64,000 bases of DNA from Tachypleus tridentatus (taxonomy: Eukaryota > Arthropoda > Merostomata > Xiphosura > Limulidae), in NCBI RefSeq assembly GCF_004210375.1, contig NC_134833.1, positions 22,375,396 to 22,439,395 of the forward strand, written 5' to 3'. Below are positions 1 through 64,000 of the stretch, piece after piece; the stretch's first letter is position 1, and the number at the start of each line of letters is the position of its first letter. The notes under the pieces were generated by a model. That model worked only from the letters and a program-made list of their open reading frames with translations, ran no database searches and was not told where the DNA came from. The translations under genes were made by a program, and so were the position numbers.

Positions 1-1316
1 AGAGTTGTTCTCCCTCTCCCTCTGTCTTCAGTCACCATGACAAACCTCCACTTGGATTTTGTATTTAATAGTTTTCCTCTCTCTCCCTCTGTCTTCAGCC
101 ACCATGACAAGCCTCCACTTGGGTTTTGTATTTAATAGTTTTCCTCTCTCCCCTCTGTCTTCAGTCACCATGACATAACCTCCACTTGCTCTGTTCTAGG
201 TGTCCTCTCTCTCCCTCTGTCTTCAGTCACCATGACAAACCTCCACTTGGGTTTGTATTTAATAGGTCCTCTCTCCTCTGTCTTCAGTCACCATGACAAA
301 CCTCTGCTGTGTTTTTGTATTTAATAGTTGTCCTCTCTCTCCCTCTGTCTTCAGCCACCATGACAAACCTCCACTTGGATTTTGTATTTAATAGTTGTCC
401 TCTCTCTCCCTCTGTCTTCAGTCACCATGACAAACCTCCACTTGGGTTTTGTATTTATGTAGTTGTCCTTCTCTCCTCTGTCTTCAGTCACCATGACAAA
501 CCTCCACTTGGATTTTGTATTTAATAGTTGTCCTCTCTCTCCCTCTGTCTTCAGTCACCATGACAAACCTCCACTTGGTTTTGTATTTAATTGTTCTCCC
601 TCTCCCTCTGTCTTCAGTCACCATGACAAACCTCCACTTGGATTTTGTATTTAATAGTTTTCCTCTCTCTCCCTCTGTCTTCAGTCACCATGACAAACCT
701 CCACTTGGATTTTGTATTTAATAGTTGTCCTCTCTCTCCCTCTGTCTTCAGTCACCATGACAAACCTCTGCTTGGGTTTTGTATTTAATAGTTGTCCTCT
801 CTCTCCCTCTGTCTTCAGCCACCATGACAAACCTCCACTTGGATTTTGTATTTAATAGTTGTCCTCTCTCTCCCTCTGTCTTCAGTCACCATGACAAACC
901 TCCACTTGGGTTTTGTATTTAATAGTTGTCCTCTCTCTCCCTCTGTCTTCAGTCACCATGACAAACCTCCACTTGGGTTTTGTATTTAATAGTTGTCCTC
1001 TCTCTCCCTCTGTCTTCAGCCACCATGACAAACCTCCACTTGGGTTTTGTATTTAATAGTTTTCCTCTCTCCCTCTGTCTTCAGTCACCATGACAAACCT
1101 CTGCTTGTGTTTTGTATGTAATAGTTGTCCTCTCTCTCCCTTTGTCTTCAGCCACCATGACAAACCTCCACTTGGATTTTGTATTTAATAGTTGTCCTCT
1201 CTCTCCCTCTGTCTTCAGTCACCATGACAAACCTCTGTTTGGGTTTTGTATTTAATAGTTGTCCTCTCTCTCCCTCTGTCTTCAGTCACCATGACAAACC
1301 TCTGCTTGGTTTTCTA
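1..1316 (+). repeat. 67-bp minisatellite, about 20 copies
   Basis: A unit of about 67 bp is repeated head to tail about 20 times and is cut by the window start. Each unit has a CT-rich run, CTGTCTTCAG, then TCACCATGAC, then a T-rich part ending GTATTTAATAGTTGTCC. The short reading frames here only reflect the repeat; 67 is not a multiple of 3, so the frame changes at each unit. Copies differ by single bases (CCACTT or CTGCTT, GTCACC or GCCACC) and some have small deletions. The array decays after about 1310. Confidence 0.95.
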
Positions 1317-2019
1317 TATAATAGTTATCGTCATGTCACCTCAATCTGCTCACTTAATAGCTATCCCTTTTGTAAATGTGAAGATATAAGACAGATGGAT
1401 AGAACTATTATCAGTCTTATGGTTTATTAGAATATACAAATAATTAACAAACACTGTTCATTGGTTGATACATTTTAAATATTTATTTATTTAATACGTT
1501 ACGTGTACGTATGTATGCATCCATGCATTTCTTAATATTTTTGTAGCAGCGTGACTTGTTCCAAACAGTTGAATTTCAATTTTGCCACCAGAGATATAAC
1601 GCTGTATGACGCGAGACAGAAAGTTATGAATATATTTGGAGAAGTTGAGGATTTTAATTGTAAGCGATCGCACGAGCTGATATTCTGTGACATTCTATCT
1701 GTAAAGCGATTTTAGCTGTGGTATAGCGGCTCATATAATGGCTCTGAGTACAAATTTCTAGCTCATAATCCCCTCCTCTTGACCAATTTGAGATTTACTT
1801 ACAGCCGCAGTTGTTGAAGATTCCCTCTTGTTTTTTCACGAAATATATTTGTAATATTTAGAAACAATAAAATGCTGCAATAGGGTTGATAAATATTCAC
1901 TTAGTATATCTTTTATTTTTTTATGATTATGCGATTTCAAGAAATGATGCATGTTATTAAATCTACAAGGTGCTAAAAAATGAAGGTAGAAAGGAAATCT
2001 GTGCCTTTGCATGTAAACT
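1317..2019. other. AT-rich stretch, nothing recognised
   Basis: No splice-bounded coding segment, SINE or tandem repeat was seen. Short open frames look like chance. Confidence 0.5.
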
Positions 2020-2085
2020 TTTATTTGTTTGTAATTAAGCATAAAGCTACACAATGGACTATTTGTACTTTGCCCACCACGTTAT
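2020..2085 (-). mobile_element. SINE-C fragment
   Basis: The tail and adjoining body of the short tRNA-derived SINE-C, on the minus strand: AAGCATAAAGCTACACAATG followed by a degenerate TTTGCCCACCACG. Confidence 0.5.
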
Positions 2086-2429
2086 TATTTTATTTAAATT
2101 CCACTGGAAAATCGATAGGACGAATACTGCTAATGAAATGGACATGAAGGTTTTATATTCATTTTCTTTACTGTAACATTTCCGAAATATTCCTGTCCTG
2201 TCTTGTCTCCTTTATCCATTACCAGCTCACTGAAGAAATCTACACGTCTTAGATTAACCCTTAGTCACAAGTACAAGAGAGGGAATTGATGACTCTGACT
2301 GATCTTATTTTGTTAATAACTAATCTTTGTATCTAGGTAGCAAAATAATGAAAGTCTCAACAGTAGCGAAACTGAAACCAACTTTAAATCAACAGAATCC
2401 AAATTTACCAATGAAAGACCAGATGGAAA

Positions 2430-2620
2430 GCAGTAAGTCATCACCACCCAGTGACAATTCTTGGGACACTTTTTTACCAACGAATAGTAAGACTTACTGT
2501 CACATTATGATGCCCACAAGGCTGAAAGGTTGAGCATGTTTGGTGGGACGGATATTCGAATTCACGACACTCGATTTGCTAGTCAAACACCGACTAACCA
2601 TCTGGTTATATCGGGCCTAA
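2430..2620 (-). mobile_element. SINE-A fragment, diverged
   Basis: Body and degenerate tRNA-like head of SINE-A on the minus strand. TCATCACCACCCA, TACCAACGAATAGT and GGCTGAAAGGTTGAGCATG are recognisable. The tail is missing. Confidence 0.7.
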
Positions 2621-2639
2621 ACCGAAACTGAACGATATG

Positions 2640-3355
2640 TAATAGTGAATAAAGTTGAATGACATTTTTGAGCAAGAAACGTTTTATAAAGTGACTTGTC
2701 TACGGTAGTTTCGCCGCTTAAGGGTAGAGTATAATTAAGAAAATCAGATCGTGGCTCAAATCTCCATTAAACTTTCTTTTGAAATACATTTGTTGATGAA
2801 ATACATATTCACACAAAAATCAATAGATGGCAGCACATGCGACGCGGACAGTAGATTCGTAAATTAGTACATCTATTTTATATGGAATATTTTTGAAATT
2901 CTGTGAACATTGATAAATGACATGAAATGTTTACTTTATTGAAGGCTGAATTTTATAACTATATAAAGTTACAAGTATTCTATTCAACGCTATTTGTGTA
3001 TAGTCCCAAATAAAACTCTATAAATGATTCTAGCAATTAGTTCTGTAAAATAAAAGGTTAAAGTCTAATCATTACGCTATGATTTATGAAAACTTGTGTT
3101 TGAACATAAAACTTTACTATTTTTTGGATATAACACAATATTACGTTTTTATGGCAAAAACAAATATATAAAAACTTCTAACAAAAATCCTAAATTTCTA
3201 TAGTAATAATTACAATAGAAATTATATATTTAATAAAAAATAATAAAAAAACTACAAAAACAAAGCTCTAACCTATATTGTTGAAACACCGAGGAAAGGA
3301 AACAAAATAAAAAATGCCTGAAATATTTGCATGTTGGTAATTTTGTGTTTGTTAA
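2640..3355. other. AT-rich stretch, nothing recognised
   Basis: No gene, tandem repeat or recognised mobile element was seen. Confidence 0.5.
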
Positions 3356-3357
3356 CA

Positions 3358-3485
3358 AGTCTCTTGCTGGTACAGCGGTAAATCTTCGTATTGACAAGAC
3401 TAAAATCAGCGGCTCGATTCCCCTTGGTGGACTCAGCAAATAGTCCAATGTTATTTTGCTATAAGAAAACACGCACATACACTTT
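3358..3485 (+). mobile_element. SINE-B copy
   Basis: A short tRNA-derived SINE. The A-box-like GCTGGTACAGCGGTA and the B-box-like GCTCGATTCCCC are visible, followed by a diverged tail reading TTGCTATAAGAAAACACGC. Confidence 0.75.
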
Positions 3486-3667
3486 TGCCGACAATATCTC
3501 TGAGCAAGACGGAAAACACGCCTAGTGAATGCCATATCCATGTTAGTTGTAAACGTAATCACTAGTGGTATTGTCACGCTTAAGAAAATAACACGTTCAA
3601 CCGTGAAGCTAGGTTTCAAATATAATAAAATCGCGAACTTTAATGTAAATAAAAGTCATTTCAGTAT

Positions 3668-3792
3668 TTTGTTGTTTTTAAGCGCAAAGCTTTATAATGG
3701 GCTATCTGTGTTGTACTATTTATAGGTATCAAACCCTTATCTTTACCGTCATAAGTCTCCAGACTAATCGTTGAGATACTGGAGAGAGGGCG
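3668..3792 (-). mobile_element. SINE-C copy, diverged
   Basis: A minus-strand SINE-C: TTAAGCGCAAAGC near the tail, GGGCTATCTGTG, then GGTATCAAACCC at the B box and a decayed head. Confidence 0.55.
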
Positions 3793-3825
3793 CGTGTGTG
3801 TAATAACAAATTTTGTTTTTGATAC

Positions 3826-4500
3826 TTTGCGCAAAGCTGCTCGAGGGCTGTCTGCTAGCCATCCCTCATTTAGAAGTGATGGACTTGACTTACAAGACAA
3901 CAACTCAACACTATCAGTCAAAGCTGCTCGAGGGCTGTCTGCTAGCCATCCCTCATTTAGAAGTGACGGACTTGACTTACAAGACAACAACTCAACACCA
4001 TCAGTCAAAGCTGCTCGAGGGCTGTCTGCTAGCCATCCCTCATTTAGAAGTGATGGACGAGACTTACAAGACAACTACACAACACCATCAGTCAAAGCTG
4101 CTCGAGGGCTGTTTGCTAGCCATCTCTCATTTAGAAGTGATGGACTTGACTTACAAGACAACAACTCAACACCATCAGTCAAAGCTGCTCGAGGGCTGTC
4201 TGCTAGCCATCCTTCATTTAGAAGTGATGGACTTGACTTACAAGACAACAACTCAACACCATCAGTCAAAGCTACTCGAGGGCTGTCTGCTAGCCATCCT
4301 TCATTTAGAAGTGATGGACGAGACTTACAAGACAACTACTCAACACCATCAATCCCTAGTCTACTATTTACTAACAAAAACTGAACTCGATCGTAACATT
4401 ATAAAGTCCCCTCGACTGAAAGGGCGATCATTATCGGTGACACAATTCGACCTCTCAACCCGCAAATCTAAGCACAGGTTAATAAACCTCTGTTTCTACG
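3826..4500 (-). repeat. SINE-A with internal 87-bp tandem expansion (6 copies)
   Basis: A minus-strand SINE-A whose tail and body segment (GCGCAAAGCTGCTCGAGGGC through ATCAGT) is repeated six times as an 87-bp unit between about 3830 and 4350. The remaining body (CTACTATTTACTAACAAA, then CTGAAAGGGCGATCAT) and a decayed tRNA-like head follow to about 4500. Because 87 is a multiple of 3, frames of 86-252 codons stay open on both strands; these are not genes. The first bases of each unit align with the SINE-A tail, which shows where the array came from. Confidence 0.85.
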
Positions 4501-4509
4501 CTTGTAGGC

Positions 4510-5286
4510 AAACAGTGTCCGATAAAAATGGCACCAGTAATAATTTCTATGAAAACAAAAGGCTAAAATAATTATGAAACATTGGAAGCACATTGCTACA
4601 TAAAATAACATAAGTATACACTTTGTTGTTGTTGTTGTTTTTTAATTTTAGGAAGAAACTGTACTGTTACTGGCGCCATTATTACCGGTTTGTTTTTTAA
4701 CGGATTCCGAGGCGACAGTATTGCGAAAGAATTATGCACTAACATTACCGGATCCGTAGGTATGATTATTATATAAGAAACACGCCGTGCCACTCACGTG
4801 CTAACAAAGCAAAATAAAGTATAGAATGAGGTGCTTGAGACACATCATCATAAAAAATGTAGAAAAAAAAGTTACTTTTTAAACATTTACATGGCTAGAA
4901 AGTAAGAGAGAACTGCTATTATCAGGAAATAGTTTGTAAGTTTTTTTAGTTATCACTTTAGAATTCACTTTAAAATGGAAACAAAATGTAGAAAAGCCGG
5001 ACTGTTTACACGGCATACAAGTATTTTTGATATGTCGTATATGAAGTTTCTGTGAATCGGTAGTGAATAGAAAGGCACGTGTTTTTTAACCCACTTCGTA
5101 TACAACAACAATAGTTTCTTGATGGGAATTCAAGGCGAAGCAAAAGACGACCAAATGTGAAGAGTAATAGCCACGTATAACTCACATCGTGTTGAAATGC
5201 GTTTTCACTTGAATTCGTTTAATATTGTGCGCATTATTTACCACCTGATTAGACAGGTAGTTAAACATACTGTTATCAGCTGCTGA
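4510..5286. other. No gene seen; short TTG microsatellite
   Basis: A (TTG)n run lies near 4622-4640. Otherwise this is AT-rich sequence without recognised features. Confidence 0.5.
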
Positions 5287-5559
5287 GGCCCGGCATGGCC
5301 AGGTGGGTTAAGGCGTTCGACCTCTAATTTGAGGGTCGCGGGTTCGAATCCCGGTCGCACCAAACATGCTCGCCCTTTCAGCCGTGAGGGCGTTATAATG
5401 TTTCGATCAATCCCACCATTCGTTGATAAAGAGTAGCCTAAGAGTTGGCGGTGAGTTGTGATGACTAACTGTCTTCCCTCTAGTCTTACACTGCAAAATT
5501 ATAGACGGCTAGCGCAGATAGTCCTCGTGTAACTTTGCGCGAAACTCAAAACAAACAAA
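5287..5559 (+). mobile_element. SINE-A, near full length
   Basis: A tRNA-like head (GGCCCGGCATGGCC, then the B box GGGTTCGAATCCC) is followed by the SINE-A body with ACCAAACATGCTCGCCC and CGTTGATAAAGAGTAGCC. The tail is a shared GCGCAGATAG segment and an AAAC-rich end. The head resembles a tRNA with a CGT anticodon (Thr-like); this is inferred from the loop. Confidence 0.9.
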
Positions 5560-6589
5560 TAATCCTATTATCTAATGGTAGGAGGTTTCAATATCTGATT
5601 CCTATTTGGATTCAGGCGAAGACACTAATGTATTATAATATGCGACCCTACAGGACAGATAAGACATTATACTGCTAAATTCTAATGAACCAACAAAACT
5701 ATTGAACACCAAAATGAAAGTGACTCCTGTATAGATTTGTATTTCCCAAATCCCCACCCCGACTGTCATCTTTAGTTGTCATAGAGGTCATAAAGTCTTC
5801 GATGATTGCCTCCTGTGCGAAGACTGGAAGATAAAATGGTACAAAACAATTTAGCAACCCACACGCGGATGAAAAGTTTTCATCCTTTTCTTATATAAGG
5901 ATTTCTTATGTAAATTCTTATGTAAGATGCAACAACACGTAAATATGGAAGACAAGATATACAAAGTCAAGATATATCTAAACACGGAGCTCCAAGTTTG
6001 GATGTTTTAAGACTCTTCTTTAAATAAAAACTTACAGAAGACAACTTACTGACAGTGACGTTAGAGTATCAACGTAGTTGGGCAAAATGTAGATACCCTG
6101 AAATATGGATGGATCTTTAGGAAAGCCTTACCAAAACTCATGAAGAATCACTCTCGTCTTAAAGACCGTTGAATTACTGTAGTAAAAATTATTATTGGAA
6201 AGATGTCAGGGAAAGTTGCAACTAAAAGGCTTTGCACTTATATAATTGTTATCAAAATGAAAAGAGAAACATGGATCATTCACAGTTGATACAAGGAAAG
6301 GGTTTGAAGCTGGTCAGGACACACTGGCAACAGCTTTAAATTAAAAAGATGCCTGTTTAGTTGCCTGTTCTTTCTGACAAATTGTACTGAATGTGCTCCA
6401 GTGTATCTGATGATCGACTAGTTGTATTTACGCTAACTACCAGAAGATGCATTATAAAGCATGGTAAGTGGTAATAATAATACACCATAAACACTGTTAT
6501 GCTTTAAAGATCACCGTTTTTCCAAACCCCTTCACAATCTACATCAGTGATGCAGCTCACCTTGGCTGCCCCATTACGTTTTGTGGGCT
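5560..6589. other. Non-repetitive stretch, nothing recognised
   Basis: No coding exon or known mobile element was recognised by eye. Confidence 0.45.
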
Positions 6590-6886
6590 AACCTTTGATT
6601 GCGACATTGCGGTGTAGAGAAGTACATCTGGTAAAATTGAAATAAAAATAAAGATACAACAATCACTCAGCAGGATTACCTAATGGCGCAATGACGCAAG
6701 AATGGTAATCAATCCTGCCAGTATCACAACTAACTTTACCTTTGATTGCGACATTGCGGTGTAGAGAAGTACATCTGGTAAAGTTGAAATAAAAATCAAG
6801 ATACAACAATCACTCAGCAGGGTTACCTAATGGCGCAATGACGCAAGAATGGTCATCAATCCTGCCAGTATCACAACTAACTTCTG
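6590..6886. repeat. 147-bp direct tandem duplication
   Basis: Two adjacent, nearly identical copies of about 147 bp, each starting CCTTTGATTGCGACATTGCG and ending in CCAGTATCACAACTAAC. A few substitutions separate them. Confidence 0.9.
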
Positions 6887-8534
6887 TACACTCGACAAAA
6901 GACATGTTGACAAGAATAAAGCATTACCATCCAATTTAATTACTGCCATTCGTTTAGAAGAAACACTGGGTGTGACATTTGGCAGACAATTCAATTGATC
7001 AAACCGCATTAACACCATGATAACTAGAGCTAATGAATGTATGAATGAACTGAATACAAAAGTAAGAACCAGAATTAATTAACTTACCCTACTTTTACTG
7101 CAGGTTAAAAATGATCTGTTTCATCCTAGATTGCGTGTTAATGAGTATCATTATACGTGCTATATATTTTATGACTAATAACAATAAACCAATAACAATA
7201 AACCACTGTTTTACATTTTTAATATAAATTCAATGCCGTTAGTTAAAGTTGTCTTTCCCGGTAAAAACTCGTTTTTATTTGAAATAACAGCCGACTATAA
7301 ATACGTAATTTATAATTACTTCCGGTAAAGGAAATAAGAAGTTCCGGTACAGAACGTTGCTCTGAATGAAATTAAAGAATAATATTTACATAACAATGAT
7401 GTTGTTTGGTTTGTCTATTGCACAAAGCCTACGGATATTTTGGTTCAGAGTATCAAATCTCACCGAGAACAATCATTAGAAGATATACGCCAGCTTATAA
7501 AACAAACCAGTTTTCTGTGTTAATTTTATTCACATTGACCAGTGTTTTGTAAAGTTCGATCGTGTTGATGTGGTTTGAAATTACACAGATAGAAAAGAGA
7601 GAGAAATATATGCACCCAGCCATTCTTGTGTGTTAGGAAGTGTTATTATACACTATTGTGCTGCTAACACCAGCAACAGAATCGGTTTATCAATTGTCTC
7701 GATGAAAGTACTTAAATTTGGCAAGATATATTTTTACTTCACGAAACACTCACAACGTGTTTTCTTTGAGGTATGTAACAATAAACTTTTGGTTTTAAGA
7801 ACTATATTGTTTAATGTGGTGTCTTTTTTTCTTTCAGCCTTTGTATCATTTGACCAAGGTAATCCTTCTATGTAGCACAAAGCGAAATGCATACAATATT
7901 ATAATATAATGTTCAGGGACACAGGACAAGAACATCTTGATGCCACAATAATCAACACCAAATGCTTATAAATCCCACCATTTTCAGCAGGTGCTGAACT
8001 TTGTACACGTTCTAGCCCCAGAAATCGTTGGAATAGTTACTTCCTAGGAAACGTTGTTTAAGACATCGAAATAACAACGTGTGCAATGATTTATATTTAG
8101 GCAATTTCTGTCAAAAACATGAAGTATGAACAAAGATACAGTTTTACATAGCAGTAATGGTTTTAGAGGTTTCAGCGTTTCCATCGTCTACAGAATCAAT
8201 ATCATACACCTTGCTCTCTTCTAATCTTATTCACCTTTGACCTCTCCACTGTATGCATCATTTCTTCGCTTCCAACCAATATGATGTTGGAATAGCTATG
8301 GGCTAGTGAGAAACCAATGGATTATTCTTTATTTCTTTTGTCTTTATTTATTTCAACGAAGACTTAAAGTGAAAGTTTGAAAATTAAAGTGAAAAAACTG
8401 GTTTAATTTGTTTGTTTATTTATTTATTTATCATAAATGTTTTGTTTCTTTTTGGCTTTACGGACAAATCTTTTGATCTTTATAGTGTATTTCTGTGTGT
8501 AAAACATAAATAGTAAACATAAGTTTTTGTGTTT
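6887..8534. other. Long AT-rich stretch, nothing recognised
   Basis: Contains short open frames only, without splice signals or similarity that I can name. Confidence 0.45.
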
Positions 8535-8539
8535 TTTTT

Positions 8540-8625
8540 ATAATTGAGCACGAAGTTACACAATGGGTTATCTGTGCTTTGCCTACCACGGATTCCAGAG
8601 TTGTAAGTCCGTAAACAGGCTCGGA
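8540..8625 (-). mobile_element. SINE-C fragment
   Basis: Minus strand: TTGAGCACGAAGTTACACAA, then GTGCTTTGCCTACCACGG and TTGTAAGTCCG. The head is degenerate. Confidence 0.6.
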
Positions 8626-9159
8626 CTGGCAATGCAAGGACCAGCCCAGACAATGTCAGGTTTTGCATACTGGGTAAACAATTAAAATTAATGTCTAAGA
8701 GTGCAACAAATGCATTGGTCTACTGTGCAAATTTATTACCCGGTGTCTCGACGGGCCAATTCTCTATGTAAAACACATAAACAGTAAAGGTAAGTGAAAT
8801 ACCTCTGTGTAAAAACACGTGAATCCTTAACTAAGCAAAACGTCTCTGTGTTGAAACGTGAGATGTAAACGTAAGTGGAACGTTAAATGTCTGTTTGTTC
8901 CTACGTGTACATTATATAACTGAATGAAAGTCCTAAATCACGAACGATGATAAAAACTGTGCCACGAAGACGTCTTGTCTTTAGCATTAGGTTAATCTTA
9001 ATAGTGAAGAACCATGTTATTTCGTAATAGTTTTAAAGATAAATTACATCAGATCGTGAGTCAAACCCTTATAATACACCCTAACTTACCTTTCGTTACT
9101 TTCTTGTTTCTGAAATAACAACCTGATTTGCAGTGTTTATATAACTTTTATATCTAGTG

Positions 9160-9290
9160 TCTTGCGCTCGTGTAGTGCAGCGCTATGTCTGAGGACTTAC
9201 AACGCTAACAACCGGGTTTCGATACCCTTGGTGGAGTGAGCGTAGATAGCCCAGGGTCTAGCTTTGTGCTTAAATTAAGATAACCAATCT
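9160..9290 (+). mobile_element. SINE-C copy
   Basis: A short tRNA-derived SINE with GACTTACAACGCTA, then the B box GGGTTTCGATACCC, GGTGGAGTGAGCG, and the tail TAGCTTTGTGCTTAA. Confidence 0.8.
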
Positions 9291-9308
9291 AGTGTCTTTT
9301 AAGAATGA

Positions 9309-9523
9309 TCCCTGTCACACCAAACATGCTCGCCCTTTCAGCCGTGTGGGCGTTATAAAGTGACGGTCAATCCCACTATACATTGGTGAAAGAGTAGCCC
9401 AAGAGTTCGCGGCGGGTAATGATGACAAGCTTCCCTCCCTTTAGTCTTACACTGCTAAATTATGGACGGCTAGCGCAGGTAACCTTTGTGTAGCTTTGTG
9501 AGAAATTTAAAACAAACCAAACT
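9309..9523 (+). mobile_element. SINE-A lacking its head
   Basis: Starts inside the element at the 3' end of the tRNA-like part (GTCACACCAAACATGC) and continues through the body to the AAAC tail. It sits just downstream of a SINE-C. Confidence 0.85.
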
Positions 9524-9721
9524 TTCAAGAATGATTTATGTCAGTGATATCGGGTGGATGATAGACTAAAACTCTATTATTAGTATACAACTGGTTGTAT
9601 TAATATTGAAATATAATACACATTTGGAATGAGGATTTTCAAACACGGTCGTCACTGAATGAGAAAAATTTAAATGAATACAAAGCACGACGCATGCCTT
9701 TAAAGGTTTGTGTTTGTTTTG

Positions 9722-9949
9722 GAATAAAGCCACAGTAGCCCACTTTTTACGTCCATTGCGGGAAATTGAACCTAGATTTTAGCCATTTACGTCCTACCAG
9801 TGGATATCGAAATATTGCGCCCAGTAGTAAAGCAGCATGTCTTCGGACTTACAACGCTAGAATCTGAGTTTCGATACCTGTTGTGAGCAGAGCACAGATA
9901 GCCGAATGTGTAGCTTTGTACTTAACTTCAAACAAACAAACAAACAAAC
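9722..9949. mobile_element. Two SINE-B/C copies, opposite orientations
   Basis: A decayed minus-strand copy (about 9722-9805, GAATAAAGCCACAGTAGCCC) is followed by a plus-strand SINE-C (about 9815-9949). The latter has GGACTTACAACGCTAGAA, GTTTCGATACC, the tail TAGCTTTGTACTTAA and (CAAA)n. Confidence 0.7.
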
Positions 9950-10180
9950 TTCAAGATATTTTATGGAATAATTTGACATCTTTTCTCCGATGTTGCTTTA
10001 ATTAAAAATTGTCTAATTTTGTTTGATGCAACCGAACGCGACCAATTTCTTTTACTCAGGGCACAAAAAAAACGTAAAATTTTGAAAAAGAATTATCATA
10101 CTCGTAGTTTCTGTGTTTAGAGTTACGTATCATCTTACACATTAAAATTGCAAAATAAAAGCATATTTTCATTAAATGTG

Positions 10181-10455
10181 GACACAGCATGGCCAGGTGT
10201 TTAAGGCACTCGACTCTTAATATGAGGATCGTAGGTTCGAATATCCGTCACACCAAACGTACTCGCTCTTTCAACCATGGGGGGCTTTATAATGCGACGG
10301 TCAATCCCATTATTCGTTGGTAAAATAGTAGCCCAAGAGTTTGCAGTGGGTGATGATTATTAGCTGTTTGGCTTCTAGTCAATCACTGCTAAATTAGAAG
10401 GATTAGTGCAGATATTCCTCGAGTAGCTTTGTACGAAATTCAAAACAAACCAAAC
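10181..10455 (+). mobile_element. SINE-A, full length, diverged
   Basis: The head CAGCATGGCCAGG and GTAGGTTCGAATATCC is followed by the usual body and an AAAC-type tail. Confidence 0.85.
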
Positions 10456-10868
10456 TGGAAAGCCATAAACTTTATAGCTTAACCTTAAAACGCATTAAAA
10501 GCAGTGTAATCTCAGTTACTTGCATGTGACAACGCCACGTGCAATTGTTAATCAAGTAGGGCAACTTGTTTGTTCACTCTAAAACAAGCGTCATAAATAT
10601 ATATATATATAAAAAACTTCAGTATTTTCCAAAAGATGTCGTTCTCGGAAACACTCCTTACGATGAAATATTGCTCAACTTGTAGGAATTAATACCTTAC
10701 GTTATATGAGTCTAATGGCGAAGGCAACTCTGAGTATATTTTTGCGGCAGGTGTTTTAAAGAATAGTAAAGTATTAACTACCAGCCTGTCAAAAATGAGG
10801 GAACAAATACTACCACCCCCATCCCTTAGTATATCGTAACCTCACATTTAATAGCTAACTAAAATGAT

Positions 10869-11149
10869 CGGCCCGGCATGGCCAAGCGTGTTAAGGCGTT
10901 CGACTCGTAATCCGAGGGTCGCGAGTTCGAATCTCGATCGCACTAAACATGCTTGCCCTCCCAGCCGTGGGTGCGTTATAATGTGACAGTCAATCCCACT
11001 ATTCGTTGGTAAAAGAGTAGCCCAAGAGTTGGCAGTGGGTGGTAATGACTAGCTGCCTTCCCTCTAGTCTTACACTGCTAAATTAGGGACGGCTAGCGCA
11101 GATAGCCATCGAGTAGCTTTGAGCGAAATTCAAAAATAAACAAACAAAC
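10869..11149 (+). mobile_element. SINE-A, full length
   Basis: Close to the consensus: GGCCCGGCATGGCCAAGCG head, GCGAGTTCGAATCTC at the B box, the complete body, and an AAAC tail. Confidence 0.92.
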
Positions 11150-11587
11150 TGAAATAAACATGTATTGTGAAATCAGGCTTGACCAACAAAAAGGCTGAAA
11201 AGTGCAGTCGAGGTAGTCAAACATCGGTAAATTCCATTATGAACCAACCAAAATTAAGATCATTTATGAAATGAATTCGTGGCCTATTCGTGGTAAAATC
11301 AGTTAGATTAACAACTTCTAATAAATAGAAAAGCAGTGCGTTTTGGTAATGTTACGTTCCAACTATGGCTTTATGTCTTGTTGCTTAGCAATATAAATAC
11401 TGGAAGTATGAAATAAAAGGTACAAACAACAAAACTGGAAAATATTTGTCAATTTCCTAATTTAGAGTCGCCATTAGTTAAAGAGATTTGTTTTCTTAAT
11501 AAAACGTTGCTGATATAACATAAAACAATTTAATTCAGAAACGTTTTAAGTTAAAAATTGCATCGACATTTTTTACTCCTAAAACAG
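11150..11587. other. AT-rich, nothing recognised
   Basis: No feature was seen. Confidence 0.45.
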
Positions 11588-11692
11588 TAATGAACAACCA
11601 GTAGTTGAGTTATTCTATCTGATTAATAACCGGTAGTTGAGCTATTCTATCTGATTAATAACCAGTAGTTGAGCTATTCTATCTGATTAATC
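11588..11692. repeat. 35-bp tandem repeat, 3 copies
   Basis: Three near-identical units containing CCAGTAGTTGAGCTATTC and TATCTGATTAATAA. Confidence 0.85.
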
Positions 11693-11859
11693 GCATTTTA
11701 GCCTTTATGGCTCCTCCTATTTAAATAGACCGAGATAAATTAAACGTGACGTGACACACATAGCGTATTTATATATAAGTTAGATTAACATTATATGCAA
11801 AATATCGGTCAGTCGGAGGAACATTTTAAAGATATGATCCATTTTTAACTGAAATCTTA

Positions 11860-11965
11860 CGGTGCGAAGCCAGACAATTGTCTGTTTGCGCACTATCCAA
11901 TGCGGGAAATCGAATCTCCAGGTTTTAGCATCGTAAATTGGCAAACTTACTGCTGACTCGCCAGG
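11860..11965 (-). mobile_element. SINE-B/C copy, diverged
   Basis: A minus-strand short SINE: CCAATGCGGGAAATCGAATC at the B box, TTTTAGCATCGTAAAT, and a decayed head near CTGCTGACTCGCC. Confidence 0.55.
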
Positions 11966-12139
11966 GGGAGTAGACAGAGTTTTGAAAAACCATAATTATG
12001 TGATTTGTGGACGATACATCGATACCTCCAATTAAAATTATCGATTATCTTCGGTAAACCCATTCCCCCTTGGACATAGAGAAAGAGTTGTCACATGATA
12101 CCATGTTGTATCCAGTTTAGGTGAGCGATTAATTATTGG

Positions 12140-12417
12140 GGCGCGGCATGGCCAAGCGTGTTAAGGCGTGCGATCGTAATCTAAGGGTCGCGGGTTCGCA
12201 TCCCAGTCGCGCCAAACATGCTCGCCCTTTCAGCCGTGGGGGCGTTATAATGTTACGCTCAATCCCACTATTCGTTGGTAAAAGAGTAGCCCAAGAGTTG
12301 GCGGTGGGTGGTGATGACTAGCTGCCTTCCTTCTAGTCTTACACTGGTAAATTAGAGACGGCTAGCGCAGATAGCCCTAGGGTAGCATTGTGCGAAATTC
12401 AAAAACAAACAAACAAA
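12140..12417 (+). mobile_element. SINE-A, full length with target-site duplication
   Basis: A complete element from GCGCGGCATGGCC to the AAAC tail. It appears flanked by an imperfect duplication: ATTAATTATTGG before and ATTAATTATGG after. This is one of the better preserved copies. Confidence 0.9.
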
Positions 12418-12812
12418 AATTAATTATGGACTACTGTGTCAGTTAAGCATACCAATCTCATTAAATCTTCCATTGTTAGCTCTATCTAAATTATACACAA
12501 GTGATGGATTGAGTTAGAACCCATAACGTTCTGTTAGCAATAACTGTGTAGTCCTTGTTCAACAATATACGTTTGTAAATTAATTTAAAGTGGAAAACTT
12601 TGTTAAAATTATCTTAAAGCTTATGCCTGTCGGTCGAAAGTCTGAGAGTTGTGGCATCGCTTATAAGACGCTTGGGAAAGCTCATCTATGACCACCCGAG
12701 AGGTAAGTACCCTCCAATGACTGCCATGGACAAAAAATAGCCTCCCCAAATTAAACATCCGTTGGATAGTATTAATCTCATTCGTTATGATGAGAAACCC
12801 ACTTGAAATAAA

Positions 12813-12957
12813 AATGTACCTCAGAACGGCTGGTATGGGTATTAACATCCTTTTTTTTTTTTTTCTTAACCCTAAGATGACCTAGGAAGGTCGAAACGTT
12901 GTTCTCTCCTTATCAGTAAAAGTGTTAATATCCATACCAGCCGTTCTGGGATACATT
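12813..12957. repeat. Inverted repeat around a hammerhead-like motif
   Basis: An arm near 12813-12850 (CAGAACGGCTGGTATGGG) is inverted near 12918-12957 (CCATACCAGCCGTTCTGG). Between them are a T run and AGATGACCTAGGAAGGTCGA followed by AACG. That is a short hairpin between GATGA and CGAAAC, as in hammerhead ribozymes of Penelope-like retroelements, although the essential CU before GATGA is AA here. Probably the end of a retroelement; the family is not certain. Confidence 0.5.
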
Positions 12958-13017
12958 ATTATTATTCTCACCAATTCAGAAATATCAGATGTGATAGAAT
13001 AGTCTATTCAAATGAAA

Positions 13018-13128
13018 GACTCACGCGTAGCCTGAGGGCTTGTGACACTGAATACTAAGTTTCGATATCCCCTTTGGGCAGAGAACATATAGCCCATTAT
13101 ATAGCTTTGCTCTTAATAACAAACAAAC
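13018..13128 (+). mobile_element. SINE-C, diverged
   Basis: AAGTTTCGATATCCC at the B box, TGGGCAGAGAACATATAGCC, and the tail TAGCTTTGCTCTTAA with (CAAA)n. Confidence 0.65.
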
Positions 13129-13869
13129 TTACACTTTATGAAGACCCTTAATTTTAGAAAAAAAAACATGCCGGATTGCTATGACGAGTGGGAGCCTGGG
13201 GGTAGGGGAGTTTGAATTTTGTAAGTCAAGTATTATTGAAGCTACTATTTTGGAGAGGACGAGGAGACATGATGTAGTTGACTGCATGGATAAAGCACCT
13301 ATCTGTTCCTTAGCGAGATAAAATATCCAAAGCACGTTTTAGGTTACATATCCGGAGTAATTTGACAAAAGTTAAACACACAGGAAGTGAAAACATTGTG
13401 AAACAGCGAACACATGAAGTTATAATCAACACAAATTTATTAATTAATCCACCGCATAGAAATATCTGCTCATTAAACGTATTTCTCAATTACGGTTTAA
13501 ACAAATACGATGAAAACATATTACGTAAGTTTAAGCAATCAAGGCGTCAAAGTGGGGCTTAAAATTTTAAGCACGCCTAAAGAATATGCTAATCTGTGAC
13601 AAGGACAACCATGAAAAAACTTGTAGACTAACCTCATAACACACGTGTCACGTGACATCATAACTTGCACCTCTTAATAAAATAGGCCAAGTGTTTAATA
13701 CGATTATAATTACGTTGAAACGAGTCTTCAGTGTTACTAAGAAGGCACATTATTCCTCTGAGATTATAATTTTAATTGAAAGTTGCTCAATTTCAGGAAA
13801 GTTAGATAGTCATGCAAGATAAAAATGTCTGAGAATTTACATACCTATTATCAAAGGCAAGGTGCAGCC

Positions 13870-13975
13870 ACCAATCTCTTCCCTGTGAAACAGCGATAAG
13901 TTTCGATACCCATGATGGGTAGGTACAGCACAGAGAGATTCCCTTGTGTAGTTTTGCACTTAGCTACAAATAATT
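13870..13975 (+). mobile_element. SINE-C, degenerate
   Basis: GTTTCGATACCC, ATGGGTAGGTACAGCACAGA and TGTAGTTTTGCACTTA are recognisable; the head is mostly lost. Confidence 0.5.
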
Positions 13976-14254
13976 TTTACAATGAAGTTTATTATAGTCA
14001 AACATAAAATCATTCAGTATTATAGTAGCTCTGTTAGAATTAAACAGCGTAACAAAAATAAAGTTAGTAATTTGCGAGTTAATCTGTTTCTAAGTGGCCG
14101 TTGTAAGTTGGCTTACATGCGATTTATATGTTGTAATGACTCGGTCAGTGGTAAATTACTAATTAAACGAAGCAATAGCTCAAACTTTATGCAGATGTAA
14201 TATAATATCATGACTTGCAACTCGTGATTTTAAAATGACGTTTATAGTTTCATT

Positions 14255-14510
14255 GTTATTGAGCGCAAAGCACTATGGGCTTTCTAAGCTGCGCCTTATA
14301 CAAGGCTCAAACCTTGATTTTTACTTTATTAAGCGTAAATAAACATGAACTAACTCAACTTATCTTCTACAGAGATCTACTCCTGAATATTTATTTGTTA
14401 TTAAGAGCGAAGAAATATGGGCTATCCAAGCTATGCCTTCTGCAGAGATCGAGTCCTGGAATTCACCATCATGAACCTCAATCTTACAGCTAAGCCACTA
14501 GAGGGCTAAA
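14255..14510 (-). mobile_element. Two SINE-C fragments
   Basis: Two minus-strand fragments (about 14255-14330 and 14395-14510), each starting with the tail-type TTATTRAGMGC followed by CTATGGGCT or TATGGGCT. The second reaches GTCCTGGAATTCAC and the head AAGCCACTAGAGGG. Confidence 0.5.
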
Positions 14511-14524
14511 CATGTGGGAGGCGT

Positions 14525-14645
14525 GTGTGTGTGTTTTCATATAGCAAGCCACGTCGGGCTATCTGCTGAGCCCGCCGAGGGGAATCGAACCCCTGAATTT
14601 AGCGTTGTAAATCCGTAGACTTACCGCTGTACCAGCGGAGGGCAC
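14525..14645 (-). mobile_element. SINE-B, well preserved
   Basis: In the minus direction: head CCCTCCGCTGGTACAGCGG, GTAAGTCTACGGATTTACAA, B box GGGGTTCGATTCCCC, then GGGCTCAGCAGATAGCCC and GGCTTGCTATATG. This copy is the clearest guide to the family. Confidence 0.85.
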
Positions 14646-15166
14646 ATACAGGAGTTGTTTTATAACGTTTATAACTGCTTTTAGCGCATGCATTTACGTC
14701 TCTATATAACTCTATTTAAATCAAATTGTTTTTGACAAAATCTATTCTCTCTTTATGCACCTAATCATAATTCTATGATTTAAAAATCTCGTGTTAGAGC
14801 ATGAACTTTTAGTGTGTTTGAGTAGAACATAGAATTATGTTCTTGTGGAAAAACGAAACAAAAATATAATAACTTCTAACAGAAGAGCTTTAAAATTCTA
14901 TAGTGATAATTACAATAAATAATTAATATATTATTAATTACAAATTACAAAAAGCATGTATAACCACACCAATCTAGGTCATCAGTTGGGTACCTTCGCT
15001 GCTAACGGTGTTTTCGTCCTTTTACCCACGAACACCAGACGAGGTTGGTCTTGCTCGGCAAACTTATCAAGCATCGCAGCAAAATGTCACATGTAAAGCT
15101 TCATGTACCATGAAAAACTAATTATTAAACACAACACATACATTTTGGGAATATGTTTTGATGTTG

Positions 15167-15380
15167 GGGCTTGGCATGGTTTAATGGATTGCCTGTTCGG
15201 ATTGAGAATTCGAGGATTCATGGTTTGTTTCCCATTGCTGCAAAAACGCACTCCACAGTAGTTGGTCGTGGGTGCACTATGAGAGTGAATGTCAAATCCC
15301 ACTATTCGGTCATATAGTAGTAACATGAAAATTAACGGTAGGTACAACTGACTAGATAGATACATTTCCTCAAGTATTTC
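15167..15380 (+). mobile_element. Diverged SINE-A-like element
   Basis: GGGCTTGGCATGG head, a weak B-box region, and the body words TCAAATCCCACTATTCGGT and AGTAGTAAC. It is more diverged than the other copies and may be an older or separate subfamily. Confidence 0.5.
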
Positions 15381-16430
15381 AAAATAGGATGTTAAAACAA
15401 ATTATAACACGAACCCAATATGTTTCAAAATAGGATGTTACGTTTCGTTGAAAACAACAGTGTCTTTGGTGTGAACTACGGTGTGTTTCTTTCACTACCT
15501 GAAGCGCAACAGAATCCCTAGAGATGTAACCAGATTGTATGGTGAAATCAAGGCAGGACTGGTTCTTAACCTTACATCTTACCATGTCCATTTTCAGACA
15601 ATACACAGATTCTCTGTTGTGAACTCCACTATCCATTAATATTACAAACACAATTAGACTGGTTTGTGGTCACCAAAAGTTTAACTTAAAATCCTATTGA
15701 ACTTTTTCACGCCAATACCGTTGAGATTAAGGTCAAAACCACCAGAACTGGAGAGCCTAAAACTGGATATCAGAATTATTTATGGACGTATCCAGGATTT
15801 ATCCTAAATTCACAGACGATTGTGTCAAAGGCGTGAAGACAATTTATAGAGTGCTATCATAAAGTCATAGTAAGCGAAAATATCTGTTATGATATAAGTA
15901 CCATCATTCATCACCGGCTTCAATGACAAAAATGAATACCATTTATTCTGGAAGAGATCTCTAAGATACAAGGACAACATCCTGAACATTTAGATGAAGT
16001 ACCAGTGCCAATGGTAAAGTCTTTACCCTTGTGAATAATATGTAAATGGGTCGTGGAGGAATTTATTCAGAAAGATAGAAAGAAAAGATTTTCCACATGT
16101 ATATGCACAATCAATAATGTCTGGAACGATTTCAAAAATGACGTTTCTTTTACCGCTCTTAGCCCTTCAAGAACTTAAAATGTCCTTTTCGAGAAACTGA
16201 ACCATCTGCTACAAATTAATATTCACGAAACCATCAGATGCACGCGCAGGTTATACTACACCGTGATAAGTGCTTTTGGTGGACATACAGCTGCTTTTGA
16301 AAACATTTTATTCGTTATCTGCTGATCAGTTAAAATATCTATATACCTGAAATGTTTTATTTTAAGCCCAGCATGAGATTCACTGTTGTTTTGCGATCCA
16401 AAACGCTTAAAAGAAATAAACTATACAACA
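15381..16430. other. Unassigned, possibly old repeat
   Basis: Non-SINE sequence with several scattered short frames on the minus strand. It looks like decayed coding or repeat sequence, but I cannot name a family. Confidence 0.3.
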
Positions 16431-16699
16431 ATTTTTGTTTGTTTTGTTTTGAATTTCGCGCAAAGCTACTTGAGGGCTATCTGCGCTAAATTAGGGACGG
16501 CTAGCTGCCTTCCCTCTAGTCATCACCACCCACCGCCAACTCTTGGGCTACTCTTGTACCAACGAATAGTGGGACTGACCGTTACATTATAACACCCCCA
16601 CGGCTGAAAGGGCGAGCATGTTTGGTGTGACAGGGATTTGAACCCGCGACCCTCGGATTACGAGTCGCACGCCTTAACACGCTTGGCCATGACGGGCCC
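16431..16699 (-). mobile_element. SINE-A, full length
   Basis: Minus strand from a TTTGTTTTG-type tail to the head GCTTGGCCATGACGGGCC. A small rearrangement puts GCGCTAAATTAGGGACGG and the CTAGCTGCC word in the same direction near 16480-16515, unlike other copies. Confidence 0.9.
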
Positions 16700-16734
16700 T
16701 TATACAACCCTCAATTGGTTATTAATTACATAGC

Positions 16735-16960
16735 CCTCCCCAATGGCTCGAAGGTAACTTTATAGACTTACGACACTAAAAATTGAGTTTCGATATTCGT
16801 TGTGGGCAGAACTAAAATAACCAGTTGTGTAGATTTTTTTTAAGTTAAGCACAAAGCTGAACAATAGGTTATCTGTGCCCTGCCCACCATAGATATCGAT
16901 ACCCGGTTTATAGCATTGTAAGTTTGCAGACATACGGCTGTGCCACTTGAAAGCAGATTT
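16735..16960. mobile_element. Tail-to-tail pair of SINE-C copies
   Basis: A plus-strand copy (about 16735-16850, GAGTTTCGATATTCG, GTTGTGGGCAGAACTA) meets a minus-strand copy (about 16837-16960, AAGCACAAAGCTGAACAATA, CTGCCCACCATAGATATCG). They join at their tails near 16845. Confidence 0.65.
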
Positions 16961-17664
16961 TTTTCTCCCAACAATCAACCAACGAAACATGCTAATTTTT
17001 ATATTGTTTTCTACATTAACTTTAAAAACTAATCCCTACGACTTGCTAGACAGTACATAAAATAGTAGTGTACCTCCATTGTATCTGGGAGCAGTGCCAG
17101 CGTAAAAATATTTATAGTGGGGAACCCCGTCTTGCAGCAATTGATTCTTCACTAAAAACAAAATATAACCAAAAAAGGAAAAAAACAAACAAAGCATTTT
17201 CGATGACTTATTATTTCTACTTACTTTTAACTTCAATCATAAATTTCCTTTGCATTTCAACTGAATATATTCGATTTCTTTCATGGGAAATGTGTTAATG
17301 TTGAATCATATTGTGTAATGCATATGAAAGACAATGGATGTGCACCTATTTTCTGAGAACATATGTAGGAGAGAACCAGAAAATGTTTACAAACCACATG
17401 CGCTACACAGAACAAAACTGATAAAACTTGGCACGTGTTTGGTTTTCCTTACCACAGCACTTGTTAACGTTGTACAGAGAAAAGCTTCTTCATCGCCTTC
17501 AAGTTTGTGATCAAACGCAAATAACTGATCCGAGATTTCTCATTACTGATTGAAAAATCACTAGTGTTATTGAATGATTTCCTCTTTATTAAGTATATTT
17601 CACGTTTATCGTTAACATTTAAATAATTATCTTTTCATTAGACATATTTATTAACTTGTTTTTA

Positions 17665-17790
17665 TTAACTGTGTGTGTTTTTCTTTTAGCAAAGCCACAA
17701 AGGCTATCTGCTCAGCCCACCGAGGGGAATCGAACCCCTTATTTTAGCGTTGTAAATCGGGAGACATACCGCTGTACTAGCGGGAGACCT
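17665..17790 (-). mobile_element. SINE-B copy
   Basis: AGCAAAGCCACAAAGGCTAT, CACCGAGGGGAATCGAACCC, then TTTTAGCGTTGTAAATC and CCGCTGTACTAGCGG. It is near full length. Confidence 0.85.
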
Positions 17791-18149
17791 TTTATTAACT
17801 TCTTTAGCATATTTATTAACTTGTTCTTCAGTCTAACATAAAGTTAGTGTTGTGATGGTCACCATGTAAAACATACACATTTCCTAACAGCACTTGAACC
17901 ATGTTTTTTTTTTTTTCCAGTGTTAAATCGATGAACTTGGATTCTTTGCAGTTCTGTCTTCCAAGAGTCAAGTATTGCGCTTAGCCGTAAGTTGTTAATG
18001 AGATCTTTAATTGACCCATTAATTGCAAACCTAAGACAATGATGTTTCAGAATCACTTTTATTACAGGTTATCATTTATAATAATACCATACAAATCTTG
18101 GATGCAACAACATTTTTATAATTGGAATATTTAATTACCTGTTTGTCTT

Positions 18150-18262
18150 TGTAACACAAAGTTCCATAATGGTCTATATGCGTTCTGCCCAATGCAGAGA
18201 ATAGAACTGGATTTTAGCTTTGGAAGTCTATAAACGTATCTTTAACTCACCGAGGGACTTTT
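18150..18262 (-). mobile_element. SINE-B/C copy, diverged
   Basis: AACACAAAGTTCCATAATGG, TTCTGCCCAATGCAGAG, TTTTAGCTTTGGAAGTC and a degenerate head. Confidence 0.5.
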
Positions 18263-18486
18263 ATGGTCCAAAATAGAAAATAAAAATTTATGCCATTATC
18301 GTGCATAAAATGACCAATAAAATGAAAAGTGATTTTTTTACAAGATATACTCTACGTTATATAATATTATAATTAATAAGAAACATGGTAATTACAAAAT
18401 AAAATATTAAACAATTGTCATTTGCCACAAATCGGAAATTCTGTAAATAAAATGATTCCTTAATTACTGAATAATTTTGTTATCAA

Positions 18487-18588
18487 AACGAGTGTGTGTG
18501 TGTTTTTTTTATAGCAAAGCCACTTCGAGCTATCTGCCGACCCACCGAGGGAATCAAACCCTCGATTTTAGCGTTGCAAATCCGTAAA
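18487..18588 (-). mobile_element. SINE-B, head missing
   Basis: TATAGCAAAGCCACTTCGAG, GCCGACCCACCGAGGGAATC and TTTTAGCGTTGCAAATCC. It stops before the A box. Confidence 0.75.
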
Positions 18589-18704
18589 AACAAAAAGGGT
18601 AATATTTGCTAAAGTTAACACGAAGTGAGAATTTTTTTAAAGATAAGGAAATGTTCAGGAAATGAAACATTGATACGTAGTTGGCTAAAAGTTCGTAGAT
18701 ATGC

Positions 18705-18835
18705 TCTTTATTTCTGGTTATTTTGCACAAAGGTGCACAATGGACTTTCTGTGTTCTGCTCATACGGGTATTAAAAACTGGTATTTCATGTTGCGGATTT
18801 GCAGACATGCCGTTGTGCCACTGGATAGACCATAT
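18705..18835 (-). mobile_element. SINE-C copy
   Basis: TTGCACAAAGGTGCACAATG, TTCTGCTCATACGGGTAT and GCCGTTGTGCCACTGG (head). Confidence 0.65.
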
Positions 18836-19077
18836 ATATATTTTTTAAAACTTAAAGACACATCTTGTATTCAATATAACGTTTTAAAAACCAAAAATGG
18901 AAGAACTGGTGGGATACGAGAATCAGATGATTGAAAATCATTATAAAACACATGATTTTGATAAAAAAAAACATCGTTTTTCGTTAATGTTTGGTATTTT
19001 CTTCTGTGAGGTAATAAAAGATATTAACTAAAGTATTGCATACGGACACGCTATCCTCAGAAAAGATATTGCTTATA

Positions 19078-20618
19078 CACACTGCTGGCCAAAAAAATAT
19101 GCACTTTGCATTATTAGACTCAACCACTTATTTGAGTAGAGCTTCGAAAGATGAAAATAAAAAAAGGGAAAATAAAAAAAAAACGTTTTTAACATTTAAT
19201 AGGAACAATGTGAACAGTATGAAATTAGCCTAAATACTAGCTGGTCAAAGTTTAAGACCATACTGAAACGAAGTCCAAAACAGGGTAGGGAATGCCCAAC
19301 AAGAGGTTTCAGTGGTGTTGCACGACCGTCATTGCGAATAAATGCAAATATTTGCTTTAGCATGATCGATATAAGCGTTTGCAGAAGGCTGGCTGAAATG
19401 TTATTCCAAGTGGTGAAGATGGCTTCACGAAGATCATGCATCATGTTCGGAATTAACGTTCATTTCTACAGACTTCCCTTTCTACCCACCCCAAACATTT
19501 TCAAAGGGGTTCAGTTCGGGCTGACATGCTGGATGATCCAAAAGAATCACATTATTCACCAGTAAAAAGTCCTTTGTCCAGCGGGCATTGTGGATTGGAG
19601 CGTTGACCTGCTGAAAGATCCAGTCATTTCCACACAAGCGACGGCCTTCAGTTAATAAGGATGCTTTTTCCAACATGCCAATGTAGCCAGCTGCTGTTTG
19701 ACGTCCCTGTATAACCTGAAGCTCCATTGTTCCATGGAAGAGAAAGCACACCAGATCATGATGGAACCCTTTCCACTGTGTCGTGTAGAAAATGTCTTCG
19801 GTGGGATATCCTTATCGTAACAGTAACGTTGGAAGCTATCTGCACCATCCAGGTTATTTTTTTTTTTGTCATCAGAGAACAAAACTTTCTTCCACTCTTC
19901 TTCGTCCCATGTTTGGTGCTTCTCAGCAATGTTTAACCGAGCTGTTTCGTGGTGTGAAAGGAGACGTGACCTTTTTAAAGATTTCTCTCGTAAATTCCGT
20001 CTTATTGTTCTTGAGCTGCATTCTGCGTCTGTAAGGGCCTTAATTTGGTTCGACGATCGGCTGGTGTCTTGCCGGACAACCCGTCGAATCCTCATACTTA
20101 ACGCCGGCGAAATTTTCTTGGGCCGACTATTTGAAATTCTCATTCCGTATCCCTCAGGGTATTTTAAGAAATTTGCAACAGCAGTGTTACTACACCCAAT
20201 CTCACCAGCGATGACACGTTGAGAGAGACCTTGCTTTTGCAGCTCGACAATTCTGCCACGTTCAAACTCTTTCAACTTTTTAGACTTTGCCATGTTTTTA
20301 CCCAAACATAACACAGGGATGTCAGTGGGAAATGTTGACAACGCTAATGCTTGAACACAAATAACTAAATTTCGCTACGTGTTTACCAGTTAACGCTTCG
20401 TTTCAATATGGTCTTAAACTTTTGACCAGCTAGTATTTAAGCTAATTTCATAATGTTCACATTTTCCCTATTAAATGCTAAAAAAGTTTTTTATTTTTAT
20501 TTTCTCTTTTCTTGTTTTTATCTTTCGAAGCTCTACTCAAATGAGTGGTTGGGTCTAACAACGCAAAATGCATATGTTTTCTTTATGTTTATTGGTCTTA
20601 AGATTTTGGCCAGCAGTG
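19078..20618 (-). mobile_element. Tc1-type DNA transposon with IR/DR ends
   Basis: About 1.54 kb, with imperfect terminal inverted repeats of roughly 190-220 bp starting CACTGCTGGCC at both ends. It is flanked by TA (20619-20620; 19076-19077 with an extra CA), as expected of Tc1/mariner elements. Each long end holds an outer and an inner copy of a CTGGYCAAAANNTTAAGACC motif; the left outer copy is partly deleted. The single gene inside is read on the minus strand and is broken. Confidence 0.92.
19196..20293 (-). pseudogene. Tc1-type transposase, broken
   Basis: The start at 20293 gives MAKSKKLKEFERGRIVEL, followed by a Tc1-type helix-turn-helix (QKQGLSQRVIAGEIGCSNTA). It continues to a second DNA-binding region and the catalytic domain. 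The first catalytic Asp is present (LFSDDKK), the second is replaced by Val (QQVNAPIH; the family usually has QQDNAPIH), and the Glu is kept (NPFENVWG). The reading frame shifts near 19730 and again near 19470, and the C-terminal DLREAIFTTWNNIS block is in a third frame. The protein would be inactive. Confidence is high for the family; the order and motifs were read directly. Confidence 0.9.
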
Positions 20619-20767
20619 TATTTCAGTGTCAGAACACCTCGAGAAATATTTAAAGTGAACCAGCTATATACAGGTAGTAGATACATAACAAAGAAAATAA
20701 ATCGTGAGTAAATTTGTTTCTCCCTGGCTAAAGCAGAGGATGTGCACACTTTTTTGTTTATTTCTCT

Positions 20768-20880
20768 GTGTTTCCTGGTATAAGTCTTCACATTTACAAC
20801 GCTAAAATTATGGGTTAGATTCCTTTTGGTGAACACTGCAAACAGCCCAATGTGGCTTTGCAATAATAAAGCACACGCAT
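20768..20880 (+). mobile_element. SINE-B copy, diverged
   Basis: CACATTTACAACGCTAAAAT, GGGTTAGATTCC, ACTGCAAACAGCCCAATG and GTGGCTTTGCAATAATAAAG. A SINE-C tail fragment on the minus strand follows near 20890-20925. Confidence 0.6.
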
Positions 20881-20940
20881 TCGTTTTTTTGTAGTTAAGC
20901 AAAATGCTATACAATGGACTACCTAGCATTTAAGTCTACT

Positions 20941-21210
20941 TGTTTGTTTGTTTTTGAATTTCGCACAAAGCTACACGAGGACTATCTGCTGTAGCCTTCC
21001 GTAATTGAGCAGTGTAAGACTGGAGGGAAGGCAGCTAATCATCACCACTCACCGCCAACTCTTGGGCTACTTTTTCACCAACGAATAGTAGAATTGACCG
21101 TCACATTATAACGCCCCCATGGCTGAAAAGGTAAGCATGTTTGGTGTGAGGAGGATTCGAACCCATGACCCTTGGATTAAGAGTCGAGTGCCTTAATCAC
21201 CTGGTCATGT
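20941..21210 (-). mobile_element. SINE-A, full length
   Basis: A TTTGTTTG tail, TCGCACAAAGCTACACGAGG, the complete body, and the head GATTCGAACCCATGACCC ending CACCTGGTCATG. Confidence 0.9.
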
Positions 21211-21410
21211 AAATATAGTTTTACTTAGCTGACAAAGTTGTGCTCAAGCTACACGTGTTTCACTGTTGTTTCCAATGATTTGTATCTTAGTTCACTGTCG
21301 ATGAATGATCAATAGATCGTTTAGGTCAGAAGAAAGAAAATTTGGGGTATTTGAGAGACATTGAGCAGAGATTTTGTCAAAACTCTACTCATATAAATTA
21401 GAAAAGAATT

Positions 21411-21583
21411 TGTTTGTTTGTTTGTATTTGAGACAAAGCTACTGAGGGCTATCTGTGCAAGCCGTAATTTAGCAGTGTAAGACTAGAGGGAAGGCAGCTA
21501 GTCATCACCACCCACCGCCAAACTTGGGCTACTTTTACCAACGAATAGTGGGATTGACCGTCACATTATACACACGGCTGAGA
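21411..21583 (-). mobile_element. SINE-A, head missing
   Basis: Tail and body (GCTACTGAGGGCTATCTG, AGTCATCACCACCCACCGCC), stopping near CACACGGCTGAGAAAC. Confidence 0.85.
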
Positions 21584-22108
21584 AACAAAACTCGGATTAC
21601 TCATTATTTATAGGCCTTAGAAAAGAAAAACAAACATGTTATTCTTGAAATTATCAAATATTTTGATAGTTTAAGACCAACAGTTTTATTTTTTTTCGCT
21701 GCCATGTTGCTGCACTATTAGGTAAACAGTTTTTAAAACTCATCGGTTAAAGTGTTAGAGTAAATATTAAATGGTGATATATAATTAGTGATTATTCAGT
21801 CAGAATGAACAAAATTAACAAAAGTAATGGGAACTCTGGTTGGTTAAGACGTGTATAAAATAGAATCTGTGTGAACGTGTTAGAGATATTATATTAATAT
21901 ACACTACTGTGCGACAGTATTAGGACATAACCAAAATTTAAATATCAGGCTACTTTCAAAGAACATTAGAAGTAAATCACAGGTGAAACATCGATTATTT
22001 ATTAATCTTCGTATTCAGTAGAACAGAAACTCAGTGGAAGTGTTTGAATCCAGAAAACAGTTAATATTTTGTACCTCCCCCATTTTACTTTAATAACTGC
22101 AGACGGTC

Positions 22109-22464
22109 TTACGTGCCCGGCATGGCCGAGTGCGTTAGGCGTGCGCCTCGTAATCCGAGGGTCGCGGGTTCGCATCCCGGTCGCGCTAAACATGCTCGTC
22201 CTTTCAGCCGTGGGGGCGTTATAATGTGACGGTCAATCCCACTATTCGTTGGTAAAAGAGTAGCCCAAGAGTTGGCGGTGGGTGGTGATGACTAGCTGCC
22301 TTCCCTCTAGTCTTATACAAGCACCAATCAGGTTTCTCCTCCTGGTTGGGGGTTGTGCGGTGGGATAACAATCTACTCACTTAAAAACCACCCTGTTGGT
22401 GAATCCGCAAGACATTGCGGCCCTATGTTCCTTCATGGAATCGAGTGGCATAAGTAAGTAAGTA
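22109..22464 (+). mobile_element. Chimeric SINE: SINE-A head and body with a different tail
   Basis: Starts as SINE-A (GCCCGGCATGGCCGAG, GCGGGTTCGCATCCC) up to CTTCCCTCTAGTCTTA near 22315. It then changes to an unrelated segment with CACCAATCAGGTTTCTCCTC, CATTGCGGCCCTATG and GGAATCGAGTGGCATAAG, ending in a TAAG repeat. The whole unit is flanked by the 8-bp duplication AGACGGTC (22101-22108, 22465-22472), so it moved as one piece. The new tail looks like a LINE 3' end; which LINE is not known. Confidence 0.85.
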
Positions 22465-22499
22465 AGACGGTCCAACAGGAAGTGTTGCAGTATATTTAA

Positions 22500-23423
22500 T
22501 CAAAGTGTCATTTGAAACTTCATTACAAATGTCTCTAATACATTCCCGAAAAGTTTCTTTGAAAGAAAGGTTTCGTTTGTCAAGTTTTGGATCCATGTCG
22601 AATCCCAGATCTGCTCATTTCGGTTGAGATCGGAATTGTGTTGGAGCCATTGAATGATTCCAGTAACTTCTTTCTTAGCTAAGTAACTTCCGGTTGGATG
22701 AGCGTTTGGGGTCATTATCATCTTGGTAATAGAATCCTTTACTAATAATACACATACCACTGGGTATACCACAACGGATCAGTATCTGATGGTAATTGCG
22801 CTTGTCCAATATTCCACCTATTTTGCAAATACCTTCTGTCGCCTCATCAGGAAACATCTCCAAACCATTACACTGCTTTCGTCATGCTTCGTGGTAGGTG
22901 GTATACATTAACATATCTTTCATCTTTCTTCCGCCAGACGTACAACTAAGCTTTGAACCAAATATTTGAAACTTGGACACATCCGTCCATAACATACTTT
23001 TTTAATTATAAACAGTCCAGTTTTCATACCTAATACCATGTTTCAGTCTTTTGATAACACTTGAATATTGAAGTAAAGGTTCTAAAACTGCTACATGACC
23101 AAATATTCCATTATCATGACTCTTCTTGATACTGTAGACCTGGACACTTTTCTGTCATTTGGTGTATGGTTGTTTATCTCGTGCTCAGTGACAGTCTTCC
23201 TTCTGTCCTGAAGGCCACATAAACAAAGATACTTAACATCAGTATCACTGAGTTTAGGTGTTCTGTGTCTTACTTTCTTACTTTCATATTTACCTGTTTC
23301 TGTCTCATGGTCTCTGATGTACTTGACAATGTTTACGGAGTATTTCAAGTCTGCAACCACCTGTGGGAGAGTCCAGCCAGCGTCACGTGAAGGTTTTATA
23401 CCAGTTCTCTTATCTACTGACAA
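22500..23423 (-). pseudogene. Tc1-like transposase fragments
   Basis: On the minus strand, the segment from 23423 has a Tc1-type N-terminus (PSRDAGWTLPQVVADL, KLSDTDVKYLC, RKVSRSTVSRR). The segment from about 22863 to 22500 has the DDE part: YYQDDNDPKRSSN with the second Asp, then IIQWLQHNSDLNRNEQIW with the Glu. The region between is shifted and partly unreadable. It is a relic, separate in sequence from the transposase at 19196-20293. The family call is firm; the exact subfamily is unknown. Confidence 0.75.
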
Positions 23424-23713
23424 ATCTATCCACTTTTAGGGCTGTGGCATAAAAAAAAAACAAACGTAATATATAGAGTTAAACACTGTTTTTATCAAGG
23501 TTTATTTATGAAGCGCTATTACATTGATTTCTTCTAACATATATCGATACCATATGCTACTTCTTTGTTGGCTTCTTTCTATATAATTAAGACACTACAT
23601 GGAGTGCCATTACCGTTATTTTCTACCTTACGTTTGATCACTATGTTCCTCTGAACAGAATCCTTATGACATGACTTTGGTACAAGTATATGGGAATTCC
23701 AAAGAATAACATT

Positions 23714-25156
23714 ACGTAACAAAATTTTTACTTTTTCTTGTTCCTGGGCAGAAAGTGTTATTTCCCAGTTGCTTATGCCTAAAGTAAATGGAAAAGCCCT
23801 ATTTTTTCTTTAAACTTTGCTTTTGTGACCTGGATAATGAAATTTTTTTTAATTTACCCATTTTCTAGAACATTCCAGGTAGATTCAGTATTGAGTAGTT
23901 GATAGAGAATTTTCTCGAACTCACAAGAATTTTCAAGAACTTTCCATAGATATATATATACAGGGGCTCACCACTTCAGTTTAGTTCTAGCTGCCTAAGA
24001 GAACACATAGACCTATCTGATTTTATCAAAGATGGCATCAAGAAGCTGCAAGCATTCTGCTATGTATGTGGCCAATTTATCAATACAAGAACAAAAAAGT
24101 ACTCTGTGACAACATCTGCTAAAATGTGTGTAGCCTACGTACAAGGCATATTTCGGCATGCCTGTCGGAGATCAAGACAAACCATGGGCACCTCATTTTA
24201 CCTGCTTTACCTGCAAGGACTGCAAAAAAATCTCTAGAAGGTAAGACGGACAATTTTTACTTGCTTGAATAGTAGTATTTTATATTATGCCAATTTTAAA
24301 CCTTCTAAAATTTAAATATCTTTTTTTTAATTTCCAATAGTCTAGAAACGTATCACATATAAAATACTTTGCATGAACCTCTTACACATCAGTTGTGGAT
24401 GAAATAAATTTATTCTTCATAATAACAATTTTATTTTGTTATTTTACAGGATGGTACAGAGGGGAAAAGAGAGCCATGAAGTTATCTATTCCAAGAATTT
24501 GGCATGAACTCACTGACCACTCAAGCAATTGCTACTTCTGCATGGTGGACCCTTCCAAACGTCGGGCTGGCAAGAATGCATCTGCTATTACATATCTGGG
24601 CCTTCCATTATCCATCGCCCCAGTGCCACACTGCCCTGAGCTACCTGTACCTACTCTGTCAGAGAGAAAGCAGCCATCCTCAGAAGAGAACAGTAAATCA
24701 GAAGAGAAGGTAGACCTTGAAGATCCAGATTACAATTTCAGAGGTGCAGCTGGTGAGAGAAACCCATACTACCCCAACCAAAGAGACCTCAATGACGTGA
24801 TCAGAGATCTTGGCCTAACAAAGTCGAATGTCGAGACTATAGTTAGGTTCTGATACGTGAAAGTGATTTACATTACAGTTAGAAATCTCAAAAAACTACT
24901 AACTTCTAAACATTTCTGTATAACTTTAGTATAAATACAGGTAAATATTGATTCATATGTTGTTTTATTCAGACCTTATGTTGATGAAAATGTGCAAATT
25001 TGCCCGTTTTTACACAGAAAATAGGTTAATTTCTAAATTTCATTATCCAGGTTACAAAACCAAAGTTTGAAGGGAATAATGACCATTTTCTGTACTTTTA
25101 CAACATAAGCAATTAAGAAATAACACATACTATCCAGGAAAAACATTTGTGTATTA
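23714..25156 (+). mobile_element. TIR transposon, copy 1 (keeps 5' half of its gene)
   Basis: The ends form an imperfect inverted repeat of about 130 bp. The left end has TTGTTCCTGGGCAGAAAG, GTGTTATTTCCCAGTTGC and TTTTGTGACCTGGATAATG; the right end has the inverse, with CATTATCCAGGTTACAAAAC and GTTTTTCCTGG reversed. It carries the start of a gene, and a large internal deletion joins this to the 3' flank near 24840. It is inserted in a Tc1-like relic. The same family recurs inverted at 57081-58584. Confidence 0.8.
24032..24852 (+). pseudogene. Transposon-encoded protein, N-terminal part
   Basis: Begins MASRSCKHSA at 24032. An early stop and frame change follow, then PVGDQDKPWAPHFTCFTC. A GT-AG intron (24241-24449) would join SLEG to WYRGEKRAMK. 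After that the frame is open: NCYFCMVDPSKRRAGK, an acidic segment EEKVDLEDPDYNF, and PYYPNQRDLNDVIRDLGL, ending after SNVETIVRF. From memory this is a multicopy protein family common in invertebrate genomes; I do not know an established name. Its place between TIRs makes it part of the element. I read it as a mobile-element gene, not a host gene. Confidence 0.7.
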
Positions 25157-25439
25157 AGTATTTTCACACACAGTCATTCCAGCTCATTAAAGTTTTAACA
25201 CAGTTCAATGAGACATCACCACATTGTTGAAATTTACATTTTTTGATGTAATGGAAAAATTAGCCCCATAAAATGGAAAGAATCATAAAATATTCTTCTG
25301 TCCTAACAGTTTTGTACAGTACTGTATATTAAAACTAAAGCACTATTAGTGATTATTGTGTACTACAACAAAAATAATATTAATGTGTTTTATTTTATGA
25401 AAGCTAAAACAACATTAACGGTAGCTGAATACAAAAGCT

Positions 25440-26035
25440 ACTACCATTGTTATAAAAGCTATAATATAATACAGTGGTAATTGGATATTAAAGATACAAC
25501 AGTAATAATGGTAGTTGGATATTAAAGTTTTAACAAAGGTAGTTGTAGTTGGATATTAAAGCTATAATAATAACAGTAGTAATTGAATATTAAAGCTACA
25601 AAAATAGCAAGAGTAGCTGGATATTAAACCTATAACAATAGTAACAGTAGCTGGATATTAAACCGATAACAACAGTAACAGTAGCTAGATATTAAACCTA
25701 TAACAACAGTAACAGTAGCTGGATATTAAACCTATAACAACAGTAACAGTAGCTAGATATTAAACCTATAACAACAGTAACAGTAGCTGGATATTAAACC
25801 TATAACAACAGTAACAGTAGCTAGATATTAAACCTATAACAACAGTAACAGTAGCTGGATATTAAACCTATAACAATAGTAACAGTAACTAGATATTAAA
25901 CCTATAACAACAGTAACAGTAGCTAGATATTAAACCTATAACAACAGTAACAGTAGCTGGATATTAAACCTATAACAATAGTAACAGTAACTAGATATTA
26001 AACCTATAACAACAGTAACAGTAGCTGGATATTAT
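25440..26035. repeat. 34-bp minisatellite, about 16 copies
   Basis: Units of TAACAACAGTAACAGTAGCT then GGATATTAAACCTA. GCTGG and GCTAG versions largely alternate, giving a 68-bp higher-order period through 25650-25930. The first copies are more diverged. Confidence 0.93.
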
Positions 26036-26631
26036 AACTACAACAGAAGTAGAACGTGAATGATAAAAAATAACTCTAGTTTAATGTGAAAGCTAAAACT
26101 TTCCAATGATTGCTGTATGGGGAGACTATGCTGTTAAAGCTACAGATGTGAGTGACTGTTATTTACGAGAGTTAAAAGAATTCCAATGAGTAAAGCATAC
26201 TTGTTATTAGATAGTTGGTTAGTCCAACCCTACAAGATTTTAACATGTACGACTATACTTTAAATGTTATCCAGTCCAATAATTTATGTTCACAGCCAAG
26301 TTATTGTGATATTGAAACTGTGACGCAAGACAGCACGATGTTTCTCTTTTTATGTTAATCTCGCTCCCAACATAGCCATTTCAGAAACACACACCTGGAA
26401 TTTCCACCAATTAACTGTTTCGTAATAACGTCGTTTATCAATACACTAAAAACCAGTCAAAACGCATTGAACAGGTCACCGTTTTCACATGTTACATTCA
26501 ATTCCACGTTTCTGAAGTTTTTTTTTTTTTTCTGAAATATAAGCCATCCACAGGAGAACTGGCTTTAACTGGGAGCTTTCAGCCTTGACAACACAGGTTT
26601 GTGACATCACGCGTGTGAAAGAAAAAGGTTC
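26036..26631. other. Unique-looking sequence upstream of candidate promoter
   Basis: No repeat was recognised. A T run lies near 26519-26532. No coding exon was seen. Confidence 0.4.
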
Positions 26632-26641
26632 GGGGTTTTCC
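26632..26641 (+). promoter_or_regulatory. kappaB-like site
   Basis: GGGGTTTTCC fits the general Rel/NF-kappaB pattern GGGRNNYYCC. It lies about 130 bp upstream of a TATA-like box. A single match of this length can occur by chance; the setting ahead of a possibly immune-related peroxidase is what makes it notable. Confidence 0.35.
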
Positions 26642-26759
26642 TGTAAGTGGGCCACAAAACGAATATTTTTACAGCGACAATCTTGACTAGCTAGCCACTA
26701 GAACCCAGCAATCATTCTTGGAGCCACGATCATCGAAAGCTACGTCAGTCTAACTAGGT

Positions 26760-26768
26760 GATATATAA
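26760..26768 (+). promoter_or_regulatory. TATA-like box
   Basis: GATATATAACC near 26758-26770. It is followed about 48 bp later by TCAGTA (26808-26813), similar to the arthropod initiator, which is further than the usual 30 bp. Transcription could also start near 26790. Confidence 0.3.
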
Positions 26769-26789
26769 CCAGGAAAGTACACGAAGTTT

Positions 26790-26890
26790 TGTTTATTTCG
26801 ATGCCTGTCAGTAAGTAGGTTAAGGGACAAGCTGATACGGTTTACTTGAACTCTGTATTTAGATGAGAGAGATATATCTTTATTAATCAG
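26790..26890 (+). other. Candidate noncoding first exon
   Basis: Ends at ATTAATCAG with the donor GTAAGTCTTA at 26891, a very good 5' splice site. A second donor-like GTAAGT lies at 26811. The coding exon at 37208 starts after a strong acceptor (TTGTTTTACAG), only 9 bases before its ATG, so an upstream untranslated exon must exist. This is the best-looking candidate, about 10 kb upstream. A five-codon upstream frame starts at 26801. Confidence 0.35.
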
Positions 26891-27224
26891 GTAAGTCTTA
26901 CGTTGTCACTTTGACCAATGTATAACTGAAAGACATAGCTGCAGTTTATATAGTTTTATTCTCAATAAAGTAGATGATATACGTAAGTTTGTTTTGTTTG
27001 ATAGGATGTACGTGATTACGACTAAATATTGATATTGAGACTGTAAAAAGTCTCGTCATTTAACGGTTGACAATAAATATTATATAGAAAGAAAAATATA
27101 GCTACTGTACACAACATTTTTAGTGGTTACGTTATTATAACCAGACATTGTACAGAACATAATGTCTTAAAAGTTATATCACTTCATCTAGTCATTGTAT
27201 ATAACATTGTTTTATTAACTGTTG

Positions 27225-27715
27225 TATAAGTTTATCTACCTAAACCATAGAACATTCTTTGCTAACATTCTTAGCATAATATTTGAATAGATTCATGACA
27301 TTCAATTTTCATTTTTTCTGTGGTATCAGTTTATCTACCTAAACCATAGAACATTCTTTGCTAACATTCTTAGCATAATATTTGAATAGATGCATGACAT
27401 TCAATTTTCATTTTTTCTGTGGTATCAGTTTATCTACCTAAACCATAGAACATTCTTTGCTAACATTCTTAGCATAATATTTGAATAGATGCATGACATT
27501 CAATTTTCATTTTTTCTGTGGTATCAGTTTATCTACCTAAACTATAGAACATTCTTTGCTAACATTCTCAGCATAATATTTGAATAGATCCATGACATTC
27601 AATTTTCTTTTTTTCTGTGGTATCAGTTTATCTACCTAAACTATAGAACATTCTTTGCTAACATTCTCAGCAAATATTTGAATAGATGCATGACATTCAA
27701 TTTTCTTTTTTTCTT
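27225..27715. repeat. 99-bp minisatellite, 5 copies
   Basis: Five units containing GTTTATCTACCTAAACCATA, GAACATTCTTTGCTAACATT and CATTTTTTCTGTGGTATCAG. The end of each unit looks like a 3' splice site. Units 2 and 3 are nearly identical; 4 and 5 share their own changes. Confidence 0.93.
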
Positions 27716-28884
27716 TTGGTGCAAACGTACACAAAGCAGAAAAAGTGACATATTACTGTTTACATAAAGCTCAGGTGTATTAGTTATAATGCTAATAATA
27801 GCTTTTAGAACTTACACCTTGGCATTACCAGCTGTTAAGGTTTGTATGAGCAAGACCTAAGAACATACGTAAACATAGATACGTAATCTTAATAGAGTGA
27901 TAGCTAACACGAACTTTCCACCACCTTTTATTCCAATACCTGTTCGTCCAATAGAGATTCTTTATAAAATAGGAAGCTAGCTACAGAAAGTCTTGCATTA
28001 GACCATACTGTAAGGTCTCCTGTCTCACCTGTTTTACACGTATTCAGAAAGGTTCGGAGTTACGCCTACTTCTCATTGTAAACTATCTACTAGAATTACG
28101 TGTAACACTTTGTCCTTGAAATAAATGATTAATTTGAAAACTGAATTTTAGTTTGTAACATTAACTGAAAAATCAGGTAAGAGTAACAAGTCATAATTAT
28201 GTAGATTGTGACTAGAGTTTATTAAAGAAATTCGTAAGACTTTGTCTAAGTAACACTCTAAGGTAATGAATGTTTTAGTGTCACCTAGTGACAAATATCG
28301 AAATGAAGACTAATTGGTTATTAATTAAATATTCAAGCTTTTGAAGGTTGTGATTTATTGAAACTATTGCTGTAGAAAAATATATAAACAGTTGGATTTC
28401 AAAAATAACACATTTTAAATTAATTTTACATTTTTAATACAATTTTACAAATAATTTATTTGATACAAAGTCTTAAAATAAATAAATAAAAACTATGTAA
28501 CCCGAACGCTCTTGAACCCGAAAGATTGACCTTTCTTCTTCAGGGCAACTTGATACAAAGTCACCATAGTTCAGAAAACCTTCCTCCACCCATGTTAATC
28601 AGTCATAAAATTCAAAGTAAGAAACAGATCATGCTTCACTTCAACGAATCACGTTTGAGTAACAAAGTACTCATTAACCCTAATCGCGTATTTTATGAGC
28701 ATAAGAACTTGCGACATAGAAAGTAACAAATTAGCCATACCTATCTTTAATTTCTTTCATAGTTTCACCGTGACTGTTGTATCACAAAGCACTAACGCCC
28801 GTTGTAATGGTTATAATGATTTTAATCCTGACTGCATTCAGAACGTGCGCATTTATTATACAATTTTCATCATCTCCCACCTAG
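27716..28884. other. AT-rich stretch, nothing recognised
   Basis: Probably within the long first intron if the candidate first exon is right. No repeat or coding exon was seen. Confidence 0.4.
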
Positions 28885-29012
28885 AACCCCTAGATGGCGC
28901 AGTGGTATGCCTGTGGACTCTTACCGCGAAAAACCGGGTTTCGATATTCGTGATGATCAGAGAAGAAAGTGCCTAGGGTATAGCTTTGTGCTTAATGTTA
29001 AACAAACAAATA
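28885..29012 (+). mobile_element. SINE-C, full length
   Basis: CCTAGATGGCGCAGTGGTAT head with A box, GGGTTTCGATATTCG, GATCAGAGAAGAAAGTGCC, and the tail TATAGCTTTGTGCTTAATG. Confidence 0.8.
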
Positions 29013-29191
29013 TCCACCTAGATGTCGTTGTTCGCCCAGGTTTCCTTGCAGTTTAGAGTATGTGGTTGTTTTGTAATCGTTTGATATAACTTATTTTGAT
29101 TCAGGGTGTTCTAGAGTCTAGACTAAAGTGTATATAATGGTGTGACTTAATGACTTTCTTTCTGTATAACACATCCATAAAGAAACTAGGA

Positions 29192-29430
29192 AAGTTTGTT
29201 TGTTTTGAATTTCGCGCAAAGATACACGTGGCCTATCTGCACTAGCCGTCCCCGATTCAACAGTGTAAGACTAGAGAGAAGGCAGCTAATCCTCACCGTC
29301 ACCTCTTGGGCTTCTCTTTTACGAACGAATAGGAGGAGCGACGGCTGAAAGTGTTTGGTGCGATAAGGATTAGAGCTTGCGACCCTCAGATTAGGGGTCC
29401 AGCGTGCTAACTACCTGGCCATGCCGGCCC
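29192..29430 (-). mobile_element. SINE-A, full length with internal deletion
   Basis: Tail TTTGTTTGTTTTGAATTTCG, CGCAAAGATACACGTGGCC, a shortened body, and the head CTACCTGGCCATGCCGGCCC. Confidence 0.88.
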
Positions 29431-29548
29431 TAATTCACGATTGTTCTGTAGGTATTACATCTAACTGAGATGAACGTCAGCCCAACCATATTTTCATCAA
29501 TTGTTATTCTTGATTATGCAAATATCACTGACTTATCATAGACAATGG

Positions 29549-29613
29549 ACCGGGATTCGAACCCGGGACCCTCGGATTACGAGTCGAACGTCTTAACACG
29601 CTTGGCCATGCCG
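29549..29613 (-). mobile_element. Solo tRNA-like head of SINE-A
   Basis: Only the tRNA-like part is present: B box CGGGATTCGAACCCG and head CACGCTTGGCCATGCCG, with no body. It could be mistaken for a tRNA gene, but the acceptor ends do not pair well and it matches the SINE heads closely. Confidence 0.75.
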
Positions 29614-29684
29614 TTAAGATAAATCATATATTTGCACCACATGCAAACACAAATATCCAAATAACCATAAGAGTTGTTGTTGTT

Positions 29685-29806
29685 GTTTTGAAATAAGCAC
29701 AAAGCTACACGATGGGCTATCTGTACTCTGTCCAACACGGGTATCGAAACCCGGTTTCTAGCGTTGTACGTCCGCAGACATATCGCTGAGCCACTTGGGG
29801 GCAAAC
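29685..29806 (-). mobile_element. SINE-C, full length
   Basis: AATAAGCACAAAGCTACACG, GGGTATCGAAACCCGG, TAGCGTTGTACGTCCGCAG and CGCTGAGCCACTTGGGGG. Preceded by a short TTG run. Confidence 0.8.
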
Positions 29807-30597
29807 ATAAGATAGAAAGTGAAAGGTAACTTTTCTAAAGAATTTACATTTTGGATTTTCACCCTTTGTTTTTAGAATATGTTTGGTGGCCCTTTGTTGT
29901 TTGTTTATTTTATACGTTATAATGATAACTTGTTTGCATTTGACGGTAAAAGTAATAACCTACATATGTCATAGCAGGCCTGCTGTAAAAGGTCATCCTT
30001 TGTCTTTTATATATGTACTATTATCATTGCTTAAAGCAAATCTAGCAGTTGTTGATTTGTAAATATCCTTACATACCCGAATTAGCTTACACTGTTGAAC
30101 TCGTTCACTACGTTTCAAGTAATTAATACCACTACCCAATGCGTAACTTCAAGAACGAACACTTTTCAAACATTCAATTGGCAGTGACATCTGGTAGAGC
30201 TAATTAGAACTGCTTTAAAAATCTCGTTTTCTTGTTATACACAAGTATAAAACGCATCATGTACGTCTAACCAGTCTACTGGCTCTAAAATTAGGTAACT
30301 AATTTACTTATTGAAACCAACCCCTAAAGCAAATAGCTGCATTTTAAAGAAGGACATACTAATTTGTTTTTTTTTCGTGTATAATATTGAGAAAGTTCAC
30401 AACGAACGACTGACCAATGAGTTATTTTATTTTTCTACACATAAACTTAATTCTTGTACCTTTGATGTAAGAACTCAGCATAGTAAGTTTTACTATACTT
30501 ACTATTTATGTGTTTACTACAGATAGAAGGGTAAAAAATGGTCCTATGGTAGAGCATTGTAATTTTGGAGCTGGCTTGCTAGATTCAATTGTGTTTA
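29807..30597. other. Nothing recognised
   Basis: AT-rich, without recognised repeats or exons. Confidence 0.4.
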
Positions 30598-30690
30598 TGT
30601 GTGTATTCTTAGAGTAAAGCCACAAGGAGGGAAATCCGAAGACTTACCGCTACATCATAGGCGGACTGCCGGGTTCGAATCCGTGCAATA
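30598..30690 (-). mobile_element. SINE-B, rearranged
   Basis: GTGTGTATTCTTAGAGTAAA, GCCACAAGGAGGG, TCCGAAGACTTACCGCTACA and TCATAGGCGG. The B-box part is deleted. A GGGTTCGAATCCG segment just after may come from another SINE. Confidence 0.5.
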
Positions 30691-31261
30691 CCAAAAATAT
30701 TTCGCGTGCTTTAAGCTATAAGTGCTTCGTTAAAGTAATAGTCTGTCTCTTAGCATCGATGAGGAAGGGGGGGAATTACTCTCATTATAAGTAGTTCAAA
30801 TTTAGGGGAGGTTACATAAGTTAAACTAGAAATATCTTTACTACAGTCTAAGGTTTTTAACGTTATAGATGCCTTTATTTTGTTTATCGAGAGGATATAA
30901 TTAAAGCTAACCTGGCAGTTTGTTTTCTCGTCCACTCAGAGCCGATACCAAAATCAAAACTTATTCAATGATTTTTATTTTTCATTCACACATATCCGAG
31001 ACTGTCTGAAGTAAATCTTTACAATTTTGTCAAGAATTTTGCTGAATGTGTTTTGGAACTGGTTAAAACAACAAAAGAAACATTTCAAAATTTATGACGC
31101 CAAAATTTCCTTTCCCTTGTTCGTTTTCATTAGCGTGTTATAAAGACATTTGTACTTGTGCACCACCCCACTCTGTATTTTCAACCTAAACAGTTTCTTA
31201 TAAGACATAGGAAATAAAAGACCGATGTTAAAGACACTGAACAGAAGGAGAGCAACTAACT
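30691..31261. other. Nothing recognised
   Basis: AT-rich; no feature was seen. Confidence 0.4.
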
Positions 31262-31572
31262 ATATGTGTTTTCTTGTAGTGAAGCCACAAGTAGGTTCTC
31301 TTGTGCCCAACGAGGGAAATCGAACCCCTGGGTTTAGCATTGTAAATCCGTGTATTTTCAATAATCGCCGGCCCTCAGTTAATTTTCGCTAAATAAAGTT
31401 TTAGCATATAATTTTTCAAGTTTACCACTGAACCTCTGGGAACGAAAGTTTGCCAATAAAGTGTTGGTGAGATCTTTTAGTGCAATCTACCCTTTGTTCT
31501 TTGTGGGGAATCGAGTCCTGAATTTTAGCGTTGTAACCCGTTAACCCCTAAACTTACCGTTGACCCACTGTC
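31262..31572 (-). mobile_element. Two SINE-B fragments
   Basis: A first copy at 31262-31372 (GTGAAGCCACAAGTAGG, GAGGGAAATCGAACCCC, TTTAGCATTGTAAATCC) and a second, shorter one at 31495-31572 (GTGGGGAATCGAGTCC, TTTTAGCGTTGTAACCC). Confidence 0.7.
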
Positions 31573-31574
31573 GT

Positions 31575-31813
31575 CACGGTTAGGGCCCTCGAATCGTTAC
31601 CTGAGTGTTGCTGGTTCGAATCTCCGTCACACCAAACATGCTCGCCCTTTTCGGTCGTGGGGGCGTTATAATGTTACAGTCAATCCCACTATTCGTTGGT
31701 AAAAGAGTAGCAGATGGTAATGACTAGCTGCCTTCGCTCTCGTCTTATACTGCTAACTTAGGGACGGCTAGCGCAGATAGCCCTCGTATAGCTTTGCGCG
31801 AAATTCAAAACAA
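31575..31813 (+). mobile_element. SINE-A with shortened head and body
   Basis: TGCTGGTTCGAATCTCC, ACACCAAACATGCTCGCCC, a deletion after AAAAGAGTAGC, and the tail TAGCTTTGCGCGAAATTC. It starts inside the head. Confidence 0.85.
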
Positions 31814-32317
31814 ATTGTAACTGAAAACTGAAACTGATCCACCGAAGAGGGGGCTTTACAGGAGATTCGTTGTGAAATTCATCAGGTAATTGAGTTTACT
31901 TTTATCTTCGCATTTGTGGAGGGGGGACTTCGGATGTCTTGTGAACACGACTTGAATAAATGAAACATTTCTGAACCGTACAATTTGAACAAAATAACTG
32001 ATCAAAATTTAGGATAGGCTAAAATGAGACAGAAAGAACAACTTACAGTAAAACTACTTGTCGCTACCACTAAACAACACACGGTGACGATACGCAGTCT
32101 ATTGTGTGGCGGTCGTTCTTACTCTATCTGGTGGTTATGTTATTTCATTTTGAAATATATAGAACACTTCTATTAATTAAATGTAACTGCTCTATTTAGT
32201 TAAGTTTCCAAGTTATACAATACTTTTTACGTTGATTTGTTAAATTATTTTACGCGATACATCTTTAGTAAAATGAGTTACTTTACAAATATTTTAAAAC
32301 ATATCGGTTCTTGTGAC
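31814..32317. other. Nothing recognised
   Basis: No repeat or exon was seen. Confidence 0.4.
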
Positions 32318-32440
32318 ATCCAGTGGCACAGCAGTATATCTGTGGACTTACAACGTCAGAAATTGGGTTTCGATGTCCGTGGTGGGAAGAGCGCAGATAG
32401 CCCACTGCGTAGCTTTGCGCTCAATTTCAAACAAACAAAT
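32318..32440 (+). mobile_element. SINE-C, full length
   Basis: CCAGTGGCACAGCAGTATAT head, GGACTTACAACGTCAGAA, GGGTTTCGATGTCCG, and the tail TAGCTTTGCGCTCAATTTC with (CAAA)n. Confidence 0.85.
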
Positions 32441-32847
32441 GGTTACCGAGACTGGACTTGGAATACGTACTAATAAATATGTCGGACTCGGATCGGTGAG
32501 TCCAAGATTCGTTACCCGATGCCACTAAACACGATCCGCACTTTTCGTTTTGAACAGTTATAAAAGCGACGAGTTTGTTTTTTTAAAGTTGATTGAAGTC
32601 TTTGGGACGACGAGTTGATTACCTTTCTTTCGGGGCAAAAGCTAATATTTAGGAATAACTATACCTGAACCCTTGGGGTTTCTGACGTGGCCGTTTAACC
32701 CAGGTGTCAGGTGTTACTCAAGGTTTGTAGTTCCAAATCTATTTTTAGGATTTTCTAGTTGAAAATTCATGAAATTAAGTTATCCAATTCAACTGTTTAC
32801 TGTGAGAACTTGTGGAATCCATATTAGAGCGGAGACACACGGCAAAT

Positions 32848-33119
32848 TGTTTGTTTTGAATTTTCGTTCAAAGCTACACGAGGGCTATCTACGTTAGTCG
32901 CTCCTAATTTATGAGCGTAGGACTAGAGGGAAGGCAGCTAGTTAACACCATCCACCGCCAACTTTTGGGCTACTATTTTATCAACGAATAGTGGGATTGA
33001 CAGACACATCATAACGTCCCCACGACTTAAAGAGCGAGCGGGTTTGGTGTGACGGGAATTCGAACTCGCGACTCTCAGATTACAAGTCGAACGCCCTAAC
33101 CACCTGGCCATGCCGGGCC
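32848..33119 (-). mobile_element. SINE-A, full length
   Basis: From a TTGTTTGTTTTGAATTTTCG tail to the head CACCTGGCCATGCCGGGCC. The body is complete with moderate divergence. Confidence 0.9.
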
Positions 33120-33329
33120 GACGTGGCAAATAATCATTTCGTTACAGAGACCCGATAAATACGCTTTCCAAGTTGTCATAAAACCTCAAGACAGAAAAGC
33201 GACCATTATGTTGAGACACCATTTTAATGTTTATATACCATGAGACTGAAACATAGATCGTATATCGTAAAACAACTATATTTGTTGAAACATATGATGT
33301 CCCACATAACTAAATTTATACACACAATG

Positions 33330-33452
33330 TGCGGGTGTGTAATTTTTATAGCAAAGCCACATTGGTCTATTTGCTGTGTCCACCGAGAGTAAACTAACTC
33401 TTATTTTAGCGTTGCGAGTCCGTGGACTTCCCGCTGTTCTGCTAGAGTGGGA
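33330..33452 (-). mobile_element. SINE-B, diverged
   Basis: TATAGCAAAGCCACATTGG, CCACCGAGAGTAAAC, TTTTAGCGTTGCGAGTCCG and GCTGTTCTGCTAGAG. Confidence 0.65.
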
Positions 33453-34349
33453 GGGAGGGAGGAGCAAAATTAAAAAAAAAAAAGGTTCTTCAGCCAATAC
33501 GATGGCTTCTTACAATTTGTAAGGAAGCAGTGAGTAAGCAACTTTTATACAAGGCATGAACCATACTATTACTTTTAAAACAAACAATATGTGATTACGA
33601 ACAAACTAACGGACAAAATTTTATTATTATGTCAACGAATCACTATTCAAGGAACCACAAAAATTCTTGGATGAAGTCACGTGATATGGCAGCCAACCAG
33701 CTCTGTCTAGGATGTGATACTACAAGAGACCGAAATTTATTTTCTTGTTCTAATAAAAAGACTAGTTTTTTTTTTAATATCAAAATCCCTCTACAATAAA
33801 TATATTTTTCTTTCAACGATTTCCTTTTATCACTTTATTTTTACTGGATTTGTTTAATTTCATGAATGTGACACTTTGGAAAAACTATTAATACGATATA
33901 TTCTTATAAAGTGCACTTTAATCCGTTTTTTTTTTTTTTCAAGTATAAACTGAAGTGCCTTGCCTAACATCTGTTGTGTATTAAGTGAATCAGACCATAC
34001 GTTCGTTTCTTATTTCACCTAAATAATATCAACTTCTGAATTTCAGGTGTTAAGTAAAGGGAAGTATTTGTCGACTCCTGGTGGTAGCTACATAAAATAT
34101 TTGTGTTAAGGAAATAACAAAAAGTACTTGAAATTTGGTTAAATTTCTCAATTGGTTGTGATCATTAACTTGAGCAGTGGCTTCATTTTTTCACTTTACA
34201 CGTTTCTAGGGTGGCCATTTTATTCGCTTTTCCTTTACTTAATCTATAATTATGCTTAGTGAAGGCAATAAAAATAAAATGAAGGATTCAGCACAAGGAT
34301 CGGGGGTCGTAGTTGTGTATGTGAATGAAATAAGTGTCGTGAAGTTTTG
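33453..34349. other. AT-rich, homopolymer-rich, nothing recognised
   Basis: A and T runs near 33473, 33766 and 33928. No exon or repeat family was seen. Confidence 0.4.
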
Positions 34350-34475
34350 GTTTCTTTGTAGTTAAACGCAGAGCGACGCAATGGGTTATCTATGCTGTGT
34401 TCACCATCGGTATCAAAATCCGCTTTTCAGCGTTGTAAGATTTCAGACTCACCATCAGATTGGAGGAAGGGGGCC
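34350..34475 (-). mobile_element. SINE-C, diverged
   Basis: GTTAAACGCAGAGCGACGCA, ATGGGTTATCTATGCTGTG, GGTATCAAAATCCG and AGCGTTGTAAGATTTCAGAC. Confidence 0.6.
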
Positions 34476-34672
34476 TCTTGTGAAGTTTAAATCAAATAAA
34501 AGATATTTCATGTCTTCAATTATAGAAAATGGAATGAATACATTTCTTCTATGTCTGCCGACATAAAACGAAAGTCTTTTTTTGCCTTTTAGCTAAACTT
34601 GGAAGACAAAATTCTACAATTAACGAGTCTCAACAATGTTTCACGTTTAAAAGTATTTAACAAACATGCTCA

Positions 34673-34953
34673 GGCCTGGCATGGCCAGGTGGGTTAAGGC
34701 GTTCGACTCGTAATCTGAGGATCGCGCGTTCGAATCCCGGTTGTACCAAACATGTTCGCTCTTTCAGCCGTGGGAGTGCTATAAACTAACTGTCAATCCC
34801 AGTATTCATTAGTAAAAGAGTAGCCCAACATTCAGCGGTGGATGGTGATAACTAGCTAGCTGCCTTCCCTCTAGTCTTACACTGCTAAATTAGTGACGGC
34901 TAGCGCAGATAGCCCCAGAGTAGCTTTGCGCGAAATTCAAACAAACAAACAAA
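34673..34953 (+). mobile_element. SINE-A, full length with target-site duplication
   Basis: GGCCTGGCATGGCCAGGTGG head, complete body, AAAC tail. An imperfect ACATGYTCA duplication flanks it (near 34664 and 34953). Confidence 0.9.
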
Positions 34954-37190
34954 CATGTTCATACTTTGTTATGTATAGTTTTCATTAAATTTAGACGTTT
35001 ACCACACCTACAAATCATGTTTGCTGGCAAGCGAATAGTCGACTTTAAATACAATGTTTTTATTCCTTTATAACTAATGTTGTTTCTTTATAAATCAGAA
35101 TTAAAGTTGACAGTGAGAGATTAATCAACCTACTTACATACTTACATTTTAATAATATTATAAGATATCTAAATGTCATGTCTACTTTGCTTAGGATCGT
35201 AAATGAGACCACATTTTAATAACAGGTGAAGAAAAACTCTTGAAAAGATGTGTAGTAAGACACGAAAGTTTAGATTCAGTTACCATTAAAAAAAAAAAAG
35301 AGTATTATTGTAATAAACAATTACAATATACTATAAAAACAATGTGAAGTTAAGCTTTTAAGGTGAAAAAAAAAACCCACAAAACAACAGATACGCCCAG
35401 TGTCCTTCAAGTATAAAGAGGTGTACTAGTTAAGATGGACCTTGAAAATTACAGGTAAAGGTATCGTTGGGACTTTTTTCTCCTAAGATAGCTGACGTCA
35501 AGACCGGATAGGTGCTCAGTGATTGGCTGAAATACTAAATACTAAAGTTCTTCAAATACTAAAGAACTTGTCCCAATACTTCTGCTCTACGGTCTAACGA
35601 TTAAGAAACGTACATCATTCTGGGAAGTATTTGAAATACGCATGCGTTCTGTAAAATGCATCATTAAAAATAAGTCCTTGAATCTTTCAAAGTCAAATAA
35701 AAATGCTATTTGCACTTTGATTCACGTTTCTAATTTTATTTCGTAATATAGTTACTTGAGTCACCTTAATCTAAAAATTGGGGACTGTATGATAATTCCA
35801 GAACAAGGTTAACCCTAAATTTTTCACATTACATACGTGTGTTCGATTATGCACAATTAGACTTGTTATTGTTGTAGTCATTTTTAATAAAAGATGTTCT
35901 AAAATTTTTCTTTTATTCGTATTTGAACTATATCGAGGAAAGAAGAAAATCTGTTGAATTTCCGTATACATACATTTTAAAACACAATATTCATGTAATT
36001 ATCCATTTGTATAAGTAACTATTTCCACGCTTACTAGCAATGTTTTATCAGCGCATGCGCAAATCAAATAATTGTTTCTAGAACTCGTAAGGTTTAGGAC
36101 ATCTGCCGAAGTTTCTTTGTATGTGTTAACACTCTGAATATTTATGTTTAAATTCCGATAATTTCTGAATGCTGTAGTTATTGGCCAATAATCTTCTAAA
36201 TAAATTCTGTCTGAGCATTCTTGTCCGTCGCCTCTGACCTCTTTGTAAAACTAAATTCCGGGGTATGATTCTCGCGGTGTGAACGAAAGTATAGTTCATT
36301 TTTCTGTTTTGTGCTTAAGAATTGTTGTCGTGTCTCTGATTATACCTAAAAGTTGTATTTAAAAAAAAAGATCTAAATCTGTTCATATCTTCGCGTTCAA
36401 AACATGTTGATGGTACAGCAGTATCAATATTAATTTTTTATTTCCAAGTAGCAGGATAAGTTAGGGTTAAGATAAATTAGGGTTAAATGATTTTTCCAGA
36501 ATTAATACTGTCTATAAAACACTGATAGATTCGCACACCAAAAGTAACTTGTTTTGTGTAATTGTTCAATAAATAAAATTAATCAGTTAGTTAGATAAAC
36601 ACAAGGTGTAACGTATTAGGGAATTAGAGAACGGTTAGTTTCTGTCACAAAGCCAGTGATTTTGATACGTACATGTATGTGTCACACAAAATGAAGTAAT
36701 AATTAATTATTATTTTAAATTTCTATTTACAGTGCTATTTGTATGTAATAAATTTTATATGCTAGTGTAAAATATGTATTTTTTGTATATATATATGCAA
36801 ATTTATATTTACAGTTACGTTGCTAAGCAACCTGTGTCATATACATGCGTGTTTTTTTTCTTTTGTCTTTAAGGAGTGAAGATTCGTTTAATATCTTTAT
36901 GATTGTAGTTTAGTTGTAAACTATGTGTCAGATACGAACTAACATTGCTAACTATTTGGACATTTAATAATTAGGTTAAGTCTTATCCAATTTTACTCTG
37001 TGTGATATTTTTCATAGCATGTCATTTTACACGAACAATATCACAGGTCTTAACAGTGACTTCTTTCTTACACGACTGTCAGTTTAATAAATCAATTATA
37101 CTCACACTTTTAAAGTTACATTACGATAACCTAAAACTAATAGTGACGTCAAAATAGACAACGTTTCGAGGTGCAATAAACGTTGTCTCT
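34954..37190. other. Unique AT-rich sequence upstream of the peroxidase coding exon
   Basis: No SINE or tandem repeat was recognised in 2.2 kb, which is unusually long for this window. A short TA run lies at 36788-36796. No coding exon with splice signals was seen. It may hold regulatory sequence. Confidence 0.4.
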
Positions 37191-37207
37191 TTCTCTTTGT
37201 TTTACAG

Positions 37208-37307
37208 GAAATAGTAATGAAAAGAATATTGTCAAATTTGGTTATTGTTCTATTTTTCACTTCTACGTTCACTGTTCATGGATTGAAAAAGAGAAAGAAA
37301 CGACAAG
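37208..37307 (+). CDS. Peroxidase exon 1: signal peptide and polybasic motif (ATG at 37217)
   Basis: The acceptor TTGTTTTACAG ends at 37207 and the ATG follows at 37217. It encodes [20 protein letters not shown] then [10 protein letters not shown] and ends in phase 1 before GTAGGATAAC. The 3' end of the exon is itself the first unit of the tandem array that follows, so exon end and 5' splice site have been multiplied downstream. If the intron is retained, the frame meets TAG at 37343. Confidence 0.88.
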
Positions 37308-37488
37308 GTAGGATAACAGTGTTGTGTATATATATATATATATAGAGAGAGAAAGAAGCGATAAGGTAGGATAACAGTGTGGTGTATTTATATATATATA
37401 TAGAGAAAGAATCGACAAGGTGGGATAACAGTGTTGTATATATATATAGAGAGAGAAAGAAGCGACAAGGTAGGATAACAGTGTTGTG

Positions 37489-37520
<32 letters not shown>

Positions 37521-37669
37521 AAGAAGCGACAAGGTAGGATAACAGTGTTGTGTATATATATATATATAGAGAGAAAGAAGAAAGAAACGACAAGGTAGGA
37601 TAACAGTGTTGTGTATATATATATATATAGAGAGAGAAAGAAGCGACAAGGTAGGATAACAGTGTTGTG

Positions 37670-37709
<40 letters not shown>

Positions 37710-40700
37710 AAGAAGCGACAAGGTAGGATAACAGTGTTGTGTATATATATAGAGAGAGAAAGAGAGAAAGAAGCGATAAGGTAGGATAACAGTGTGGTGT
37801 ATTTATATATATATAGAGAGAAAAAAAGAATCGACAAAGGTGGGATAACAGTGTTGTATATATATATATAGAGAGAAAGAAGCGACAAGGTAGGATAACA
37901 GTGTTGTGTATATATATACAGAAAGAGAGATAGAAAAAAAAAAAACGACAAGGTGGGATAACAGTGTTGTGTATATATATGTATATATATAGAGAGAAAA
38001 GAAGCGACAAGGTGGGATAACAGTGTTGTGTATATATATATACAAGAAAGAGATAGAAAGAAACGACAAAGGTGGGATAACAGTGTTGTGTATATATATG
38101 TATATATATATAGAGAAAGAAGCGACAAGGTAGTGGGATAACAGTGTTGTGTATATATATATATATATATATAGAGAGAGAAAAGAAGCGACAAAGGTAG
38201 GATAACAATTGTGATGATGTATATATATATAGAGAGAGAAAAGAAACAAAGGTAGGATAACAATGTTGTGTATATATAGAAAAAGAAGAAAAAGACAAAA
38301 TGGGATAACAATGTTGTTGTATATATAGAAAAGAAAAGAAAACAAGGTAGGATAACAATGTTGTGTATATATAGAAAGAGAAAGAAGCGACAAGGTAGGA
38401 TAACAATGTTGTGTATATATAGAAAGAGAAAGAAGTGACAAGGTAGGATAACAGTGTGGTGTATTTATATATATATAGAGAGAAAGAAGTGACAAGGTAG
38501 GATAACAATGTTGTGTATATATATACAGAAAGAGAGATAGAAAGAAACGACAAGGTAGGATAACAGTGTTGTGTATATATGTATATATATAGAGAGAAAG
38601 AAGCGACAAGGTAGGATAACAGTGTTGTGTATATATATACAGAAAGAGAGATAGAAAGAAACGACAAGGTAGGATAACAGTGTTGTGTATATATATGTAT
38701 ATATATAGAGAGAAAGAAGCGACAAGGGTAGGATAACAGTGTTGTGTATATATATGTATATATATATATATAGAGAGAAAGAAGCGACAAGGTAGGATAA
38801 CAGTGTGATGTATATATATATATATAGAGAGAGAGAAAGAAGCGACAAGGTAGGATAACAATGTTGTGTATATATAGAAAGAGAAAGAAGCGACAAGGTA
38901 GGATAACAATGTTGTGTATATATAGAAAGAGAAAGAAGCGACAAGGTAGGATAACAATGTTGTGTATATATAGAAAGAAGAAAGCGACAAAGGTGGGATA
39001 ACAATGTTATTGTATATATAGAAAGAGAAAAGAAAGCGACAAAGGTGGGATAACAATGTTGTGTATATATATATGAAAGAAAAGAAGTGACAAAGGTAGG
39101 ATAACAGTGTGGTGTATTTATATATATATAGAGAGAAAGAAGTGACAAGGTAGGATAACAATGTTGTGTATATATAGAAAGAGAAAGAAGCGACAAGGTA
39201 GGATAACAGTGTGGTGTATTTATATATATAGAAAGAGAAAGAAGTGACAAGGTAGGATAACAGTGTGGTGTATTTATATATATATAGAGAGAAAGAAGTG
39301 ACAAGGTAGGATAACAGTGTGCTGTATATATATATACAGAGAGAAAGAAGCGACAAGGTAGGATAACAATGTTGTGTATATATAGAAAGAGAAAGAAGCG
39401 ACAAGGTAGGATAACAATGTGGTGTATATATAGAAAGAGAAAGAAGTGACAAGGTAGGATAACAGTGTGGTGTATTTATATATATATAGAGAGAAAGAAG
39501 TGACAAGGTAGGATAACAGTGTTGTGTATATATAGAAAGAGAAAGAAGTGACAAGGTAGGATAACAGTGTGATGTATATATATATCTAGAGAAAGAAGAA
39601 AGCGACAAGGTGGGATAACAATGTTGTGTATATATAGAAAGAGAAGAAGCGACAAAGGTGGGATAACAGTGTGGTGTATTATATATATAGAAAGAGAAAA
39701 GAAAGCGACAAGGTAGGATAACAATGTTGTGTATATATAGAAAAAAAAAAGAAGCGACAAGGTGGGATAACAGTGTTGTGTATATATATATATATAGAGA
39801 GAAAGAAGTGACAAGGTAGGATAACAGTGTTGTGTATATATATATATATATAGAGAAAGAAGTGACAAGGTAGGATAACAGTGTTGTGTATATATAGAAA
39901 GAGAAAGAAGTGACAAGGTAGGATAACAGTGTGCTGTATATATATATACAGAGAGAAAGAAGCGACAAGGTAGGATAACAATGTTGTGTATATATAGAAA
40001 GAGAAAGAAGCGACAAGGTAGGATAACAATGTGGTGTGTATATATAGAAAGAGAAAGAAGTGACAAGGTAGGATAACAGTGTGGTGTATTTATATATATA
40101 TAGAGAGAAAGAAGTGACAAGGTAGGATAACAGTGTTGTGTATATATAGAAAGAGAAAGAAGTGACAAGGTAGGATAACAATGTTGTGTATATATAGAAA
40201 GAGAAAGAAGTGACAAGGTAGGATAACAGTGTGCTGTATATATATATACAGAGAGAAAGAAGCGACAAGGTAGGATAACAATGTTGTGTATATATAGAAA
40301 GAGAAAGAAGCGACAAGGTAGGATAACAGTGTGGTGTATTTATATATATAGAAAGAGAAAGAAGCGACAAGGTAGGATAACAATGTTGTGTATATATAGA
40401 AAGAAAAAGAAGCGACAAGGTAGGATAACAGTGTTGTGTATATATATATATAGAGAGAGAGAGAAAGAAGCGACAAGGTAGGATAACAGTGTGCTGTATA
40501 TATATAGAGAGATAGAGATAGAAAGAAGCGACAAGGTAGGATAACAGTGTGCTGTATATATATATATAGAGAGAAAGAAGTGACAAGGTAGGATAACAAT
40601 GTTGTGTATATATATATAGAGAGAGAGAGAGAAAGAAGTGACAAGGTAGGATAACAGTGTGGTGTATTTATATATATGTTAACTTAAGGACGATAATAAA

Positions 40701-43700
40701 CTGAAAGGTTTTTTTGCTGCACGCTCAGTATTAATGACTAAACGTCCTCGTCAGTCTGCTTGCTAGCATTAAAAAGTCTTCTTGTTTCACTTACTGCACT
40801 CACCGGAATCACTTACTAGTGATACTGAACCTAAACCATAATTTCCAGTTGTCTCTAATGTTTGTCTGTAGCTACGAGATACAAAAATCATTTAATATTA
40901 TTAGTAACGAGCTCCCTACAATTAACTCTTTGAGTTAATGGACTGTTGAGCTGCTCTGTTAAGTTAATATTATCTGTCAGTTGTAATCGTTACTACATTT
41001 ATAGGTAAATAAAAGGAGGGCTAAGTTACTTTGCAGTTACGTCACTGACTTTAATTAGCCAATGAGAGAAACTGGTTCTTTCATTCTTTAAGCTAAGACG
41101 TTGTTGTTGTTTTTTTAATTTTAGCTACAATTGCTGAATGCGGTGATTCGCGCTACGTCAGTTATAGTTTAGGATGTCAGTATTTTAAATTACATTAATT
41201 TAGCCATCGGTAAAGTATCTTTTCGTGTGTTTTAATAAACATGTAAACAGAAACACTTCAGCTAACATCAGATAACGAAGTTTGTGTTATGGCCAGCTGA
41301 ATAATTTTGAACAATGTCAACACAGTTACCATCAAAATATACGTATATTCAGAAAGTAAGAATGAATTACTCTTTATTTAGAAATACGTTAGTACACCTT
41401 CGTAGTTTTATATTTCGCGGGATATTATCTTTTTAATCTTTAGAAATGTTATTGTAACACTTACAATGCTTCAATTTCAAGAATAGTAGTGAAATCGCTG
41501 ACTCTAGTCGTCTGATGCTTTGCTGTGAAATATATGTATTATTTTATAAGTTACTGGTTACATGTGAGTGATTGTTGGATGTAAGATAATAAGTGTTATT
41601 GACCACACGTGTATGATTGTTGTACATAAAACAAAGAGTGTTATTGGTCACACGAGTATGATTGTTGTACATCAGACAAAGAGTGTTATTGGTCACACGT
41701 GTATGATGGTTTTACACAAGTCAAAGAGTGTCGGTTCGGCATGGCCAGCTGGTTAAGGCATGTGACTTATAATCTGAGGGTCGCGAGGTCGAATCCTGGT
41801 CACACTAAACATTCTCGTCCTTTCAGCTGTGGGGGCGTTATAATGCGACAGTTAATCCCACTATTCATTGGTAAAAGAGTAGCCCAAGCGTTTGCGGTGG
41901 GTGGTGATGACTAGCTGCCTTCCCTGTAGTCTTACACTGCTATATTGGGGACGGCTAGCGCAGATAGCCCTCGTGTAGCAATGCGCAAAATTAAAAAAAC
42001 AAACAAACAAAGAGTGTTATTGGCCACATGTGTATGATTGTTGAACGTAACATAAAGAGTGTTATTGGCATCATGTGTATGCGTGTTTTACATAAGATAA
42101 AGATTATTATTGGCCACACATATGTGATAGCTGTTTATAGGACAAAAAAATAACTGCTGAATGTGTTCACTTAACATAAATTAACCTAGTGTCTCTCTGA
42201 AATGTCCAAGTGTTTATGTTTCATTGAAGAATCCATTCAAGTTTTTCTTTTCCTTTATTTCAAACTTGTTTTTCCTTTCCTTACGGCTGGTCACCTCCAA
42301 CTTCCAACTGTCGTAAAGTTGATTCAGTCCAAGCATTCGTCTCAGAACTGATATAAATATTCAAATAACAACAGTCTATCTTTCGTCGTTTGTAATAAAC
42401 AGTGTGAGAAAACAGAAAAAGAGCAGGTTTTACTGAATGTAAAAGTATAACATAGTGAAGTATATAGCCTCAGTATTAAAGCTTTTTACAGGTGTTGGTA
42501 TATTCTAATATGGCCGCTAGGGGTGTAGTGCTACTTGCAGTTAAACATAGCTCTGGCTAAGGGAGAAACATTTTACAAGCTAGCTGGTTACTAACCCTGA
42601 ACTTCTTCAAGAACTTAATAACAGGATCTTATGAGGCGTCTTCTTCATTCACAAATTCTTTATTCAGCAAATATACCCAGATGTCCACCAGGTGACGTTG
42701 GTTCACTTCCACTCCAGTTTGGGAGCGGAATTACCCGTTGTAGAACGACAAGTTTTCAACGCGTCAGTGTCCACGTGAAACAAACCTATGGTATAAAAAT
42801 GTTTTATTCTATTGGTCCACTTTTTCTTTAATGCATATTTATTTTATTTTTCTCACACACGTTTGACGTTAAAACAAATAAAATATTTTCCTAAACAACA
42901 AGCAGGAACTACAGAATTAGTTCAGTAATGTCTCCTTCGAGAAGAAGTTTCTAACCCTAACTCTCTGGGGAATATTTAAACTCCAAGTGACTTATGTAGA
43001 TACAACTGAAAATGTGTGGGTTACACGATTCACAGACCACTGGGTTATTTTCCACAACTAGACTCGATCTCTTCCAGGTTTTGTAGAAGCTAGATTTAAA
43101 AGTATGATTAATTTCAGGAAAACTAACTATACTTTTTGAAGAGTATCAGGTAACCTACAAAGTTCTGTAACCTAAATCTTCATACAGGATTAGAACACAC
43201 ATTTTTATAAACTGTTATAAATCAAATTTTCATAAATGATTATAATCCAAATTTTCATAAATGATTATAATCCAAATTTTCATAAACTATTATAACCCAG
43301 ATTTTCATAAACGGTTTGAAACTAAATTTTCAGAAACGATTATAACCCAAATTTTCATTAATTATTATGAGCTAAATTTTCATAAACAGTTGTAACCCAA
43401 TTTTTTTTATAAATGATTATAACCCAAATTTTCATAAACTATTATAAACGGTTGTAACCCAAATTTTCATAAACTATTACAAACGGTTGTAACCCAATTT
43501 TTCATAAATGATTATAACCCAAATTCTCATAAATGATTATAACCCAAATTCTCATAAAATAGTATACACTAAATTTTCATAAAGGGTTATAACCCAAATT
43601 TTCATAAACTATTTTAAGCAAAATTCTTATAAACTATTATAATTGGAATTTTCATAAAGGATATAATTCTTAGAGAGGATACATTTGACATTTCTCATTT

Positions 43701-46700
43701 GATTTTTATGAGACCGATACTCCTAATAAGGAATATATCTTCGATAAATTAGGATATATATAAAATAAATCTAACGATATAATTATCCCAAAAGCATACA
43801 AGTTTTTCCTATTCGATCTATTATTTACTTTAGTTAGAAATTCTTATTGATTTTTTCCGCGCTTTGTTGTATAACATATGATAAATTGAACATATAACCT
43901 AAATACCTAATACAGGTGTATTACATTATATCAATAGACGTAACTAGTTATGCCATAGTTCGATCAGATCGCGGACCGGCATGGCCAAGCGTGTTAAGGC
44001 GTGCGACACGTAATCTGAGGATTGCGGGTTTGCATCCCGATCGCGCCAAACATGCTCGCCCTTTCAGCCGTGGGGGCGTTATAATTTTACGGTCAATCCC
44101 ACTATTTGTTGGTAAAAGAGTAGCCCAAGAGTTGGCGGTGGGTGGTGATGACTAGCTGCCTTCCCTCTAGTTTTACACTGCTAAATTAGGGACGGCTAGC
44201 ACAGATAGCCCTCGACCAGCTTTGTGCGAAATTCAAAAAACAAACAAACAAACAAACATGCGATCAGATCGCATTTGGCTTACTTTCATCGTCTTCATAA
44301 ATGTAATCAAACTGAGGTTTTGTATAAAAATATATAACTTTGTGTATACTGTGGTGCACTTAAAGTGATATAATTCACTAGATATTGAGAGACGTTCCTT
44401 CATCATTGGTATTTTCGTACACTTATCCCTACAAATGTCCATAATTATTAAGTAAAAAAAAATGCCTGTGTTGAAATTGAGAAATAATTCATTACAACAT
44501 GTGTCCCAGAAATATGATAAATTGTGAAAGTTTTAGGGCATCACGTCTTGAGAACAGTGGAAAGACTTTTCACCCCTTTGGGAGTACTCCAGAAGAAAGT
44601 AGGTCCACCTTTGGCGTTAACCACAGTCTGAATCCGCTAGCGAAACTCGTCACCAACTTTAGGTGCACACCTTTTGGCAAAAGATCGCCACTCTTCTTAC
44701 AAAGCACTTCCAAACGTAATCAGGCGTTGGGGTCTGAACCAAATTTGGGTCGGAAGCCTGGGCGCTCTTTGTTTTAAACCACTATTAGAGGACACGACAT
44801 GCAGTATAACATAATGAGTTATTATGTTCAAAGACGTTTGATCATTTCTCAGGTAATTCCATGAATGCATGCGACAAAGCATTTTTCAGACTTTACAATC
44901 CTATCAAAACTGATACTAATATATCAAGTTTAAACCAATTAAAGCAAAGCAATTACATTAACTCGTCGTTCCTTGCAATGACCTTATATCCGAAGTACCT
45001 TCCAAGTCGTTGTCAAACCTAAACGAACCTTTCAAAAGAAATAAAACAATATCTTGATGGCTTTTATTTATCCTTTCTTTTAATTTTTATGCTCAAGCAC
45101 TCACGAAATCCAATGTTTTGAGTTCATGGGAAGAGTAAGTGGTTCATGTGATGTAATCTTTCTGTGGGACCTACCAACACAGATCTTCTGTGTGTTGTTC
45201 TCAGCTGTTACTAAAGCTCTTAGTGTTCGACTTCAGGTGTAATTTCTTGACCAATGAGAATTTTATTTTAGGTGACTACACTGATATTACACATTGCCAT
45301 TTCCAAAATATTCAAATATGTTTTCAGAACGTTATCCACAGTGCATATGAGTGAAATATTTCGCTCACGAATATCTCTAACTTGGTATCTAATAATTCTT
45401 TCCTTTTGAATTTGTGAACTATTTTCCTCGAAGTATCTTGACTTCAACTAGTTCTTAATTTCACTTTGACAGTAGAGGGTCTAAGGTTGTGGGGGGACAG
45501 GGGCTTATAACTTTTGTGGGCCCTATATCCCATCTAATTTAACATAGAATAAAATTATCAATGGGCCCCCATTAAGACCGTGGGCCCTACGGATGAGCCC
45601 CCTCTAGCCCCTACCTAAATACGCCAATGTAGCTGGGATATTAGTCTCATTTTTAGTTCGCGCCCGCGTCGCGCCAAACATGCTCGCCCTCCCAGCCGTG
45701 GAGGCGTTATAATGTGACGGTCAATCCCACTTTTCGTTGGTAAAAGAGTAGCCCAAGAGTTGGCGGTGGGTGGTGATGACTAGCAGCCTTCCCTCTAGGC
45801 TTACACTGCTAAATTAGGGACGGCTAGCACAGATAGCCCTCGAGTAGCTTTGTGCGAAATTCCAAAACAAACAAACAAACAGTATGTAGGCTTAAGACGA
45901 ACACAGTAGTTTTCCTTTGCTACGTAAGGTTTACCAGATACTATAGCAACACTGTACTGTTTCACTTATAATTACATAAACTCCACTTCATCATAAAACT
46001 TTGTATTCTTTGCTGTTATGCTTAAATGTTAATATTTTCTTCTACTTTGAACTTATCAAAAAGCATTCGATTTTCTTAACTGAGACTGAATGAATTTATT
46101 AATTCACAAAATATTTCTGTTATTTTGTAAGATATTCTGCTTTATTTTAGTATTCTCCGACAAATGATTTTCTAATCTGAATTAGCTTTCACGGCCTGGC
46201 ATGGTCAGGTGGGTTAAGGTGTTCGACTCGTAATCCGAGGGTCGCGGGTTCGAGTCCCCATCACACCAAGCATGCTCGCCCTTTCAGCTATGGGGGCGTT
46301 ATAATGCGACGGTCAATCCCACTATTCATTGGTAGAAGAGTAGCCCAAGAGTTGGCGGTGTGTGGAGATGACTAGCTGCCTTCCTTCTAGCCTTACACTA
46401 CTAAATTAGGGATGGCTAGCTCAGATAGCCCTTGAGTAGCTTTGCTCGAAATTAAAAACAAACAAACAAATTCACTTTCATCTATAATTAATTTTCTAAA
46501 CAGAAGGATACACCGTATTAAGTAAACAAACAACTAAATATGATTTAAAACACAAGAGCTTAATAATAAAACTAAAGATCAAACCTTAATATAAAGAATC
46601 TACAACATAAGTATATTTGTTTTATATTTGAAACTTCTAAATAAATATAATCATGAATTTTTGGGTTTCTTTCTTTGAAGAGCTCTTATAATTTTGAGTT

Positions 46701-49700
46701 ATTAATATTTTTGCTTTTACAATAATAATAATATTAAAATACATATCTTATATATAACTGATATAAAATATTACGTAAAGAAAACTCTTGTATTCTATAT
46801 ACAATATGCAATAATGAAACATCCTGAACTCTAAAGCGCACTGATGCTTTAACTTACCAAGTATGATATTTGTTTCTTAAGTAATTATATATTATTATTT
46901 GTAATATTTTGTCTCTGTTTGGTAAAAACACTTTACATTTTTTTGAACAATGTATTTTATTATTCATGGAGAAAATTACATAAAACTAATTCCTAAATGT
47001 TTTTATTTATATACAATGAACTTCAAATTATTTATAATGGCGTTTGTAAATCAAATGTTGCATCAATGTCTTCTTTTTTCGCTTAGTGAACTTACTATTG
47101 TTTATCTATCGTCATAATATTCTAGGTATGTATGAATAATATTGTTAACTTGTTGTCATGAAATGCTAGTTGTGTATCAATAATATTGTTAACTTGTCAT
47201 GAAATGCTAGTTGTGTATGAATAATATTGTTAACTTGTCATGAAATGCTATTTGTGTATCAATAATATTGTTAATTTATTGGCGTGAAATGCTATTTGTG
47301 TATAAGTAATATTGTTAACGTATTGTAATGAAATGCTAGTTGTGTATCAATAATATTGTTAACTTGTCATGAAATGCTAGTTGTGTATCAATAACACATT
47401 TGTTTCTTTACTTTTAATTAAATACTAGGTGTTTATCTATAATATAATTCCAATTAATGTAAATTAGGACTGTGTTTCATCCAGTTTCTCATTCTGTAAA
47501 TAATTTTAGATAAGCTAATAATTCAAACAAATGAAATGGTGTTCTGTCCAGTCTGATAATGTAGACTAAAGTAAGAACAGGACAGTATATATTGCGCAGT
47601 AACGGACATAGACATAAAAAAAAAAGTTAAGAAAATAAGAGAAGGTGTCACACGTCATAACCGTAATGTGTTGTGGTCGTGATTGAAATGTTATCTACTT
47701 CAATCAAGGTGTCACACGTCATAACCGTAATGTGTTGTGGTCGTGATTGAAATGTTATCTACTTCAATCAAGGTGTCACACGTCATAACCGTAATGTGTT
47801 GTGGTCGTGATTGAAATGTTATCTACTTCAATCAAGGTGTCACACGTCATAACCGTAATGTGTTGTGGTCGTGATTGAAATGTTATCTACTCATTCCTAG
47901 TTTACATAATTATGTTGAATTATAAAACGCCTTCATTAATTACTACTTGGTTATAAATTTTAAGTAAAAGCTTGTTTGTGTTGTTCTTATAGCTTTCGAC
48001 ATCTTTTGAAATGTTTTTTTGTGTGTAATTTTATGTTTAATGTCAAACTAACTGGATTCATTGCAGATTTAGGGTTCGATGCTCCCGTCATTTTTCCCGA
48101 ACAGAGTGAACCTTTGGAAGAAGTGTCTTGTACCACGTCCAAAGGAGCTCAGGGAACCTGTAAACACCTAACTAGCTGTGTGTTTACCTTTGATAGTGTG
48201 GATGATCTAGAAACGTCAACGTGTCGTCAGAGCAACAACGACATCGGCATCTGTTGTGCTGATCAACCAATTTCTTCAAGACAAGCTCCAAGTACTTGAT
48301 ACACATTTCTATATATCTCTGTTGACACACGCAAAAACATGTAACAAATAATTATTTTGTGTTAAAAGTTAAGTTAACGCTTTTAAGTTTATTTCTGTAC
48401 ATATAAAGATGAGTTGTCTGTCTGGTCTGAGTAGTTCTTGTGAGAAATTGGTTTAACTAATTTCGATGACGTTTGGTAGAGGAAGTTAGGTGGACTTTCA
48501 AATATTGAACTTAAATGCATAAGTAATCGGACTACTGGTTTGTGTTTCACAACCATTTAAATTTTATCGAGTTAATGCAGCACATCATGGCTTAATACCA
48601 CCCTGACGGACAGCTCATGTGCTATGGCTTAAAATAATGGGAAGGGTGGCATAAGTTCCCCTTTTATAGTCTGATCTTTAGTTCTGAAATTTACTTCTGT
48701 CAGTATAGTTATAAAATGTAAACATTGTTTTTAGATTTACTTTATAGACTCTGCTATGTGGGCGTTCTTTTGGGAGTAACTTATGGCTAAAATCTTTTGT
48801 ATGTGGGCGTCCCTTTGGAAGTAACTTATGGCTAAAATCCTCTGTATGTGGGCGTCCTTTTGGAAGTAACTTATGGCTAAAATCCTCTGTATGTGGGCGT
48901 CCTTTTGGAAGCAACTTATGGCTAAACTCCTCTGTATGTGGGCATCCTTTTGGAAGTAACTTAAGGCTAAAATCGAATTTTATATAGATAACAAAAATAA
49001 AGAATGTATTGTTGCTTTTAGGTTTCTGTAGGTATTCGTTCTCTATTGTGAATTTCCTCAGGAGGTTATAATGTTTAATATATCAATATTTTTATTATCG
49101 TACTTTGAAAATCGACGTTGTTTTATGAGATACCAGAATCTCTTAAAGTGGCCAATCATTGTGTGATATTGTTGGGTTTAAGGCAGAAAATATCGTTGAC
49201 AGTGAGGGTAGCCATCTAACAAAATAATAGCTTCTGATCTTTATATCTAAGAAAAAAAATATTTAATTACTTGTACGAGTTAATTTCTATTAATATAACT
49301 TAAACATATATTGATATATTTTGTTATTAAATGATTGTACATGCATACAGTGAGTTGTTATTCTAACTTGGACAAGAATAAGAACTCAAAAGACGAAATT
49401 TATTTGTGATGTACCGTCAGAAATATTTCATGTGAAGGATTTACCAGCATAACTGATAGTAAAGTAAAAAAAAAATTAATTTATTCTTATATAGGTCTGC
49501 AAATTTAAACTTCTTAAAAGTTATTTTGGTTTTAATCACGGATTTTCCATCAATCATTCAGTTTTACAGACTTCGAAAACAATATTTATTTATTTATTAA
49601 TCATCTAAGAATTTTTTTACAAATCGGGAAGAAACCATTTTACTATAATAAAAAAAAATGTTTACCATGCTGGATATTTTTATTATTATGCTTGTTATGT

Positions 49701-52700
49701 TGGGGTCTAGAACAATCGATAAGAACTCTCAGATCGCGACTGGTCTAAAGAAATCTATAGCCGGCGGTTGTAAACATTTTAGGCCTAACACTACGTGACC
49801 TGATTTCAATGAAAAATGATTCACTTATGTAAAAATACATATGATCTTTTGTGGAAAGTCTATACTTGATGGAGAAAATTGAATATCATTTTCGGATTTA
49901 GCGCATAGGAATTGCCGTACAACATATAAACATTTTAGGACAGTGAAACCAACGCAGGCCTGTCCTATTGGTCCTTAACTGCTAAAATCATTTTGAAAAC
50001 ATTTTTTTTTATTTTCGCATGCGCATAAGACAAGGAATACTTTTTAGCTTGTATATTAAATTACTTTACACTTTATATCTATTAGTTATTCTTTATAACG
50101 AGTCAAAATTCACGTCTATTAATGTAAGTAATACTTATAACTTTGTTAATTATCACAGTAATAAATTAAATATCATATTAATTTTCATCTTTTTTTGGTG
50201 GGGGATTAGTTTCGATTAGCATCCCTGCCTCAGTCTCGCTCATTTCAACAGCGAATGCTCCACCCCAAATCACTTCAAATGATTTAGACGATGCAGGTAA
50301 AGCTGGACAGGAGGCTTTAGTAGTACTGCAATCTTTGGAACTGGAACTGAAACAACTTGGTAAGAGCTTTAAAATTATTAAGGTAGTACACTAGTAATCT
50401 CGTACTAAGATAGCTGTGATTAAAAACTCTGTCGTTTGTTACACATTAAACCTTTTAACCGGATTCTTTCTTAATCCGGATTAGATGAAACTATATTAGA
50501 TTTATAAAAAAAAAGAAAAATTAATAATGTCAAAAATCATTCGTAAATGAAAGGAATATTAAGTTTACATCCGTGTGGTAATCCTATAAAACAGTGGTTT
50601 TTGTTACCAAATGTGTGTGTGTTTGGGGTCGAGAGTATACTAGTGGTAAACGTGATAAGCTGCGAGACAGAAAGTTTAGGGAGTCCAGCTGCGATACTGC
50701 TGAAAACTCCACTCAACTTTGATGTGTTATAAGAGTAACACTCAGTCTTGTCACTCGGTTCAAAACTGGACAATGCTGCGGACTGCCTGCCTCCTTCTGT
50801 TCCGTAATTCAAAATTAGGGACGACATTACCACTAACCCTACGTGTTTCAGACTCGACCATTTAGTCTGTGTATTGAAAGACACGTTATTCAATACAAGT
50901 CAATACAAGTGTTTCCAAAACCTTGAAGAAATATTGAATTAATGCTCTGAAACCGATGAGTAATATTTAACTTGTTCTTACGTCACGCTTTGTTCTGTGT
51001 CATTTTCAGTTATACTTTACCTTCTCTTTTTAGATTGATATAAACACATAAATCCGGGCATGGCATGCTGAGCAGTGTGTTGAGCTATGCATCGGAAGGT
51101 CCAAGACTTGAGCTACGATATACTGCTAAACACGCTCCTCGCGCTCAGCTTTGAAGATGTTTGTTTGTTTTGAATTTCGAGCAAAGCTGTCCCTAATTTA
51201 GCAGTGTAAGACTAGAGGGAAGGCAGCTAGTCTTCAACTCCCATTACTCTTCAACCAACGAATAATGGGATTGACTATCACTCATAACGCCCTCCCGGCT
51301 GAAAGGTTGAGCATGTTTGGTGTAATCGGAATTCGAACTCTTGACCCTCAGGTTGCGATTCAAGCGTCCTAACAACCTGACTATGCCGAGCCACTGAAGC
51401 CGTTATAGGATATTCAATCTCGCTAGTCAGTTAAAAGTAGCCGTGTAAGCGGCAGATGTTCGCTGACCAAATTGTCTACCCTTCTGGTTTGCAGTGTTTT
51501 AAATAGTCATTCCTAAGCCCTTAATGCACATATTCTGACCTGTTAACCCGTGTGGCTCATGAACTGATTTTCAGATTAGAATTCCGAATAACCCCAGAAC
51601 AATTAGTTTTTCGCACTGACATTTAAGCTCTTGAAACTGGGTGAGTCATGTTTACACGAATAGCGTTTTACTTTTGTAATAACACTTACAATAAAAAATT
51701 TAATTGTTTTATGATGATTTTGCCAGCTGCAGTTTAGACCCACTTTATTTTCTGTTTTATTACAAACAATCCTTCTATGTAACGTTCCGGGCTTCAACTT
51801 TTATTTAGGTTGACTTCTTTACTCGAAACGTGAAAGTAGTTCTCTGTATTGTTATGAAATTTTCGATAGAGACCAATAAAATCGATAACACGAATTCACG
51901 AATGTCGGTTTATTCTTACCACAATCTGGTCAGTCGTTTTGTGCGTTTGATACATGACAGTTTGGATACAAATCTCGTAAAAATATTGAAAAATATTACT
52001 CATAAGCATTACAAGGAAAAACATACCATGTAAAAGTGCCTATATAATTTTAGAATATTTATATTCTACACTTCCATTTCTTCTTTAATACCTGATTAAA
52101 TCCTATTTTCTCTCAACGTAGGCTTAGTTGTAGAAAGAGGAACAGCTACGTCTTTCCATCAGGCGTTTTTTGGAAGGAAAAATATCACTCAACAGCTGGG
52201 AAACAATGGATTCGTTGGTCTGAGAGCGTCTGAAACGTTAGCCAAAAGGTAAGGATATCTTACTCTGAGAAATTATTGTTAACCCTAGAACTGCCTATGG
52301 AGACCCTTACACCTCCAATGGTAGTTTAAACGCATTTTTTTTCGAAACTATATGCAATAAATCGTTTTGGGTTTAATGACTTTATTGGTTATAGGTATTT
52401 TAATAGAACACGAGCCATAAAATAAAATAAACATATACTATCAATATCATTATTAATTCGTTTACTAAAATAGTTCGTTTCTAAGATTTTTACGTAATTT
52501 TTTATATGGTTGGCCCTTTAGAGTTTTAGTTGTAGAGTTAGAAAAAATAAAATCAACCAATACAATGAATAAAATCCAGGTACAGTTAGGACAAGTCGTA
52601 GTTTAAACAGTAAAGTCCATTTGTGGCTCCCGTTAAAATTTCATAGAAAATGAAATTCTTTATAAATATTTAAACCAGGATAATTTTTGTATTGGAAAAT

Positions 52701-55700
52701 AAAACAACAACATTCGGATTAAATATTAAAAACAGTATGTTTTCTCAACAAAATAATCTAAATTGTATATTTTTTGTTTTGTTTTTTTTGCTCTTATATT
52801 TTTTTTCTTTTACTGAAATGCCCTGTTCGTGTGTCAAAAGTGTTGTGGGTAACGAAACAAAATACAAAACACATTTAGACGTAAGGTGCAAATATAAAAT
52901 GAACAATTTCTAATATACTTTCTGCGTGTTCCTTCGAAGACAATATTCATTAACTTGATTTATTTTCTAGATTGGATCAGAACGTCCAACAGATAACTGA
53001 CAGCCTTTCTAGTCTCAGTTTGAAGGGCACTGTCGCCAACTCTGTTTGTCCCATCGAACCTCCTTGTCCTTCAACAAAGTACCGAACCATAGACGGTAGT
53101 TGTAACAACTTGCGCAATCCTACCTGGGGCAAATCTTTTACCGCCTTCAACCGTATACTACGACCAGATTATGCTGATGGTAAGCAAACAGTCGCTTTAG
53201 ATATATGGAGCTTCGTTTATAAATATGTGGTGTATACCCTCCTTTGTAGGAATTTAAGGACACGCTTATTGTAGACATACTTACTTAAAAGTCCTCCAGT
53301 GGTGCAGCAGTAATTTTACAGTTATACAACACTCAAAAGGTGGAGGTTCGATTCCCATCGGGGAACGCAGCAGGTAGTCTGATATGGTTTTGCTAAAACA
53401 AAAACACACATATAACATTTTGTAAAAATTAATCGTGAAATATATGTCTCATGTTCTTTCACATTTCGAATACCTACTGACGTGATGGTTTATTTTGTAA
53501 TATTTTATTGATAATAAGTGTTGGGAGGTCGTTACTGTCGTAACGCAACGTTTCCTGATGATCGAAACACAACCAAAGAGGCCAGGCATGGCTAGGTAAT
53601 TAAGACACTGGACTTGTAATCCGAGGTTCGCGGGTCCGAATCCCTGCCACACCAAACATGTTCGCTCTTTCAGCCGTGGAGACGTTATAATGTGACGGTC
53701 AATCCCACAATTTGTTAGTAAAAATAATAACCCAAAAGTTGGCGGTGGGCAGTGATGACTAGCTGCCTTTTGTCTAGTCTAACTCTGCTAAATTAGGGAT
53801 GGCTAGCGCAGATAGTCCTCGTGTAGCTTTGCGCGAAATTCAAATAACCAAACCAGAGAAGGAACGAATAATAATATGTCCATTAAACTTTTCTAAATCA
53901 CACATCCCGTCTTCAGGAAATTCCTACATCAAGTGTAGACCAATAATTCGAGAAAACCAAAACAATTACAAGTATTATTTTTGTAAAACTGTAAATATTT
54001 GTAACTGGAATATTGGTCCAGAGGGAAGGGAAAAGCGGAAGACCTTTAAATTAACTTGTATATAGAACTACAACAAACAAACAAGTAAATATACTCCCGT
54101 AATCACAGAAAGCGGATTAAAACAAAGTTAAACCTCAACACAAGTTATTATCCATGAAATTCATGAACGAACAGCTGTTGATATGTAGTCCGTTCAATGA
54201 TGTGGAAATGTTTGATGTGATATTATTGCATAAAAGCAACTCTCAGAGCAGTTTATTGGGTTGATTTCTAATAACTATGATAACTACGATAAATGCCAAA
54301 GGCACTGGTATTAAAAATATTATTTAAAAATAAACTGACTTGAAAATTTCCTTAAAAGAAGAAATAGATTTAGGTAGCCGTTTAAAGTAGAAAGTTGTTC
54401 TTACAAAACCCCTTAGAGAAGAAATGGATTTAGGTAACCGTTTAAAGAAGAAATTTGTTCTTAGAAAACCCCTCAGAGAAGAAATAGATTTAGGTAGCCG
54501 TTTAAAGTAGAAATTTGTTCTTACAAAACCCCTCAGAGAAGAAATAGATTTAGGTAGCCGTTTAAAGTAGAAATTTGTTCTTAGAAAACCCCTCAGAGAA
54601 GAAATGGATTTAGGTAGCCGTTTAAAGTAGAAATTTGTTCTTACAAAACCCCTCAGAGAAGAAATAGATTTAGGTAGCCGTTTAAAGTAGAAATTTGTTC
54701 TTACAAAACCCCTCAGAGAAGAAATAGATTTAGGTAGCCGTTTAAAGTAGAAATTTGTTCTTACAAAACCCCTCAGAGAAGAAATAGATTTAGGTAGCCG
54801 TTTAAAGTAGAAATTTGTTCTTACAAAACCCCTCAGAGAAGAAATAGATTTAGGTAGCCGTTTAAAGTAGAAATTTGTTCTTACAAAACCCCTCAGAGAA
54901 GAAATAGATTTAGGTAGCCGTTTAAAGTAGAAATTTGTTCTTAGAAAACCCCTCAGAGAAGAAATGGATTTAGGTAGCCGTTTAAAGTAGAAATTTGTTC
55001 TTACAAAACCCCTCAGAGAAGAAATGGATTTAGATAACCGTTTAAAGAAGAAAGTTGTTCTTAGAAAACCCCTCAGAGAAGAAATGGATTTAGGTAATCG
55101 TTTAAAGAAAAAATTTGTTCTTACAAAACCCCTTAGAGGAGAAATGGATTTAGATAACCGTTTAAAGAAGAAAGTTGTTCTTAGAAAACCCCTCAGAGAA
55201 GAAATGGATTTAGGTAATCGTTTAAAGAAAAAATTTGTTCTTACAACACCCCTTAGAGGAGAAATGGATTTAGATAACCGTTTAAAGAAGAAAGTTGTTC
55301 TTAGAAAACCCCTCAGAGAAGAAATGGATTTAGGTAATCGTTTAAAGAAGAAATTTGTTTTTAAAATATTGTTCAAGAAAAAAATTGACCTTAGAAAACT
55401 CATTAAAGAAGAAATGGATTTGGGTAACCGTTTAAAAAAGAAATGGTTTTATTAAAAAACCGTTTAATGACTAAATAAATTCGAATTTTAAAAGTGTACA
55501 AAGTCTAAACTTCTAACAGATCAGTTGCGATGAGTACTTAGAAGATTGGTCTAAACACACATTTTTGTCGGCCTCTGCATATAGACCCATTATTTAAGTT
55601 TACCATCCTTAACATAAGTCTCATCTAAATAAGAAAGTGACGAAATAGACCATGAATTACTCGGATTTGTAACGTACAACATTTTATTTTATAGGACTTA

Positions 55701-58700
55701 CATTACCACGGATTGCTTCTGATGGGGGTCCTCTACCCAGTGCACGAGATGTCTCGGTGAAAGCGACCCCTGATGCAAACAAACCACACAGAGCGTTCAC
55801 CTTACTCATCATGCAGTTTGCACAGTTTCTAGATCACGACTTAACCCTAGTAGGGCTAACAAAAGGTAGGTTTAATATTACGTTGCAAAAGTCAAGCGTC
55901 GATATAAGAAAAAAAAATCCTGTATAAATACTATCGCAATTCTTTTGTTGTTACTGAGATCTTTAATGCAATGTTGTTCCTGATAAAAAAATAATTTAAG
56001 TAAGAAAAGTGCAATCGTTTCTAATTTGCACATTAAAAATAATTTGTTAACCAACGAGGAACGAATTTTCTTTTTACCTTGACTATTATGAAACATCTAT
56101 TTGATCTTAATGTTGTATTCCTTTAGAACTTTGTAAACGAATTAATTCGCTTTGATAACACCCTTTACCGATTGTCCACTAGCGAACGATGGGTCTGGAA
56201 TACTTTGCTGCAAAGAAGAAATCCAGAAAAATCCTAGATTGCGCCATCCAGCTTGCTTAGAAATTTCAATTTCGAAGGACGATCCCTTCTTTTCGAAACA
56301 TGGTGAAACATGTATGGAGTTTGTAAGGTCACTTCCGTCACCACGCCCACTTTGTTCTTTGGGTAAGCATCTGTTGGGGATGTTGTTAAGATTGTATTAA
56401 TCCGCCTTTAACAACAACGTAAGACCACTTTACATGGAACCATATTACTGTGAGCATTGTGTATTCATACATTCTCTTCTTTGTACATTTTTGAACTTAA
56501 CAAATAAAAATATATATAAAGTAAAATATTTGTGAAAACAGAAATTACATTAAAAAGCATGTCTACTGTTCCTCCTCATGACGTACTTTACACCCAAACC
56601 ACGTTGTGTCTTAATCAGGTTCTCGTGAACAGCTAAATCAATTAACGGCTTTCATTGACGCTTCGAACGTCTATGGATCTACTAAGATAGAGGAAGAAGA
56701 GCTTAGACAACATTCCAATGGTAAGTCATCTAATGAATGTCAACGGATAGAGTTTTTAAAGAATAGATAACACCTCAGAATCCTAGTTCTTTACTAAACG
56801 AAACCATCTAGTTGAATCGTGTATCTCCACAATGTTTAGTTGTTTCTTTCTAATCGATGTAGGTTTTTTATAATATAAGCTATTATTTAATCTTCAGTTA
56901 TTCTAGTAATGTTTTTATTTGTATTGTCTATTTATAATATAACCTTTTGTTTAACAACCATTCATTCCATTGTCGTTTGATATTGATGCTGTCACTTATA
57001 ACATAACCACTTATTTAATCTGTAGTGATTCCAGAATTGTCTTTATCACTATTGGCTCTTTATAACATAATCAATTACATTATGTAACACAAATTTTGTT
57101 CCTGGATAGTATATGTTATTTCTTAATTGCTTACGTTGCAAAAGTACAGAAAATGGCCATTATTCCTTTCAAACTTTGCTTTTGTGACCTGCACATTTTC
57201 ATTTATATAAGGTTTGAATAAAACAACATTTGAATCACGATTTACATGTATTTGTACTAAAGTTATTCAAAAATGTTTATACGTGAGTAATTTTTCGAGA
57301 TTTGCAACTGTAATGTAAATCACTTTCACGTATCAGCCCCCCATATAGTCTCACATCATGTTTTCGTTATACGCTCCTTGGTAGCGGCGTTCAAAGTCCA
57401 GTATATCTTGGTAGAAGTGCTCGCCTTGCTCCACTGAGTATACTCCCATGTTTTTCTTTAATTTATCAAGATGAGCGTCAAGGATATGAACTTTCAGGGA
57501 CATCCTGAAGCCCATGTTGCCGTAGTTCTTCACCAGAGCCTCAACCAGTTCCACATAATTTTCGGCCTTCTGATTGCCCAAGAAGCCCCGAACCACTGCG
57601 ATGAAGATGTCCAATCTTTTCTTCCTTCCTACTGAGCTTTTTGGGGAATTCTGTGCACTCCAAGATCTTTTTGTTTGTTGTCCAACGAAGTCATTATCTT
57701 TGACCTTTGCCTCAGACAGCTTAGAGAAGAAGTCTCGAAGGTACTTGAAGGCTGCAGACTCCTTATCAAGAGCTGTGACAAATTGTTTCATAAGACCCAA
57801 TTTTATGTGTAATGGTAGGAACAACACCTTCTGGAGGTTCACTAGTGGCTCACACTTGACATTGTGCCTCCCCACAGAGAACTCAGTCCTTTGTGGTCAG
57901 TGTTTCCTGTTGTAGTGCGCTGCAGTGTTCCTGCTGTCCCAAAGGAAGAGATAACAGGGAAACTTGATGAAGCCTCCTTGGAGACCCATCAGAAATGCCA
58001 CCATTTTGAAGTCTCCTTTAACCTCCTTTAACCTTATCATACTTCAAGGCTTCTAGCAAGGTCTTGACGCTGTTATATTCCTCTTTGAGGTGCACCGAAT
58101 GAGCCAGGGGAAGAGACGGACACTTATTCCCGTTATGGAGCAACACAGTTTTGAGGCCTTTGGATAAGTTATCAATGAAGAGGTGCCACTCGTTCGAGTT
58201 ACAGGCAATTCCAATTGCCCTGCACGAACTGGATACACTGTGGCAGAAGCAGACCCCATCTTGACGAGTGAAAAGGCTTGACAAACGTTGGTGACACTTC
58301 CTCTGACTTGAGACTTGTACACTTTCATTCTTGAAAATTCTCGTAAGTTCTACAATATTCTAGAAAATTTTTGTAAGTTCGAGAAATTTCTCTATCAGCT
58401 ACTCAACACTGAACCTACGTGGAATGTTCTGAAAAATGGGTAAATTTGAAAATTTCATTACCCAGGTCACAAAGGTAAAGTTTGAAGAGAAAAATAGGTC
58501 TTTTTTCATTTATTTTAGGCTTAAGCAATTGGAAAATAACACTTTCTTCCCAGGAACAAGAAAAAGCAAAAATTGTGTTACGTAGCGTTTATTTCTTCTT
58601 CAGTGATTCTAGTATTGTTTTTATTGATACTTACTCAATACAATAATATCTCCAATGCAATCCTTAGTAATATCAATGTTTAATATTAATAAAAACATAA

Positions 58701-61700
58701 GATATGTGTTTTAAATAAGTATTTCGTTCGTCATTGTTTCAGAGTTTTCTCAGGTGACGTTTCAGTATTTGCCCAAAGTCAGACGGTTTTCTTGTTTTTA
58801 AGTCGATATTGTTTATTCGTAAAAGCGCTTACAAGAGATTCTAATTTTAAAAAAAAGCACGCAACGTTGTCACTACATAAGATAATCCACATGTTTTAAT
58901 TGAGCTCTTAGTAATGGTTCTGTATTGGGAAACTTATAAGTAACCCGCGATTTTAATACTGAAAGAATCTAGCCTATATATATATATATCAAGAACCTTT
59001 ATATGATGATATGAAGTGAGTTCTGAAAACACAAATGATATGACACCTATATGAAAATAGTGGAGTACGTCTATGACTCGAGAGTTAGAATATTAAATAG
59101 CATAGTCTCTTCATATAGTATGGAACAAGATGCTTAAGACGCAAAGGAAATAGTTTATATGTAGGACATAGCAGCCTGCGAGCGGTTTAAGTCTTTAATT
59201 CACAAATATTTTAGAGGGATCCAGAACCACCAACGTGCTTAAAACACAAGGAAAGTCAGTCTTCATGAAGCAAGACCTTTGAGTTACGCGATTTCTAAAA
59301 TCCATAAAATGCCATTGATATAAATTAACAAGTATACGTGAATAAAATATTCACTGAATAAGAACCAGGTGTCACACGAAGACAGGAAATCATTCATCTT
59401 GTAATACGATAAACAGACACTAACTTTAACAATCAGTACGGCACTGATTTGTTCTTAGACTAAAAATCAGGTCGGTTGATTAGTCCATGATAGTAAATCA
59501 CTTTGCTAATTGTAGAGTAGAAACCAATAGGAACTAAGATTTGTGTCCGGAATGCTTAAATTGTCGTATCTGAATTACGAAACGGCGAATCACTGATAGT
59601 GTTTCTTTTCTCTTTAGGACTCCTGCGGGTTTCTAGGCTTGGGAACGTTGAGCTCTTACCCAAAGAAACCGATCAAAACGTCGAATGTGAGCAGTCTCAG
59701 GCAAATAATGATTTCTTGTGCTTTAAAGCAGGTAAATCCATACAATAAAGTAGCTTGGTTCTTGCAGATAGATCTACAAAATAAAATAACTTTAGTTTTA
59801 CAGGTAAATCCATGCAATATAGTAAGTGTATGTGTTTTGTTTTTTTATAACGAACAGTTTTCGTTTTCCTCAGCCGGATATGCTTCGGGGATATCAGAAA
59901 ACATTTTTCACTATTAATTGTCTCATTTTATTAATTTAAGAGATATTACATTTTTTTTCCCTTTGCGAATAACCACATTCATTGCTGTTATGCCATCTCC
60001 GTAAGGATAAAGAAAAATTTAATAAATATTCAACAAATTTTTGGTTTGTTTTTAATTTCGCACAAAGCTACACGAAGCTATCTGCTCAAGTCTTCCCGAA
60101 CTTAGCAGTGTAAGACTAGAGAGAAAACAGCAAGTCGTCACCATCCAGCGCCAACTCTTGGGCTACTCTTTTACCAACGAATAGTAGAATCGACCGTCAC
60201 ATTACAACGCCGTCACAGCTGAAAGGGTGAGCATATTTGGTTCGACAGGGATTTAAATGGTGATGACTAGCTGCCTTCCCTCTAGTCTTCCACTGCTAAA
60301 TTAGGAGCGGCTAGCGCAGATAGCCCTCGAGTAGCTTTGCGCGAAATTCAAAATAAACAAACCAACAATTAAACAATACGCTCTGCATTAATTAAGTGAA
60401 AAACTACAATTGTTTCGAAATTTGTGGTGTGTTAGCTTGGTTAAGCTTAACGGATGAGTGCACATCCTAAGAAATATCAGTTCCATCAGACAAGCTTGTA
60501 GGAAACCAAATTCATACGTTATCTAAATTCCTGAGTTGCTAATAGAAGTGATCATGACGTTACTACTGATATATATATTAGTTTGAGCAGGTTTTTATAA
60601 ATGTTATTCCACAAATATAATTTATATTTCACTTTGGCAAGCAAGACGTCAGTAATATAACGAATTTTCTTGAGAATACAATGGTAAACAAAATTCAAAC
60701 TTGAATTCTGTAAAAGCGTACACTATGATATTCAAAACAGTCTACCAATAATGTGTACTTATCATGCTTAAAATTACAAGGGTTTGAATGGTTTGTTTGT
60801 TTTGGTTTGAATTTTGCACAAAGCTACACGATAGTTATTTGCGCTAGCCGTCCTTAATTTAGCAGTGTAAGGCTAGAGGGAAAGCAGCTAGTCATCACCA
60901 TCCACCGCCAAATCTTGGGCTACTCTTTTACTAACAAAGAGTTGGAATGACCGTCACAATTAACGCCCCCATGGCTGAAAGGGCGAGCATGTTTGGTGTG
61001 ACGGTCAATTCCACTATTCGTTGGTAAAAGAGTAGCCCAAGATTTGGTAATGGGTGGTGATGACTATATGCCTTCCCTCTAGTCTTACACTGCTAAATTA
61101 GTGACGGCTAGTGCAGATAGTCCTAGTGTAACCTTGCGTGAAATTCCAAAACAAACAAACACTTTTACAGCGCATAACCTATCCACAGAGACAGCAGTGA
61201 AAGGTACTGGTTCATGACAATAAAATTTTGGGTTCGATTTCCCGCAGTGGACAACGCAGTAAGTCTAGCGTGGCTTTGCTATAAAATAAACAAACTTATA
61301 GTGCACCCACAGATATAAGAGCGGAGCATTTTTTTTCGGCATCGTGACTTGAACCATGAACCTTCGGATTTACGATAAGGTTACAATAGCCGTAATCTCG
61401 GCTACCTTTAACTTCAGTACTTGAACATATTGTTATTGAGACTTGTTGAGTATAATGTTCTGACAAGTAGAAAGGAAACAGCAGCAATGATCCAGCTGGT
61501 TGTCAGAGGTTTAACGTTTATTAACTATTAAAATGGAAATTATTAGGATATATGATGTAATGTGTACAATACTTAAACTTAAGCAGTTGGATAAAGCCAG
61601 TTCTAAATATTTTACGAAGACGGGATGGCTTTGTCTACATGTGTGTGTGTGTGCGTGTATGACAAATTTAGATGACTTAATAGTATTTAAAAGGTAAAGA

Positions 61701-62079
61701 AAAATTGTATTTAATAGAAAATAAATATTTGACGAAAACGAAATTACTTTGTTAAAATGTATTTACGTCAAACGTAAAATATTCAAAATTATTTAGAAAG
61801 CTAAGACAAATTGTGTTTAATTGAAGACTGGTTAATTAAAATTATTAAAACATCGCTGACGGAGTGGCTATGCTCGTGCAGGTGACGAACGTGCTAACGA
61901 GCAGGTTGATTTAGCTGTTCTCCATACTATCTGGATGAGGGAGCACAACAGGGTGGCCAGAGTTCTAGCCTATTACAATCCTGGCTGGAATGACGAAATA
62001 TTGTACCAGGAATCACGCCGAATTGTCGGAGCTGAGATGCAACACATTGTCTTCAACGAATTCTTGCCTCTTTTGTTAG
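37217..62079 (+). CDS. Animal haem peroxidase with N-terminal clip-like module (partial, 10 coding exons)
   Basis: Ten GT-AG-bounded exons join in frame for 514 codons; introns are phase 1 except the fourth (phase 2). Order: signal peptide (residues 1-22), polybasic KKRKKRQ (24-30), six-Cys clip-like module (about 55-100), a helical linker, and the start of the peroxidase domain at about 235. By comparison with myeloperoxidase these are visible: Gln303, haem-linking Asp306, distal His307 and calcium ligand Asp308 (AQFLDHD); the calcium loop T-A-F-I-D-A-S (386-392); catalytic Arg452 and haem-linking Glu455 (GDERANEQ). The product should be secreted and use hydrogen peroxide to oxidise substrates. 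The proximal His and C-terminus lie beyond the window. It is closest to arthropod chorion-peroxidase/peroxinectin types; the exact orthologue is unknown. Confidence 0.93.
37286..40676 (+). repeat. Minisatellite of about 63 units, each holding the exon-1 end and 5' splice site
   Basis: Units average about 53 bp: AGAGAAAGAAGCGACAAG, then GTAGGATAACAGTGTTGTG, then a variable TA run and GA run. The first unit overlaps the last bases of the signal-peptide exon, so AAG|GTAGGA-type donors recur about 63 times in the first 3.4 kb of the intron. Some units have GTGGGA instead. TA and GA lengths vary from unit to unit. The minus strand shows long open frames (up to 927 codons) made of this repeat; they are not genes. 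Confidence 0.96.
40677..41560. other. Intronic sequence, nothing recognised
   Basis: Intron 1 of the peroxidase gene; no repeat was recognised. Confidence 0.5.
41565..42115. repeat. 45-bp minisatellite interrupted by a SINE-A
   Basis: About seven units with GTGTTATTGGTCACACGTGT and ATGATTGTTGTACATAAAAC, split by the SINE at 41732-42004. Outer units are more diverged. Confidence 0.85.
41732..42004 (+). mobile_element. SINE-A inserted in a minisatellite
   Basis: Full-length element flanked by CAAAGAGTGT (41722-41731 and 42005-42014), a 10-bp target-site duplication taken from the minisatellite unit. Confidence 0.92.
42116..43195. other. Intronic sequence, nothing recognised
   Basis: No exon with splice signals in frame and no repeat family was seen. 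Confidence 0.45.
43196..43665. repeat. AT-rich degenerate tandem repeat
   Basis: About 18 units of roughly 24 bp around TTATAACCCAAATTTTCATA, with many substitutions and length changes, so an old array. Confidence 0.85.
43973..44260 (+). mobile_element. SINE-A, full length, 12-bp target-site duplication
   Basis: CGATCAGATCGC occurs exactly at 43961-43972 and 44261-44272. The element between runs from GGACCGGCATGGCC to the AAAC tail. A clear guide to the element's ends. Confidence 0.95.
44480..44890. other. Possible transposon remnant
   Basis: GTCCACCTTTGGCGTTAACC and nearby words have the look of an internal Tc1-like segment on the minus strand, but no motif is firm. Treated as uncertain. 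Confidence 0.25.
45476..45620. mobile_element. MITE-like element
   Basis: GC-rich island with imperfect inverted ends: ACAGGGGCTTATAAC then TGTGGGCCC on the left, GGGCCCTACGGATGAGCCCC on the right. No coding capacity. The ends recall hAT-type elements; this is a weak assignment. Confidence 0.4.
45662..45882 (+). mobile_element. SINE-A lacking its head
   Basis: Starts at CGTCGCGCCAAACATGC and runs through a well preserved body to the AAAC tail. Confidence 0.88.
46193..46470 (+). mobile_element. SINE-A, full length
   Basis: GGCCTGGCATGGTCAGGTGG head, GCGGGTTCGAGTCCC, body, AAAC tail. Confidence 0.9.
46471..47125. other. AT-rich intronic sequence
   Basis: Nothing recognised. Confidence 0.45.
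47126..47396. repeat. 41-bp tandem repeat, about 6 copies
   Basis: Units of AATATTGTTAACTTGTCATG then AAATGCTAGTTGTGTATCAA, with small indels in the third to fifth copies. Confidence 0.9.
47642..47892. repeat. 64-bp tandem repeat, 4 almost identical copies
   Basis: Units with AAGGTGTCACACGTCATAAC and CGTAATGTGTTGTGGTCGTG. The copies are the same by eye except at the ends, so the array is recent or kept uniform. It ends 175 bp before exon 2. Confidence 0.95.
48067..48291 (+). CDS. Peroxidase exon 2: clip-like module
   Basis: Acceptor CATTGCAG at 48066; donor GTACTTGATA at 48292, weaker than the others. Encodes residues 31-105. Six cysteines: C, 9 residues, C, 5, C, 14, C, 9, CC. This fits the clip pattern of arthropod immune proteases and related proteins. 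The intron phases on both sides are 1, so this exon could be skipped or shuffled without a frame change. Confidence 0.88.
48740..48972. repeat. 45-bp tandem repeat, 5 copies
   Basis: Units of TATGTGGGCGTCCTTTTGGA then AGTAACTTATGGCTAAAATC. As 45 is a multiple of 3, a minus-strand frame with a 15-residue repeat stays open; it is not a gene. In intron 2. Confidence 0.93.
48973..50233. other. Intron 2 remainder
   Basis: AT-rich; no repeat family or further exon was seen. Confidence 0.45.
50234..50359 (+). CDS. Peroxidase exon 3: linker
   Basis: Acceptor CATCCCTGCCTCAG (ends 50233) is chosen because it keeps phase 1; an AG at 50219 would break the frame. Donor GTAAGAG. Encodes [20 protein letters not shown] and a Leu-rich [11 protein letters not shown], probably helical. 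Confidence 0.8.
51160..51393 (-). mobile_element. SINE-A, full length with deletions
   Basis: Tail TTGTTTTGAATTTCGAGC, shortened body, head GACTATGCCGAGCC. In intron 3 of the peroxidase gene, opposite to transcription. Confidence 0.85.
52122..52248 (+). CDS. Peroxidase exon 4: pro-region
   Basis: Acceptor TCTCTCAACGTAG; donor GTAAGG after GCC AAA AG, so this intron is phase 2. Encodes [20 protein letters not shown] and [10 protein letters not shown], the typical helical stretch before the first peroxidase-domain cysteines. Confidence 0.88.
52971..53179 (+). CDS. Peroxidase exon 5: start of peroxidase domain
   Basis: Acceptor TATTTTCTAG; donor GTAAGC. Encodes [40 protein letters not shown] and RPDYADG, the highly conserved opening of animal haem peroxidases. 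Confidence 0.95.
53290..53415 (+). mobile_element. SINE-B, diverged
   Basis: CCTCCAGTGGTGCAGCAGTA head, GGAGGTTCGATTCCC, AACGCAGCAGGTAG, TTTTGCTAAAACAAAAACAC. In intron 5. Confidence 0.7.
53580..53855 (+). mobile_element. SINE-A, full length
   Basis: GGCCAGGCATGGCTAGG head, CGCGGGTCCGAATCCC, body, tail TAGCTTTGCGCGAAATTC. In intron 5. Confidence 0.9.
54324..55440. repeat. 60-bp minisatellite, about 18 copies, with 120-bp higher-order part
   Basis: Units of GAAGAAATAGATTTAGGTAG, CCGTTTAAAGTAGAAATTTG and TTCTTACAAAACCCCTCAGA. The left two thirds is made of near-identical single units; from about 55020 to 55380 two unit types alternate (TTTAGATAACCG and TTTAGGTAATCG), giving a 120-bp period repeated three times. 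The 60-bp length keeps a 359-codon minus-strand frame and a plus-strand frame partly open. In intron 5. Confidence 0.96.
55695..55865 (+). CDS. Peroxidase exon 6: distal haem side
   Basis: Acceptor TTATTTTATAG; donor GTAGGT. Encodes [20 protein letters not shown] and [16 protein letters not shown]. Gln303, Asp306, His307 and Asp308 sit here. Confidence 0.95.
56183..56362 (+). CDS. Peroxidase exon 7
   Basis: The acceptor TTGTCCACTAG (56182) keeps phase 1; an upstream stop at 56143 excludes a longer exon. Encodes [40 protein letters not shown] and RPLCSLG, all typical of the family. Donor GTAAGC. Confidence 0.92.
56619..56720 (+). CDS. Peroxidase exon 8: calcium loop
   Basis: Acceptor TTAATCAG; donor GTAAGT. 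Encodes [20 protein letters not shown] and [14 protein letters not shown]. Thr386, Phe388, Asp390 and Ser392 match the calcium ligands of myeloperoxidase. Confidence 0.95.
57081..58584 (-). mobile_element. TIR transposon, copy 2 (keeps 3' half of its gene), in intron 8
   Basis: Same family as 23714-25156, inverted: ends share GTAACACAA and TTGTTCCTGG, with inner words TGTGACCTG and the inverse CAGGTCACAAAGG. It holds the C-terminal part of the protein gene, read on the minus strand. It is antisense to the peroxidase gene. Confidence 0.8.
57351..58290 (-). pseudogene. Transposon-encoded protein, C-terminal part
   Basis: Minus-strand pieces in shifted frames. The first (58284 to 58018) reads [57 protein letters not shown]. 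The second (57875 to 57351) reads [60 protein letters not shown] and [14 protein letters not shown]. Between them the frame changes at least twice. From memory these belong to the same multicopy family as 24032-24852. The function is not known to me; a role in transposition is inferred from the terminal repeats. Confidence 0.7.
59618..59731 (+). CDS. Peroxidase exon 9
   Basis: Acceptor CTTTTCTCTTTAG; donor GTAAATCC. Encodes [20 protein letters not shown] and [12 protein letters not shown]. The donor sequence is duplicated 72 bp downstream. Confidence 0.92.
59768..59803 (+). other. Candidate 36-nt cryptic micro-exon
   Basis: GGTTCTTGCAG ends at 59767 and CAG|GTAAATCC recurs at 59804, a near copy of the exon 9 donor region. 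Including the segment would add a stop after five codons. Confidence 0.3.
60044..60363. mobile_element. Inverted SINE-A pair 1
   Basis: A minus-strand SINE-A (60044-60256) is joined directly to a plus-strand SINE-A tail half (about 60258-60363). Tails point outwards, so the two can pair as a hairpin. In intron 9. Confidence 0.85.
60791..61161. mobile_element. Inverted SINE-A pair 2
   Basis: A minus-strand copy (60791 to about 61000) meets a plus-strand copy (about 61001-61161) inside the body, at GTGTGACGGTCAATTCC. The two arms would pair over about 150 bp. In intron 9, 430 bp after pair 1. Confidence 0.88.
61180..61295 (+). mobile_element. SINE-B, diverged
   Basis: CCACAGAGACAGCAGTGAAA, TTGGGTTCGATTTCCC, AACGCAGTAAGTC, GTGGCTTTGCTATAAAATAA. 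In intron 9. Confidence 0.7.
61882..62079 (+). CDS. Peroxidase exon 10: catalytic Arg
   Basis: Acceptor TATGCTCGTGCAG; donor GTAAGG. Encodes [60 protein letters not shown] and LPLLLG, very close to the family. Arg452 and Glu455 are in place. The next exon, expected to carry the proximal His, is outside the window. Confidence 0.96.
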
Positions 62080-62767
62080 GTAAGGAGCATCTTTTAAAAT
62101 ATGAACTATCTTTATTTGGTATTTTAAAGAAATGAGCAACGGTACTTCTTTTCAAGGTTCAGTGAGGTCAGGCTTTTATTGAACGTAGGTTTTTCTGAAA
62201 GGGTTTTCTAAAAATGAAATTATAAGCAGTAAACCATCTTGCACGTGGTACATGTTGCGTCCTTTTTTTGTGATAAAAGACGCAGAATAATTTTATCTCG
62301 TTTTAAATGCTGGTTTAGATTTACGTAAAAGAAAATTCATGTCGAAAGCTGCAGTTTAAACAATTGTAAAACACACATCTGTTAATTACTCGTGAAATAT
62401 AAATATGAAAGTAAGAACACGTTTTTTTATATTTAGAATTGTGTGTGTTTCAGGACCTCTATCTGCTCTTAAATTCCTTTTTCTTTTTAGTTCTAATTTT
62501 TGTTCTAATGATAACTGAAGTTCGATGAGTGATGTATTCTCACCAGTGTTTCCTACTTCAACAGATACCTCTCCTAATAAGGCTACATTTTACAATGTCT
62601 AAATTTTTATCTTTTACTGACTTTTGTTTTTGTTTCTGGCATAGTTTCAGGTAGATAACCTTATCTGAGCGAAGGACATGCTGTTTAGTTACATTCTATT
62701 TCTTTTAAACTACCGTGTTGACTCTAATGCCGCCTGTCGTTATACATGAGTAGCCAATTCAGGATAT
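62080..62767. other. Intron 10, proximal part
   Basis: Nothing recognised before the 35-bp array. Confidence 0.45.
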
Positions 62768-64000
62768 CTAAGTAATATTAACCTTTATATGTTTCAGGAT
62801 ATCTAAGTAATATTAACCTTTATATGTTTCAGGATATCTAAGTAATATTAACCTTTATATGTTTCAGGATATCAAAGTAATATTAACCTTTATATGTTTC
62901 AGGATATTTAAGTAATATTAACCTTTATATGTTTCAGGTAGAGGAGTAATATTAACCTCTATATGTTTCAGGATATCTAAGTAATATTAACCTATATATG
63001 TTTCAGGATGTCTAAGTGATATTAACCTTTATATGTTTCAGGATATCTAAATAATATTAACCTTTATATGTTTCAGGATATCAAAGTAATATTAACCTTT
63101 ATATGTTTCAGGATATCCAAGTAATATTAACCTTTATATGTTTCAGGATATCTAAGTAATATTAACCTTTATATGTTTCAGGATATCTAAGTAATATTAA
63201 CCTTTATATGTTTCAGGTAGAGGAGTAATATTAACCTTTATATGTTTCAGGATATCAAAGTAATATTAACCTTTATATGTTTCAGGTAGAGGAGTAATAT
63301 TAACCTTTATATGTTTCAGGATATCTAAGAAATACTAACCTCTATATGTTTCAGGATATCTAAGTAATATTAACCTTTATATGTTTCATGATATCTAAGT
63401 AATATTAACCTTTATATGTTTCATGATATCTAAGTAATATCAACCTTTATATGTTTCAGGATATCTAAGTAATATTAACCTTTATATGTTTCAGGATATC
63501 TAAGTAATATTAACCTTTATATGTTTCAGGATATTTAAGTAATATTAACCTTTATATGTTTCAGGTAGAGGAGTAATATTAACCTTTATATGTTTCAGGA
63601 TATCTTAGTAATATTAACCTCTATATGTTTCAGGATATCAAAGTAATATTAACCTTTATATGTTTCAGGTAGAGGAGTAATATTAACCTTTATATGTTTC
63701 AGGATATCTAAGAAATACTAACCTCTATATGTTTCAGGATATCTAAGTAATATTAACCTTTATATGTTTCAGGATGTCTAAGTGATATTAAACTTTATAT
63801 GTTTCAGGATATCTAAGTAATATTAACCTTTATATGTTTCAGGATATCTAAGTAATATTAACCTTTATATGTTTCATGATATCTAAGTAATATCAACCTT
63901 TATATGTTTCAGGATATCTAAGTAATATTAACCTTTATATGTTTCAGGATATCTAAGTAATATTAACCTTTATATGTTTCAGGATATTTAAGTAATATTA
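62768..64000 (+). repeat. 35-bp minisatellite of 3' splice-site-like units, more than 30 copies
   Basis: Units of AGGATATCTAAGTAATATTA then ACCTTTATATGTTTC. Read across the junction, each unit gives TATTAAC, a T-rich stretch and TTTCAG|G. A 34-bp variant starting AGGTAGAGGAG recurs at 62937, 63216, 63285, 63563 and 63667. Blocks of units are themselves duplicated. The array runs on past the window end. Confidence 0.96.

Follow-up and report, generated by a model that had tools for sequence, protein, structure and literature searches.

The window, a stretch of 64,000 nucleotides from the horseshoe crab Tachypleus tridentatus, carries on its forward strand what looks like a gene for a secreted CLIP-domain animal haem peroxidase. 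Its putative leader exon (37208 to 37307, + strand) was read from the sequence behind the acceptor TTTTACAG; it has a start codon at 37217, encodes a leader of 30 residues that was called secretory type by eye, and ends in phase 1 at 37307, with a GT from 37308. The predicted 10.8-kb intron (37308 to 48066, + strand) starts within the tandem array described below and ends at the acceptor TTCATTGCAG|ATTTAGGG (the vertical bar marks the splice junction), which is in the correct phase for a CLIP-domain exon (48067 to 48299, + strand, its end being that of the open reading frame [ORF]; Pfam PF12032, with a score of 20.4 bits that barely clears the cut-off of 20). Four ORFs with peroxidase exons (PF03098) lie farther along the same strand, at 52954 to 53274 (profile positions 1 to 38, E = 9.9e-13), 55673 to 55927 (34 to 91, E = 1.4e-11), 56146 to 56400 (93 to 141, E = 9.9e-10), and 61860 to 62135 (211 to 289, E = 1.3e-34). 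Three further peroxidase pieces were found in a second copy of the locus; with the pieces of both copies combined, 386 of the 530 positions of the PF03098 profile are covered. The pieces follow one another in order on one strand, and the splice ends at 37307 and 48067 fit together, so that all the domains probably belong to one transcript. A protein combining CLIP and peroxidase domains has been reported in an aphid (PMC11673278).

The end of the leader exon overlaps the start of a single tandem array (37290 to 40677, + strand), for which TRF gave 62.9 copies in the window and a count of the core ATAACA gave 63 units, spaced 47 to 72 bp apart. Both counts agree with the sequence-only reading that preceded this analysis, which had described about 63 tandem copies of a coding-exon end plus its 5' splice site; the start that it gave, 37286, differs trivially from ours. 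The units follow a variable pattern, AGAGAAAGAARCGACAAG|GTAGGATAACARTGTKGTG(TA)n(GA)n, in which the 5' splice site is preceded by about 18 nt from the end of the coding exon and followed by intron sequence. In unit 1, these 18 nt (37290 to 37307) are coding and supply the last codons of the 30-residue leader, while the last unit (40625 to 40677, + strand) enters unique intron sequence, GTTAACTTAAGG, at 40678 and has an ending that matches that of the last unit in the second, 16-unit copy.

The exact 25-nt core has 36 matches in the genome (exact matches only), all of them inside the two copies of the locus, and a dispersed satellite or transposable element was rejected on this ground. A coding repeat was ruled out as well: TGA replaces CGA in the exon register of at least 18 units, so the units are not maintained as coding sequence, and each sense frame contains 55 to 76 stops. 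The minus strand has very long open frames in the same region (37269 to 40683, up to 954 amino acids, with two to seven stops per antisense frame); these were not accepted as genes, since the stop-poor composition of the unit explains them.

Donors in the array and their reading frames

The GT at 37308 to 37309 (+ strand; CAAG|GTAGGA) is presumed to be the authentic donor, as donors occur at the corresponding place in three paralogs and as it alone among the 62 donors of the window has an open frame into the CLIP-domain exon (exon 3). A donor-like G|GT[A/G] is kept in 62 of the 63 units, unit 1 included, and CAAG|GTAGGAT is identical in 45 of the 62 donor-bearing units. The earlier description of the donors as near-equal is thus fair for most units; it does not extend to unit 15, in which the donor (GTAGTG) is clearly weakened, or to unit 18, which has no GT. 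The shared donor is mediocre, scoring 4.6 bits against 8.9 bits for CAG|GTAAGT under a weight matrix, and forming a U1 duplex of −9.2 kcal/mol against −14.0 kcal/mol. Under this matrix, sites that match or exceed the score of unit 1 have a density of 17.6 per kb inside the array, compared with 0.48 per kb elsewhere on the plus strand of the window, a difference of about 37-fold.

For any downstream donor, the first in-frame stop is a TAG at 37343 to 37345 (+ strand; by frame reading), as the sequence-only reading had stated, and readthrough from the leader reaches it after 42 codons. The frame into the CLIP-domain exon is therefore open from donor 1 only, the other 61 donors lying past the stop, and the spacings of the donors modulo 3 are 0 in 30 cases, 1 in 21, and 2 in 10. 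The short copy has 14 donors, two of which are in frame; donor 2, situated 54 nt downstream, would add 18 residues. Since donor spacing modulo 3 varies, productive donors differ between the copies. Measured from 37208, the exon would be no longer than 300 nt for 4 of the 62 donors of the window and no longer than 500 nt for 7. The view that U1 is offered about 63 donors holds insofar as 62 of the 63 units retain one; as 61 of them lead to the stop and only 4 of 62 give an exon of up to 300 nt, the number that compete is probably much smaller than 63.

Nothing clear supports the maintenance of the donors by selection. Column consensus in the window alignment is 99% for the GT, 95% for the exonic part, 96% for donor positions +3 to +6, and 96% for TAACAGTG; the GT has the highest segment mean, yet many single neighboring columns reach 63 of 63. 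In the alignment of the short copy, the GT and TAACAGTG both stand at 100%, though 2 of its 16 units have lost the donor. The column consensus of both copies gave no clear sign of excess conservation of the donors; the units were located by ATAAC, so that the ATAAC columns are invariant by construction. Local RNA folding of 313 nt gave about equal pairing (0.32 to 0.34) at donors 1 to 4, with no preference for unit 1 among these first four donors.

Paralogs and a second copy of the locus

A genome search with the CLIP-domain exon, using a query that began with four residues (GFIA) placed in the intron by the final gene model, returned 17 matches, namely, the two copies of the locus and 15 others, of which the closest 3 (45 to 53% identity) were examined and the 12 weaker ones left out. 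A similar leader exon precedes the CLIP-domain exon in all three; a basic-Arg-Gln motif stands at the end of this exon or close to it, and a donor follows at the position matching that of the window. In the C7 paralog, the leader is MKITLSNVFVALLLISAFSVLKGKKRTKRQ and the exon ends in GGCAAG|GTAGGACA; in the C11 paralog, the leader is MKVTVGSLFILLITTISIQGKRERRKRQ and the exon ends in GACAAG|GTACGATA; and in the paralog at 85.5 Mb on C9, the leader is MKIAFPSVIFILYLDFSITLQTETKREKRQLE and the exon, two codons longer, ends in TTGAAG|GTAAGTTT. To be retained in the scans, leader exons had to contain a start codon and a hydrophobic stretch and to end at a phase-1 G|GT donor, and acceptors had to be in-phase AGs, more than one of which fits in C11 and C9; because the scans demanded it, phase is not independent evidence, and it is the likeness of the peptides and exon ends that counts. 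TRF found no array at the donor of any of the three paralogs in the 40 kb scanned. The exon end of the C11 paralog, AAACGACAAG|GTACGATA, is almost identical to the core of the array unit. This suggests that the exon end is the older state, which the paralogs still display, and that the array arose later. These similar, array-free leader exons support the earlier claim that the unit core is an exon end plus its donor and make it very probable that unit 1 is the real exon end.

The window and the second copy of its locus share a contig (C9), with the second copy 185.6 kb farther upstream. Compared at window positions 1 to 2522, 13300 to 14500, and about 25484 to 64000, it is collinear with the window, with 95 to 99% identity in the longest aligned blocks, the lower values falling in blocks with repeats; to the right of the window, identity drops from 97% to 91 to 92%. 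It has 16 units at the same exon-intron boundary, with a first-unit core and an ending as in the window, and donors are retained in 14 of the 16. The unit types ATAACAATG and AAGTGACAA occur 21 and 18 times in the long array and not at all in the short one, and a shared type, AATCGACAA, occurs twice in the long array and once in the short one. Given these shared and private unit types, the array probably predates the split of the copies, one of which probably changed length later. The suggestion that the array varies in length is thus borne out to the extent that two near-identical copies in one assembly have 63 and 16 units; whether they stand for polymorphism depends on their nature, as they may be alleles or duplicates.

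There is about an even chance, in our estimate, that the array is real while its length or the two-copy state results in part from haplotypes left unmerged in the assembly. A scaffold gap of 500 N (C9:22373606-22374105) separates the copies just left of the window, and the homology between them starts no more than 2 bases to the right of it. The gap and the start of the homology beside it favor unmerged haplotypes, so that the copies may be alleles; the 63 and 16 units would then be two alleles. A stretch of the left contig, L036 (C9:22337999-22338699), has copies of 99 to 100% identity at 21.6 Mb on C9 and 64.6 Mb on C19, with none reported near the window, which adds to the suspicion; the three copies of this C9/C19 stretch also argue against two simple haplotypes. 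A single mis-sized sequence would also not be expected to give two arrays that share their boundary but differ in their unit variants, which are ordered in each; flank substitutions of about 1.3% (20 of 1,542 and 15 of 1,204 aligned positions in two segments) are compatible with either reading. The multiple copies of L036 would represent duplications or unmerged haplotypes. Part of L036 (135 bases) also has an 82% match some 48 kb away from the C7 paralog, which perhaps reflects an old conserved neighborhood. About 8 kb of a satellite of about 57 bp precedes the gap; a query from this satellite gave diverged matches at the same two places (C9:21.6 Mb and C19:64.6 Mb) and did not return itself.

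Origin and behavior of the array

We consider it fairly probable that a minisatellite was seeded at the boundary of the leader exon and its intron and that donor 1 is mostly used, the next few donors rarely, with the products of the latter decayed. Array anatomy and the array-free paralogs point to duplication and spread: a stretch of about 50 bp, made up of the last 18 nt of the exon and roughly the first 35 nt of the intron, would have been duplicated, and slippage or unequal exchange would then have multiplied the donor within the intron, leaving unit 1 as the exon end. Most pre-mRNAs would be spliced from donor 1, which is expected to dominate, and the next few donors, owing to their equal modest strength, would be used at a low rate, perhaps a few percent. 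Their products, with a stop after 42 codons, would be destroyed by nonsense-mediated decay, and distant units would act at most as decoy U1 sites. Donor use, the leader, and decay are here read from DNA, and array length is length in the assembly. Counting against this explanation, the purine-rich, exon-like sequence before every donor may strengthen downstream donors beyond their 9-mer score, the local folding shows no preference for unit 1, and the GT does have the top segment mean in the window alignment.

A doubtful alternative, though the strongest of those concerning splicing, is that donor 1 alone is used and the array is an ordinary intronic minisatellite that includes the exon end. 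The locus is rich in minisatellites, with 15 arrays covering 16.6% of the window (merged by hand from the TRF list, with five places with short arrays excluded). Those at 54357 to 55363 and 25477 to 26045 align many times in the second copy and appear longer there. For other minisatellites of the locus as well, array length thus appears to vary from one copy to the other, so the instability of the donor array would not be unusual; these minisatellites resemble it in this respect and differ in that none was seen to span an identified exon end among the exons mapped in the window, which are not all of its exons. Long exons are usually poorly defined, and the small numbers of donors giving exons of up to 300 or 500 nt, together with the lack of clear excess conservation, would fit a passive array. 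Against it, the downstream units mostly have the same 9-mers as donor 1, and downstream units are used in human ABCA7 (PMC5954066) and, according to work citing Turri et al. 1995, in IFI6.

That the array is a regulatory device, in which its length sets the loss of pre-mRNA to unproductive donors or to U1 crowding and so tunes peroxidase output, possibly with skipping of the CLIP-domain exon, seems to us improbable. The roughly 37-fold donor density would suit such a device, as would the lack of any productive donor among the 61 downstream ones of the long copy, and in ABCA7 longer alleles are associated with reduced expression and with exon 19 being skipped more often (PMC5954066). The same paper reports that retention of the ABCA7 repeat unit is unchanged with the length of the variable-number tandem repeat (VNTR), and in the horseshoe crab the array is absent from all three paralogs examined, the donors show no clear constraint, and the second donor of the short copy is in frame, so that the stop trap is not conserved. 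We give equally little credence to a version in which an immune-type peroxidase is tuned by an array length that varies among alleles, with long alleles trapping splicing in unproductive donors and short alleles, if their first TA tract has a suitable length, using donor 2, which would lengthen the protein ahead of the CLIP domain by 18 residues that repeat the basic-Gln end. It is very unlikely that the array also supplies acceptors through which parts of it enter the mRNA as small exons: many units do have ATAAC, a UA tract, and TATATAG ahead of the purine-rich stretch, but none of the 157 YAG sites in the array reaches a pyrimidine fraction of 0.7 (such sites occur at 2.7 per kb outside it), a count that indicates few or poor acceptors only weakly, as the array maximum of 0.53 equals the value of the gene's own CLIP acceptor in the same crude count.

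Comparison with known donor-spanning repeats

The sequence-only reading knew of no described example of this form; that was wrong, as human ABCA7 (PMC5954066) and IFI6 (Turri et al. 1995, as cited in later work) have it. Intron 18 of ABCA7 contains a 25-bp VNTR whose first two bases are the donor of exon 18, and the donor of the second unit is used, with retention of one unit at 2 ± 1% independently of VNTR length (PMC5954066, available text). The likeness to the horseshoe crab array lies in a tandem repeat that includes what is, in the latter probably, the exon's own 5' splice site, so that its units offer donors; in an out-of-frame product from the second donor, which is predicted for the window; and in very variable length, which in the horseshoe crab is seen between two copies that may be alleles or duplicates. 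The two differ in that the ABCA7 unit is a C-rich 25 bp that starts at the GT, with alleles of up to about 10 kb, whereas the unit here is about 50 bp long with 18 nt of coding exon, lies in an arthropod, and is seen at the DNA level only. The minisatellite of IFI6 (6-16) reportedly has a 12-nt unit in about 26 copies. It provides multiple splice donors, and two downstream units serve as alternative donors (Turri et al. 1995 NAR 23:1854, as cited in later work). The likeness lies in a minisatellite that supplies multiple donors; downstream donors in IFI6 reportedly yield isoforms, in contrast to the long copy here, in which all downstream donors would meet the stop. Two other candidates were rejected as comparable cases, the miR-137 VNTR because its two donors are placed within the pre-miR-137 sequence in the available part of the source, and PMC3039753 because it concerns a promoter minisatellite.

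As in the ABCA7 and IFI6 type, the first unit contains what is, given the support of three paralogs for the exon end, probably the exon's own donor (37308), and the downstream units retain it: counting unit 1, a donor is present in all but one of the 63 units of the window and in 14 of the 16 units of the second copy. The horseshoe crab array is thus a clear further case of an arrangement previously described in at least two human genes, with a longer, exon-carrying unit. No arthropod case of a donor-spanning minisatellite was found in the open-access literature searched, a weak negative. The array suggests that the capture of a splice donor inside a minisatellite, as in ABCA7 and IFI6, also arises in an arthropod, and the near-identical copies with 63 and 16 units would offer a natural test of how many competing identical 5' splice sites are tolerated and of how the spliceosome chooses among them.

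Some minor features of the window can be added. An open frame of 240 amino acids on the minus strand (19652 to 20374) resembles, by our impression of the sequence, a Tc1/mariner-type transposase. The genome contains three coagulogen pieces with 82 to 91% identity to a coagulogen query and a fourth with 69%, which indicates a horseshoe crab, as does what we take to be a tRNA-derived SINE in the window. The motif TGTANATA, presumably a Pumilio-type site, occurs 57 times in the 3.4 kb of the array (37290 to 40677, + strand) and 15 times in the short copy, compared with 14 times on the plus strand and 7 times on the minus strand in the rest of the window; it is abundant because TGTG runs into (TA)n, and it would be relevant only if array RNA exits the nucleus.
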